Shown: piece by piece, positions 1 to 48,105 of the stretch | Position numbering within the stretch: position 1 is the first letter of the stretch | How the letters are laid out: each line of letters begins with the position of its first letter | Origin: Bacteroidales bacterium | GTDB lineage: Bacteria > Bacteroidota > Bacteroidia > Bacteroidales > UBA932 | NCBI GenBank assembly: GCA_017651225.1 | Contig: JAGCDF010000015.1 | Location: 1 to 48,105 of the forward strand | Length of the DNA stretch: 48,105 nt | Reading direction: 5' to 3' | Made by a program: the position numbers and the translations under genes | The notes under the pieces: model-generated | Told to the model about the DNA's origin: nothing | Database searches by the model: none | Seen by the model: only the letters and a program-made list of their open reading frames with translations

Positions 1-1
1 C

Positions 2-1402
2 GGGATGCTTGCCGGCAAGGCTGGCAGCGTGTCGCTGAGGCAGAGCCGCCGCGAGCGCCTGTTCGTCTTTTATGCCCCGGTGGAAAAGACGGGCTGGTCA
101 ATGGCCATCGCCATCCCGGACAGTGAAATTTACGGCGAGATTCGCCGGATGAGCCTGCTGGTCACCATCCTCATGCTGATTGGTCTGGGGATGTTGATCC
201 TGATCCTGCGCTCGGCCGCCAGGAACCAGCTAAAGGTGGTGTCCCTGAAAGAGAAGAAGGACCGGATGGAGAACGAACTCCTCATCGGCCACAATATCCA
301 GATGTCGATGATCCCGAAGGACTTCCCGAAGCGGAAAGACATCGACATGGCCGCCTCCATCGTCCCGGCCAAGGAGGTCGGCGGCGACCTGTATGATTTC
401 TACATCCGGGATGGGAAGCTGTTCTTCTGCATCGGCGACGTGAGCGGCAAGGGCGTGCCGGCCTCGCTGGTGATGGCCGTGACCCGCAGCCTCTTCCGCT
501 CGGTCTCCGCCCACGAGCTGAGCCCGCAGCGCATCGTGACCCTGATGAACGAGTCGATAACGGACATGAACGAGAATGAGATGTTCGTCACCTTCTTCTG
601 CGGTGTGCTGGATATGGCTTCGGGCCACCTGAGTTATTGCAATGCCGGCCACAACCCGCCGTTGGTCTATATTGACAAGCTGCAGTTCCTCCCTGCCCAA
701 CCGAACCTGCCGCTGGGCATCATGCCGGGCATGACCTTCGTCGAGCAGGAGACGGACCTGAGCAGCAATGACGCCCTTTATCTCTATACGGACGGCCTCA
801 CCGAGGCCGAGAATCTCGCGCACGAACAATTCGGCGAAACCCGGATGATGGACGTGCTGCGCACGCACCGAAATGCCCAGGATGACCTGGAAGCCATGCA
901 GAAAGCGGTCGCCGACTTTGTGGGCGACGCCGATCCGAGCGACGACCTGACCATGCTGTTTATCCATTACCTCAACGATATGCAACCGGACGAAACCGAA
1001 CGCCATCTGATTCTGCACAACGACATTCAGCAGATTCCGCAGCTGGCAGAATTCATCGAGACCATTGCCGATGAAATCAATTTGGACCAGGGACTGGCGA
1101 TGAGCCTGAACCTGGCCCTCGAAGAGGCTGTGACCAATGTCATCCTCTATGCCTACCCTAAGGGCTCCGACGGCCGGGTGGACGTCGAAGCCATCATCAG
1201 TAAGGACAAGCTGAAGTTTATCATTTCCGACAGCGGCAAGGAATTCGACCCGACCGCCGCGCCGGAGGCCGACGTCACGCTGGGCGTGGAGGACCGGCCG
1301 ATCGGTGGCCTCGGCATTTATCTTGTCCGCAAGATTATGGATTCGGTCAGCTACGAGCGGACCGATGGAAAGAACGTTCTGTCAATGATTAAAAAATTAT
1401 AA
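2..1402 (+). CDS. SpoIIE/RsbU-type PP2C phosphatase fused to an anti-sigma (RsbW-like) kinase domain, 5'-truncated
   Basis: The frame is open to the window edge, so the N-terminus is missing. Counting from the first visible Met, residues 20-45 look like the end of an extracellular Cache-type sensor, followed by one membrane helix (about 50-70) and a short coil. Residues 100-325 are a PP2C/SpoIIE phosphatase with GGDLYDF, GDVSGKG, NAGHNPP, YTDGLTEA and DDLTM. Residues 335-465 are a GHKL ATPase: N-box in ALEEAVTN, DSGKEFDP and GGLGIYLVR. In this family the phosphatase dephosphorylates a STAS antagonist and the kinase phosphorylates it; having both in one chain makes a self-contained switch. The STAS partner starts 8 bases downstream. 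No target sigma factor lies alongside, so the output is unknown. Domain calls are firm; the sensed signal cannot be told. Confidence 0.88.
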   Translation, partial: GMLAGKAGSVSLRQSRRERLFVFYAPVEKTGWSMAIAIPDSEIYGEIRRMSLLVTILMLIGLGMLILILRSAARNQLKVVSLKEKKDRMENELLIGHNIQMSMIPKDFPKRKDIDMAASIVPAKEVGGDLYDFYIRDGKLFFCIGDVSGKGVPASLVMAVTRSLFRSVSAHELSPQRIVTLMNESITDMNENEMFVTFFCGVLDMASGHLSYCNAGHNPPLVYIDKLQFLPAQPNLPLGIMPGMTFVEQETDLSSNDALYLYTDGLTEAENLAHEQFGETRMMDVLRTHRNAQDDLEAMQKAVADFVGDADPSDDLTMLFIHYLNDMQPDETERHLILHNDIQQIPQLAEFIETIADEINLDQGLAMSLNLALEEAVTNVILYAYPKGSDGRVDVEAIISKDKLKFIISDSGKEFDPTAAPEADVTLGVEDRPIGGLGIYLVRKIMDSVSYERTDGKNVLSMIKKL

Positions 1403-1410
1403 TAAAGCAT

Positions 1411-1713
1411 ATGGAAGTTATTATCAACAAAGAAGATTCCGTGACCACCGTTCGCCTGATCGGTCGTCTGGACACCCCGGCGTCCCAGGACGTCGCCCAG
1501 AGTTTTGAACCCCTGATGTCGGATGCCGGCGGTACGACCGTGCTGGACTGCTCGGAGATGAGCTACATCTCCAGCTCCGGCCTGCGTATTTTCCTTTCCA
1601 TGCGTAAGGCGGCTGCTTCCCAGGGAGGTAAAGTCATCGTCAAGAGCATCTCCGACGACATCCGTCAGGTGTTCATGATGACCGGCTTCCTAAACCTCTT
1701 CGAGATCCAGTAG
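1411..1713 (+). CDS. STAS-domain anti-sigma factor antagonist (RsbV/SpoIIAA-like)
   Basis: A 100-residue single STAS domain, the usual size for SpoIIAA/RsbV proteins. The signature around the regulated serine is visible as DCSEMSYISSSGLRIF; one serine of the SSS run is the expected phosphorylation site. It follows the phosphatase/kinase gene by 8 bases and is very probably its substrate: the unphosphorylated form would bind the kinase domain and free a sigma factor or another effector. Its last 41 bases overlap the 3' end of the antiporter gene on the other strand, so the two transcripts must converge. Family assignment is strong; the downstream effector is unknown. Confidence 0.9.
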   Translation: MEVIINKEDSVTTVRLIGRLDTPASQDVAQSFEPLMSDAGGTTVLDCSEMSYISSSGLRIFLSMRKAAASQGGKVIVKSISDDIRQVFMMTGFLNLFEIQ

Positions 1714-3316
1714 GCTGGTCCTGCTCTAATTTGAGAATCACCAATTTATCCCCGGCTGCCAGAACGGTATCGCCTTCGGGGATAATTATTTCGTCCCCAC
1801 GTCGGATCATCATGATCAGCCCCTTTCCCGGATAGCGGGAGATGGGCTGGCCGACGCGTCGGCTGTCCACCTTGACCGTCTTCTCCTGGAGATAGGTCTT
1901 CTTGTCTTCGAAACCGCGGGCCATGATGATGACGTCGTCGCCGGGCAGCAGCTGGGTTTCTCCGCGCGGCAGGAGGCGCTCCTCTCCGCGAATGATCATG
2001 GTCAGCAGCATCGTGCCGGGCAGGATCAGCTCCTTGACGCGTTTGTTGGCCCAGGGACCGCCCGGTTGGATGGATATCCGTCCGAAGCGCATCGGGGTGT
2101 TGTCCGAGTAGTCATTGAAGGTTTTCATCACGTCCGCGTGCCGGTCGATGATGTCCAGCTTCCGCGCCATCCAGGGGATCAGCGCCCCCTGCAGGGAGAT
2201 GGAAAGCAGGACCAGGCAGAAGGTGATGTTGAAAAAGTCGTGCAGCAGGTTGTCGTAATAGACCGTGGCCATGATGGCGAACACGATGGAGGAGGCGCCG
2301 CGCAAGCCGACGAATGAGATGAAGGCCTGCTGCTTGAACGGGTATTTCCGGAAGGGCGTCAGAATGGCGAATACCGCGGCGGGACGTGCGATCAGCAGCA
2401 TGAAGCCATAGATGACCAGGGCCGGCAGGATGGCCTGGGCGAGCTCGGCCGGCCGGGCCAGCAGACCCAGCATGAAGAAGATGAGCACCTGCATCAGGCT
2501 GGTCACGCCGTCGAAGAAGTTGACCAGGGACTTCTTGTCCTGGAATTCCTCGTTGCCCAGGATGATGCCCGCGATATAGACGCTCAGGTAGCCGTTTCCG
2601 CCGGCCAGGGTTGGAACGGCGTAAGCTGCTATCGCCGTGCCGAGGATGAAGAGCGAGTCAAATCCCTGCGTCTGGATCTTCATATTCCGGAACCACAGGG
2701 TGGCGAGCCGGGCGATAATCATACCGCCCAGGGTGCCGAAGAGGATCTGTGCCACGATGAGCCAGGTGATGCTCCCGCCAGTGGTCGACCCGCTCATGAC
2801 GGCGAGCAGGATGCCCGTCATCATATAGGCGGCCGGGTCGTTGCTGCCGCTTTCCACTTCCAGCATCGGAGCTGTGTTGTTCTTCAGGCCCAGCCGTTTG
2901 CTTCGCAGAATGGAGAAGACGGACGCCGCGTCCGTGGATCCCATGACCGCACCGAAGAGCATGCTCTCGGCCCAGCTCCAGCCCAGGGCGAAATGCAGGA
3001 AGAGTCCTATCATCCCGGACGTCAGGAGGACCCCCAGGCTGGCCAGCAGAGCAGCCTCCCGGAGAACGGGCCGGACCGCCTTCCAGCGCGTGCCGAATCC
3101 GCCGTAGAACATAATGAACAGCAGGGCGACGGAACAGACTTGTTCCGCGAACTCCTGATCATCGAAGTCGATGGGCCAGAGGCCTGTGCTGGAAAAGAGG
3201 ATACCCAACAGCATGAATACCAACAGGGTCGGGATACCGATCCGCAGGGACAGGTTGTTGAGCCAGACGCATACCAGGATGACGGCGGCGATGACGATCA
3301 GGAAGAGGGTGGTCAT
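1673..3316 (-). CDS. K+/H+ (or Na+/H+) antiporter, CPA1/NhaP2 type, with C-terminal TrkA-C-like domain
   Basis: A 547-residue inner-membrane exchanger. About twelve hydrophobic helices fill residues 1-390. The family motifs GSTDAASVFS and VESGSNDPAAYM, with the transport Asp residues, are visible at about 130 and 155. The tail (about 410-535) carries two similar halves with RGEERLLPRGE and RRGDEIIIPEGDTVL, matching RCK_C/TrkA-C ligand-binding folds, as in NhaP2/CvrA antiporters that expel K+ in exchange for protons. The start codon overlaps the stop of the glycosidase gene by 4 bases (ATGA), so it is translationally coupled to it and probably lies in the thiamine-riboswitch transcript. Its 3' end overlaps the convergent STAS gene. 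Ion preference is inferred from the family. Confidence 0.9.
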   Translation of the reverse strand: MTTLFLIVIAAVILVCVWLNNLSLRIGIPTLLVFMLLGILFSSTGLWPIDFDDQEFAEQVCSVALLFIMFYGGFGTRWKAVRPVLREAALLASLGVLLTSGMIGLFLHFALGWSWAESMLFGAVMGSTDAASVFSILRSKRLGLKNNTAPMLEVESGSNDPAAYMMTGILLAVMSGSTTGGSITWLIVAQILFGTLGGMIIARLATLWFRNMKIQTQGFDSLFILGTAIAAYAVPTLAGGNGYLSVYIAGIILGNEEFQDKKSLVNFFDGVTSLMQVLIFFMLGLLARPAELAQAILPALVIYGFMLLIARPAAVFAILTPFRKYPFKQQAFISFVGLRGASSIVFAIMATVYYDNLLHDFFNITFCLVLLSISLQGALIPWMARKLDIIDRHADVMKTFNDYSDNTPMRFGRISIQPGGPWANKRVKELILPGTMLLTMIIRGEERLLPRGETQLLPGDDVIIMARGFEDKKTYLQEKTVKVDSRRVGQPISRYPGKGLIMMIRRGDEIIIPEGDTVLAAGDKLVILKLEQDQPTGSRRGLGSRSS

Positions 3317-4368
3317 GCCGCAAAGATAGCATTTTTCCTCCGGAGACTCTCCTCGATCCGGGCTTCGGAAATCACGCCCGAACGGACAGCGTCCGCGACC
3401 GCGTCGAAAGCGGCGCAGTAGTCCAGCGGACAGAGCAGCAGGTCGGCGCCGGCTTGCAGGGCGCGCAGGGCGGCCTCGCCGCTGCCGAAGGCCCGGGTGA
3501 TGGCGCCCATCTCGAGCGCGTCGGTGACGACGGCGCCTTCAAATCCCAGTTCGCCCCGCAGCTTGTCCGTCAGGATGGCGGGGGAGAGCGTGGCGGGCAG
3601 GTCGGAACCCGTCACTGCCGGGGCGGCAATGTGGGCGGCCATGACCAGCTTCGCGCCGGCCTGGATGCCCGCGCGGAAGGGAATCATCTCGCAGGCGTCG
3701 ATCTCCGCCCAGCTTTTGTGCGTGAAGGCGTAGCCGAGATGCGTGTCGGCGAGGGTGTCCCCGTGGCCGGGGAAATGCTTCAGGGTGGCGGCGGGGCCGG
3801 CCTCCTGCAGGCCCCGCACATAGGCGGCGACCAGCGGCGCGGCCGTCTGCGGCTCGTCGCTGAATGCGCGCGTGCCGATGATGATATTGTCGGGGTTGGT
3901 ATTGACATCCGCCACGGGGGCGAAGTCGATATCGAAGCCGTATTGCTTGAGATATTCGCCAATGCTGCGCGCCGCCCGGTACGTGGCCTCCGGTCCCGCG
4001 GCCGCCAGAGCGGCGGCGCTTTCGAAGCGCGGCACGTCGAAGGCCGGATTGTTCGCCAGCCGGCTCACGCGTCCGCCTTCTTCGTCAATGCAGAGCAGGG
4101 GACGGCCCGGCAGGGCGCGAAGGTTCCGGATGAAAGTGCGCAATTGATTCTCATCCTGGATGTTATGCCCGTAAAGCAGAACGCCGCCCACGGGATACTC
4201 CCGGGCGCGCGTCCGCATTCCGTCGCTCACCGCCTGGAGACGGTATTGCGGCAGTTCCGCCTCAGAATCATAGCGGATAGCCGGCTCCAGCGACTCCGGC
4301 CGGACGATGAACAGCTGCCCGACCTTTTCCCGCAGGGACATCGTTTTGAGCGTTTTCTCAGAAAGCAT
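3313..4368 (-). CDS. Glycoside hydrolase family 3 beta-N-acetylhexosaminidase, NagZ-like
   Basis: A 351-residue GH3 N-terminal-type barrel without signal peptide, the size of cytoplasmic NagZ, which releases GlcNAc from anhydro-muropeptides in cell-wall recycling. Visible landmarks are the CIDEEGGRVSR segment, KHFPGHGDT followed by DTHLGY (the His-bearing loop characteristic of NagZ) and VVTDALEMGAI with the likely Asp nucleophile. The gene starts 17 bases after the PnuC-type permease stop and is coupled by ATGA overlap to the antiporter. It therefore seems to be carried in a thiamine-controlled operon although its family has no thiamine role. Secreted GH3 relatives exist, but the lack of an export signal favours the cytoplasmic form. 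Confidence 0.85.
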   Translation of the reverse strand: MLSEKTLKTMSLREKVGQLFIVRPESLEPAIRYDSEAELPQYRLQAVSDGMRTRAREYPVGGVLLYGHNIQDENQLRTFIRNLRALPGRPLLCIDEEGGRVSRLANNPAFDVPRFESAAALAAAGPEATYRAARSIGEYLKQYGFDIDFAPVADVNTNPDNIIIGTRAFSDEPQTAAPLVAAYVRGLQEAGPAATLKHFPGHGDTLADTHLGYAFTHKSWAEIDACEMIPFRAGIQAGAKLVMAAHIAAPAVTGSDLPATLSPAILTDKLRGELGFEGAVVTDALEMGAITRAFGSGEAALRALQAGADLLLCPLDYCAAFDAVADAVRSGVISEARIEESLRRKNAIFAA

Positions 4369-4385
4369 GTCCCAAAATTACGAAA

Positions 4386-4961
4386 TTATTTTATCATCTT
4401 CAGCCACTTCCGGTAGCCGAGTATCGCGACGGCGCAGTAAATGCCGTAGATCGCGGCCTTGAAGGGAATCCCTTTCCGGACATAGAGGATGCAGCAGACC
4501 ACGTCCACGACCAGCCACAGGAGCCACTGCTCGGCATATTTCTGCGCCAGGGCCCACAGGGCCACGATGCTCAGCGCGGTGGTGAAAGCGTCGGCCACCG
4601 GCACGGTGGAATTGGTCCAGTGGGTGAGCATCCACCAGATCCCGAACCAGAGCAGCAGCATCGCTGCCAGCGAGGGCAGGATGTGCTGCTTCTTGTATCG
4701 GACGATCGGGCGCTCGGTGCGCTGCTGCGTTTCCGCCTGTTTGAACCATTTCCACGATGCATAGCCGTACACGCCGGCCAGGCAGTAGTAGATGGCCATA
4801 CCGAAGTCGGCGTACAGGCCGGCCTTGAAATAGAGCACCATGTCGATGGCCGGCATGATGATGCTCGCCAGCCAGAGCCAGATGCTGGCTTTGTACTCAA
4901 GGATCAGGTAAACCAGTCCGACGACGAATCCGAGGATGTCCAGGAAGCGCAGCGTATCCAT
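4386..4961 (-). CDS. pnuT: PnuC-family vitamin permease, probably thiamine transporter PnuT
   Basis: A 191-residue membrane protein with about seven hydrophobic helices and the aromatic-rich motifs of PnuC carriers (WLWLASIIMPAIDM; YGYASWKWFK; a late WLLWLVVDVV segment). PnuC proteins move nicotinamide riboside, riboflavin (PnuX) or thiamine (PnuT) by facilitated diffusion with intracellular trapping. The start is only 4 bases after the TonB receptor stop, and both lie behind a TPP riboswitch, so thiamine is the best substrate guess. In many Bacteroidetes this pair is followed by a thiamine pyrophosphokinase gene; none is present here, where a glycosidase follows instead. Family is firm; substrate is inferred from context. 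Confidence 0.85.
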   Translation of the reverse strand: MDTLRFLDILGFVVGLVYLILEYKASIWLWLASIIMPAIDMVLYFKAGLYADFGMAIYYCLAGVYGYASWKWFKQAETQQRTERPIVRYKKQHILPSLAAMLLLWFGIWWMLTHWTNSTVPVADAFTTALSIVALWALAQKYAEQWLLWLVVDVVCCILYVRKGIPFKAAIYGIYCAVAILGYRKWLKMIK

Positions 4962-4965
4962 ATGC

Positions 4966-7338
4966 TTAGAATCTTAAGGTGATGTGTCCCAGCACGGTGA
5001 GCGGAGCCACCGGGATGAAGCCGATCTGGTAATAGCGGTTCTCTTCGGGATGCCCGTAGCTGTCGCAGATGGCGCTGTACACCCAGCCGCTCTGCGCCAC
5101 GCGGGCGGAGAAGACGTTGTTGAAATCCAGGCCGAAGACCACTTCTCTGAGGACCTTGCGCGGCTTGAGCGTATAGCTCAGGGAGAGGTCGGAGAGGCTG
5201 TAGGCCGGCAGGGAACGGTCCACGTTCTCGCTATTGTCCAGGTACATGCGGCTGACGTAGCCCGTGTGCCAGACGGCGCGGAAGCCGCCGAAATGCACGT
5301 TCACGAAGCCGTTCAGGATGGCTGACGGCGAGAAGGCCAGGGCCTTGTCAGAATAGTGAAGCGTGCGGGTCCCGTTGTCCCAGTCTTCGACGACCTCGTC
5401 GAAGTCCAGCAGGCGGTTGCGGCTCAGGGCGGCGTTGCCCTCGACGCTCAGCCAGCGGGTGATGGCCCAGCCGGCCGTCAGCTCGGCGCCCAGGCGATAG
5501 GAATCCGGGATGTTGGTGGTCAGCGGCTCGCCGATGTCGCTCACCTCGCCGGTCTGGACCAGCTGATCCTTATAGCGCATGTAGTAGAAGTTCACCCCCG
5601 CGTGGAAGCGCTTGCCTTCGTACTGGTAGCCGGCTTCCCAGTCGAGCAGGCGCTCGGCGCGCGGGAAGGGATATTTGCCGTTGTCGGTGAAGTTGTTGCG
5701 CTCGGGCTCGCGGTGCGCCATCGCGAAGGAGGCGTAGGCCCGGTGGCCGCCGCGCTGGAAGTTGACGCCGGCCTTGGGATTGAAGAAGTCGTAGTGGACG
5801 TTCACGTCCAGCATGTGCTTCTGCGGCACGCCGTTGTCGTCGACGTAATACTTGTCGTTGTAGCCGTCGGTGCGGTAGTCCACGTGGCGGTACTGCAGGT
5901 CACCGAAGATGCTCCAGGCGTCGTTGAAGGCGTAGGAGGCCTTCACGAAGCCGCTGGCGTCCAGTTTGGCGGCGTCGGAGTTGTAGTATCGATAGTGGAG
6001 ATTCCCGTTCTCGTCGAAAATGGGCGTGTTGATGCACATGAGAACTTGCATGGCATCCGGATCGGCATACGTCAGGTAGCCGAAATGGTTGCCCGTGAAG
6101 TATTGGGCGCTCAGGCCGCCGGTCACATCCACGCTGCCTTTCCGGAAGCTGACGTTCGCCACGGCGCCGTACGCGTCCTGCGTGAGGCCCTTCTGGCGTA
6201 CGAAGTCGCCGCGCTTGATGCCGAACATGGGGCTGAGGCCGTACTTGGTCAGTTTGTTCTGGTAGCGGAACTCCTCGTAATAGCCGTAGCCGTGCGTATA
6301 GTGCGGCGAGACGGAGAGTTTCCAGTACTCGTTGATGGTCCAGGCGAAGTTGAGGATGTGGCGGGTCTGCCAGAAATTGTCCGTGGTGCGGGGCCAAAAG
6401 GAGCCGTCACTCATCCGGTAGCGCTCGAGCGTGTAGTCGGTGCCGTCGATGATGAGGCGCTCGTACAGGGAGTTGTAGCGGCCCAGGCCGGCGTCATAGA
6501 GGTCCTTGTAGGTCTTGATGCCGGTATGCGTGCCATAGGTCCCGTCCATCAGGGAGAGGTCGTCGTTGCCGGCCGTGACGCCGTTCCAGGCCTGGCCGGT
6601 GACTTCAAAGTTCCCCAGGATGCGGTAGGAGAGCTTCCAGCTGCGTCCCAGCCAGCTCAGGCTGCCGAACCAGCTGCCGGAGCGGCCGTTGGTGCCCGGC
6701 AGGTAGCCGTCGGTCGTGGTCTGGTGGTAGCCGCCTTCGAGGATGAGGTGGTTCCAGAGGAGGCCCGTGGAGGCGTTCACGCCGAGGTTCATCGTGTTCC
6801 AGGAGCCGTAGGAGGCGTTCAGCTCGGCCGTCGGCACGAGCGAGGGGGCCTTGGAGCCGAGGGCGATGGTGCCGCCGAAGGCGCCGTCGCCGTTGGTCGA
6901 CGCGCCCACGCCGCGCTGGATCTGCACGCTGCCCATCATGGAAGCGTAGGAGTTCATGTTGACCCAGAAGACGGTCTGGTCCTCCGGGGAATTGAGGGGC
7001 ACGCCGTCGAGCGTGACGTTGATGCGGGAGCCGCCCGCGCCGCGGATGCGCATATAGGAGGTGCCGGTGCCCACGCCGTTCTCGCTCCAGGCGAGGATGC
7101 CCGGCGTACGGGCGAAGAGCATCGGCAGTTCGATGCCGGTGGTGGAGAAGTCCTCCAGCTCGGCGCGCTGGATGTTGGCCACGGCGAAGGGAGCGTCTTT
7201 GGCGGCGCGCACGGCGCCGATCACGACCTCCTGCAACTGTTCGACTTGCAGGGAATCCGGCTGCTGGGCGGCAGCCGGGAACACGCCGGTGGCTGCCAGC
7301 AGGAGCGGCATCGCGGCGTTCAGGAAACGTTTGTACAT
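4966..7338 (-). CDS. TonB-dependent outer-membrane receptor, probably for thiamine
   Basis: A 790-residue receptor. Residues 1-24 form a signal peptide ending at AAAQQ. A plug domain follows (about 35-160) with VVIGAVRAAKDAPFAV, LFARTPGILAWSENG, RIRGAGGSRINVTLDG and VQIQRGVGASTNGDGAFGG. The rest is a beta barrel ending in the aromatic-terminated strand HITLRF. There is no N-terminal carboxypeptidase-like domain and no SusD partner, so this is a classical cofactor receptor, not a glycan system. It is the first gene after the TPP riboswitch and is followed 4 bases later by a PnuC-type permease, which matches the thiamine uptake pair described in Bacteroidetes. Energy would come from TonB-ExbBD, not encoded here. 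The substrate is inferred from the riboswitch. Confidence 0.88.
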   Translation of the reverse strand: MYKRFLNAAMPLLLAATGVFPAAAQQPDSLQVEQLQEVVIGAVRAAKDAPFAVANIQRAELEDFSTTGIELPMLFARTPGILAWSENGVGTGTSYMRIRGAGGSRINVTLDGVPLNSPEDQTVFWVNMNSYASMMGSVQIQRGVGASTNGDGAFGGTIALGSKAPSLVPTAELNASYGSWNTMNLGVNASTGLLWNHLILEGGYHQTTTDGYLPGTNGRSGSWFGSLSWLGRSWKLSYRILGNFEVTGQAWNGVTAGNDDLSLMDGTYGTHTGIKTYKDLYDAGLGRYNSLYERLIIDGTDYTLERYRMSDGSFWPRTTDNFWQTRHILNFAWTINEYWKLSVSPHYTHGYGYYEEFRYQNKLTKYGLSPMFGIKRGDFVRQKGLTQDAYGAVANVSFRKGSVDVTGGLSAQYFTGNHFGYLTYADPDAMQVLMCINTPIFDENGNLHYRYYNSDAAKLDASGFVKASYAFNDAWSIFGDLQYRHVDYRTDGYNDKYYVDDNGVPQKHMLDVNVHYDFFNPKAGVNFQRGGHRAYASFAMAHREPERNNFTDNGKYPFPRAERLLDWEAGYQYEGKRFHAGVNFYYMRYKDQLVQTGEVSDIGEPLTTNIPDSYRLGAELTAGWAITRWLSVEGNAALSRNRLLDFDEVVEDWDNGTRTLHYSDKALAFSPSAILNGFVNVHFGGFRAVWHTGYVSRMYLDNSENVDRSLPAYSLSDLSLSYTLKPRKVLREVVFGLDFNNVFSARVAQSGWVYSAICDSYGHPEENRYYQIGFIPVAPLTVLGHITLRF

Positions 7339-7390
7339 AGTAAAACCTTAATTGTAAATAAATTATACAAATAAGGGGATGGGAAGATAA

Positions 7391-7470
7391 CTGTTCCTAC
7401 GCGGGCATTACCCCGATCAGGTATGAGGGTATCATCTCAGCCTCGGCCCCACGGGCCTCAGCACCCCTTG
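7391..7470 (-). promoter_or_regulatory. TPP riboswitch (THI box)
   Basis: Read on the minus strand, this contains the conserved THI-box blocks in order: GGGGTGC, a GGCCC/GGGCC hairpin, GGCTGAGATGATACCC, ACCTGATC, GGTAATGCC and GCGTAGGAAC. These are the pyrimidine-sensing CUGAGA and the pyrophosphate-sensing helix elements of the TPP aptamer. It sits about 50 nt before the TonB receptor ATG. No U-tailed terminator hairpin lies between aptamer and ATG, so control is probably translational. High TPP should reduce expression of receptor, permease and perhaps the two downstream genes. Confidence 0.95.
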
Positions 7471-7491
7471 GTCTGCGCTCTGCAAACCAAA

Positions 7492-7525
7492 TGCAAAGAT
7501 AACGCAATTGCGTTATCTTTGCAAA
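7492..7525 (-). promoter_or_regulatory. Promoter inside a 32-bp perfect palindrome, upstream of the TPP riboswitch
   Basis: Bases 7492-7523 form an uninterrupted inverted repeat centred between 7507 and 7508. On the minus strand TTTG at 7525-7522 and TATCTTTG at 7501-7494 are separated by 20 nt, which is the Bacteroidetes sigma-ABfr -33/-7 arrangement. Transcription would start near 7487-7490, just before the aptamer. The palindrome begins 2 bases after the hisIE stop and could also act as a hairpin ending the his transcript. Promoter call is by consensus only. Confidence 0.7.
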
Positions 7526-7526
7526 T

Positions 7527-8126
7527 CTATCTATGCCGGAAGGCGAGTTCGCGCTCGAGGTCGGGCAGGGAGACGCCCTGCTGCTCGAGCAGGACGAGCA
7601 GGTGATAGATCAGGTCGGAGGCTTCGTAGACGAAGCGGTCGCGGTTGCCGTCGACGGCCTCGATGACGGCCTCGCCGGCCTCCTCCACGACTTTCTTGCC
7701 GATGGCCTTGGGGCCCTTGATGAAGAGTTTGGTGGTGTAGGAGCCCTCCGGCATTTTGGCGTGGCGGTCGGCCACGACGCCCGCGAGGGTGCGGATGAAG
7801 CCCTCGTCCTCCGGCGTGTCGAAGCAGGCGGTGGTGCCGCGGTGGCAGGTGGGCCCGTCGGGGCGCGCCTTGATGAGCAGCGTGTCGGCGTCGCAGTCCG
7901 CGAACATCTCCACGACATGCAGGAAATTGTTGCTCGTTTCGCCCTTGGTCCAGAGCGTCTGCCGGCTGCGGGACCAGAAGGTCACCAGCCCCGTCTCGGC
8001 GGTCTTCTCGAACGCTTCCTTGTTCATATAGCCCAGCATCAGGACCTTGAGGGTCGTGGCGTCCTGGACAATCGCCGGCAGCAGGCCGTCGCCTGTCTTA
8101 TCTAATTTGAAGTCGCTGAATTTCAT
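7527..8126 (-). CDS. hisIE: Bifunctional phosphoribosyl-AMP cyclohydrolase / phosphoribosyl-ATP pyrophosphatase
   Basis: A 199-residue fusion catalysing steps 2 and 3 of histidine synthesis. The HisI part (about 1-110) shows TFWSRSRQTLWTKGETS and the metal-binding DCDADTLL and GPTCHRGTTACF with its cysteines and histidine. The HisE part (about 115-199) is a MazG-like helical domain with KKVVEEAGEAVIEA and YEASDLIYHLLVLL. It is the last gene of the operon; its start overlaps the hisF stop by 4 bases. The stop codon is followed almost directly by the palindromic promoter of the thiamine operon. The E-I order and fusion are typical of Bacteroidetes and enterobacteria. Confidence 0.96.
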   Translation of the reverse strand: MKFSDFKLDKTGDGLLPAIVQDATTLKVLMLGYMNKEAFEKTAETGLVTFWSRSRQTLWTKGETSNNFLHVVEMFADCDADTLLIKARPDGPTCHRGTTACFDTPEDEGFIRTLAGVVADRHAKMPEGSYTTKLFIKGPKAIGKKVVEEAGEAVIEAVDGNRDRFVYEASDLIYHLLVLLEQQGVSLPDLERELAFRHR

Positions 8127-8878
8127 ATTCTTACGTTGATTCCTGCGGCGCGGAGCGCCTGTTTGAGTTGCGGGATGGGGATCTGGCCGTAGTGGAAGAT
8201 GCTGGCGGCGAGGGCGGCGTCGGCGCGCCCCTCGGTCAGCACGCGGCGGATGTCCTCGACGGAGCCGGCGCCGCCCGAGGCGATCACCGGAATCGTGAGC
8301 TCATCCGTCAGGCGGGCGTAGACGTCGTCGGCGTAGCCGGCGCAGGTGCCGTCGTGGTCCATCGAGGTGAAGAGGATCTCGCCGGCACCGCGCTCCTGCG
8401 CCTCGCGGGCCCAGGAGAAGAGCTCCACGTCGGTCAGGCGTTTGCCGCCATGCGTGGTGCAGGTCCAGCGGCCCTCGATGCACTTGGCGTCAATGGCCAC
8501 CACGACGAACTGGCTGCCGTATTTCGAGGCGATCCGGCTGATGAGCGTCGGGTCGGCGATGGCGGCGCTGTTGACGGAGATCTTGTCGGCGCCGGCGTCC
8601 AGCAGGCGTGCGGCGTCCTCGATGCTGCCGATGCCGCCGCCCACGGTGAAGGGAATGTCGATGCCCTGGGCGATGCGCTCCACGAGCGCGGCGAAGGTGC
8701 GCCGTCCCTCCTGGGTGGCGCTGATGTCGAGGTAGACCAGCTCGTCGGCGCCGTCCCGGGAGTATTTCACGCCCATGTCCACGGCGTCGCCGACTTCGCG
8801 GAGCCCCTCGAAGTTGATGCCTTTGACGACCTGGCCGTCCTTTACATCGAGGCAGGGGATGATGCGCTTTGCGACCAT
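8123..8878 (-). CDS. hisF: Imidazole glycerol phosphate synthase cyclase subunit
   Basis: A 251-residue TIM barrel that, with HisH, converts PRFAR plus ammonia to imidazole glycerol phosphate and AICAR. The start MVAKRIIPCLDVKDGQVVKG is the canonical HisF N-terminus including the catalytic Asp at position 11; the second catalytic Asp lies in AIDAKC. The phosphate-binding loops IPFTVGGGIG and IPVIASGGAGS are present. Because this N-terminus is so well conserved, the 37-base overlap with the 3' end of hisA is probably real and not a wrong start. The gene lies between hisA and hisIE. Confidence 0.96.
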   Translation of the reverse strand: MVAKRIIPCLDVKDGQVVKGINFEGLREVGDAVDMGVKYSRDGADELVYLDISATQEGRRTFAALVERIAQGIDIPFTVGGGIGSIEDAARLLDAGADKISVNSAAIADPTLISRIASKYGSQFVVVAIDAKCIEGRWTCTTHGGKRLTDVELFSWAREAQERGAGEILFTSMDHDGTCAGYADDVYARLTDELTIPVIASGGAGSVEDIRRVLTEGRADAALAASIFHYGQIPIPQLKQALRAAGINVRI

Positions 8879-9585
8879 GACTTGATATCTTCCAGACTGA
8901 TACGGTTCTCAAAAATCGCCTTGCCCACGATGACTTTGCGCAGGTGCAGGGCGTCCAGCGCGCGGATGTCGGCCATGCCGGAGATGCCGCCGCTCACGGT
9001 GAAACTGATCTCGGGGAAATCCCGCTGCAGGTGCACGTAGAGCGCGGAAGCGGGGCCCTGCAGCATGCCGTCGCGGGAGATCTCCGTGACGATGCATTCC
9101 TGCAGCCCGAAACCCTGGAAGCGCGACACGAGGTCCTCGATGCTCAGTGCGACGGAATCCTGCCAGCCGGACACGGCGATGCGTCCGTTGCGCACGTCGG
9201 CGCCCAGGATCATCTTCGCGCCGAACTTCTTGAGCCAGGTCTCGAGCAGGTCCGGACGCCGGGCGGCGACGCTGCCGATGATGGCGTGCGTGGCGCCGGC
9301 GTCGAAGGCGGCCTGCACCGACGCCTCGTCGGAGAGTCCGCCGCCCCATTCTATTTCGCAGGACACGGCCTTGGCGATGGCCTCCAGCGTGGCGAGGTTC
9401 TTCGGGGCGCCGGCCTTGGCGCCGTCCAGGTCCACGAGGTGGATGCGCCGGACGCCGCAGTCGGCGTAGCTGCGGGCCACGTCGGCCGGGGAGCCGTCGT
9501 ACACCTTCTTCTGATAATAATCACCCTGGGTCAGGCGCACGCAGCGCCCGTCAATGAGGTCGATGGCGGGAACGATCTGGATCAT
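8842..9585 (-). CDS. hisA: ProFAR isomerase
   Basis: A 247-residue TIM barrel that isomerises ProFAR to PRFAR, step 4 of histidine synthesis. It begins MIQIVPAIDLIDGRCVRLTQG with the catalytic Asp at 9 and the family RLTQGDY loop. The second catalytic Asp is expected in TEISRDGMLQGP. Half-barrel phosphate motifs IEWGGGLSD and FTVSGGISG are clear. Its start overlaps the hisH stop by 4 bases, while its 3' end runs 37 bases into hisF, extending with a Ser/Ala-rich tail (QSASSPASM). HisF and HisA share ancestry by duplication, and here they also share DNA. Confidence 0.96.
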   Translation of the reverse strand: MIQIVPAIDLIDGRCVRLTQGDYYQKKVYDGSPADVARSYADCGVRRIHLVDLDGAKAGAPKNLATLEAIAKAVSCEIEWGGGLSDEASVQAAFDAGATHAIIGSVAARRPDLLETWLKKFGAKMILGADVRNGRIAVSGWQDSVALSIEDLVSRFQGFGLQECIVTEISRDGMLQGPASALYVHLQRDFPEISFTVSGGISGMADIRALDALHLRKVIVGKAIFENRISLEDIKSWSQSASSPASM

Positions 9586-10169
9586 AAGGCGAGGAAATTC
9601 TGGAGAATGGCCGCTCCGACGGAGCCGCTCTTCTCGGGGTGGAACTGGGTACCGTAGAAATTCTCATATTTCAGCGCTGCGCTGAAAAGCTGCTCCCCGT
9701 GGCGGCAGGTCGCGATGGTGTCGGGACACAGGCCGGGGAAGTAGGAGTGGACGAAATAGACGAAGCTGCCGCCGTCCAGGCCCTTGAACAGCTTGCTGTC
9801 CAGGTTGCCGATGGCGTTCCAGCCCATGTGGGGAACCTTGGCGTCCGGGGCCTCGGTGAAGCGGCGCACGTGGGCGTCGAAGATGCCCAGGCACTGCGTG
9901 GGGCCTTCCTCGGAGTCGCGGCACATCAGCTGCATGCCCACGCAGATGCCCAGCACGGGGCGGCGCAGGCTCTTGACGAGGCCGCACAGACCGCGGGCCT
10001 CCAGGCTCGCCATGGCCTCGGCGGCGTTACCCACGCCGGGGAGGATGACCTTGTCGGCCGCGAGGATGCGGGCGGGATCCGCGGTGAGTTCATATTCCGC
10101 GCCCAGACGCTGCAGGGCGTTGCCGACCGAACGGATGTTGCCGGCGTCGTAGTCGATGATCGCGATCAT
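9582..10169 (-). CDS. hisH: Imidazole glycerol phosphate synthase glutaminase subunit
   Basis: A 195-residue class I glutamine amidotransferase that feeds ammonia to HisF. The start is set at MIAIIDYDAGNIRSVGNAL, the usual HisH N-terminus; the frame stays open further upstream, but that stretch lies inside hisB in another frame and is not HisH-like. The catalytic triad is visible: Cys in GICVGMQLM, and His and Glu in GTQFHPEKSG. The ATG overlaps the hisB stop (ATGA), and its own stop overlaps the hisA start by 4 bases, indicating tight translational coupling along the operon. Confidence 0.96.
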   Translation of the reverse strand: MIAIIDYDAGNIRSVGNALQRLGAEYELTADPARILAADKVILPGVGNAAEAMASLEARGLCGLVKSLRRPVLGICVGMQLMCRDSEEGPTQCLGIFDAHVRRFTEAPDAKVPHMGWNAIGNLDSKLFKGLDGGSFVYFVHSYFPGLCPDTIATCRHGEQLFSAALKYENFYGTQFHPEKSGSVGAAILQNFLAL

Positions 10170-11224
10170 AGCAGTCCTTTGCTGGAAGGTAGGTCGTAAC
10201 TGAAAACATCGCGCCGCACCGCCTGCTTGAGCGAGCGGGCGAAGGCTTTGAAGATGCCTTCGGCGAGGTGGTGGTTGTTCTCGCCGCGCGCCTGCACGTA
10301 CAGGTTGGCGCGCATGGCGTCGGAGAGCGATTTGAAGAAATGCTTGAACATTTCCGTGGGCACGTCGCCCACGTACTCGCGGGTGAACTGCACGTCCCAG
10401 ACAAGCTCGCTGCGGCCGCCGAAGTCGAGCAGCACGATGGCGCGGCTCTCGTCCATCGGCAGGGCGAAGCCGTAGCGGTCGATGCCGCGCTTGTCGCCGA
10501 GGGCCTGGCGCAGCGCCACGCCGAGGGCGATGCCGACGTCTTCGATGGTGTGGTGCTCGTCGACCTCCAGGTCGCCTTTGCACTTGATTTCCAGGGCGAT
10601 GCCGCCGTGGTGGATGAGCTGCGTGAGCATGTGGTCGAAGAACTTCAGGCCGGTGTCGACGCCCGACGCGCCCTTGCCGTCCAGGTCCACGCGCACGTAG
10701 ATGTCCGTCTCGCCGGTCTTGCGGGCGACGGTCGCGCTGCGCGCGCTGCTGCGGATGGTCTCGGCGATCTCCGCCCAGCTCTTCTCGCCGACCAGCAGCG
10801 CCTGCGCGCCGAGGTTCTCCGCCAGCTGGCGGTCCGTCTCCCGGTCGCCGACGACCCAGCTGGCCGCGAGGTCGTAGGAGCCGTCGAGGTACTTGCCGAA
10901 CATCCCCGTGCCGGGCTTGCGGTTAGGGGACTTGTCGGCCGGGAAGGACGGGTCGATGAGGATGTCGTCGAAGACCACGCCTTCGCCTTCCATCGTGCGC
11001 TGCAGCAGGTTCTGGGCGGGCCAGAAGGTCTCCTCCGGGAAGGCGGGCGTGCCGAGACCGTCCTGGTTGGAGGCCATGACGAGCTCGTAGCCCAGGCCCG
11101 TGAGGGCTTTCAGGCCGCTGATGGCGCCGGGCACGAAGACGACCTTGTCCAGGGCATCGATCTGCTCGTCTGCGGGTTCGCACAGCAGGGTGCCGTCCCT
11201 ATCGATGAATATCGCCTTTTTCAT
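10166..11224 (-). CDS. hisB: Bifunctional histidinol-phosphatase / imidazoleglycerol-phosphate dehydratase
   Basis: A 352-residue fusion. Residues 1-165 are a HAD phosphatase with FIDRDGTL (nucleophile Asp), MASNQDGLGT and WVVGDRETD. Residues 170-352 are the IGP dehydratase with the manganese-binding FFDHMLTQLIHHGG, DEHHTIEDVGIALG and NNHHLAEGIFKAFARS. In the enterobacterial enzyme a Cys/His cluster in the phosphatase half binds zinc; here the matching stretch reads LIDPSFPADKSPNRKP, with all four ligands replaced. From memory this also holds in other Bacteroidetes HisB proteins, so it is probably a lineage trait. The start overlaps the hisC stop region by 26 bases. Confidence 0.95.
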   Translation of the reverse strand: MKKAIFIDRDGTLLCEPADEQIDALDKVVFVPGAISGLKALTGLGYELVMASNQDGLGTPAFPEETFWPAQNLLQRTMEGEGVVFDDILIDPSFPADKSPNRKPGTGMFGKYLDGSYDLAASWVVGDRETDRQLAENLGAQALLVGEKSWAEIAETIRSSARSATVARKTGETDIYVRVDLDGKGASGVDTGLKFFDHMLTQLIHHGGIALEIKCKGDLEVDEHHTIEDVGIALGVALRQALGDKRGIDRYGFALPMDESRAIVLLDFGGRSELVWDVQFTREYVGDVPTEMFKHFFKSLSDAMRANLYVQARGENNHHLAEGIFKAFARSLKQAVRRDVFSYDLPSSKGLL

Positions 11225-12251
11225 ATGCTTGCAGGGATTCTAACAGTTTATCGTTCTCGGACTTGAGTCCGATGGTGATGCGCAGGCAGCCCGCGCAGCC
11301 ACGGACGCGGTTGCGGTTGCGCACGATGATGCCGTCGGCGATCAGGTGCGCGTAGAGCGCGTCCGCGTCGTCCACCTGCACCAGCAGGAAGTTCGCGTCG
11401 CTCGGGTAGACGCGGCGCACGAAGCCGAAGGCGGGGAGCGTCGCGGCGATGCGCCGGCGCTGGGCCACGATCTCGGCCACCTGGCCGTCGACGGACTTGT
11501 CCAGCGCCGCGGAGACGAGCTCCTGGGTGGACTGGTTGATGTTGTACGGGTACTTGACCATCGACATCAGCGCGATGATGTACGGGCTGGCGAAGGCCAT
11601 GCCGAGGCGCAGTCCCGCGAGGCCGTAGGCCTTGGAGAGCGTCTGGAAGATGACCAGGTTGGGGAATTCCGCCAGGCGTCCGCGCAGGCTGCCCTGCGCG
11701 CTGAAGTCGGCGTAGGCCTCGTCCAGCACCACGATGCCCGGGAACTGGCGGATCAGCGCCTCCAGCTCCGCGGCCGGGAACGCGTTGCCCGACGGGTTGT
11801 TGGGGCTGCACAGGAAGAGCAGCTTGGTGTGCGCGTCGGCCGCGGCGAGCAGTTCTTTCGCGGGGAGGGCGAAGTCCGGCCCGAGCGGCACACGGCGCAT
11901 CTCGATGTCGTTGATGTCGGCGGCGACGTTGTACATGCCGTAGCTGGGGTCGATGGCGACGGCGTTGTCCACGCCCGGCGCACAGAAGATGCGGAACATC
12001 AGGTCGATGGCCTCATCGCTGCCGTTGCCGAGGAAGATGCTCTCCGCCGGCACGCCCTTGATGGCCGCCAGTTTGGCCTTGAGCGCCTTCTGGCGCGGAT
12101 CCGGATAGCGGTTCCAGCCGGTGGGGTAGGGGCTCTCGTTGGCGTCGAGGAAGATGCCGAGCGAGCCCTGGTATTCGTCGCGGGCCGTGCTGTAGGGGCA
12201 GAGGGCGCGTATGTTGGGGCGCACGAGCGCTTCGATATCCTGGCTATTCAT
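11199..12251 (-). CDS. hisC: Histidinol-phosphate aminotransferase
   Basis: A 350-residue fold-type I PLP enzyme that transaminates imidazole-acetol phosphate with glutamate. Family landmarks include FLDANESPYPTGWNRYPDP, FLGNGSDEAIDL, CSPNNPSGNAF, VVLDEAYADF, the PLP lysine in QTLSKAYGLAGLRLG and the C-terminal VRGCAGCLRITIG phosphate-binding Arg. The length is typical. Its start overlaps the hisD stop by 8 bases and its end runs 26 bases into hisB. The position between hisD and hisB supports histidine synthesis over the related aromatic aminotransferases. Confidence 0.95.
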   Translation of the reverse strand: MNSQDIEALVRPNIRALCPYSTARDEYQGSLGIFLDANESPYPTGWNRYPDPRQKALKAKLAAIKGVPAESIFLGNGSDEAIDLMFRIFCAPGVDNAVAIDPSYGMYNVAADINDIEMRRVPLGPDFALPAKELLAAADAHTKLLFLCSPNNPSGNAFPAAELEALIRQFPGIVVLDEAYADFSAQGSLRGRLAEFPNLVIFQTLSKAYGLAGLRLGMAFASPYIIALMSMVKYPYNINQSTQELVSAALDKSVDGQVAEIVAQRRRIAATLPAFGFVRRVYPSDANFLLVQVDDADALYAHLIADGIIVRNRNRVRGCAGCLRITIGLKSENDKLLESLQAYEKGDIHR

Positions 12252-13527
12252 TTTGCAGGCGGATTTTGACGGCGTTGGCGTGGGCCTGCAGGCCCTCCGC
12301 TTCCGCCATGGTGACGATGGTGGCCGACAGGCCGCGCAGGCCTTCCGGCGTGAGCTCCTGCAGGGTCATCTTGCGGTAGAAACTGTCCAGGTTGACCCCG
12401 CTGAAGGAGCGGGCCCAGCCGCAGGTGGGCAGGGTGTGGTTGGTGCCGGAGGCGTAGTCGCCCGCGCTTTCCGGGGTCCATGCGCCGACGAACACGCTGC
12501 CGGCGGCCGTGACGCGCTCGGCGAAGCCCCAGGCGTCAGCGACGGACAGGATGAGGTGCTCGGGGGCGTAGGCGTTCGCGAAGGCGATGCGGTCCTCCTG
12601 CTCGGAGAACACGACGCAGCGGCTCTTCTCGAGCGCCTGGCGCACGAAGTCGGCGCGGGGCAGTTCGCGGGTCTGCCGCTCCACCTCCGCGCGGACGGCT
12701 TCCGCGGTCGCGGCGTCGGGGCAGACCAGCATCACCTGGCTGTCCACGCCGTGCTCGGCCTGCGAGAGCAGGTCCGCGGCGGCGAAAGAGGCCGGCGAGC
12801 TGCCGTCGGTGACGACCATCACCTCGGACGGTCCGGCGGGCATGTCGATGGCCACGGTGCCGGCCGACAGGAGCTGCTTGGCCGTGGTGACGTACTGGTT
12901 GCCGGGGCCGAAGATCTTGTCGACCTTCGGGACGGTCTGCGTGCCGTAGGCCATGGCGGCCACGGCCTGGGCGCCGCCCAGCTTGAAGATGCGTTGCACG
13001 CCGCAGTAGGCGGCCGTGTAGAGGACTTCCGCGTTGACCTTGCCGTCCTTGCCGGACGGGGTGCAGAGCACCACCTCGGGGCACTGGGCGATCTTCGCCG
13101 GCACGGCGAGCATCAGCACGGTGGAGAAGAGGGGCGCGGTGCCGCCCGGGATGTAGAGACCTACGCGCTCGATGGGCACGGGGCGCTGGATGCAGCGCAC
13201 GCCGGGGGCCGTCTCGACGCTGACTTCGCGCGGGCGCTGCGCTTCGTGGAAGGCGCGGATGTTCGCCTCCGCCTGCGCCACGGCGCGCTTGACGGCGCCG
13301 CTCACGCGCACCTCCGCCTCGAGGATCTCCTCGGGGCTCACTTCGATCGCGCCCAGCGGGCGGCCGTCGATCTCTTCCGACAGGGCCCGGAGCGCATCGT
13401 CACCCTGCTCGCGCACGCGCTGCAGGATGGCTTCCACCCGGGCGCGGACCGTCGGATTGGCGGCCGAAGGACGGGCGCAGAGCGCCTCCCATTGATCCCG
13501 GGACGGGTTGATATAGGTCTCCAGCAT
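12244..13527 (-). CDS. hisD: Histidinol dehydrogenase
   Basis: A 427-residue zinc enzyme for the last two oxidations, from histidinol to histidine. Visible motifs are VGLYIPGGTAPLFSTVLM, the NAD-site KLGGAQAVAAMAYGT, KIFGPGNQYVTTAKQ, MPAGPSEVMVV, the zinc-binding AEHGVDSQV, APEHLIL and the catalytic GDYASGTNHTLPT. It sits 3 bases after hisG in the order G-D-C-B typical of his operons. The length matches the family and no key residue is missing as far as can be read. Confidence 0.96.
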   Translation of the reverse strand: MLETYINPSRDQWEALCARPSAANPTVRARVEAILQRVREQGDDALRALSEEIDGRPLGAIEVSPEEILEAEVRVSGAVKRAVAQAEANIRAFHEAQRPREVSVETAPGVRCIQRPVPIERVGLYIPGGTAPLFSTVLMLAVPAKIAQCPEVVLCTPSGKDGKVNAEVLYTAAYCGVQRIFKLGGAQAVAAMAYGTQTVPKVDKIFGPGNQYVTTAKQLLSAGTVAIDMPAGPSEVMVVTDGSSPASFAAADLLSQAEHGVDSQVMLVCPDAATAEAVRAEVERQTRELPRADFVRQALEKSRCVVFSEQEDRIAFANAYAPEHLILSVADAWGFAERVTAAGSVFVGAWTPESAGDYASGTNHTLPTCGWARSFSGVNLDSFYRKMTLQELTPEGLRGLSATIVTMAEAEGLQAHANAVKIRLQNE

Positions 13528-13530
13528 GGT

Positions 13531-14382
13531 TTACGGAATAAGCTTGTCGATATTCAGGACCAGGATGCCCTCGGCGCCGATGGCCTTGAGCTGCTTGATC
13601 TTGTCCCAGAGGTCGTCCTCGTCCACCACGGAGTGCATGGAGCACCAGCCCTCGGCGGCGAGCGGCATCACGGTCGGGCTGCGCATGGCGGGCAGGATGC
13701 GCGTCGCTTCCTCGACGGAGGCCTGCGGGAGGTTCATCAGGATGTATTTCTTGCGGCGGCTGACCATGGCGGAGTCGATGCGGAAGAGCATCTCGTCCAG
13801 GATTTCCTGCTGGTCGGGCGTCAGGTCTCCGCTGGAGATGAGCACCGCTTCGGACCAGAACACCTTCTCGACTTCCACCAGGCCGTTGGACACGAGCGTG
13901 CCGCCGGAGGAGACGATGTCGAAGATGGCGTCGGCGATGTCGGCGGCGGGGGCGATTTCCACGGAACCCGTGATCACTTCGATCCGGGCCTCGATGCCCT
14001 GCTCGTCCAGCCATTTCTTCAGGATGCGGGGGTAGGAGGTCGCGATGCGCTTGCCCGCGAACCACTTCGGTCCGGTATAGTCCACGGTCTTGGGCACGGC
14101 CAGCGAGATGCGGCAGGCGCCGAAACCGAGTTTCTTGACGATCTGCACCGGGAGACCGTGCTCCTCAACCTCGTTGAGGCCGACGATGCCGAGCGCGGCG
14201 GTGCCGCTGGAGACGACCCCGGGGATGTCGTCATCGCGCATATAAAGGAGTTCCAGGGGGAAATTGGGAGCCTGGGACAGGAATTTCCGGCGAGAATCGT
14301 CAATGTCGATCCCGATCTCGCGCAGCAGGGCGGTACTGTCTTCGTTCAACCGGCCCTTGGATTGGATGGCTAATCTTATCAT
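13531..14382 (-). CDS. hisG: ATP phosphoribosyltransferase, long form
   Basis: The 283-residue committed-step enzyme, joining ATP to PRPP. The start MIRLAIQSKGRLNE is typical. The catalytic part covers about 1-215, with the PRPP-binding stretch VEIAPAADIADAIFDIVSSGGTL. The C-terminal ACT-like domain (about 215-283) of the long, hexameric form is present, so it should be feedback-inhibited by histidine and should not need HisZ; no hisZ is seen nearby. It is the first enzyme gene after the leader peptide and attenuator, separated from the terminator by about 58 bases. Confidence 0.95.
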   Translation of the reverse strand: MIRLAIQSKGRLNEDSTALLREIGIDIDDSRRKFLSQAPNFPLELLYMRDDDIPGVVSSGTAALGIVGLNEVEEHGLPVQIVKKLGFGACRISLAVPKTVDYTGPKWFAGKRIATSYPRILKKWLDEQGIEARIEVITGSVEIAPAADIADAIFDIVSSGGTLVSNGLVEVEKVFWSEAVLISSGDLTPDQQEILDEMLFRIDSAMVSRRKKYILMNLPQASVEEATRILPAMRSPTVMPLAAEGWCSMHSVVDEDDLWDKIKQLKAIGAEGILVLNIDKLIP

Positions 14383-14410
14383 TTTTTCTACTAACTTTTC
14401 ATCTCACATA

Positions 14411-14436
14411 GTCATTCCGGGCTTGACCCGGAATCT
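14411..14436 (+). repeat. REP-like hairpin repeat, copy 1 (GTCAT...ATCT flanks)
   Basis: A 26-base hairpin with flanks GTCAT and ATCT, a GC-rich stem and the 5-base loop CTTGA. It lies between the his attenuator terminator and hisG, so it would be transcribed in the hisG leader. Two relatives with compensatory stem changes lie at 23070-23098 and 23237-23262. Function unknown; may be a dispersed palindromic element. Confidence 0.65.
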
Positions 14437-14439
14437 ATG

Positions 14440-14470
14440 AAAAAAGGCTTACCGATATTCCGGCAAGCCT
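14440..14470 (-). terminator. his attenuator terminator hairpin
   Basis: On the minus strand AGGCTTGCCG and CGGTAAGCCT form a 10-bp stem (one G-U pair) around the loop GAATAT, followed by six U residues at 14445-14440. This is a textbook intrinsic terminator placed between the His-codon leader peptide and hisG. Confidence 0.9.
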
Positions 14471-14526
14471 CTCTCAACGCAACACGCACGCACACGACGA
14501 CCTACCGGATCCTCAGATTCGGTGGT
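14460..14526 (-). promoter_or_regulatory. his attenuator alternative helices (pause and antiterminator)
   Basis: Segment 14508-14499 (CCGGTAGGTC on the minus strand) can pair over ten contiguous positions, three of them wobbles, with 14469-14460 (GGCTTGCCGG), which is the 5' arm of the terminator. The same segment can also pair with the His-codon stretch ACCACC at 14526-14521, with one bulge. The segment begins 4 nt after the leader stop codon. A ribosome stalled on His codons would free it to form the antiterminator; a ribosome at the stop codon would cover it and allow termination. Pairing is seen; regulation is inferred from classical his attenuation. Confidence 0.82.
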
Positions 14527-14554
14527 GATGGTGATATGCGCGCAGTTGTGTCAT
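14513..14554 (-). CDS. hisL: Histidine operon leader peptide with four consecutive His codons
   Basis: A 13-residue reading frame MTQLRAYHHHHRI ending in TGA. Codons 8-11 are CAC-CAT-CAC-CAC. It lies upstream of hisG, downstream of a consensus promoter, and before an antiterminator and terminator pair, just as in the enterobacterial his leader, whose peptide also begins Met-Thr and carries seven His. Scarcity of charged His-tRNA would stall the ribosome here and let transcription reach hisG. It is too short for normal gene finders. The ATG is about 8 nt after the promoter -7 box, so the message has almost no 5' leader. Confidence 0.9.
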   Translation of the reverse strand: MTQLRAYHHHHRI

Positions 14555-14562
14555 ACGTTCTG

Positions 14563-14593
14563 CAAATATAGGGTTTATTTCCGGAAATTCAAA
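14563..14593 (-). promoter_or_regulatory. his operon promoter
   Basis: Minus-strand TTTG at 14593-14590 and TATATTTG at 14570-14563 are separated by 19 nt, fitting the Bacteroidetes -33/-7 consensus. The -33 box lies within the last codons of clpP. The start of transcription is expected within a few bases of the hisL ATG. Confidence 0.8.
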
Positions 14594-15246
14594 ATCTTGT
14601 CAATCATACCGTACTGGAGGGCTTCTTCGGCGTTCATCCAGTAGTCGCGGTCGGCGTCGGCGAAGACTTTGTCGTAGGACTGGCCGCTGTGCTGGGCGAT
14701 GATGGAGATGAGCTCCTTGCGGGTCTTTTCAATCTCTTTGGCGGCGATCAGGATGTCGGAGGCCTGGCCTTCCGCGCCGCCGAGCGGCTGGTGAATCAGC
14801 ACGCGCGAGTGGGGCAGGGCGGATCGCTTGCCGGGGGTGCCGGCGCAGAGCAGCACGGAGCCCATCGAAGCGGCCATGCCGGTGCAGATGGTGGCCACGT
14901 CGGGCTGGACCAGCTGCATGGTGTCGTAGATGGCGAGTCCGCTGGAGACGCTTCCTCCCGGCGTATTGATATACAGGGAGATATCTTTATTCGGATCGGT
15001 GGAGGAGAGGAAGAGCAGCTGGGCCATGATGATGTTGGCGACGTCGTCGTTGATGGCCACGCCGAGGAAGATGATGCGGTCCATCATCAGGCGGCTGAAA
15101 ACATCCATTGAGGCTACGTTCAGGGGACGCTCCTCGATGATGGTGGGGTTGATGTAGGCGTCCAGGGCGGAACGATAGTCCTGCAGGGTCATGGAGTTGA
15201 CACCGCGGCCGAGGGTGGCATACTTTTCAAATTCGCTCTTTTGCAT
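14575..15246 (-). CDS. clpP: ATP-dependent Clp protease proteolytic subunit
   Basis: A 223-residue serine protease that forms the degradation chamber served by AAA+ unfoldases. The triad is visible: Ser in GMAASMGSVLL, His in RVLIHQPLGG and Asp in DADRDYWM. The oxyanion-type NTPGGSVSSGLAIYDTM is intact. The extra N-terminus of about 25 residues, compared with mature ClpP, is usual. Bacteroidetes commonly place clpP between tig and clpX; here neither is adjacent. The gene instead begins 12 bases after the kinase-AAA+ gene and is followed by the his promoter, which overlaps its end. It could be the housekeeping ClpP or a second copy; one window cannot tell. Confidence 0.95.
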   Translation of the reverse strand: MQKSEFEKYATLGRGVNSMTLQDYRSALDAYINPTIIEERPLNVASMDVFSRLMMDRIIFLGVAINDDVANIIMAQLLFLSSTDPNKDISLYINTPGGSVSSGLAIYDTMQLVQPDVATICTGMAASMGSVLLCAGTPGKRSALPHSRVLIHQPLGGAEGQASDILIAAKEIEKTRKELISIIAQHSGQSYDKVFADADRDYWMNAEEALQYGMIDKILNFRK

Positions 15247-15258
15247 ATTCGTGGGCTA

Positions 15259-17001
15259 TTAGTTGTCAAAACCGATTTTAGGCCGTTTGGGGGCCGACAG
15301 GGAAGAAGGATTGCAGCGGAGGGATTCCTCCAGAATCTGCTGCGAGATGGGCTCGTCGGCGAGCGCCGCCACCATCGCCGATTCGTTGACGACGAAGGCG
15401 ATGTCGGACGAGGCATAGCCGTCGGACAGGAGGGCGAGGCGGCTCAGGTCGATGTCCTCGGTGGTGGGGCGGCCCTTCAGGTGCAGCGCGAACATGGCCC
15501 GGCGCGTCTCGGGATTCGGGGCCGGAATCTCGTATTTCAGGTCCATGCGGCCCTTGCGGAGCACGGCCGGGTCGATCATGTCGATGCGGTTGGTCGTGCC
15601 GATTACGAAAATGCCGCGCTCGGCGCAGTTGTTCAGCTGCGAGAGGAATTCGTTCACCTCCTCCGCACGGTTCCGCGCAGAATCGGATCCGCGGGCGGGG
15701 ACGAAGGAATCGAATTCGTCGAAGCAGATCACGGACGGGGCGTTCTCGGCGGCCTTCTTGAAGAGATCGGCGATCTTGCCCTGGGTGCCGTGGATATAGG
15801 TGCTGCCGAGGTCGGAGCCGTTCACGAGGTAGTAGTTGAAGCCGGATTCCTCGGCGAATTTCTTGGCAAAGAAGGTATTGCCGCAGCCCGGAGGGCCGTA
15901 GAGCCGCATGCCGTTGGGGGGCAGCAGCCGGTATTTTGCGGCCTTCTCCTTGTCCTGCAGGACCCAGATGACGCGGCGCAGCAGTTCCTGTTTGAGATCG
16001 TTCATGCCTGCCACGTCGGCGAAGCCTCCTTGCCCGGCGCGGTTCTTCTGCGCCTGGAGTGAGACCTGGTCCTCGCGAGGCTGGTCCGTCGGCTCCTGCG
16101 TCGGGTCCGGCTGGGGCGCGCTGTCCTCCTTCAGGGTAATCTCCGCAGGGGAGAAATCTTCCGTGAGGGTCTTGAGCAGGATGGCTGCGTCCGGCCGTTG
16201 TGCCGGGTCGAAGTTCAGGCAGACGCTGATGACGGCGTCCAGTTCCGGATCGTAGGTGGCACCTTTCGGATATTCCAGGGCGTTCTGGCGGGCGCGCCCG
16301 ATGCTGATCTTGCGGGAATAGAAGGAGTCGTGCACGCCGATGTTGCAGTGCCAGGGCTCTTGTCCGGTGAGCATGGTGAAGAGGATGGCGCCGAGGGAGA
16401 AAATGTCACTTTTCTCGTTGAAGGAGTCTTTCAGTGCTTCCGGAGCAACGTAGAAGAGGTTGAGGTCCTCCATGGGGAAGGGGACGGGCCCGTTCAGGTC
16501 GCCGTGGGTGTGGCCCAGGTCGATAATTTTCGGCGTAACGCCGTCCGGGGTGGACTCCAGCAGGATGTTGCGCGGGGTGAGGTCGTTGTGGTTGAGGTCC
16601 AGCTCGTCGTGCAGGTACACGAGTCCCTCCAGGATGGGGATGAGGATGGATTTGGCCTCGGCGGCGGAGAACTTGCGCCCCTCGCGGAGCACTTCCGACA
16701 GGAGCTTGCCCTCGAAGAACTTCGTGATCAGGTACTGGAATTCCTTACCGTTGATCTTGCCGGAACCGTCCGCGACATAGCGGATGATGCCCGGGTGCGA
16801 GATGCGGCGTGCGTGGACGATTTCCTCCACGACGCCGTCCACCAGCATCTTGTCCGGCATGCGCGACACGTCGAAGAATTTCATGAAGAAAAGCGCGCCC
16901 TGGGCGTCCTTCACGATGTAGCTGTCGTTGTACAGGCCCGCCTTGATGAAGCGGTGGATGAAGTAGTCCCCGAAGGGGGTGAATTCCGGAAGCCGTGTCA
17001 T
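15259..17001 (-). CDS. Protein kinase-like domain fused to an AAA+ ATPase with altered Walker A and C-terminal IGF
   Basis: A 580-residue two-domain protein. Residues 10-280 resemble a Ser/Thr protein kinase: Lys in FFMKFFDVS, LNHNDLTPRNILL in place of HRDxxxxN, IIDLGHT in place of DFG, APE in FYVAPEALKD, and DIFSLGAIL; the glycine loop is poor. A low-complexity linker (about 290-330) leads to a classical FtsH/Cdc48-like AAA+ module: FADVAGMNDLKQELL, Walker A GPPGCGNT at about 369-376, Walker B VICFDEFDSF, sensor GTTNR and arginine finger LRKGRMD. The Walker A lysine is replaced by Asn375. The chain ends PKRPKIGFDN, so IGF is residues 576-578, like the ClpP-docking tripeptide of ClpX/ClpA. 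clpP follows 12 bases downstream. Domain calls are firm; function is open. Confidence 0.85.
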   Translation of the reverse strand: MTRLPEFTPFGDYFIHRFIKAGLYNDSYIVKDAQGALFFMKFFDVSRMPDKMLVDGVVEEIVHARRISHPGIIRYVADGSGKINGKEFQYLITKFFEGKLLSEVLREGRKFSAAEAKSILIPILEGLVYLHDELDLNHNDLTPRNILLESTPDGVTPKIIDLGHTHGDLNGPVPFPMEDLNLFYVAPEALKDSFNEKSDIFSLGAILFTMLTGQEPWHCNIGVHDSFYSRKISIGRARQNALEYPKGATYDPELDAVISVCLNFDPAQRPDAAILLKTLTEDFSPAEITLKEDSAPQPDPTQEPTDQPREDQVSLQAQKNRAGQGGFADVAGMNDLKQELLRRVIWVLQDKEKAAKYRLLPPNGMRLYGPPGCGNTFFAKKFAEESGFNYYLVNGSDLGSTYIHGTQGKIADLFKKAAENAPSVICFDEFDSFVPARGSDSARNRAEEVNEFLSQLNNCAERGIFVIGTTNRIDMIDPAVLRKGRMDLKYEIPAPNPETRRAMFALHLKGRPTTEDIDLSRLALLSDGYASSDIAFVVNESAMVAALADEPISQQILEESLRCNPSSLSAPKRPKIGFDN

Positions 17002-17025
17002 ATTGAGAAACCTTCCCTCGCGGGC

Positions 17026-18492
17026 TTATTTCATCTTGAAGCCGTCCAGCAGCAGGATGTCGGACACGCAGAGGTCCTGGTACTTCGTTCCGGGAACGAC
17101 TTCCAGGACGGTCATGCGGATGTGCTTGATATTGTCGGAGCCTTCGGGCCGCTTTTCGCGGATGTAGGCGTACTCGATTTCTGGATCCGGAATCAGGCGT
17201 CCGAAGTAGTAACGGTCGATGTTCGTCAGGGAGATGAACGTGTACTCGCCGAATCGGGACGAGCCGTCGAAGAGCGTATAGGTAAACTCGTCCCAGTCCG
17301 TCAGGTCCACTTCCATGGGCTCCTCCTTGAAGCCGTCGGCGCGGGTGATCTCCACCTGCACTTTCTTGATCTGGCTGTTGGCCGACCAGAGGGAGGCGGA
17401 CTTGTGGTAGCCGTTCAGCAGGGCGAGGTCGGACACCCGGCAGGCCTTCGGGAAGTCGATGTCGATCACGGCGCCCACGCCGTTGCCGGTGGCCACCCAG
17501 GCCGTTGCCGGATTGCCGTCCGTCATGTTGGCGGCGGGATAGTTGTTCTGGGCGTTGGAGGTCTTCAGCTGGAAGGCGGAGGCCGGGACGGCGCAGAAGT
17601 TCAGCGGGTCGCCCCAGGCGGTTTCGCGCGCATGCTCGTTGTCATAGTGCCAGAAGGAGAAAGCGATGTTCTCGGCCTTGGCGAAGTCGAAATTCTTCTG
17701 TCGGCAGGTCCAGACCTTTCCGTTCCGCGTGAAGGGCGTCGCTTCGTTCGAATAGAAGGAAGGGCTGCTGTCGCCGAAGTAATTGGCGGGCAGTCCGCTG
17801 GCGTCCAGCGTAATGACCGCCTCGTCGGCCTTGCCGTTGCCCCAGTGCTGGGCCGGGGAGAAGTCGTAGTTGAAATCGCCGCTGGACGGGAAATAGCGGG
17901 ACAGCGGAGAAGCTTTCATCATATAATACCCGGTCGACCAGTTGCACAGGATGTCGTATTCGACGTCCAGGGTGACGGTCTGTCCGGCCGGCAGACTCAG
18001 CTTCGTGTACGTCCAGAGCCGGCATTTCTCCAGCACGATTTTCTCGCCCGTGTCCTCATCCTCGTACTCCAGCTCCTCCCGGAGAACCTCGTCGGAGTTG
18101 GTCCACTTCAGTTCGGCGCCGTCCAGCCGGAAATGTACGTTCCGGACCGCGCGGCCGGCGATGCCGACCTCGTCGATGGATTCGCTCCACTCGTTCCCCT
18201 CAAAGCCCGGGGCGTCGTCGATCTTGCCGCTGAAATCCACCGGGAAGCCATAGTCCACCTGAATCAGTTTGGCGGAAGCGTTGCGCAGCCGGTAGCTCAC
18301 CTTGACGTGGGTGTACGGGAGCAGGACCTTGATGTTCAGGTCTTCGCGCACCACCTGCACGTCCGCCACCTTGAGCGGGACGGGATTGGCGGAGCGGATC
18401 TCGGCGGAATAGGCGATCACGGGGTCGCCGTTGGCCCGGGAAAGAAGCGGAAGGGCCAGCAGGACCAGCAGGGAAACAAGGATTTTTTTCAT
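17026..18492 (-). CDS. Secreted protein with a discoidin-like (NADase-type glycan-binding) domain
   Basis: A 488-residue exported protein. The start is set at MKKILVSLLVLLALPLLSRA, a clear signal peptide, although the frame is open far upstream inside the exporter gene. Residues 25-290 are probably beta-sandwich, with LLPYTHVKVSYRLRNAS and an acidic ELEYEDEDTGEK stretch; no enzyme motif is recognised. From about 310 on, NNYPAANMTDGNPATAWV followed by LALLNGYHKS resembles the carbohydrate-binding domain found in discoidin-like and NADase-associated modules. The gene lies 17 bases after the ThrE gene and 24 before the kinase-AAA+ gene, so they may be cotranscribed. The molecular role is unknown; binding of surface glycans is a guess from the domain. 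Confidence 0.7.
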   Translation of the reverse strand: MKKILVSLLVLLALPLLSRANGDPVIAYSAEIRSANPVPLKVADVQVVREDLNIKVLLPYTHVKVSYRLRNASAKLIQVDYGFPVDFSGKIDDAPGFEGNEWSESIDEVGIAGRAVRNVHFRLDGAELKWTNSDEVLREELEYEDEDTGEKIVLEKCRLWTYTKLSLPAGQTVTLDVEYDILCNWSTGYYMMKASPLSRYFPSSGDFNYDFSPAQHWGNGKADEAVITLDASGLPANYFGDSSPSFYSNEATPFTRNGKVWTCRQKNFDFAKAENIAFSFWHYDNEHARETAWGDPLNFCAVPASAFQLKTSNAQNNYPAANMTDGNPATAWVATGNGVGAVIDIDFPKACRVSDLALLNGYHKSASLWSANSQIKKVQVEITRADGFKEEPMEVDLTDWDEFTYTLFDGSSRFGEYTFISLTNIDRYYFGRLIPDPEIEYAYIREKRPEGSDNIKHIRMTVLEVVPGTKYQDLCVSDILLLDGFKMK

Positions 18493-18509
18493 ATCAGGAG
18501 TCGTTAGAA

Positions 18510-19814
18510 TCAATGCACGGGCCGCTCGATGCGGGGTTTGCGGCCGGAAAAGAGACGCTGCGGCAGCTCCATCGCGACGATGATGCCGAGCACGATGGCG
18601 ACGGCCGTCTTGGCGGCGCCGAAGCCGCTGGTGAGCGCCGGCGCGAGCTGGCCGGACACCAGGTAATAGGTGCACCAGAAGATGCCGGCTCCCGGCACCA
18701 GCGGGAAGATGCCGCAGAGCAGGAACACCTGCGCCGGGCACTTGTGGTGGATGGCGTAGAAACGCGCCAGCACGCAGATGAAGATCGAAGAAAGGATCAC
18801 GGCGATGACCGGGGACACGGTGGCGAAGCGCACCAGCACCAGGTAGAGGCACCAGCCGAGGGCGCCGATGACGCCGGAGGCGACGTACTGCGCCCGCGGC
18901 ACGCCGAACAGGTCGGCGAAGGCGAGCGTGCCGACGAAGGCGGCCAGCGTCTGGGTGATCAGGCCGGCGGTCTGCGGATTGACGCTCATCCCCTCCAGCA
19001 CGATCATGCCGCCAAAGCACCAGCCGTCCAGCAGGAAGCTGAAGGCCACGCCGAGGGCGATGCAAAAAAAGCCGAGCAGGGCGTCCGTCAGGCGCGTCAG
19101 GCCGGCGATGTAGTCGGAGTTCGCCAGGTCCCGCACGCCGTTCACGAAGGGCACGCCGGGGACCAGGGGCATGATGGCGCCGATGATCATGTTGCTGAGG
19201 CTCTCGCCGAAACCGATGCGGTAGAAGAGCAGGCAGAGGAACGTGACCAGCAGCGCGTTGCTCACCCCGCCCACGATCTTGGACAGGAAACGGCCGCTGA
19301 AGAAGAGGATAAAGGCATACAGCAGCGCGCCCACGACGAACGCGGCGGCGCAGTCCAGCCAGCCGCCGCCGAACACGGCGCAGAAGCTGGCGGCGCCCAG
19401 CGCGGAGCCCAGGATCTGCTCCCAGTTCGGCTTGGGGGCCGACTCACGGATGAGTTTGAGGCGCTCGCGCGCCTGCTCGAGCGTGCAGACGCCGTAGGAG
19501 ATATCGTAACTCAAACGATTGACGGCCACGACTTTGGACAGCTGGATGCCCCGGATGGGGATGAACTCCACGTTGGCGTAGGTCTGCGCCTGGCCGCCTC
19601 CCTGGCGGACCTTGTCGACCGAGCCGGTGGTGAAAATACCGTTGCTGAGCACGAAGAAACTGCCCGAATCCACGCCGTAATGCGACGCGATGCGGGACAT
19701 AATGTCCTCGACCCGTGAGATTTCCGCTCCGTTTTCCAGCAGGATGTGCCCGGCTTCGGCCGCCACTTCCAGCACCTCAGAGAGGTTGGCTTCCTGTCGT
19801 GTTGTTTCTGTCAT
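18510..19814 (-). CDS. Threonine/serine exporter, fused ThrE form
   Basis: A 434-residue inner-membrane protein. The first part (about 1-270) is the ThrE/DUF1212 half, with LENGAEISRVEDIMSRIASHYG and FFVLSNGIFTT before several helices and the signature PLVPGVPFVNGVRDLANSDY. The second part (about 285-425) is the ThrE_2 half, with GCIFPLVPGAGIFWCTYYLV-like ends. Fusions of the two halves match Corynebacterium ThrE, a proton-driven exporter of Thr and Ser. A -7 box (TATCTTTG) lies only 5 nt before the ATG. It heads the possible operon ThrE, discoidin protein, kinase-AAA+, clpP. Substrate is inferred from the family. Confidence 0.88.
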   Translation of the reverse strand: MTETTRQEANLSEVLEVAAEAGHILLENGAEISRVEDIMSRIASHYGVDSGSFFVLSNGIFTTGSVDKVRQGGGQAQTYANVEFIPIRGIQLSKVVAVNRLSYDISYGVCTLEQARERLKLIRESAPKPNWEQILGSALGAASFCAVFGGGWLDCAAAFVVGALLYAFILFFSGRFLSKIVGGVSNALLVTFLCLLFYRIGFGESLSNMIIGAIMPLVPGVPFVNGVRDLANSDYIAGLTRLTDALLGFFCIALGVAFSFLLDGWCFGGMIVLEGMSVNPQTAGLITQTLAAFVGTLAFADLFGVPRAQYVASGVIGALGWCLYLVLVRFATVSPVIAVILSSIFICVLARFYAIHHKCPAQVFLLCGIFPLVPGAGIFWCTYYLVSGQLAPALTSGFGAAKTAVAIVLGIIVAMELPQRLFSGRKPRIERPVH

Positions 19815-19819
19815 AATTG

Positions 19820-19827
19820 CAAAGATA
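19820..19827 (-). promoter_or_regulatory. Candidate -7 promoter box for the ThrE gene
   Basis: TATCTTTG on the minus strand, ending 5 nt before the ATG at 19814. The transcript would be leaderless or nearly so. No clear TTTG is seen at the -33 position. Confidence 0.6.
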
Positions 19828-19839
19828 CGATATTTCCAT

Positions 19840-19847
19840 TACTTTTG
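19840..19847 (+). promoter_or_regulatory. Candidate -7 promoter box for the HAD phosphatase gene
   Basis: TACTTTTG on the plus strand, 6 nt before the ATG at 19854. Together with the divergent box at 19820-19827 it makes a very compact two-way promoter region of 39 bases between start codons. Confidence 0.55.
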
Positions 19848-19853
19848 CAGGCC

Positions 19854-20507
19854 ATGATCCGCAATATCTTTTTCGACTTCGACGGCACGCTGGCCGACAC
19901 CACCGAGGGCATCGTACAATGCTCCCTGGCCACCCTGCGGCAGCTGGGCCTGCCCGCATCCACCCCGGAACGGATCCGTTCCGTCATCGGGCTCCCGCTC
20001 ACCGGCTGCTTCGCCCGCGGCACCGACACGCCGCCGGAGCGCATCGACGAAGCCTGCGCCACCTACCGGCGCCTGTTCAACGACATCGCCATCCCGTGCA
20101 CGACGCTCTATCCCGGCACGGATGAAACGCTCGCCGCCCTGCAGGCGCGCGGCCTTACGCTGGCCCTCTGCACTTCGCGCAGCAACAACTCGCTGAACGC
20201 CCTGCTGCAGGTCCTCGGCATCCGGGCGCACTTCTCGGCCATCGTCACCAACGAAGACGTCAACCATCCCAAACCCGCACCGGACATCGCCCTCCTGGCG
20301 CTGGAGCGCCTCGGCGTCCGGGCAGACGAGACAATCGTCGTCGGCGACACCGTCTTCGACCTGCAGATGGGCCGCGCGGCCGGTTGCCGCACCTGCGGCG
20401 TGACCTGGGGCAACCAGGACCGCCCCCAGCTGGAGGCGGAGCATCCCGACCTCGTCATTGACGACTACCGGGAGCTCCTCGCATATTGCAGAGAATCCGT
20501 TGATTGA
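19854..20507 (+). CDS. HAD-superfamily phosphatase, phosphoglycolate phosphatase-like
   Basis: A 217-residue HAD-IA hydrolase. The ATG at MIRNIFFDFDGTLADTTEG is chosen because it places the nucleophile motif at the N-terminus; the open frame upstream would run through the divergent promoter. Motifs: DFDGT (nucleophile and acid Asp), CTSRSNNS for motif II, Lys in VNHPKPAPD, and VVGDTVFDLQMG for the metal-binding acids. A helical cap lies at about 18-85. Gph or PpaX-like activity is possible but the substrate cannot be read from sequence. Its stop lies 11 bases before the next start, suggesting cotranscription with the HD-domain gene. Confidence 0.88.
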   Translation: MIRNIFFDFDGTLADTTEGIVQCSLATLRQLGLPASTPERIRSVIGLPLTGCFARGTDTPPERIDEACATYRRLFNDIAIPCTTLYPGTDETLAALQARGLTLALCTSRSNNSLNALLQVLGIRAHFSAIVTNEDVNHPKPAPDIALLALERLGVRADETIVVGDTVFDLQMGRAAGCRTCGVTWGNQDRPQLEAEHPDLVIDDYRELLAYCRESVD

Positions 20508-20518
20508 CAAGACGCTAT

Positions 20519-21115
20519 ATGGATGACCGACTGAAACGGCAGCTGGATTTCATTCTGGAAATCGACAAGGAGAAAAGCATCTTCCGGCAGACGCACCTGT
20601 CCGGCCACGGCCGGGCGGAGAACGACGCCGAGCACGCCTGGCACATGGCCGTCATGGCCTGGCTGCTGCGGGAGTATGCCAACGAACACGTGGACGTGGC
20701 GAAGGTCATGATGATGTGCCTGATCCACGACATCGTGGAAATCGACGCCGGCGACACCTACGCCTACGACCCGGCGGGCCTGCAGACGCAGCAGGCGCGC
20801 GAGGATGCCGCCAAAGAGCGCATCTACTCCCTCCTGCCCGAGGACCAGAAGGCGGAGCTCGTCGCGATGTTCGATGAATTCGAAAACTGGAGCAGCCCGG
20901 AAGCGCGTTTCGCGCACGCGCTGGACAACCTGCAGCCGCTGATGCTCAACGGCAGCAACGACGGCGCCGACTGGAAGGCGCACGGCGTCACGGCCCGGCA
21001 GGTCTACGGCCGCCAGAACAAGACGCGCCTCGGCTCCGAGCGCCTCTTCGAGGTCGTCGACGGCATCATACGCGAGCAAATCCGGAAAGGCAACCTCCCG
21101 GAAGGGGAAGAATAG
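20519..21115 (+). CDS. HD-domain phosphohydrolase, YfbR/HDDC2-like
   Basis: A 198-residue helical HD-superfamily enzyme. Metal ligands are visible as His in DAEHAWHMAVMA, the HD pair in CLIHDIVEID and a late Asp in AHALDNLQPL. This pattern matches the YfbR/HDDC2 group, which removes phosphate from deoxynucleoside 5'-monophosphates, so a nucleotide-pool role is plausible. A TTG codon at 20504 would add five residues, but the ATG at 20519 gives the normal N-terminus MDDRLKRQLDFIL. It follows the HAD phosphatase closely and is followed by a terminator-like structure. Exact substrate unknown. Confidence 0.82.
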   Translation: MDDRLKRQLDFILEIDKEKSIFRQTHLSGHGRAENDAEHAWHMAVMAWLLREYANEHVDVAKVMMMCLIHDIVEIDAGDTYAYDPAGLQTQQAREDAAKERIYSLLPEDQKAELVAMFDEFENWSSPEARFAHALDNLQPLMLNGSNDGADWKAHGVTARQVYGRQNKTRLGSERLFEVVDGIIREQIRKGNLPEGEE

Positions 21116-21119
21116 GAGA

Positions 21120-21149
21120 ACGGGGTGCAAATAGCCCCGTTTTGCACCC
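21120..21149 (+). terminator. Terminator-like region with two mutually exclusive hairpins
   Basis: ACGGGG (21120-21125) pairs with CCCCGT (21135-21140) before a short T run. Overlapping it, GGGTGCAAA (21123-21131) pairs with TTTGCACCC (21141-21149) as a 9-bp stem. The two helices share the G run and cannot form together. It lies 4 bases after the HD gene stop. Confidence 0.6.
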
Positions 21150-21181
21150 GAAACTCACTGGCAGAGACCATATTGTTGACA

Positions 21182-21216
21182 AACAACCGCTTTTTTAAGC
21201 GGTTGTTGCTTTTTTA
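21182..21216 (+). terminator. Intrinsic terminator
   Basis: AACAACCGCTT (21182-21192) and AAGCGGTTGTT (21197-21207) form a perfect 11-bp stem around TTTT, followed by GC and a T run to 21215. It should end the HAD-HD transcript before the sigma-factor gene; an A-rich side may also let it work weakly in reverse. Confidence 0.85.
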
Positions 21217-21275
21217 AGAGAATTCAATGTTTTTTTCTTGACTTTTCACGCTTTTTGCGTCTATGTCTGTGAAGT

Positions 21276-21767
21276 ATGGACAAAACGCTTGAAACAGAAC
21301 TCGCAGAGATAAGGCCCAAAGCATTAGCAACGGCACTGAGATTCTTCCGTTCATCCCATTTGGACGGCGATCCGGAGGATGTGGTGCAGGAGGTCTTGCT
21401 TAGGCTTTGGCAGGCAAGATGTGCCGGAGCGATTATTCGCAACACAGAAGCCTGGGTAGTCGCGATAACCAAGAACAGTTGCATCTCATTGTGGCGAAAA
21501 AAGAGCCCTGTAAGAAGCGGTTTTTTCCCGGAATGGCTATCTGATGGTAGCGATGCTTCCATGCCGATGGAACAATCGGAGGCCGAAAAGATGGCCGACA
21601 AGGCGTTGGAGCGACTTCCTGCAGGTACAAGGCGATTGCTCCAATTGAGAGCCACCGGGCTCTCCTTGGATGAGATTGCCGCTATAACCGGAAGGACGAA
21701 AGGCGGGGTGAAGAGTTCCATATCGGCCGCGCGACAAGAATTGATGAATACCTTTAACACGAAGTAA
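21276..21767 (+). CDS. ECF-type RNA polymerase sigma factor
   Basis: A 163-residue sigma-70-family protein of ECF size. Region 2 (about 10-75) shows EDVVQEVLLRLWQAR and NTEAWVVAITKNSCISLWRK. Region 4 (about 105-158) shows LERLPAGTRRLLQLRATG, LSLDEIAAITGRTKGGVKSSISAARQEL, a helix-turn-helix for the -35 element. It begins an operon with a membrane anti-sigma candidate 4 bases downstream and a small secreted protein after that. Base composition is visibly less GC-rich than the flanking genes, hinting at a different history or weak selection. Its target promoters are unknown. Confidence 0.88.
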   Translation: MDKTLETELAEIRPKALATALRFFRSSHLDGDPEDVVQEVLLRLWQARCAGAIIRNTEAWVVAITKNSCISLWRKKSPVRSGFFPEWLSDGSDASMPMEQSEAEKMADKALERLPAGTRRLLQLRATGLSLDEIAAITGRTKGGVKSSISAARQELMNTFNTK

Positions 21768-21771
21768 TACA

Positions 21772-22293
21772 ATGGACCGGAAAGATTTGATTAGATTGTA
21801 TCTGGACGCAGAAACGACCTGCGAACAGGAACAGGAGCTTGCCGCCTCCTTTGCCACTACGCCTCCTGCCGATGAGGAAGAGAGGGCGGTATATAAGATG
21901 ATGCAGGCTGTCAAGCCCATCGAACTCCCTGAACTGCCGGAAGCCGGCGATGAGTATGACCGGATGGTCAGGCCTTCAAGGGTGCGGCCTTTCTATACCT
22001 GGGGCCTTTCCCTGGCCGGTGTTGCTGCTGCCATTGCTGCCGTGGTCTTGTTTACGGGCAAACCTGACACTACGGCCATCCCAACTGCGCCTCAGAATGA
22101 CTACACCCAGTTGATCCACCAGATTGCTTTTTTATCCAACTTTAATCCGGCGGAAGCCGAGAACCTTGAATTCAAGCCCGTTGGGGACGGGTTTGTGATG
22201 ACCGCCCATTTCCCCGATGGGCATACTGCTTCCTACATCCTTACTCCTTTGGACGGAGGCGAATCCTTCAATCTCGTAGCGTTAAACCAGTAA
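21772..22293 (+). CDS. Membrane protein, probable anti-sigma factor
   Basis: A 173-residue protein with a single membrane helix at about 75-95 (WGLSLAGVAAAIAAVVLF). The cytoplasmic N-terminus (MDRKDLIRLYLDAETTCEQEQELAASF) resembles the short sigma-binding helices of Bacteroidetes anti-sigma proteins. It lacks the zinc His-x3-Cys-x2-Cys pattern. The outer part (about 100-173) is small and has no recognised fold. It starts 4 bases after the ECF sigma gene, and that context is the main reason for the call. It would hold the sigma factor at the membrane until a signal arrives, perhaps through the secreted plug-like protein encoded next. Confidence 0.68.
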   Translation: MDRKDLIRLYLDAETTCEQEQELAASFATTPPADEEERAVYKMMQAVKPIELPELPEAGDEYDRMVRPSRVRPFYTWGLSLAGVAAAIAAVVLFTGKPDTTAIPTAPQNDYTQLIHQIAFLSNFNPAEAENLEFKPVGDGFVMTAHFPDGHTASYILTPLDGGESFNLVALNQ

Positions 22294-22305
22294 AAAAAAT
22301 CACTC

Positions 22306-22887
22306 ATGAAAAAAAGAGTACTTCTTTCCATCTGCCTGCTGATAGGAGCATGGACGCTGTCTGCCCAGCAGACCATTTATATCATTGACAATGAAACCGT
22401 GGAGAATTTCGATGGCTCTCAACTCAAGGACAGGACCATCAGGGATTATAAGATCAATACGAAAGGATCCGGGCGCAATGCCATCACTGTTCACGCCATA
22501 ACCACATCGCCCTCGGTGTTTTCTGTTACGGGTTCATTCAAACCCCTGAATATTTTGGCCGATACAACGGTTGTCATCAATCCCACACATCGGAAAATAG
22601 TCTATGTTATCGATGGCGTAGTACATGAAGATGTTTCAGCCTTCAATTCTATTTCCCCCTCGGATATTGAAAACATTACAGTCGTTAAGGAAGGCTCACC
22701 AGAACAGCTGATATATGGTGAGGATGTTGTCGTCATGAAGATTACCACAAAGAAGGAAAAATTCCTGAAGGCGCTGAAGGCGATTCCTGGCGTGACGGTT
22801 GACGAGGAGGGGAAAATCACTTACAACGGTCGAGCGGTTAAGTCAATATCGATTAACGGACGAGAGTATTCCGTAGATCCAGAATAG
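22306..22887 (+). CDS. Small exported protein with TonB-receptor plug-like segments
   Basis: A 193-residue protein with a signal peptide (about 1-20, ending LSAQQ). The central part VYVIDGVVHEDVS, SPSDIENITVVKEGSPEQL and VVMKITTKK follows the plug-domain pattern of Bacteroidetes TonB-dependent receptors (Y-V-I-D-G, D-I-E-s-I-x-V-l-K, I-t-T-K). The C-terminus LKAIPGVTVDEEGKITYNG resembles a stretch found in another receptor group, and the N-terminal IYIIDNETVENFDGS may be a third degenerate unit. No barrel follows, so it cannot be a receptor by itself. It is the third gene after sigma and anti-sigma, 12 bases downstream. A sensing or decoy role is inferred only. Confidence 0.6.
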   Translation: MKKRVLLSICLLIGAWTLSAQQTIYIIDNETVENFDGSQLKDRTIRDYKINTKGSGRNAITVHAITTSPSVFSVTGSFKPLNILADTTVVINPTHRKIVYVIDGVVHEDVSAFNSISPSDIENITVVKEGSPEQLIYGEDVVVMKITTKKEKFLKALKAIPGVTVDEEGKITYNGRAVKSISINGREYSVDPE

Positions 22888-23069
22888 AATAATCCCCCTA
22901 TTATAAGACTGTTATGATAATGAGAAGATGATCGATAACCAGTAACTAGAACGACACTCAAAGTCTTGTAATATGCTGATGTAATCTCGGAGCCAAAAAT
23001 GGTCATAATCGGCGCCGACCCCACTTTCAAAACCCCTGTCGGCGCCGAAATGGGCCAAAAACGGCGCCG

Positions 23070-23098
23070 AGATTCGCCGGTCGGTGCCGGCGAATGAC
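23070..23098 (-). repeat. REP-like hairpin repeat, copy 2
   Basis: On the minus strand the unit has flanks GTCATTC and GAATCT with a perfect 9-bp stem (ATTCGCCGG with CCGGCGAAT) and a 6-base loop. Same flanks as 14411-14436 and 23237-23262 but a longer stem with different bases. Confidence 0.62.
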
Positions 23099-23140
23099 GA
23101 AGAAGGCGGGTGCTGGAGGCAGAAAAGCCTGTGGGGTGCT

Positions 23141-23227
23141 AGTAGCCTGCAGTTTTTCAAGCAGACTACTCGCAAAATCGGCCATTTTTGCAAGTAGCAT
23201 GTAGTTTTATAAGCAGGCTACTCGCAA
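23141..23227. repeat. Two 35-base hairpin repeats, 52-base period
   Basis: Units at 23141-23175 and 23193-23227 match at 30 of 35 positions, and each is itself an inverted repeat (AGTAG...CTACT outer stem) ending CTCGCAA. The 17 bases between them are not repeated. Only two copies are present and no cas gene is near, so this is not a CRISPR array. Origin unknown. Confidence 0.65.
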
Positions 23228-23236
23228 TAGGCAATG

Positions 23237-23262
23237 AGATGCCCGATCAGGTCGGGCATGAC
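23237..23262 (-). repeat. REP-like hairpin repeat, copy 3
   Basis: On the minus strand: flanks GTCAT and ATCT, stem GCCCGA/TCGGGC, loop CCTGA. Aligned to copy 1 it has the same length, and three stem pairs have changed on both sides. Confidence 0.65.
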
Positions 23263-23284
23263 GCCGATTTCCGGGAAGTTTTCG

Positions 23285-23292
23285 TATCTTTG
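23285..23292 (+). promoter_or_regulatory. Candidate -7 promoter box for the nucleosidase gene
   Basis: TATCTTTG, 8 nt before the ATG at 23301, preceded by TTTTCG. The same TTTTCGTATCTTTG string occurs before the gene at 29860. No convincing TTTG at -33. Confidence 0.6.
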
Positions 23293-23300
23293 CGAGTGTT

Positions 23301-23921
23301 ATGAAAATCGGATTGATCGTAGCGATGAGCAAAGAGCTCGCGGCCCTGCAAAAGGCCGGGATGACGGACGCCGTGCAGTCCGGGATCGGCAAGGCGGGCG
23401 CGGCCCGCACGGCCACGGAACTGATCCTGCGCGAGCGCCCCGACTGCATCATCAACTCCGGCTGTGCCGGCGGCCTGGCGCCGTCGGTGGCGGTGGGGGA
23501 CACGGTGCTGGGCGCCCAGACGGCCTACCACGACGTGTGGTGCGGGGAGGGGAATCTCCCCGGCCAGGTACAGGGGCTGCCGCAGCGCTTCGACGCCGAT
23601 CCGGCGCTCCTGCGGAAGGCGCTGTCCTTGCCGGCTGCGCAGCGCGTGCACAGCGGCCTCATCTGCACCGGCGACTGGTTCGTGACGACGGCGCAGGAGG
23701 ACGAGAAGGTCCTCAGGACTTATCCCGAGGCGCTGGCGTGCGACATGGAGTCCGCCGCCATCGCGCAGGTGTGCCACCACTACGGCGTGCCCTTCCTGAG
23801 CTTCCGCATCATTAGCGACACTCGCGTCGGCGGCCACGACATGCAGGCCTACGCGGACTTCTGGGACCGCATCTCCGACACCTCCTTCCACTTCCTGAAA
23901 CAGCTGATCGACACCTTATAA
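23301..23921 (+). CDS. 5'-methylthioadenosine/S-adenosylhomocysteine nucleosidase-like protein
   Basis: A 206-residue nucleoside phosphorylase-fold enzyme, a little shorter than E. coli MtnN (232). It begins MKIGLIVAMSKELAAL with the family's early acidic residue. INSGCAGGL and the ribose-binding CDMESAAIAQVC are clear, as is the catalytic Asp in FRIISDTRVGG. It should hydrolyse MTA or SAH to adenine and a thio-sugar, in methionine salvage and SAM-waste removal. A related specificity, such as futalosine or another nucleoside, cannot be excluded. It stands alone, with a close promoter upstream and a strong terminator downstream that it shares with convergent hsp20. Confidence 0.85.
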   Translation: MKIGLIVAMSKELAALQKAGMTDAVQSGIGKAGAARTATELILRERPDCIINSGCAGGLAPSVAVGDTVLGAQTAYHDVWCGEGNLPGQVQGLPQRFDADPALLRKALSLPAAQRVHSGLICTGDWFVTTAQEDEKVLRTYPEALACDMESAAIAQVCHHYGVPFLSFRIISDTRVGGHDMQAYADFWDRISDTSFHFLKQLIDTL

Positions 23922-23928
23922 AATGACA

Positions 23929-23967
23929 GCGGCCCGCTCCTGCAAGGGAGCGGGCCGCCGCGTTTAA
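23929..23967. terminator. Strong hairpin terminator between convergent genes
   Basis: GCGGCCCGCTCC (23929-23940) and GGAGCGGGCCGC (23947-23958) form a 12-bp GC-rich stem, followed by CGCGTTTAATTAA. It lies between the nucleosidase stop and the hsp20 stop and could serve both directions. Confidence 0.8.
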
Positions 23968-23989
23968 TTAATAAGTGTATGTGCTATGA

Positions 23990-24421
23990 TTAGGCGATCG
24001 CGATGTGACGCGAAGCCGGGATCTGCTTGTCCGGGGTCTTCTTCGGCAGTTCGATGCCGAGGATGCCGTTGTTCATCGTGGCCTTGATCTCCTCGACGGC
24101 GATGTTGTCGGGCAGGGTGAAGGCCTGGTGGTAGGAAGTGTAAGAGAACTCGCGGCGGAGGTAATTCTCACCTTTCTTCTCTTCTTTGTTCTCGTGCTTC
24201 TTCTCGAGGGCGATCACCAGTTCCTCGTCGTTGTCCACGCGGATCGTGAAGTCGTCCTTGGTCATGCCCGGAGCCGCAATCTCAATCTCGAAGGCCTTGT
24301 CGGTCTCCTTGATGTTCACGGCCGGGGAAGCGAACTGCTTCGCAGGCATTACGTTGAAATCGTCGAACAGGTCACCGAAAATGCTCGGAATCCAAGCTTG
24401 GTTTCTTCTTGCGGGATACAT
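23990..24421 (-). CDS. Small heat-shock protein, Hsp20/alpha-crystallin family
   Basis: A 143-residue holdase that keeps unfolding proteins soluble. The alpha-crystallin domain spans about 32-135: PAVNIKETDKAFEIEIAAPG, DDEELVIALEKK-like strands, and the closing NNGILGIELPK, which is the typical A-x-x-x-NGvL motif. A C-terminal IPASRHIAI tail carries the I-x-I-type docking sequence. The start is set at MYPARRNQAW: AGGAG lies 8 nt before it, whereas the ATG 18 bases further up (24439) would put that site inside the coding region. A GC hairpin (24467-24484) lies in the leader and three GACATTTT boxes lie upstream. Confidence 0.92.
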   Translation of the reverse strand: MYPARRNQAWIPSIFGDLFDDFNVMPAKQFASPAVNIKETDKAFEIEIAAPGMTKDDFTIRVDNDEELVIALEKKHENKEEKKGENYLRREFSYTSYHQAFTLPDNIAVEEIKATMNNGILGIELPKKTPDKQIPASRHIAIA

Positions 24422-24523
24422 AATCAAATCTCCTATCATTTAAAATGTCGTTTAACTTTTTATCATCGTCCCGACCGGGGGACGCCTTACAACTTACAAT
24501 TCGTACACCACTTGCCCTTTTGA

Positions 24524-24597
24524 GACATTTTGGCGCAAAAGGGCGGTTAAACCACTGATAATCAAGACATTTTGTCAAAATCGCTGACATTTTTTCA
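24524..24597. promoter_or_regulatory. Three GACATTTT boxes between hsp20 and gdhA, candidate stress operator
   Basis: GACATTTT occurs at 24524, 24566 and 24586 on the plus strand; the second is the near-palindrome GACATTTTGTC and the third sits in TGACATTTTTTCA. Start-to-start distances are 42 and 20 bases, close to four and two helical turns, which suits cooperative binding on one face. The likely target is the divergent hsp20. The regulator is not identified. Confidence 0.5.
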
Positions 24598-24629
24598 GCG
24601 GAGCGCATGGAATTATTAAAATTTTTTCT

Positions 24630-24637
24630 TACATTTG
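24630..24637 (+). promoter_or_regulatory. Candidate -7 promoter box for gdhA
   Basis: TACATTTG in an AT-rich stretch, 32 nt before the gdhA ATG. Unlike several other genes here, gdhA would have a true 5' leader. No -33 TTTG is seen. Confidence 0.5.
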
Positions 24638-24669
24638 AATCCGGTTAGTTAAACACCCATAATAAGTAA

Positions 24670-26025
24670 ATGGACAAATTCACTCAGAACTACGTCGACC
24701 GGTTCATGGATGAACTGATCGCACGCAACCCTGGCGAAAAAGAATTTCACCAGGCTGTCCGTGAGGTGGTGGAAAGTGTTGCACCTTATGTCACCTCTTA
24801 TCCTCATCTGATGGACCTCAAGATCCTCGAGCGTATGGTTGAACCGGAGCGCGTCATCATGTTCCGCGTCCCGTGGACCGACGACAAGGGCGAGATCCAT
24901 ATCAACCGTGGTTACCGCGTGCAGATGAACAGCGCGATCGGCCCCTACAAGGGCGGTATCCGCTTCCACGCCAGCGTGAACCTCAGCATCCTGAAGTTCC
25001 TTGCTTTCGAGCAGACCTTCAAGAACTCCCTCACCACGCTCCCGATGGGTGGCGGCAAGGGTGGTTCCGACTTCAGCCCGCGTGGCAAGTCCGACGCAGA
25101 GGTGATGCGTTTCTGCCAGAGTTTCATGACCGAGCTTTCCCGCCACATCGGTCCCGACACGGACGTGCCGGCCGGTGACATCGGCGTGGGCGGCCGCGAG
25201 GTCGGCTTCCTGTTCGGCCAGTACAAGCGTCTCCGCGACGAGTTCACGGGCACGCTGACCGGCAAGGGCCTGCCCTTCGGCGGCAGCCTCCTCCGCACGG
25301 AAGCGACGGGTTATGGCGTTTGCTACTTCGCCCAGGAGATGCTCGCCACGCGCAATGAGACCTTCGAGGGTAAGACCGTGGTCGTGTCCGGCTCCGGCAA
25401 CGTGGCCCAGTACGCCGCCCAGAAGGCCATGCGCCTGGGCGCCAAGGTGGTCACGCTCTCCGACTCCGACGGCTTTATTTACGATCCTGACGGATTCGAC
25501 GAGGAGAAGCACCAGTTCGTGCTCGAACTTAAGAACATCCGCCGCGGTCGTATCAAGGAATATGTCACCAAGTATCCGAAGGCCCAGTACTTCCCGGGCG
25601 AGCGCCCCTGGCGCATCCCCTGCGACATCGCGCTCCCTTGCGCCACGCAGAACGAGATCGAGAAGGCCGACGCGGAGAATCTGGTGAAGGGCGGCTGCTG
25701 GTGCGTTGTCGAGGGTGCGAACATGCCCTCCACGCCTGAGGCCATCGCCATCTTCCAGGAGAAGAAGATGCTCTACTCGCCGGGTAAGGCGTCCAACGCC
25801 GGCGGCGTTGCGACTTCCGGCCTGGAGATGACCCAGAACTCGATCCGCCAGAAGTGGACTTCCGAGGAAGTCGACGAGCACCTGCACCGTATCATGTCCG
25901 ACATCCACGCTGCCTGCATCAAGTACGGCACCGAGGAGGACGGCTACATCAACTACGTCAAGGGTGCCAACCTCGCCGGCTTCATCAAGGTTGCCAATGC
26001 GATGGTGGCCCAGGGTCTGGTCTAA
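24670..26025 (+). CDS. gdhA: Glutamate dehydrogenase (hexameric, probably NADP-dependent)
   Basis: A 451-residue enzyme for reductive amination of 2-oxoglutarate, the main ammonia-assimilating reaction in many Bacteroidetes. Visible features: RVQMNSAIGPYKGGIRFH, the catalytic Lys in LPMGGGKGGSDFSP, DVPAGDIGVGGREVGFLFGQYKR, the nucleotide-binding VVSGSGNVAQYAAQKA, and the C-terminal PGKASNAGGVATSGLEM. The length and GSGNVA fit the about 450-residue bacterial class, usually NADPH-linked, although cofactor preference is not certain from sequence alone. Codon usage is strongly biased, as expected for a highly expressed gene. The receiver-PEP-binding protein gene starts 9 bases downstream. Confidence 0.95.
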   Translation: MDKFTQNYVDRFMDELIARNPGEKEFHQAVREVVESVAPYVTSYPHLMDLKILERMVEPERVIMFRVPWTDDKGEIHINRGYRVQMNSAIGPYKGGIRFHASVNLSILKFLAFEQTFKNSLTTLPMGGGKGGSDFSPRGKSDAEVMRFCQSFMTELSRHIGPDTDVPAGDIGVGGREVGFLFGQYKRLRDEFTGTLTGKGLPFGGSLLRTEATGYGVCYFAQEMLATRNETFEGKTVVVSGSGNVAQYAAQKAMRLGAKVVTLSDSDGFIYDPDGFDEEKHQFVLELKNIRRGRIKEYVTKYPKAQYFPGERPWRIPCDIALPCATQNEIEKADAENLVKGGCWCVVEGANMPSTPEAIAIFQEKKMLYSPGKASNAGGVATSGLEMTQNSIRQKWTSEEVDEHLHRIMSDIHAACIKYGTEEDGYINYVKGANLAGFIKVANAMVAQGLV

Positions 26026-26034
26026 ATCGTCTCT

Positions 26035-28977
26035 ATGAGCAATAACACGGACTACACACAGTTAATGGCCAGGAGGATTCGCCGAATCCTCCTGGTTTGT
26101 AACAATTATGACAGTTTCTCCCTGGAGGAGGACGGACACATCGAAGCCCTGATCACGAAGGAGTACTCCGATCTCAACCTGAGCAACCCGCCCGCCATCG
26201 TGCGGGCCGAGTCCACGCTCGAGGCGCTCGAGATCCTGAAGGGCGGGGAGGGGTTCGACCTCATCATCACGATGTACAACGTCGGCAAGCTCGACGTTTT
26301 CTCCTTCTCCGTGGAAGCGAAGCAGCTCGCGCCGGACACGCCGATCGTCCTGCTGTCTTCGTTCTCCCGGGAGATCTATCGCAAGATCGCGGAATGCGAC
26401 CACGCCGGCATCGACTATGTGTTCTGCTGGAACAACAGTACCGACGTGCTCATCGCCATCATCAAGCTCCTGGAGGACAAGCTCAACGCCGAGCACGACT
26501 GCCTGGAGATGGGTGCCCGCGTCATCCTGCTGGTGGAAGATTCCGTCCGTTATTACTCGACCTATCTGCCGTTGCTGTACCGCCTCGTGCTGCAGCAGAA
26601 CAGCGAGGCGGTGCGCGACGCGCTCAACGAGGAGCAGCAGTTCCTGCGCAAGCGCGCGCGGCCGAAAATCCTCATGGCCACGTGCTACGACGAAGCCTAC
26701 GATTATTATCAGAAGTATAAATCCAACGTCATCGGCATCATCTCCGACATCGGCTTCGTCCTGCACAAGGGCGACAAGCCGGAGCAGGAGAAGATCGATG
26801 CCGGTATCGACCTCTGCCGCATGGTGCGGCAGGAGGACCCGATGCTCCCGTTCCTGATGCAGTCCTCGCAGGAGAGCATGCGCGCCGTGGCCGAACAGCT
26901 CGGCGTGGGCTTCGTTCACAAGCGCTCCAAGACCCTCACGCAGGAGGTGTCGGACTACATCGGCCGCGAATTCGGCTTCGGCGACTTCGTGGTCACGGAT
27001 CCCGACACGGGCCGCGTCACGGCGCGCGCCCGCAACCTCTACGAATTCGAACAGGTCGTGGCGGGCATGTCCGACCGGGCCCTGCGCGAACTCGCGGACA
27101 AGAACTACATCTCCCGCTGGCTCTACGGCCGCGGTATTTTCCAGATCGGCGACCTGTTCCGCCCGATCCGCATCCATTCCGACGAAGACGTCGCCCACGT
27201 GCGCGAGATGAACCTCCGCATGATTCGCGACTACCGCATCAGCCAGGGCCTCGGTGTCGTGGCGCTCTTCGAGCCGGAAACCTACAACGACGCCATCTGG
27301 TTCGCCCGCATCGGCTCAGGCTCCCTGGGCGGCAAGGCGCGCGGTCTGGCGTTCCTGAACCACATCCTCCAGAAATACGACCTCTACGACAAGTGGGAAG
27401 ACGTGCGCGTGCTCGTGCCGCGTACGCTCGTGATCACCACGGAATTCTTCGACCGCTTCATCCGTGAAAACGGTCTGAAATACGTCATCAATTCCGACCT
27501 GTCGGACGCCGAGATCCTCTCGGAGTTCGTGGCGTCGACCCTGCCGCAGGAGCTGACGGAATCGTTGCGCGTGTTCATCCGCAACGTCCGCAAGCCGCTC
27601 GCCGTTCGCTCGTCGTCAAAGCTGGAAGATTCTTACTATCAGCCGTTTGCGGGGGTCTATTCGACCTACATGATTCCGCACACGGAGAACGAGGACCAGC
27701 AGCTCCGCCTGCTGTCCAAGGCCATCAAGAGCGTCTACGCATCTGTGTACTTCGCCTCGTCGAGAGGCTACATCACGGCCACAGCCAACGTGCTCTCCGA
27801 GGAGAAGATGGCCATCGTGCTGCAGGAGATCTGCGGCAGCGAGGACCGGGGCTACTTTTTCCCGACCTTCTCGGGCGTGGCCCGTTCGGTCAACTTCTAC
27901 CCGATCGGCTATGAAGCACCGGAAGACGGCGTCGCCAAAGTCGCGCTCGGCCTGGGCAAGGCCGTCGTGGACGGCGACCAGGTGCTCCGCTTCTCGCCGA
28001 AATACCCGCGCAACGTCCTGCAGACCTCCACGCCCGAGCTGGTGATGACGGAGACGCAGCAGGCCATGTATGCGCTTGACCTGCAACCGGATAAGTTCAA
28101 GACCAGCGTCGACGACGCGGTCAACCTGGACCGCATTCCCGTCACGGACTGCGGCAACTTCCGCAACTTCTCCCGCGTGGTCTCCACCTATGACTACGAG
28201 AACCAGCGCATGGTGGATTCGCCGGCCCCGGCCGGTCCGAAGTTCGTCACCTTCGCGCACATCCTCAAATACAACACCTTCCCGCTGGCGGACATCCTGA
28301 ACGAGCTGCTTGACATCACGCAGAAGGAGGTCAAGTGCGGCGTCGAAATCGAGTTCGCCGCCAACCTGGACGTCGGTCCCGACAGTCCCGCCATCTTCAA
28401 CGTGCTGCAGGTGCGGCCCATCTCCGCCGACGGCCTGGACGCCGAGGTGGACTGGAACGACATTGACACCGACAACGCGCTGGTCAATTCCGGCAGCGCC
28501 ATCGGTCCGGGCTGGATCCAGGGCGTGCACGACATCGTGTACCTCAAGGAGTCGGCCTTTGACGTGCTGAAGACGCGCGAGATGGCCGCCGAGCTCAAGA
28601 CGCTCAACGCGCAGATGCGCCAGGAGGGACGCAACTACGTCCTGGTCGGCTACGGCCGCTGGGGCTCCAGCATCCCGTCGCTGGGCGTGCCGGTGCAGTG
28701 GAGCGACATCTCCGAGGCGCGCGCCATCGTGGAGTGCTGCCTGGAGAACTTCCGCGTGGACCCCAGCCAGGGCACGCATTTCTTCCAGAACATGACCTCG
28801 TTCAACGCGGGCTACGTCAACGTCAATCCCTACGCCCGCGAGGGCGAGTGCTTCGACGCGGCGCGCCTGGACGCCATGCCGGCCGCCTTCGAGACGGAGT
28901 ACCTGCGTCAGGTCCATTTCGAGGAAGAGCTGAAGATCTGCATCGACGGCCGCACCGGCAAGGCCCTGATCAAATGA
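26035..28977 (+). CDS. Receiver-like domains fused to a PEP/pyruvate-binding ATP-grasp (PPDK_N-like) domain
   Basis: A 980-residue cytoplasmic protein. Residues 17-155 resemble a receiver domain, but the position of the phospho-acceptor reads IITMYN, so it is probably inactive. Residues 160-310 form a second receiver with LVEDS, IISDIGF (Asp238 likely phosphorylated), a Ser in MQSSQE, and Lys in VHKRS. From about 425 to 800 comes a PEP-synthase/PPDK N-terminal ATP-binding domain: GSLGGKARGLAFLN, AVRSSSKLEDSYYQPFAGVYSTY and the closing VLQVRPIS. The swivelling phospho-His domain and the PEP-binding barrel of true PEP synthases are absent; about 180 residues of unassigned sequence end the chain. 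It therefore is not a complete PEP synthase. Cotranscribed with gdhA or with the following genes; role unknown. Confidence 0.82.
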   Translation: MSNNTDYTQLMARRIRRILLVCNNYDSFSLEEDGHIEALITKEYSDLNLSNPPAIVRAESTLEALEILKGGEGFDLIITMYNVGKLDVFSFSVEAKQLAPDTPIVLLSSFSREIYRKIAECDHAGIDYVFCWNNSTDVLIAIIKLLEDKLNAEHDCLEMGARVILLVEDSVRYYSTYLPLLYRLVLQQNSEAVRDALNEEQQFLRKRARPKILMATCYDEAYDYYQKYKSNVIGIISDIGFVLHKGDKPEQEKIDAGIDLCRMVRQEDPMLPFLMQSSQESMRAVAEQLGVGFVHKRSKTLTQEVSDYIGREFGFGDFVVTDPDTGRVTARARNLYEFEQVVAGMSDRALRELADKNYISRWLYGRGIFQIGDLFRPIRIHSDEDVAHVREMNLRMIRDYRISQGLGVVALFEPETYNDAIWFARIGSGSLGGKARGLAFLNHILQKYDLYDKWEDVRVLVPRTLVITTEFFDRFIRENGLKYVINSDLSDAEILSEFVASTLPQELTESLRVFIRNVRKPLAVRSSSKLEDSYYQPFAGVYSTYMIPHTENEDQQLRLLSKAIKSVYASVYFASSRGYITATANVLSEEKMAIVLQEICGSEDRGYFFPTFSGVARSVNFYPIGYEAPEDGVAKVALGLGKAVVDGDQVLRFSPKYPRNVLQTSTPELVMTETQQAMYALDLQPDKFKTSVDDAVNLDRIPVTDCGNFRNFSRVVSTYDYENQRMVDSPAPAGPKFVTFAHILKYNTFPLADILNELLDITQKEVKCGVEIEFAANLDVGPDSPAIFNVLQVRPISADGLDAEVDWNDIDTDNALVNSGSAIGPGWIQGVHDIVYLKESAFDVLKTREMAAELKTLNAQMRQEGRNYVLVGYGRWGSSIPSLGVPVQWSDISEARAIVECCLENFRVDPSQGTHFFQNMTSFNAGYVNVNPYAREGECFDAARLDAMPAAFETEYLRQVHFEEELKICIDGRTGKALIK

Positions 28978-29837
28978 GAAGATTCCTCATCGCCGCCTGC
29001 CTGCTCCTGACGTCCCTGTTCGCGGGGGCGCAGGATTACGCGTCCACGGCGGACGACATCGCGCTCGGCAAACTGGTGCTGGAGCGCCTCGCCGCCGCCC
29101 CGCAGCAGGAGCCCGGCGCGCAGATGATCATCGCCGCGAAGGCCCTCCTGGGCCAGCCCTACGAGGCCGCCACGCAGGAGGGCAGGGAAGAGCGGCTGCG
29201 CATCTACCTGACCCGCACGGACTGCATCCTCTTCGCCGAGACCTGCCTGGGCCTCGTGCGGACCGTGGAGCGCTGCGGCGCGCAGGCGACTTTCGAAGAC
29301 CTGGCCGCCAGCCTGCAGCAGTCCCGCTACCGGGACGGCGTCGTGGACGGCTATCCTTCCCGCTTGCATTATACGACGGAATGGATCCGCCAGGGCGAGG
29401 CGAACGGGCTTTTCGACGACCTCTCCGACGACCTGGGCGGCGTGCGGGACGCGCGTCCGATCCGTTTCATGACGCAGCATCCCGACAGCTACGCGCCCCT
29501 GACCGGGGAGTCGCAGTACGCCAAGGACAACCGCCGCGCCATCCGTGCCGTGGAGGAGCGCCTGGACGGCGTGGAGCGCTATTACATCCCGCGGGACAAG
29601 CTGGCCGATGTCGAAAGCCGCATCCAAAACGGTGACATCCTTTGCTTTGCCACCTCCATCGAGGGCCTGGACTATTCGCATGTCGTGATTGCGTACCGGG
29701 AGAAAGCCGGCGACGCCCTGGGCTTCATCCATGCCTCCACGGCGGCGAAAAAGGTCGTCGTCGAGCCGCGCACCCTCGTGGCCTACCTGAAAGCGAATCC
29801 GAAGATTCTCGGCGTCAGCGTGCTTCGCGTCCGGTAA
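28974..29837 (+). CDS. Exported DUF1460 protein, amidase-like cysteine hydrolase
   Basis: A 287-residue protein whose start MRRFLIAACLLLTSLFAGAQ is a signal peptide and overlaps the previous stop by 4 bases (ATGA). The open frame further upstream is a shadow of the preceding gene. DUF1460 proteins have an NlpC/P60-like fold and are thought to act as N-acetylmuramoyl-L-alanine amidases. The expected Cys lies in RTDCILFAETCLG at about 82 and the His in DYSHVVIAY at about 238; YIPRDKL and GDILCFAT fit the family. It probably cuts or recycles peptidoglycan in the periplasm. The coupling to the receiver-PEP-binding gene is notable. Confidence 0.82.
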   Translation: MRRFLIAACLLLTSLFAGAQDYASTADDIALGKLVLERLAAAPQQEPGAQMIIAAKALLGQPYEAATQEGREERLRIYLTRTDCILFAETCLGLVRTVERCGAQATFEDLAASLQQSRYRDGVVDGYPSRLHYTTEWIRQGEANGLFDDLSDDLGGVRDARPIRFMTQHPDSYAPLTGESQYAKDNRRAIRAVEERLDGVERYYIPRDKLADVESRIQNGDILCFATSIEGLDYSHVVIAYREKAGDALGFIHASTAAKKVVVEPRTLVAYLKANPKILGVSVLRVR

Positions 29838-29844
29838 TTTTTCG

Positions 29845-29852
29845 TATCTTTG
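29845..29852 (+). promoter_or_regulatory. Candidate -7 promoter box for the laccase-domain gene
   Basis: TATCTTTG, 7 nt before the ATG at 29860, preceded by TTTTTCG as at 23281-23292. It lies just after the DUF1460 stop and would give an almost leaderless transcript. Confidence 0.6.
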
Positions 29853-29859
29853 TCTTGTT

Positions 29860-30543
29860 ATGACCACAAGCAGCGAACTTCTCCGATATGATCTGGGTCC
29901 GGGCGCGGAGGCTTTTTCCACCCGCCGGGATTCCGAGCTCCCGTATCCTGTGGTCCAGGGCCACCAGGTGCACGGCGTGCGCGTGGCCGTCGTGGACCGG
30001 CCGGATCTGACGCGGGAGGACCTGGAGGGCGTCGATGCGCTGGTGACGGCCCTGCCGGGCTGCGCCATCGGCGTGCGGACGGCGGACTGCGTGCCCATCC
30101 TGCTGTACGATCCGGAGTGCCGGGTCGTGGCCGCGGTGCATTCCGGCTGGAAGGGGACGGTGCAGCGCATTTCTCAGAAGACGCTCTTCCTGATGAAGCA
30201 GGAGTTCGGCTGCCGTCCGGAGAACATCCGGGCCGCCCTCGGCCCCGCCATCGGTCCGGCGAGTTTCCAGGTCGGCGAGGAGGTCGTGCAGTTCTTCAAG
30301 GAGCAGAATTTCCCGCTGGACGACATCTGGACCTTCCGGCCCGGCCACAGCGACATCCCCATGGCGGACGGCCATCACATCGACCTCTTCAAGGCCAACC
30401 GCTGGCTGCTGGAAGAATCCGGCGTCCCCGCCGCCTGCATCCAGGTCGCCGGGATCGACACCTACACGGATCCCACCTTCTTCTCCGCCCGTAACGAGGG
30501 CATCGACTGCGGCCGCACCATCTCCTTCATCAAGCTGGTGTAA
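29860..30543 (+). CDS. Laccase-domain protein, YfiH/PgeF-like purine nucleoside phosphorylase
   Basis: A 227-residue protein of the Cu-oxidase_4 family. The zinc-site residues are visible: His in VQGHQVHGV, Cys in RTADCVPILL and His in AAVHSGWKGT. LGPAIGPASFQVGEEV and the final CGRTISFIKL are typical. Members have been called polyphenol oxidases, purine nucleoside phosphorylase/adenosine deaminase, and PgeF, an editor of peptidoglycan precursors that hydrolyses L-Ser wrongly placed in UDP-MurNAc. Location after a muramoyl amidase-like gene makes a cell-wall link plausible. No signal peptide, so cytoplasmic. Exact activity not decided by sequence. Confidence 0.88.
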   Translation: MTTSSELLRYDLGPGAEAFSTRRDSELPYPVVQGHQVHGVRVAVVDRPDLTREDLEGVDALVTALPGCAIGVRTADCVPILLYDPECRVVAAVHSGWKGTVQRISQKTLFLMKQEFGCRPENIRAALGPAIGPASFQVGEEVVQFFKEQNFPLDDIWTFRPGHSDIPMADGHHIDLFKANRWLLEESGVPAACIQVAGIDTYTDPTFFSARNEGIDCGRTISFIKLV

Positions 30544-30555
30544 GCACCCTTCGTC

Positions 30556-31509
30556 ATGAGCCCATTCCCCATCGACGTCGTGCTGCCCTGGGTGGACGGG
30601 AGTGATTCCGTTCTCGCTGCGCGGCGTGCGCGCTATGCCCAGGACGACGCCCTGACCAATGAGGAGAAAGGCGGGGCAAGCCGTTACGCCTCGGTGGGCG
30701 AGATCCGTTACTGCATCGCCTCCCTGCTGCGTTTCGCGCCGTTCGTCCGCAAAATTTTCATCGTCACGGACGGGCAGGATCCGGACCTGGGCGGGATGCT
30801 GCGCGAATACTTTCCGCAGCGGGTGGACGACGTGGTGATTGTGGACCATCGCGTCATTTTCCGGGGCCGGGAGGACGCGCTGCCCACCTTCAACTCCAAT
30901 TCCATCGACACGCTGATCTGGAACATCCCCGAGCTCTCCGAACATTTCATCTATACCAACGACGACGTCATGCTGGTACGCCCGGCCGAGCCGGAGGATT
31001 TCTTCCGCGGGGACAGCTATGTCTGCTACGCCAAACGCCTCTCCGCGCGCTTTGTCCGCCTGCTCCGTTTCATCCGTCCGCAGCACGTGGGCTACAAGGT
31101 GTCCATGCTCCGGGCGCTGGAGCTGATGGGCGGGGGAGACCACATCCTGAACCTGGGCCATACCCCCTGCGCGATGAGCAAAAGCTGGTTCGAGCGCTGG
31201 GCGGAGGCGCGTCCGGACATGGTGGAGAACAACCTGCGGGACAAATTCCGCAGCCTGGCCCAGTTCGAGGTGCAGGAACCGTTCTACCTGGACATGGAGC
31301 GGCAAGGGAAGCTTTGCCTGCTGTCCGACACGGATTTCTCCATGGTCTTCAAACGCAAGAAGCGTCCGGGCTATGTCGCAAAAAAAATACGCGCCTTCCA
31401 AGCGGACGAGACGCGTAAATTCGTGTGTTTCAATGCGCTCAACCTTTGCACGCCGGACGAGATCGCTGCGGTGAAAGCCTGGCTGGACGCGCGGATCCTG
31501 CAGGCCTAA
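30556..31509 (+). CDS. Stealth-family sugar-phosphate transferase
   Basis: A 317-residue protein with the conserved regions of Stealth proteins, which transfer hexose-1-phosphate from nucleotide sugars in capsule and cell-wall polymer synthesis: CR1 DVVLPWVDGSD near the start, CR2 SVGEIRYCIASLLRFAPFV and KIFIVTDGQ, NSNSIDTLIWNIPELSEHF with IYTNDDVMLV, then a later GHTPCAMSKSW region. No membrane helix. It follows the laccase-domain gene by 12 bases. Its stop overlaps the convergent purU stop by 4 bases. Acceptor and donor sugars are unknown; no other capsule gene is near. Confidence 0.88.
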   Translation: MSPFPIDVVLPWVDGSDSVLAARRARYAQDDALTNEEKGGASRYASVGEIRYCIASLLRFAPFVRKIFIVTDGQDPDLGGMLREYFPQRVDDVVIVDHRVIFRGREDALPTFNSNSIDTLIWNIPELSEHFIYTNDDVMLVRPAEPEDFFRGDSYVCYAKRLSARFVRLLRFIRPQHVGYKVSMLRALELMGGGDHILNLGHTPCAMSKSWFERWAEARPDMVENNLRDKFRSLAQFEVQEPFYLDMERQGKLCLLSDTDFSMVFKRKKRPGYVAKKIRAFQADETRKFVCFNALNLCTPDEIAAVKAWLDARILQA

Positions 31510-32372
31510 CCGAAGACGATCGTCCGGTTCTTGTAGGTCAGGATTTTCCGTTCAATGTGCTTGGTGACGGCCCGGCTGAGCACGATCTTCTCCAGATCAC
31601 GTCCTTTCAGCACCAGGCTGTCGGGGGTGTCCTTGTGCGTGATGCGCACGACGTCCTGCTCGATGATCGGGCCGGCGTCCAGCTCGCGCGTGACGTAGTG
31701 GCTCGTGGCGCCGATGATCTTGACGCCGCGCTCGTAGGCCTGGTGGTAGGGCTTCGCCCCCACGAAGGCCGGCAGGAAGGAGTGGTGGATGTTGATGATA
31801 TGGTGCGGGTACTCCGCGATCATCTCGTCGCTGATCACCTGCATGTAGCGCGCCAGAACGATGAAATTGATCTTTTCCTTGTGCAGGAGCTCCATCTCCG
31901 CCTGCTCCACCTCGGCGCGGTTGGACTTGTCCGGGGCGATGCTCCACACGTAGAACGGAATCCCGAACTGGTCGGCCACGAAACGCAGGTCCTCGTGGTT
32001 GCTGACGATGCACGGGATGTCCACGTCCCACTCGCCCGCGCGATAGCGGGCGAGCAGGTCGTAGAGACAGTGGCTCATCTTGCTCACGAAAATGGCCATG
32101 CGCGGCCGCTCGTCGCTGAAGAAGATGCTGGACACCATGCCGTAGCGCTCGGCGAACAGCTCGTCGACGACTTCCTTGATGTGCTCGCGCGGGATGAAGA
32201 ATCCCTTGAGCTCCCATTCGATACGCATGAAGAGGTGCCCTTCGATGGTATCCACATACTGGTCGATGTAGACGATGTTGCCGTGGTTGCGGGTGATGAA
32301 GCCCGTCACGTCCGTGATGATGCCCTGCTGGTCAGGACAGTGCAGCAGGATTATCGCTTTTCCTTCCGCCAT
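31506..32372 (-). CDS. purU: Formyltetrahydrofolate deformylase
   Basis: A 288-residue enzyme that releases formate from 10-formyl-THF, balancing one-carbon units and supplying formate for PurT. The start is [20 protein letters not shown], beginning the N-terminal ACT domain (1-85); the open frame upstream is a shadow of asd. The formyltransferase-like domain (90-288) shows IPCIVSNHEDLR, INIHHSFLPAFVGAKPY and GATSHYVTRELDAGPIIEQ. The start overlaps the asd stop by one base (TAATG). It is the last gene of the thr-asd run; glycine and serine metabolism may connect the two. Confidence 0.92.
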   Translation of the reverse strand: MAEGKAIILLHCPDQQGIITDVTGFITRNHGNIVYIDQYVDTIEGHLFMRIEWELKGFFIPREHIKEVVDELFAERYGMVSSIFFSDERPRMAIFVSKMSHCLYDLLARYRAGEWDVDIPCIVSNHEDLRFVADQFGIPFYVWSIAPDKSNRAEVEQAEMELLHKEKINFIVLARYMQVISDEMIAEYPHHIINIHHSFLPAFVGAKPYHQAYERGVKIIGATSHYVTRELDAGPIIEQDVVRITHKDTPDSLVLKGRDLEKIVLSRAVTKHIERKILTYKNRTIVFG

Positions 32373-33373
32373 TATTTCTTGGAAATCAGGTACTCTGCAA
32401 TCTGAACTGCATTCAAGGCAGCGCCTTTCTTGATCTGGTCGCCGGAGAGCCAGAGGGTGATGCCGTTGTCGTTGGCGAGGTCCTTGCGGACGCGGCCCAC
32501 ATAGACGTCGTCCTTGCCGCCGGTGAAGAGCGGCATCGGGTAGGTTTGCGTGGACGGATCGTCCTGCAGGGTGACGCCCGGCGCGGCGGCGATGGCGGCC
32601 TGCACCTGCTCGACGGTCAGCGGCTTCTCGGTCTCGATCCACACGGCCTCGGAGTGGGAGCGCAGCGAGGAGATGCGCACGCACATGGCGCTGCAGCGCA
32701 CGTCGGAGTGGAGGATCTTGCGGGTCTCGTTGAACATCTTCATCTCCTCCTTGGTGTAGCCGTTGTCCTGGAAGACGTCGATCTGCGGGATGACGTTGTA
32801 GGCGAGCTGGTAAGCGAACTTCTTGACCGTCACGGGCTTGCCCTCGACGATCTCCTGGTACTGCTGCTGCAGCTCGGCCATGGCCTGGGCACCGGCGCCG
32901 GAGGCGGACTGGTAGCTCGCCACGTGGATGCGGGTGATGTGGGAGAGGGCCTCGATCGGCTTGAGCACCACGACCATCATGATGGTGGTGCAGTTCGGGT
33001 TGGCGATGATGCCGCGCGGGCGCACGAGGGCGTCCTCGGCATTGCACTCAGGCACCACGAGAGGCACGTCGGCGTCCATGCGGAAGGCGCTGGAGTTGTC
33101 GATCATCACGGCGCCGTGCTTGGTGATGGTCTCGGCGAATTCCTTGGAAGTCGAGGCACCGGCCGACACGAAGGCGTAGTCCACGCCCTTGAAGTCGTCG
33201 TTGTGCTGGAGAAGCTTCACTTCATATTCCTTCCCGCGGAAGGTGTACTTGCTGCCGGCGCTCCGGGGAGAGCCGAAAAGCACGAGTTCGTCAATGGGGA
33301 AATTGCGTTCGTCGAGGACCCGCAGGAACTCCTGTCCCACGGCTCCGCTTGCACCTACGATAGCTACTTTCAT
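32372..33373 (-). CDS. asd: Aspartate-semialdehyde dehydrogenase
   Basis: A 333-residue NADPH enzyme giving aspartate semialdehyde, the branch point to lysine/diaminopimelate and homoserine. Features: [20 protein letters not shown] (nucleotide loop), [24 protein letters not shown], the active-site Cys in [13 protein letters not shown], the substrate-binding region around [13 protein letters not shown], and His in RSHSEAVW. It lies 3 bases after thrC and is coupled to purU. With thrA it supplies the first three steps from aspartate to homoserine. Confidence 0.95.
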
Positions 33374-33376
33374 AAC

Positions 33377-34684
33377 TTATTGAATTTTTGATAAATAATC
33401 TTTGAATGAGGCATAGTCCCGACCCATCGGGACGGATTGTTTCGTGCCCTGCATGAAGGCGGCGAGGCGGGCGGGAATCTCGATCTGAGCGCCGGTGGCC
33501 GCTTCGACGGTGTCCTTGAACTTGGCCGGATGCGCGGTCTCGCAGAGCAGGGCGGCTTCGCCCGGACCCAGGTTATGGTAAACGGCGTGGAAGCCGCAGG
33601 CGCCGTGCGGGTCGAGCTGGTAACCGTATTTCTCGCGGCAGTACTTCAGCGCCTCGCGGATCTGTGCGTCGCTGCAGACGTTGCCGGAAATATCGTTCGT
33701 AATGGCCTTCCAGTCGTGGCCGTAGAGCTCGAAGATGCGGGCGGCGTTGCTCGGATCGCCGACGTCCATCGCGTTGGCGAGGGTCGGGATGCTCGGACGC
33801 GGGTCATACTGCCCGGTCTGGAGGTAGTCGAAGAATACCTGGTTGGCGTTGTTCGCCGCCACGAAACGCTTGACCGGCAGGCCCATGCGCTTCGCGAAGA
33901 GGGCGGCGCAGATGTTGCCGAAATTGCCGCTCGGCACGCACACGACCAGCTGGTTCGCGAGGCCGAGGCGCTTCATTTGGGCGTAACCGTGGAAATAGTA
34001 GAACGACTGCGGCAGCAGCCGCGCGACGTTGATGCTGTTGGCGGAAGTCAGGCGCAGGCGCTCCGTGAGCTCCGCGTCCATGAAGGCGCTCTTGACGAGG
34101 GCCTGACAGTCGTCGAAGTTGCCGTCCACCTCGAGGGCGGTGATGTTCTGCCCGAGGGTGGTGAACTGGCACTCCTGAATGGGGCTGACCTTGCCCTTCG
34201 GGTAGAGCACGTGCACGCGCACGCCCTCGACGCCGAGGAAGCCGTTGGCCACGGCGCTGCCCGTGTCGCCCGACGTGGCCACGAGCACGTGGATGGTGCG
34301 CGGGTCGTCGGAGTGCTGCGTGAAATGGCGCAGCAGGCGCGCCATGAAGCGGGCGCCGACGTCCTTGAACGCCAGGGTGGGGCCGTGGAAGAGCTCCAGC
34401 GCGCCGATGCTCCGGGTCACGGGGACCACGGGGCAGTCGAAGGCGAGCGTCTCCTCCACGATGCGGTGCAGCTCCGCGGCGGGGATGTCCTCGCCGAACA
34501 GCGCGTCCGCGACCGTGCAGGCGATTTCCTGGAAGGTCATCGTCTGGATGTTCTCGTAGAACTCGGCGGGCAGGACGGGGATGCGTTCGGGCATGTAGAG
34601 CCCCCGGTCCTCGGCGAGGCCGCGGATCACCGCCTTCTCCAGGCTGGCGCGGGGCGCTTTTCCGTTGGTGCTGTAGTACTGCAT
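33377..34684 (-). CDS. thrC: Threonine synthase
   Basis: A 435-residue PLP enzyme converting phosphohomoserine to threonine. It begins MQYYSTNGKAPRASLEKAVI, typical of the enterobacterial-type branch. The PLP lysine lies in HGPTLAFKDVGARFMARLL; the phosphate cradle VATSGDTGSAVANGF and VPSGNFGNICAALFAKRMG are clear. Length fits the class that needs no SAM. It lies 5 bases after thrB. The product may leave by ThrE encoded elsewhere in the window. Confidence 0.95.
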   Translation of the reverse strand: MQYYSTNGKAPRASLEKAVIRGLAEDRGLYMPERIPVLPAEFYENIQTMTFQEIACTVADALFGEDIPAAELHRIVEETLAFDCPVVPVTRSIGALELFHGPTLAFKDVGARFMARLLRHFTQHSDDPRTIHVLVATSGDTGSAVANGFLGVEGVRVHVLYPKGKVSPIQECQFTTLGQNITALEVDGNFDDCQALVKSAFMDAELTERLRLTSANSINVARLLPQSFYYFHGYAQMKRLGLANQLVVCVPSGNFGNICAALFAKRMGLPVKRFVAANNANQVFFDYLQTGQYDPRPSIPTLANAMDVGDPSNAARIFELYGHDWKAITNDISGNVCSDAQIREALKYCREKYGYQLDPHGACGFHAVYHNLGPGEAALLCETAHPAKFKDTVEAATGAQIEIPARLAAFMQGTKQSVPMGRDYASFKDYLSKIQ

Positions 34685-34689
34685 AGGCG

Positions 34690-35616
34690 TCAGGCTATCA
34701 GGCGGGCGCCCTTGTTGGACACCTTGACCACGTAAGTTTCAGAAAGGATGCCCTGCTGGGCGAAGTGGCGCTCCATGATGGAACCCACGCGCTGGGCGAT
34801 GTCGCTGCGGTTCGCCAGGGCGAACACGGACGGGCCCGAGCCGCTGATGTTCATCGCGAGGGCGCCGGCGCCGAGCAGCTTGGCGCGGAGCTCGTCGAAG
34901 CCCGGGATGAAGCCCTTGCGGTAGGGCTCCGCGACGGCGTCGCGCATGGCGCGGCCCACCAGCTCGATGTTGCCGGTGCACAGGCCGGCCACGAGGCCGC
35001 CCACGTTGCCCCACTGGGTGATGGCGGTGTGCATCGGAATCTCCTTGGGGAGAATGCTGCGCGCCTCCTTGGTGGAGACCGTCAGGTGGGGATGGATGAC
35101 GGGGCAGTAGAGGTTGCCCGGGACGGGCAGCTTGATGATGTCCAGCGGCTCGTAGCCGCGGATCAGCGTGATGCCGCCCATGACGGCCGGCGCGGCGTTG
35201 TCGGCGTGGTAGCCGCCGCTGGCGAGGTTCTCACCCTCCATGGCGCAGATGACCACGTCCTCCTCGGAGAGCGGGGCGCCGAAGAGCTCGTTGATGCCGA
35301 AGGCGGCCGCGGCGCTCGAGGCGGCGCTGGAGCCGATGCCGGAGCCGGGATAGATTTTCTTGACGATGCGCACGTCCACGCGGCCGCTCCGGCCGGTCAT
35401 CGCGAAGAATTTCCGGATGACGGGCGTGACGACGTTGTCTTCGACGTTCTCGGGCAGGGGAACGTCCGTATCATTGATGATGGAGATGCCGGAGCCTCCT
35501 TCGTCGAGGGTCATTTCCAGCACGTCCCCGACTTCGTCGAGGGCCATGCCCATCACGTCGAAACCACAGCCGAGGTTGGCGATGGATGCGGGTGCGAATA
35601 CTTTGATCTTTTTCAT
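34690..35616 (-). CDS. thrB: Homoserine kinase
   Basis: A 308-residue GHMP-family kinase making O-phosphohomoserine. It starts MKKIKVFAPASIANLGCGFD with the typical substrate-binding segment. The ATP loop IYPGSGIGSSAASSAAAAFG and the C-terminal GALAMNISGSGPSVFAL motif are intact. It lies 13 bases after thrA and 5 before thrC in the classic thrA-thrB-thrC order, which settles the substrate among GHMP kinases. Confidence 0.95.
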   Translation of the reverse strand: MKKIKVFAPASIANLGCGFDVMGMALDEVGDVLEMTLDEGGSGISIINDTDVPLPENVEDNVVTPVIRKFFAMTGRSGRVDVRIVKKIYPGSGIGSSAASSAAAAFGINELFGAPLSEEDVVICAMEGENLASGGYHADNAAPAVMGGITLIRGYEPLDIIKLPVPGNLYCPVIHPHLTVSTKEARSILPKEIPMHTAITQWGNVGGLVAGLCTGNIELVGRAMRDAVAEPYRKGFIPGFDELRAKLLGAGALAMNISGSGPSVFALANRSDIAQRVGSIMERHFAQQGILSETYVVKVSNKGARLIA

Positions 35617-35629
35617 AATCTGCTGCCCG

Positions 35630-38068
35630 TTAGATGTTTGCGATGCTCATGATGTCGGCGAACACGCCGGCGGCCGTCACGTCCGCGCCCGCGCCGTAGC
35701 CCTGGATGAGCATCGGGTGGCGGTTGTAGCGTTCGGTGGTCAGCAGGACGATGTTGTTGGAGCCGTCCAGCACGTAGAAGGAGTGCTGGTTCTCCACGGC
35801 CTGCAGGGAGACGGAGTACTTGCCGTTCTCCATCTTGGCGACGAAACGCCAGCGCTTGCCTTCGGCTTCCAGCTTGCGGCGGCGCTCCTCGAAACCGGCG
35901 TCGAGGGAGGGGAGCTTGGCCCAGAATTCCTCTTCGCTGCAGTCGAAGAAGTCCTTCGGAATGAAGAGGTTGGCCTCCACATCCTCCTGGTTTACTTCAT
36001 ATCCAGCCTCGCGGGAGAGGATGACCAGTTTGCGGATGACGTCCTTGCCGGAGAGGTCGATGCGCGGGTCGGGCTCGGAGAAGCCCTGCTCCTTGGCCAT
36101 GCGGACGGTCTCGCTGAAGGGGACGTCGGCGGACAGGGTGTTGAAAATGAAGTTGAGCGTGCCGCTCAGCACGGCCTCCAGCTTGAGGATGGTGTCGCCG
36201 GAGTTGCACAGGTCGTTGATCGTGCCGATGATGGGCAGGCCGGCGCCGACGTTGGTCTCGAAGAGCCACTTGACGTTGCGCTTGCGCGCGAGGTCCTTGA
36301 GCCGGCGGTAGTTCTCGTAGTCGGAGGAGGCGGCGATCTTGTTGGCCGCGACCACCGAGATGCCGTGGTCGAAGAAGTCGCCGTAGAGCGCCGCGACGGC
36401 CGGGCTGGCCGTGCAGTCCACGAACACGGAGTTAAAGATGTTCATGCCGATGATCTCCTCTTTGAGGCGCAGCGGGTCGGTCTCGATGCCGTCCTGCTGC
36501 AGGCGCTCCTGCCAGTGGGCGAGGTCGATGCCGGCGCGGTCGAAGACGGCGCGCGTGCTGCGGGCGATGCCCACGATATTGATCTTAAGGCCGCGCGTGC
36601 GCATAAGCGTCTCGCGCTGCTGGGCGATCTGGGCGATCAGGCGGCCGCCGACGGTGCCGATGCCGCAGAGGAAGAGGTTGAGTTCTTTATACTCGGACAG
36701 GAAGAAACTGTCATGGATGACGTTCAGGGATTTGCGCAGCTGGCGGCGCTCCACGATGAAGGAGATGTTGGACTCGGCGGCGCCCTGGGCGAGGGCGATG
36801 ACGCTGATGCCGTTGCGCCCCAGCGTGGTGAAGAGCTTGCCGGCGATGCCTGCGTGCTGCTTCATGTTCTCGCCGATCACGGCCACGGCCGCCAGCTCCT
36901 CGCGGATTTCCACGGGATTGATGGCGCCGCTTTCGATCTCGCGGGCGAAGGCCTCGTCGAGGACTTCCCGGGCGCGGGCGGCGTCGGCGCGGCTGACGCC
37001 GATGGAGATGCCCGTCTCGGAAGCCGACTGGCTGACGAGGAAGGCGCTGATCTGCTCCTGGGTGAGGGCGGCGAAGATGCGGCTGTCCACGCCCACGATG
37101 CCGACCATGGAGGTGCCGGAGAGCGTGATCAGGGCGATGTCGTCAATGGAGGAGATACCCTTGATGGAAGTGGATCCCGGGGTAACGTTTTTCTTGATAA
37201 TCGTACCCTTTGCTTTCAAATTGAAAGTATTCTTGATGAGAATGGGGATGCCTTTCGCGCAAACCGGGTACAGGGTAGGCGGATAGACCACTTTCGCTCC
37301 GAAATTGCAGAGCTCCATGGCCTCCTCGTAGCTCATCTCGTCAATGACGTAGGAAGTCTTGATAATGCGCGGGTCGGCCGTCATGAAGCCGTCCACATCG
37401 GTCCATATTTCAAGGAGTTCGGCGTCGAGCGCCGCGGCGATCAGGCTGGCGGTGTAGTCGGAACCGCCGCGCCCCAGCGTAGTGATCTCGCCGGTGGCGG
37501 CGTCGGAGGCGATGAAGCCCGGCACGACAGCCGAGGCGCCGGCCTGGCTCCAGCCCTGGAAAGTCTTCTGGATCAGGTCGTAAGTGAGTCCCTGGTCGAC
37601 CTCGTCCCGGTGGCCGTGACGGCGGGTCTTGATGAAATCGACGGCGTCGTAGCGCATGGCGCAGGGGAGGCATGCGGTGACGATGCGCGAGGAGAGCCGC
37701 TCGCCGAAGCTCATGACTTCGTGCGAGATCTTCGTGGGGATGACCTGCAACAGATAAATGCCCTCGCAGATGCGCTCCAGCTGGTCCAGCAGGGTGTCCA
37801 TCTCGGTCTCCACGGTCTTGACCGCAGCGGCGGGCACAACGGCCTCGCACACAGCACGGTGCCGTGCGCGCAGCTGCGCGACTTCGTCGCGGAAGGTCAC
37901 GTCGCCGGAGGCCGCCAGCTTGGAGGCGCGGATCAGCTGGTCCGTGACGCCGCCGAGGGCGGAGACGACTACGATGGAGGGTTCCTGACGGGAACTTACA
38001 ATCTCTTTGACTCTGAGGATGCTCTCCGGTGTACCCACCGAAGAACCGCCGAATTTCAGGATTTTCAT
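35630..38068 (-). CDS. thrA: Bifunctional aspartate kinase / homoserine dehydrogenase
   Basis: An 812-residue fusion of the first and third steps from aspartate to homoserine. The kinase (about 1-290) has MKILKFGGSSVGTPESILRV, KISHEVMSFGERLSSRIV and TTLGRGGSDYTASLIAAAL. Two ACT domains (about 305-460) follow, with GIVGVDSRIFAALTQEQISA and ENMKQHAGIAGKLF, the usual threonine-feedback module. The dehydrogenase (about 465-812) has LFLCGIGTVGGRLIAQI, VAANKIAASSDYENY, FETNVGAGLPIIGTINDL and EPDPRIDLSGKDVIRKLVIL. Length matches E. coli ThrA. It heads the thr-asd-purU operon from a consensus-like promoter. Confidence 0.96.
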   Translation of the reverse strand: MKILKFGGSSVGTPESILRVKEIVSSRQEPSIVVVSALGGVTDQLIRASKLAASGDVTFRDEVAQLRARHRAVCEAVVPAAAVKTVETEMDTLLDQLERICEGIYLLQVIPTKISHEVMSFGERLSSRIVTACLPCAMRYDAVDFIKTRRHGHRDEVDQGLTYDLIQKTFQGWSQAGASAVVPGFIASDAATGEITTLGRGGSDYTASLIAAALDAELLEIWTDVDGFMTADPRIIKTSYVIDEMSYEEAMELCNFGAKVVYPPTLYPVCAKGIPILIKNTFNLKAKGTIIKKNVTPGSTSIKGISSIDDIALITLSGTSMVGIVGVDSRIFAALTQEQISAFLVSQSASETGISIGVSRADAARAREVLDEAFAREIESGAINPVEIREELAAVAVIGENMKQHAGIAGKLFTTLGRNGISVIALAQGAAESNISFIVERRQLRKSLNVIHDSFFLSEYKELNLFLCGIGTVGGRLIAQIAQQRETLMRTRGLKINIVGIARSTRAVFDRAGIDLAHWQERLQQDGIETDPLRLKEEIIGMNIFNSVFVDCTASPAVAALYGDFFDHGISVVAANKIAASSDYENYRRLKDLARKRNVKWLFETNVGAGLPIIGTINDLCNSGDTILKLEAVLSGTLNFIFNTLSADVPFSETVRMAKEQGFSEPDPRIDLSGKDVIRKLVILSREAGYEVNQEDVEANLFIPKDFFDCSEEEFWAKLPSLDAGFEERRRKLEAEGKRWRFVAKMENGKYSVSLQAVENQHSFYVLDGSNNIVLLTTERYNRHPMLIQGYGAGADVTAAGVFADIMSIANI

Positions 38069-38092
38069 GACTAACTAACGCGTTTATCCATC

Positions 38093-38125
38093 CCAAAGTA
38101 AAGCATTTTTTGGCAATTTTTCAAA
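38093..38125 (-). promoter_or_regulatory. thrA operon promoter
   Basis: Minus-strand TTTG (38125-38122) and TACTTTGG (38100-38093, one mismatch to TAnnTTTG) are 21 nt apart. The start site would be about 15-20 nt before the thrA ATG. No Thr/Ile-rich leader peptide is seen; the short frame MDKRVS in this leader is not one. Confidence 0.6.
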
Positions 38126-38193
38126 ATTTTAATAAATATTTTGCACTTTCCTTGCTTTTTCCGCAAAAAATCCCGAGATTCGTGACCGGTAAG

Positions 38194-38208
38194 GGGGTAT
38201 TGTACCCC
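38194..38208 (+). promoter_or_regulatory. Hairpin just upstream of ilvD
   Basis: GGGGTA and TACCCC form a perfect 6-bp stem with loop TTG, ending 10 nt before the ilvD ATG. It is not followed by a T run, so it is not a terminator; it may influence translation start or be a protein site. Most of the 150-base gap to thrA is AT-rich and holds the two divergent promoters; only the thrA one fits the consensus well. Confidence 0.5.
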
Positions 38209-38218
38209 GCAGTTAGTT

Positions 38219-40048
38219 ATGAAATATCGTAGTAGTGTAACCTTCGAAGGCCGCAGGATGGCCGGGGCCCGTGCGCTTTGGATGGCCGATGGGATGAAGC
38301 GGAGCCAGTTTGGCAAACCGGTCATCGCCATCGCGAATTCCTTCACGCAATTTGTCCCCGGTCATACGCATCTTCACGATGCCGGCCAGATTGTCAAGGC
38401 CGAGATCGAGAAGCTGGGTTGCTTCGCGGCTGAATTCGACACGATCGCCGTGGACGATGGCATTGCCATGGGCCACGACGGCATGCTGTATTCCCTCCCG
38501 TCCCGTGACATCATCGCGGACAGCGTGGAATATATGGTCAACGCGCATAAGGCGGACGCGCTCGTGTGCATCAGCAACTGTGACAAGATTACCCCGGGCA
38601 TGATGCTGGCCGCGATGCGGCTCAACATCCCGACCATCTTCGTGTCGGGCGGCCCGATGGAAGCCGGCGTCCTGGGCGAGGCGAAGCTCGACCTGATCGA
38701 CGCGATGATCAAGTCCGCGGATCCTTCCGTGACGGACGACCAGGTGGCCGAGATCGAGGCGCACGCCTGCCCGACCTGCGGCAGCTGCTCCGGTATGTTC
38801 ACGGCCAACTCGATGAACTGCCTCTCCGAGGCCATCGGCCTGGCCCTGCCCGGCAACGGCACCATCCTCGCCACGCACGCGATGCGCGCGGAGCTCTTCC
38901 GCAAGGCGGCGCGCCAGATCGTGGAGAACACCTACAAGTATTATAACGACGGCGACGAATCCGTGCTGCCCCGCAGCATCGCCTCGCGCGCCGCGTTCCT
39001 CAACGCCATGACGCTCGACATCGCCATGGGGGGCTCGACCAACACGGTCCTGCACCTGCTGGCCGTGGCGGCCGAGGCGGGCGCGGACTTCAAGATGGCC
39101 GACATCGACGCCCTGTCCCGCAAGGTCCCCTGCATCTGCAAGGTGGCCCCGAACACGGCGAAGTACCATATCCAGGACGTGGGCCGCGCCGGCGGCATCG
39201 TGTCCATCATGGCCGAGCTGGCCAAGGCCGGCCTGGTCGACACCACGCTCAAGCGTGTGGACGGCATGACCCTCGCCGAGGAGATTGACAAATGGTGCAT
39301 CCTCTCCCCGAATTGCACGGCGGAGGCGAAGAACACCTATCGCGTCGCGCCCTGCGGCCGCTTCAACATCGAGCTCGGCTCGCAGAAGATGTACTACGAC
39401 AGCTTCGACACCGACCGCGCCGAAGGCTGCATCCGCGACGTGGCGCACGCCTACACCCGCGACGGCGGCCTGGCCGTGCTCTTCGGCAACATCGCCCAGG
39501 ACGGCTGCATCGTCAAGACGGCCGGCGTGGACGAGAGCATTTTCCATTTCGAGGGCCCGGCCCGCGTGTTCGACTCCCAGGAGGCGGCCTGCGAGGGCAT
39601 CCTCGGCGGCAAGGTGGGCAGCGGCGACGTGGTCGTCATTACCTACGAGGGCCCGAAGGGCGGCCCCGGCATGCAGGAAATGCTGTATCCGACTTCGTAT
39701 ATCAAATCGATGCACCTGGGCAAGGAGTGCGCCCTGCTGACGGACGGCCGTTTCAGCGGCGGTACCTCCGGCTTGAGCATCGGACATATTTCCCCCGAAG
39801 CGGCCTCCGGCGGCAACATCGCCCTGGTCCGCGACGGAGACATCATTGTGATTGACATCCCTTCCCGCCGCATCGAGGTGCGGCTCAGCGACGGGCAGCT
39901 CGCGGAGCGCCGCCGCACGGAGGAGGCCCGGGGCCGCAAGGCCTTCACGCCGCCGTTCCGCCAGCGCGAGGTGTCCAAGAGCCTCAAGGCGTACGCCGCC
40001 ATGGTGAGCAGCGCGGACAAGGGAGCCATCCGGATCATTGAAGACTAA
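38219..40048 (+). CDS. ilvD: Dihydroxy-acid dehydratase
   Basis: A 609-residue iron-sulfur enzyme for the third common step of valine and isoleucine synthesis. Cluster ligands are in [12 protein letters not shown] and [20 protein letters not shown] (the fully conserved C-x2-C pattern), with a first Cys expected earlier in the chain, and [14 protein letters not shown] is present. The C-terminal swivel domain shows [22 protein letters not shown]. It starts the ilv-leu operon, divergent from thrA. Length matches the ILVD family and distinguishes it poorly from phosphogluconate dehydratase, but the ilv context decides the call. Confidence 0.95.
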
Positions 40049-40053
40049 AGCGT

Positions 40054-41772
40054 ATGGGACAGCGATTGACAGGAGCCGAGATTCTGCTGGAGTCTCTCAT
40101 CGCCGAAGGGGTGGACACCGTCTTCGGCTATCCGGGCGGTTCGATCATCACCGTCTATGACAAGATGTACAGCTACCAGGACCGTCTGAAGCACATCCTG
40201 GTACGCCATGAACAGGGTGCGATCCACGCCGCGCAGGGCTACGCCCGCGCCACGGGCCGCCCCGGCGTCGTGATTGTGACCTCGGGTCCGGGCGCCACCA
40301 ACGTGATCACCGGCGTGGCCGACGCGATGGTGGATTCCACCCCGGTCATCGTGATCGCCGGCCAGGTGGGCAACGCCTCGCTGGGCACCGACGCCTTCCA
40401 GGAGACGGACGTGGTCGGCATGACCGGTCCGATCGACAAGTGGACCTACCAGATCCGCCGGCCCGAAGACGTGGCCCCGGCGGTCGCCAAAGCCTTCCAC
40501 ATCGCCTCCACGGGCCGTCCCGGCCCCGTGGTGCTGGACTTTACCAAAGACGCCCAGGTGGGCGTGGGCTGGTTTGAATATGAGAAATGCGATCACATCC
40601 GCAGCTACGCGCTGCCGGCGCCCGCCGACGAGGCGGCCCTGGACGCGGCGGCGGAGCTGATCGACAACGCCGAGCGCCCCTTCGTGGTGTTCGGCCAGGG
40701 CGTGGTGATTTCCCACGCGGAGGAGCAGCTGAAGGCCTTCCTGAAGAAGGGCGGCATCCCGGCGGCCTCCACGATGCTGGGCCTGAGCGCCCTGCCGTCC
40801 GACTTCCCGTACTACGTCGGCATGGCCGGCATGCACGGCAACGTGGCCTCCAACATGATGACGCAGAAGTGCGACGTGCTCATCGCCGTCGGCATGCGTT
40901 TCAGCGACCGCGTCACGGGCACGCCGTCCCACTACGCGCCGAACGCGAAGGTGATCCACATCGACGTGGACCGCACCGAGATCGGCAAGATTATCCCGGT
41001 CGACGTGGGCATCCTGGGCGACGCCGCCGAGGTGCTGGAGCGCCTGACCGCGAAGATCAAATTCTCCTTCCACGACGAGTGGGCCGCTTCCGCGCGCCAC
41101 TACGACGCCGTGGAGAAGGCCAAGGTGGCCGCGCCCGAGACCACGCCCGAGGAGGGCCCGATCAACATGGGCGAGGTGGTGTCCAAAGTGGCCGAACTGT
41201 CCGGCCGCAAGGCCATCATCGTCACCGACGTGGGCCAGAACCAGCTGATGGGCGCGCGCTATTCCCGTTTCGCGGACACGCGCAGCTTCATCAGTTCCGG
41301 TGGCCTGGGCACGATGGGCTTCGGCCTGCCGGCCGCCATCGGCGCCAAGGTGGGCGAGCCCGGCCGCCAGGTCTGCCTCTTCGTGGGCGACGGCGGCATC
41401 CAGATGACCATCCAGGAGCTGGGCACGATCATGCAGGAGGGGACGGCGGTCAAGATCGTCATCCTGAACAACAACTGGCTCGGCAACGTCCGCCAGTGGC
41501 AGGAGCTCTTCTTCGGCGAGCGCTACTCGCAGACGCGCCTGCTCAACCCGGACTACTCCCTGATCGCGAAGGCCTACGGCATCCGTTACCGCTGCGTGTC
41601 CGACCGCAAGGAGCTGGACGACGCGATCCGCGAGATGCTGGACGCGAAGGAGGCCTACATCCTCGACGCCCACGTGGTCGAGATGGGCATGGTCTATCCG
41701 ATGGTCCCCGGCGGACGCCGGCTGGACGAGATCCTGTTGAACAAAGATGAATGGTATCGCGATGGAGAATAG
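40054..41772 (+). CDS. ilvB: Acetolactate synthase, large (catalytic) subunit
   Basis: A 572-residue ThDP enzyme that forms acetolactate from two pyruvates or acetohydroxybutyrate from pyruvate and 2-oxobutyrate. The ThDP-activating Glu lies in LVRHEQGAIHAAQGYARATG; AYPGG-type FGYPGGSIITVYD, the FAD region GMAGMHGNVASNMM and the ThDP motif FVGDGGIQMTIQELGTI...NNNWLGNVRQWQELFF are present. It starts 5 bases after ilvD. Its end overlaps the regulatory-subunit start by 11 bases, indicating equimolar coupled translation. Confidence 0.95.
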   Translation: MGQRLTGAEILLESLIAEGVDTVFGYPGGSIITVYDKMYSYQDRLKHILVRHEQGAIHAAQGYARATGRPGVVIVTSGPGATNVITGVADAMVDSTPVIVIAGQVGNASLGTDAFQETDVVGMTGPIDKWTYQIRRPEDVAPAVAKAFHIASTGRPGPVVLDFTKDAQVGVGWFEYEKCDHIRSYALPAPADEAALDAAAELIDNAERPFVVFGQGVVISHAEEQLKAFLKKGGIPAASTMLGLSALPSDFPYYVGMAGMHGNVASNMMTQKCDVLIAVGMRFSDRVTGTPSHYAPNAKVIHIDVDRTEIGKIIPVDVGILGDAAEVLERLTAKIKFSFHDEWAASARHYDAVEKAKVAAPETTPEEGPINMGEVVSKVAELSGRKAIIVTDVGQNQLMGARYSRFADTRSFISSGGLGTMGFGLPAAIGAKVGEPGRQVCLFVGDGGIQMTIQELGTIMQEGTAVKIVILNNNWLGNVRQWQELFFGERYSQTRLLNPDYSLIAKAYGIRYRCVSDRKELDDAIREMLDAKEAYILDAHVVEMGMVYPMVPGGRRLDEILLNKDEWYRDGE

Positions 41773-42070
41773 CAATATGTATATCATCTCGGTGTACTCC
41801 GAGAACCAGGTGGGTCTGTTGAGTTCGATCTCGAACATCTTCACCCGCCGCGGCATCAACATCGAGAGCCTGACGGTGTTCCCGTCCGAGTTCCCGGGCA
41901 TCCACCATTTCACCTTCCGGGCCATCACCACCGAGCGCGCCGCGCAGCAGGTGGTGGGCTTCATCGAGAAGAAGGTGGAGGTGGTGAAGGCCTTCTGCTT
42001 CCCGGACAATTCGACGAGCGCCGCCGAACACGGCATCATGGAAGAATATTTACAAAACAGAAACCAATAA
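41762..42070 (+). CDS. ilvN: Acetolactate synthase, small (regulatory) subunit, short ACT-only form
   Basis: A 102-residue protein made almost only of the N-terminal ACT domain: MYIISVYSENQVGLLSSISN, FTRRGINIESLTVF, then a short tail. Feedback by valine acts through this domain in characterised enzymes. Many small subunits, including IlvH, are about 160-190 residues with a second C-terminal domain; that part is missing, as in the about 96-residue E. coli IlvN. The ATG at 41762 is preferred; another at 41747 would add five residues and deepen the overlap with ilvB. Followed 13 bases later by ilvC. Confidence 0.9.
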   Translation: MENSNMYIISVYSENQVGLLSSISNIFTRRGINIESLTVFPSEFPGIHHFTFRAITTERAAQQVVGFIEKKVEVVKAFCFPDNSTSAAEHGIMEEYLQNRNQ

Positions 42071-42083
42071 AAACAAAAAGAGT

Positions 42084-43127
42084 ATGGCAAAGATGAATTT
42101 CGGCGGCGTGGTCGAGAATGTCGTCACCCGCGATGAGTTTACGATCGAAAAGGCACGCGAAGTCCTCAAGAACGAAGTTGTGGCCGTGATCGGCTACGGT
42201 GTCCAGGGTCCTGGACAGTCCCTGAACCTCAAGGACAACGGCATCAACGTCATCGTCGGCCAGCGTCCCGGCAAGACCTTCGACAAGGCTGTCGCTGACG
42301 GCTGGGTGCCCGGCAAGACCCTCTTCAGCATCGAGGAGGCCTGCGAGAAAGCGACCGTGATCGAATACCTGCTCTCCGACGCCGCCCAGATCGCCCAGTG
42401 GCCCGTGGTCAAGAAGCACCTGACCGCCGGCAAGGCGCTCTATTTCTCCCACGGCTTCGGCATCACCTTCAACGACCGCACCGGCATCATCCCTCCGAAG
42501 GATGTCGACGTGATCATGGTGGCCCCGAAGGGCTCCGGCACCTCCGTGCGCCGTCTGTTCCTGCAGGGCCGCGGCATCAACTCCTCCTTCGCCGTCTACC
42601 AGGACGCCACCGGCCGCGCCCTCGAGCGCACCCTGGCCCTCGGTATCGCCATCGGCTCCGGCTACCTCTTCGAGACCGACTTCAAGCGTGAGGTCTACTC
42701 TGACCTGACCGGCGAGCGCGGCACCCTGATGGGCGCCATCCAGGGCATCCTGTCCGCCCAGTACGAAGTGCTGCGCGAGCATGGCCACTCCCCGTCGGAG
42801 GCCTTCAACGAGACCGTCGAGGAGCTGACCCAGTCCCTGATGCCGCTCTTCGCGGAGAAGGGTATGGACTGGATGTATGCCAACACCTCTACGACCGCCC
42901 AGCGCGGCGCCCTCGACTGGATGGGCCCGTTCCACGACGCTACCAAGCCCGTGTTCGAGAAGCTCTACAACGAGGTGGCCAGCGGCCGTGAAGCCCAGCG
43001 TTCCATCGACTCCAACTCCAAGCCGGACTACCGCGAGGGTCTGGAGAAGGAACTGAAGGCCCTGCGCGACAGCGAACTCTGGCGCACCGGCGCCGCCGTC
43101 CGTGAACTGCGTCCTGAAAACAAGTAA
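42084..43127 (+). CDS. ilvC: Ketol-acid reductoisomerase
   Basis: A 347-residue NAD(P)H and magnesium enzyme, second common step of valine/isoleucine synthesis. The Rossmann loop [21 protein letters not shown] is clear, as are the His region [33 protein letters not shown], and the metal-binding acidic residues around [17 protein letters not shown] and [12 protein letters not shown]. The length suits the class I fold with an extended C-terminus. The 5' leader (AACAAAAAGAGT) is A-rich, common before strongly translated Bacteroidetes genes. Biased codon use suggests high expression. Confidence 0.95.
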
Positions 43128-43132
43128 TCCCT

Positions 43133-44632
43133 ATGGATAACAACCGGATCTACATCTTCGACACCACCCTGCGCGACGGTGAACAGGTGCCCGGCTGCCA
43201 GCTCAACACCGTGGAGAAAATCCAGGTGGCGAAGGCGCTGGAAGAGCTCGGCGTGGATGTGATCGAGGCCGGCTTCCCGGTCTCGAGTCCCGGCGACTTC
43301 AACTCGGTCGTGGAGATCTCCAAGGCCGTGACCTGGCCCACCGTCTGCGCCCTTACCCGGGCGGTGCAGAAGGATATCGACGCCGCGGTGGATGCGCTCA
43401 AGTTCGCGAAACACAAGCGCATCCATACCGGCATCGGTACGTCCGACTCGCACATCCGCTACAAGTTCAACTCCACGCGGGAGGAGATCCTGGAGCGGGC
43501 CGTGCGTGCCGTGAAGTACGCCCGCCAGTTTGTCGACGACGTGGAGTTCTACGCCGAAGACGCCGGGCGCACCGAGAACGCCTTCCTGGCCCAGGTGGTC
43601 GAGGCCGTGATCAAGGCCGGCGCCACCGTGGTGAACATTCCCGACACCACGGGCTACTGCCTGCCCGAGGAATACGGCGCCAAGATCAAGTACCTGATGG
43701 AGCATGTGGACGGCGTCGACAAGGCCATCCTCTCCACCCACTGCCACAACGACCTCGGCATGGCCACGGCCAATACGATGTCCGGCCTGCTGAACGGCGC
43801 TCGCCAGTGCGAGGTGACGATCAACGGCGTGGGCGAGCGCGCGGGCAACACCGCGCTCGAGGAGATTGCCATGATCCTGAAGAGCCATTCCGACATTCCC
43901 CTCCAGACCAACATCAACACGACGCGCATCTATCCGGTCAGCCGGATGGTGTCGAGCCTGATGAACATGCCCGTGCAGGCCAACAAGGCCATCGTGGGCC
44001 GCAACGCCTTCGCGCACTCGTCCGGTATCCACCAGGACGGCGTGCTCAAGGAGGTGAGCACCTACGAGATCATCGATCCCAAGGACATCGGCCTGGACGA
44101 CAACAACATCGTGCTGACGGCCCGCAGCGGCCACGCCGCCCTGCGCTACCGCCTGGAGACCCTGGGCATCAAGCTGACCGACGAGAAGCTGGACGCCTTC
44201 TACCAGGAGTTCCTCAAGCTGGCCGACAAGAAGAAGCAGGTCAACGACGACGACCTGCTCGTGCTGGCCGGCGCCGAGCGCGCGGCCGTGGCCCACATCA
44301 AGCTGGACTATCTCCAGGTGACGAGCGGCAAGGGCCTCAAGCCCGTCGCGAGCATTGGCCTGGACATCGCCGGCGAGAAGTTCGAGGGCGCGGCCCAGGG
44401 CAACGGCCCGGTCGACGCCGCCATCAATGCGCTCAAGAGCATCGTCCACCGCCAGATGGTGATCAAGGAATTCACCATCCAGAACATCACCAAGGGCTCG
44501 GACGACGTGGCGAAGGTGCACATGCAGGTGGAGCACGAGGGGCACGTCTACTACGGCTTCGGCGCCAACACGGACATCGTGACCGGTTCCGTGGAGGCTT
44601 ACATTGACTGTATCAACAAATTCCAGAACTAG
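43133..44632 (+). CDS. leuA: 2-isopropylmalate synthase
   Basis: A 499-residue first enzyme of leucine synthesis, condensing acetyl-CoA with 2-oxoisovalerate. The TIM barrel starts [17 protein letters not shown] with the metal Asp, continues with [28 protein letters not shown], the metal-binding [13 protein letters not shown], and [15 protein letters not shown]. After the linker with [11 protein letters not shown] comes the C-terminal leucine-feedback (LeuA dimer) domain at about 385-499. It begins 5 bases after ilvC and lies 3 before leuC. A paralogue lies at the end of the window. Confidence 0.94.
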
Positions 44633-44635
44633 GAA

Positions 44636-46003
44636 ATGAATACGCTTTTCGACAAAATCTGGGACGCCCACGTGGTCTCGCTCATCGAGGACGGTCCGAC
44701 CCAGCTCTACATCGACCGGCTCTACTGCCACGAGGTCACGAGCCCGCAGGCCTTCGACGGCCTGCGCGCCCGGAGGATCAAGTGCCTGCGGCCGCAGCAG
44801 ATCTTCTGCATGCCGGACCACAACACGCCCACCCACGACCAGGACAAGCCGATCGAGGATCCCGTGTCCAAGGCCCAGGTGGACGCGCTCGCGCGCAACG
44901 CCGCCGAGTTCGGCCTCACGCACTACGGGATGATGAGCCCGGACAACGGCATCATCCACGTGGTGGGCCCGGAGAAGGGACTTTCGCTGCCGGGCATGAC
45001 CATCGTATGCGGCGACTCGCACACCTCCACGCATGGAGCCATGGGCGCCGTCGCCTTCGGCATCGGTACGAGCGAGGTGGAGATGGTGCTGGCCTCCCAG
45101 TGCATCCTGCAGCAGAAACCCAAGTCGATGAACATCCGCATCGAGGGCACGCTCGGCAAGGGCGTGACCGCCAAGGACATCGCCCTCTACCTGATGATGA
45201 AGCTCACCACGAGCGGCGCCACGGGCTACTTCGTGGAGTACCGCGGCAGCGCCGTGCGCGCGCTCTCGATGGAGGGCCGCCTGACGCTCTGCAACCTCTC
45301 CATCGAGATGGGCGCCCGCGGCGGTTTCATCGCTCCGGACGAGACGACCTTCGCCTACCTCAAGGGGCGCGAGTACGCGCCGAAGGGGGAGGCCTGGGAC
45401 AAGGCCGTGGCCTACTGGAAGACCCTGCGCAGCGGCGACGACGCCGTCTTCGACAAGGAGCTCGTCTTCGACGCGGCCGACATCGCCCCGATGATCACCT
45501 ACGGCACCAACCCGGGCATGGGCATTCCCGTGAATGGAAGCATTCCTGCAGATGCCACGCCGAAAGCGTTGAATTACATGGGATTCCAAGCTGGACAAAA
45601 ACTGCTCGGACATCCTGTCGACTATGTTTTCCTCGGGGCCTGTACCAACGGCCGCATCGAGGATTTCCGGGCCTTCGCCTCGCTGGTGAAGGGCCGTCGC
45701 AAGGCCGCCGGCGTGACCGCCTGGCTGGTGCCCGGCTCCTGGGCCGTGAAGCGCCAGATCGAGGAGGAGGGGCTGGACAAGCAGCTCGCGGAAGCGGGCT
45801 TCGAGGTCCGTCAGCCCGGCTGCTCGGCCTGCCTCGCGATGAACGACGACAAGATCCCCGCCGGGAAATATGCCGTCAGTACGAGCAACCGTAACTTCGA
45901 GGGCCGTCAGGGCCCCGGCTCCCGCACCATGCTCGCCAGTCCGCTGACCGCGGCGGCCGCGGCCGTCACGGGTGTTGTAACCGATCCCAGAACGCTATTA
46001 TGA
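44636..46003 (+). CDS. leuC: 3-isopropylmalate dehydratase, large subunit
   Basis: A 455-residue aconitase-family subunit. Cluster Cys residues are expected at [13 protein letters not shown] and in the CSACLAMN pair, all visible; the substrate region includes [20 protein letters not shown] and [19 protein letters not shown]. Works with LeuD to isomerise 2- to 3-isopropylmalate; with a citramalate pathway the pair can also isomerise citramalate. The stop overlaps the leuD start by 4 bases. Confidence 0.95.
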
Positions 46004-46599
46004 AACAGAAATTCGACATCATAGAGAGCACTTGCGTGCCGCTTCCGCTGGAAAACGTGGACACGGACCAGATCATCCCGGCCCGCTTCCTGAAAGCCAC
46101 CACGCGGGAAGAGAAGTTCTTTGGCGACAACCTGTTCCGCGACTGGCGCTACAACGCCGACGGCACGCCCAAGGCGGATTTCGTGCTGAACGATCCCCGC
46201 TACGGCGGCTGCATCCTCGTGGCCGGCAAGAACTTCGGCTCCGGCTCGAGCCGCGAGCACGCCGCCTGGGCCATCGCCGGTTACGGCTTCCGGGTGGTGA
46301 TCTCCAGCTTCTTCGCCGACATCCACAAGAACAACGAACTCAACAACTTCGTGCTGCCGGTGGTGGTTTCGGAGGCGTTCCTGAAGGAGCTCTTCGACAG
46401 CATCGCCGCCGACCCGAAGATGCAGGTGCGCGTCGACGTGCCCGCCCAGACCGTGACCAACCTGGCCACCGGCCGCAGCGAGAAGTTCGAACTCAACGCC
46501 TACAAGAAATATTGCTTGACTAACGCATTAGATGATATAGATTATCTTCTTGAAAATAAGTCAAAAATTGAACAATTTGAGAGAAATAGACAGGGCTAG
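46000..46599 (+). CDS. leuD: 3-isopropylmalate dehydratase, small subunit
   Basis: A 199-residue swivelling-domain partner of LeuC. Features: [40 protein letters not shown] and [12 protein letters not shown]. The last 20 codons, from about 46540, are strikingly AT-rich compared with the rest, ending [15 protein letters not shown], and the stop lies inside a hairpin-rich element. The next synthase frame is open across this end in a different frame. Core function is certain; the extreme C-terminus may be a recent alteration. Confidence 0.94.
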
Positions 46600-48105
46600 G
46601 AGCGAAGCGACTAAGCCCCTTCCCGCCGGGAAGGGGTTTGGGGATGGGGTCGTTGGACGACCGTATTTCGACAATCAGGTTGTCGAAATACTGGATACCA
46701 CGCTGCGCGACGGCGAGCAGACGGCGGGCGTCTCGTTCAACGCGAACGAGAAGCTGGCCATCGCCCAGCTCCTGCTCGAGGAGCTGAAGGTCGACCGCAT
46801 CGAGGTGGCGTCCGCCCGCGTGTCCAAGGGCGAGAGCGAGGCGTTCCGGCGCATCTGCGCCTGGGCCGCCGACGCCGGCTGCCTGGACCGCGTGGAGGCC
46901 CTCGGCTTCGTGGACGACGGCGTGTCCGTGGACTGGATCGCCGACGCCGGCGGCAAGGTGGTCAACATCCTCGCCAAGGGGTCCCTGCGCCACCTGGAGA
47001 AGCAGCTGAAGAAGACCCCCGAGCAGCATGCGGAGGACATCATCCGCGTGATCGGCCACGCCGGCGTGCGCGGCCTCGCGGTGAACCTCTACCTCGAGGA
47101 CTGGTCCAACGGCATGGCGGATTCGCCCGACTACGTCTTCGGCCTGCTGGACAGACTGCGTTTCCAGCCCATCCAGCACGTGATGCTGCCTGACACGCTG
47201 GGCGTGCTCAACCCCTGGCAGGTGGAGGAATACATCGGCCGGATGAAGCAGCGCTTCCCGAACCTGGCCTTCGATTTCCATGCCCACAACGACTACGGCC
47301 TCGCCGTGGCGAACACCCTGGCGGCGGCCCGCGCCGGCGTCGGCGGCGTCCACGTGACCGTGAACGGGCTGGGCGAGCGCAGCGGCAACGCCCCCGTGGC
47401 GAGTGTCGTGGCGGCGCTCCGGGACCAGCTCGGCTGCACCGTCAGCGTGGAGGAGGGAAGTCTCACCCACGTCTGCAAGTACGTGGAGAGCATCGCCGGC
47501 ATCCGCATCCCGGACAACGAGCCGGTGGTGGGGGAGAACGTCTTCACGCAGAGCAGCGGCGTGCATGCCGACGGAGACAACAAAGCCGACCTCTACGCCA
47601 ACCGCCTGCTGCCGCAGCGCTTCGGCCGCGAGCGCAGCTACGCGCTGGGCAAGATGAGCGGCAAGGCCAATATCGCCAAGAACCTCGACAAGCTGGGCAT
47701 CCGCCTCACGCCCGAGCAAATCAAGCTCGTGACGCAGCGCGTCGTGGAGCTCGGCGACAAGAAGGAGTCCCTGGCTCCGGAGGACCTCCCGTTCATCGTG
47801 GCGGACGTCCTCAAGACGACGCACAACGCCACCCAGGACAACATCCACATCGTCAATTACTCCCTGCAGCTGGCCCGCGGCATGCGCCCGGTGGCCATCG
47901 TCAAGGTCAGCATCCACGGCGAAGAATATGAAGCCGCCGCCCCCGGCGACGGTCAGTACGACGCCTTCATGAAGGCGCTCTGGATCATCTACGAGAAGCT
48001 CGGCAAGAAGCACCCCGTGCTCACCGACTATCAGGTCACCATCCCCCCGGGAGGCAAGACGGACGCCCTCGTGTCCGCCAGCATCTCCTGGAAGAACGGC
48101 GACTA
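46577..48105 (+). CDS. Citramalate/2-isopropylmalate synthase family protein, start unclear, 3'-truncated
   Basis: An open frame running off the window end. The conserved part begins [20 protein letters not shown] at 46682, followed by LPDTLGVLNPWQ, DFHAHNDYGLAVANT, NGLGERSGNAPV, a QSSGVHADGDN linker and the start of a LeuA-type regulatory domain. It is clearly different from leuA upstream and fits the CimA-like branch, which makes citramalate from pyruvate and acetyl-CoA; homocitrate or isopropylmalate synthesis cannot be excluded. There is no ATG, GTG or TTG in frame between the leuD stop and the conserved part. The nearest is TTG at 46577 inside leuD, used here as a nominal start. An ATG at 46644 is out of frame by one base. 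Confidence 0.78.
   Translation, partial: MREIDRARSEATKPLPAGKGFGDGVVGRPYFDNQVVEILDTTLRDGEQTAGVSFNANEKLAIAQLLLEELKVDRIEVASARVSKGESEAFRRICAWAADAGCLDRVEALGFVDDGVSVDWIADAGGKVVNILAKGSLRHLEKQLKKTPEQHAEDIIRVIGHAGVRGLAVNLYLEDWSNGMADSPDYVFGLLDRLRFQPIQHVMLPDTLGVLNPWQVEEYIGRMKQRFPNLAFDFHAHNDYGLAVANTLAAARAGVGGVHVTVNGLGERSGNAPVASVVAALRDQLGCTVSVEEGSLTHVCKYVESIAGIRIPDNEPVVGENVFTQSSGVHADGDNKADLYANRLLPQRFGRERSYALGKMSGKANIAKNLDKLGIRLTPEQIKLVTQRVVELGDKKESLAPEDLPFIVADVLKTTHNATQDNIHIVNYSLQLARGMRPVAIVKVSIHGEEYEAAAPGDGQYDAFMKALWIIYEKLGKKHPVLTDYQVTIPPGGKTDALVSASISWKNGD
46592..46691 (+). repeat. Hairpin-rich element between leuD and the citramalate synthase-like gene
   Basis: Four inverted repeats in a row: GGGCTAG with CTAAGCCC (46593-46618, one bulge), CCCCTTCCC with GGGAAGGGG (46616-46636), GGTCGT with ACGACC (46648-46662), and a perfect 12-bp stem GTATTTCGACAA with TTGTCGAAATAC (46663-46691). 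The last reaches into the conserved start of the synthase. The element looks like an inserted intergenic palindromic sequence; whether it is dispersed in the genome cannot be seen from this window. Confidence 0.65.

Follow-up and report, generated by a model that had tools for sequence, protein, structure and literature searches.

A putative leader-peptide attenuator upstream of the histidine operon in Bacteroidota

For a stalling ribosome to attenuate transcription, it has to stay close behind RNA polymerase. Of the described systems, the enterobacterial hisL leader (RF00514) is the closest to the element presented here: it likewise comprises a short ORF with a run of His codons before hisG, an intrinsic terminator and alternative pairings, and it follows the same logic. 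The Bacteroidota leader differs from hisL in having one antiterminator strand and a 5' UTR of only a few nucleotides, and no use of a Shine-Dalgarno sequence is expected. Outside Proteobacteria, leader-peptide attenuators have been described in Actinobacteria (PMC1262725, available part). According to the available sections of PMC2965389, no leader-peptide system was known beyond Proteobacteria and Actinobacteria as of 2010, ermC aside, and that work added a His leader of hisZ/hisS in bacilli. These attenuators of Actinobacteria and bacilli likewise combine a codon-run leader with a terminator, but, as far as the available texts go, in other phyla and before other genes. A study of attenuators outside Proteobacteria by Lopatovskaya et al. 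(2010), cited in the available part of PMC4833913, might cover Bacteroidetes.

For the phylum itself, the available text of PMC9723704 reports that hisG of Flavobacterium psychrophilum is preceded by a structured 5' element, also present in other genera of Flavobacteriaceae and without a match in Rfam, and gives strong clues to leader-peptide attenuation before amino-acid operons. Judged by that text, PMC9723704 is clear prior art for part of our finding. It concerns the same gene in the same phylum; in its available part a His run, helices or an antiterminator are not mentioned, and conservation is named within Flavobacteriaceae. It is the sole mention of a Bacteroidota hisG leader that our literature search located in the accessible portions of the sources; those of PMC6429828 and PMC6847099 contain nothing on such a leader. 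Work on the his genes of the superphylum (PMC8305728, accessible portion) mentions attenuation once, for S. enterica and E. coli. Small ORFs of B. thetaiotaomicron reminiscent of leader peptides are reported in PMC7366714, in whose accessible portion the word 'histidine' is absent. Bacteroid-trp appears as a cis-regulatory candidate of Bacteroidetes in Table 1 of PMC2864571, and Bacteroidia are described as making no use of Shine-Dalgarno sequences (PMC6847099, PMC9976891; all three sources available in part). As far as we searched, the spread beyond Flavobacteriaceae, the geometry, the very short 5' UTRs, the tandem copies and the counterparts with Tyr and Asn runs are apparently new.

As an RNA family the his leader is new, its type of mechanism being known already, and it is distinct from the Rfam family His_leader. 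None of 19 loci from the phylum (18 with a His leader and one with a Tyr leader) reached the gathering score of RF00514 (49 bits), while the E. coli control scored 131.6 bits; this family was also absent among the matches of the window leader at E ≤ 10. By the window we mean the whole stretch of 48,105 nucleotides that was analyzed, in which no Rfam family, the T-box riboswitch included, matched at its gathering score. At E ≤ 10 the leader matched Thr_leader (23.9 bits, cut-off 55) and ES003 (15.3 bits, cut-off 37), and Termite-leu (RF01730) gave 20.8 bits for a cut-off of 51; we rejected all three as lying under their cut-offs. The T-box is not among the three leader matches at E ≤ 10, and no match of Bacteroid-trp (RF01692) is listed for the leader at that threshold. 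From their names, we take Bacteroid-trp and Termite-leu to be cis-regulatory RNAs of trp and leu genes.

The window is one contig of a draft genome of 1.87 Mb (79% complete). Its HisG is identical to that of L091, the MAG RUG11407 ('uncultured Bacteroidia bacterium'). On the minus strand, clpP is followed by the leader region and then by hisG, hisD, hisC, hisB, hisH, hisA, hisF and hisIE:

15246-14575, minus strand: clpP, ending just upstream of the leader region and read in the same direction
13531..14382, minus strand: hisG, the first gene under the proposed control (TIGR00070 and TIGR03455 above cut-off)
12244..13527, minus strand: hisD (TIGR00069 above cut-off)
11199..12251, minus strand: hisC (TIGR01141 above cut-off)
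10166..11224, minus strand: hisB, bifunctional (NF003937 above cut-off)
9582..10169, minus strand: hisH, start approximate, the match (TIGR01855, above cut-off) running from residue 140 of a longer ORF, 9582-10583
8842..9585, minus strand: hisA (TIGR00007 above cut-off)
8123..8878, minus strand: hisF (TIGR00735 above cut-off)
7527..8126, minus strand: hisIE (NF002747 above cut-off)

Adjoining clpP, a gene for a protein of 580 residues (15259-17001, minus strand) shows protein-kinase-like matches in its N-terminal part and matches to FtsH/CDC48-like AAA ATPases in its C-terminal part, every listed domain match being under the cut-off of its family.

The region between clpP and hisG contains the following parts:

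14563..14570, minus strand: -7 box of the Bacteroidota sigma-A type, TATATTTG (TAnnTTTG), from the sequence and the consensus in PMC9723704
14558, minus strand: predicted transcription start, from the -7 box and its placement in PMC9723704
14554 (ATG) to 14515-14513 (TGA), minus strand: ORF of a 13-residue leader peptide, MTQLRAYHHHHRI, from the sequence and conserved His-rich leaders
14522..14533, minus strand: four consecutive His codons, CAC CAT CAC CAC, from the sequence
14516..14526, minus strand: strand 1 (approximate), the last His codons and the Arg-Ile codons, from the minimum-free-energy (MFE) fold, weak against shuffles
14499..14508, minus strand: strand 2, 5' arm of the antiterminator, CCGGTAGGTC, from pairing, covariation and folding with a masked ribosome
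14460..14469, minus strand: strand 3, GGCTTGCCGG, common to antiterminator and terminator, from pairing, covariation and folding
14446..14454, minus strand: strand 4, 3' arm of the terminator, CGGTAAGCC, from pairing, covariation and hairpin energy
14440..14445, minus strand: U tract of the intrinsic terminator, six T in the DNA, from the sequence
14414..14434, minus strand: dispersed, REP-like palindromic repeat (14411-14434 for the whole element TTCCGGGTCAAGCCCGGAATGAC), an inverted repeat in the gap between terminator and hisG

The palindromic repeat has 36 further matches scattered over the genome and is probably not part of the switch. An earlier note on this DNA had described a 13-residue leader with four consecutive His codons, a 10-bp terminator with six U and a segment, 14508-14499, complementary to the terminator's 5' arm. 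All of these are present where the note puts them, and strand 2 pairs with strand 3 at 10 of 10 positions. The terminator hairpin has a calculated energy of -19.8 kcal/mol, and the leader as a whole folds better than its shuffles (z = -4.98; none of 200 as good). A simple terminator scan of the window leader found 0 sites, which may be due to the stem running on into the U tract. As to the note's further proposal, that the His codons are the alternative partner of segment 14508-14499, the MFE fold of the window does contain a 1:2 pairing via the last two His codons, but the energy of this helix is no better than that of shuffles (-14.8 versus -15.2 kcal/mol). Over 153 loci the mean energy of the 1:2 helix is better than that of shuffles (-12.9 versus -9.9 kcal/mol), and in 139 of 153 half or more of strand 2 is paired upstream, but in extent of pairing the shuffles are not far behind (7.09 versus 6.16 nt). 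Being weak against shuffles, the 1:2 helix is the least secure part of the switch and was rejected as independent evidence.

For the 'consensus promoter' of the note, a promoter of the Bacteroidota type with the box TATATTTG is the more fitting description; a sigma-70-like match lies beside it (TTGAAT-16-TATATT, 9 of 12 positions, with 0.4 such matches by chance in shuffles of the scan). A TTG at 14592-14590, within the end of clpP, may be the upstream promoter element. The available text of PMC9723704 places the TAnnTTTG box at -12 to -5, and the predicted start is therefore at about 14558. The 5' UTR would then be about 4 nt long, and the terminated RNA would measure about 119 nt, in place of the roughly 110 nt given before. 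Of 222 loci with a His leader, 151 have TAnnTTTG in the 60 nt that precede the leader start (9.1 expected). Where the 5' UTR could be set (157 loci), its predicted median is 15 nt, and in 26 of these loci it is 5 nt or less.

Based on comparison and modeling, we are confident that the his leader is best explained as a ribosome-mediated transcription attenuator of hisGDCBHAF-IE. It combines an ORF with His codons, an intrinsic terminator, a mutually exclusive and covarying antiterminator and, in silico, a structure that depends on the position of the ribosome. Within this mechanism, translation of the leader, termination, the response to histidine and kinetic capture are inferred. Transcription would begin about 4 nt ahead of the leader ATG; a ribosome would load at once, without Shine-Dalgarno pairing. 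When charged tRNA-His is scarce, this ribosome would stall at one of the four His codons and cover strand 1, leaving strand 2 free. Strand 2 could then capture strand 3 before strand 4 is synthesized, so that no terminator forms and hisG-IE is transcribed. With plentiful histidine the ribosome would reach the stop codon, 4 nt before strand 2, and cover strand 2; with no ribosome on the leader, strand 1 would hold it. In both cases strand 2 would be blocked, strands 3 and 4 would form the terminator, and transcription would end at about 119 nt. For this lineage we also infer a tight coupling of transcription and translation.

For comparison, hisG upstream regions were collected from the family (match in 87 of 199 genomes, 82 used, best-scoring first), from named genomes (80), from the order (match in 96 of 198 genomes, 69 used, best-scoring first) and from the phylum (match in 171 of 198 genomes, 69 used: the best 49 and 20 chosen ones); lower-scoring and partial hisG matches were left out. 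Removal of 9 duplicates from these 300 regions left 291, and 4 shorter than 200 nt were excluded from the 300-nt test, leaving 287. A His leader was defined as an ORF of at most 45 residues with at least three His in five codons, not more than 300 nt upstream of hisG. The earlier note had proposed conservation of the His run as a check, and it is borne out: 219 of the 287 regions, a set containing related and thus not independent sequences, have such an ORF, whereas about 3 were expected from letter shuffles. By group, the leader is present in 65 of 80 regions of the family (1.1 expected), 46 of 72 of the named genomes (0.6), 53 of 66 of the order (0.5), 40 of 41 of other orders of the class (0.6) and 15 of 28 of other classes of the phylum (0.3). 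The other 18 amino acids were scored in the same way, Met being left out, and the highest totals were those of Leu (76 of 287) and Ile (71). Widening the search to 400 nt gave 222 of 291 loci. The element, which had been called unusually complete, is typical among the loci compared. We regard it as a genuine histidine attenuator of an ordinary type, found widely in the phylum and, as far as searched, for the most part not described before.

In 69 of the 291 regions no His leader was found under the criteria used; 18 of these have a strong upstream terminator. Three of the regions (L032, L110 and L224) are too short to judge, and one counted as leaderless (L072) has a run of His codons and a terminator at the start of its contig. 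The others include many MAGs labelled Prevotellaceae. None of the seven loci L301-L307, with HisG of about 30% identity, has a His leader.

Downstream of the leader, a terminator of -12 kcal/mol or better is found in 199 of 222 loci, compared with 1.1% of 444 shuffles. From the last His codon to the terminator (-8 kcal/mol or better) the group medians are 53-56 nt. The position of strand 2 was searched without a positional floor, from a point 40 nt upstream of where the His run ends; among 146 loci with a duplex of -9 kcal/mol or better, strand 2 starts 10-19 nt past the last His codon in 115, and shuffles show no such peak. Strand 2 would thereby start immediately past the edge of a ribosome that has stalled at the His run. 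A search starting 9 nt past the last His codon gave a duplex of -8 kcal/mol or better in 153 of 199 loci. In 119 of these 153, at least 4 nt of strand 2 would lie under a ribosome positioned at the stop codon, and the remaining 34 misfit this geometry. Taken singly, the antiterminator pairing has p ≤ 0.05 in 109 of 199 loci (50 shuffles each).

Covariation was analyzed in an alignment made by MAFFT without structure, from 45 loci picked by hand among those of the family, the named genomes and the order; 3 loci with no detected terminator were dropped, and the mean column identity of the remaining 42 is 42%. Both helices, whose covariation the earlier note had proposed as a check, scored above shuffled and slid versions, the helix structure being taken from the window, which favours the unslid version. 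For the 2:3 helix, 77.9% of the pairs are standard (70.7% shuffled, at most 47.2% slid) and the covariation score is 0.354 (0.241 shuffled, best slid 0.136). The corresponding values of the 3:4 helix are 97.1% (88.2% shuffled, 59.8% slid) and 0.466 (0.274 shuffled, 0.175 slid). In these 42 loci, 2:3 pairs changed on both sides are not above shuffles (4 versus a mean of 3.2), and further pair types of 2:3 are below them (17 versus 18.1). In several loci strand 2 seems to be misaligned, and this would depress the values for 2:3.

A covariance model (R1) was built on 24 of the 42 aligned loci. In the window's own genome its only strong match is this site (59.3 bits); 13 weaker matches begin at 31 bits, and the five of them that were inspected look like plain gene-end terminators. 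Terminators of this kind are common, and clpP ends at 14575, just upstream and in the same direction, so that the hairpin might simply be the terminator of clpP or of a small RNA, with His codons by chance. We consider this very improbable in view of the co-occurrence of leader and terminator before hisG, which holds for 202 of 222 loci at -8 kcal/mol or better and is nearly absent away from hisG: in 81 sequences (the 80 named loci and the window) there are 48 cases of a His ORF with terminator before hisG, compared with 2 in about 0.99 million strand-bases elsewhere. The upstream open frames, where found, end differently (20 loci), and a clpP terminator would account neither for the promoter that precedes the leader in the 151 loci given above nor for a covarying antiterminator.

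The attenuator reading was further analyzed by folding with masked ribosomes. The mask of a stalled ribosome hides all upstream RNA, that of a terminating ribosome its footprint only, and the controls received identical masks. With RNA polymerase just past strand 3 and any of the four His codons in the A site, 9.9 of the 10 antiterminator pairs form in the window leader; 2:3 pairing is 0.0 with no ribosome or with the ribosome at the stop codon. Once the terminator is complete it wins in every state computed, the stalled ribosome included, and the switch must therefore be kinetic. Over 200 loci the terminator arm is captured upstream at 0.40 without a ribosome, 0.72 with a stalled one and 0.32 with one at the stop, compared with 0.47, 0.50 and 0.42 when the spacers are shuffled. 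By a switch criterion fixed before the single run on these loci, 134 of 200 pass, versus 36 of 200 with shuffled spacers. A similarly simplified folding script gave 0.38 (no ribosome), 0.57 (stalled) and 0.38 (at the stop) for E. coli hisL, a weaker shift in the same direction. Thus the window folding and the 200-locus run, together with conservation and covariation, lend in silico support to the earlier suggestion that ribosome stalling controls hisG-IE.

R1 was also searched against 149 genomes of the family, where its matches at E ≤ 1e-3 lie mostly before hisG. Six that were inspected do not precede an intact hisG: L352 and L353 have leaders with four Tyr codons, L356 has an Asn-rich leader before asnA, L357 has a His leader, and L354 and L355 were rejected, as they are plain terminators and no codon-run leader precedes them. 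The gene that follows the Tyr leaders scores above the cut-off of NF009709 (named tryptophanase) and under the equivalog cut-offs of both tyrosine phenol-lyase and tryptophanase, with the higher score for tyrosine phenol-lyase. On these sequence matches it is assigned to the tryptophanase/tyrosine phenol-lyase family. A set of 22 loci of this clade (L352, L353 and 20 chosen from matches of about 563-588 bits, 30 loci of about 695-712 bits being left out) contains a Tyr-rich short ORF in 10, seven of which also have a strong terminator (L352, L353, L423, L427, L430, L432 and L433; e.g. MNINRAYYYSYYYYRTYRG...). Two Tyr leaders in series, each with its terminator, are present at three loci of the clade. 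The window's own genome has a member of this gene family, and no such leader was found before it. An Asn-rich leader with a strong terminator is found at 2 of 30 asnA loci (L369 and L379), 30 of 61 matches having been examined; an example of the Asn-run leaders before asnA at L356, L369 and L379 is MTFLRNNNNLFNNSNNNHIRTGRLLLLNK. We do not claim that the Tyr leaders arose by copying of the his leader, since the highest-scoring local alignments (57 and 59, shuffled maximum 28) span only the spacer end and the terminator.

If the Tyr leaders work like the his leader, the gene behind them would be switched on when tyrosine is short, a behaviour more in keeping with a role in biosynthesis than with one in degradation. 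That like leaders have runs of Tyr codons before this gene and of Asn codons before asnA is consistent with sensing by the codons and stands against an alternative that we rate as still less probable than a clpP terminator, namely that the leader RNA is a riboswitch or a protein-bound histidine attenuator, with a His run that is there by accident or for structural reasons. In favour of this alternative, RNA structure and a strand 2 resembling GGTAGG do recur among the loci. Yet an ATG in frame with the His run is found in 214 of 222 loci, both His synonyms are used in the runs (CAT 766 times, CAC 285 times), and the 42 aligned sequences share a mean column identity of only 42%. Just as improbable is a leader peptide that arrests its own ribosome with free histidine, as TnaC does, and not via a lack of charged tRNA-His; the sequence alone is compatible with such nascent-peptide sensing, but outside the His run the peptides have little sequence in common between genera and vary in length and stop position, a divergence unlike that of arrest peptides.

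Returning to the attenuator reading, we lean slightly towards a broader one, in which Bacteroidota would possess a general, modular platform for leader-peptide attenuation, old enough to extend past a single class of the phylum. Its codon run would be swapped according to the gene and its modules doubled, and its leader ORFs would begin within a few to about 20 nt of the transcription start, without Shine-Dalgarno use. If this is true, the first ribosome of this phylum would stay close behind RNA polymerase. The his leader could serve as a natural reporter for transcription-translation coupling in Bacteroidota, where translation starts without Shine-Dalgarno pairing, and the proposed codon-run rule allows one to predict the signal to which further genes behind such leaders respond. 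The finding also suggests how histidine synthesis may be controlled in a phylum that is common in the gut.

The window contains a second amino-acid operon at 38219-46599, with ilvD, ilvB, a small ORF, ilvC, leuA, leuC and leuD. A codon-run leader with a terminator was sought upstream of this ilvD-led operon and, unlike for his, none was seen. Here leuA is not first in its operon, and leuA in relatives was therefore set aside as a second case.

Two complete modules of His leader and terminator in series were observed at 7 of the 291 loci (L191, L197, L199, L214, L215, L222 and L230). Four MAGs labelled Akkermansia (L129, L133, L135 and L142) have a Bacteroidales-like hisG, 58% to the query, and are possibly mislabelled; a strong terminator without a His leader lies upstream of it. 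The broken hisG of L357 (G034) is still preceded by the His leader MYARNNNNHHHHHIFLR with a terminator, at about 471-620.
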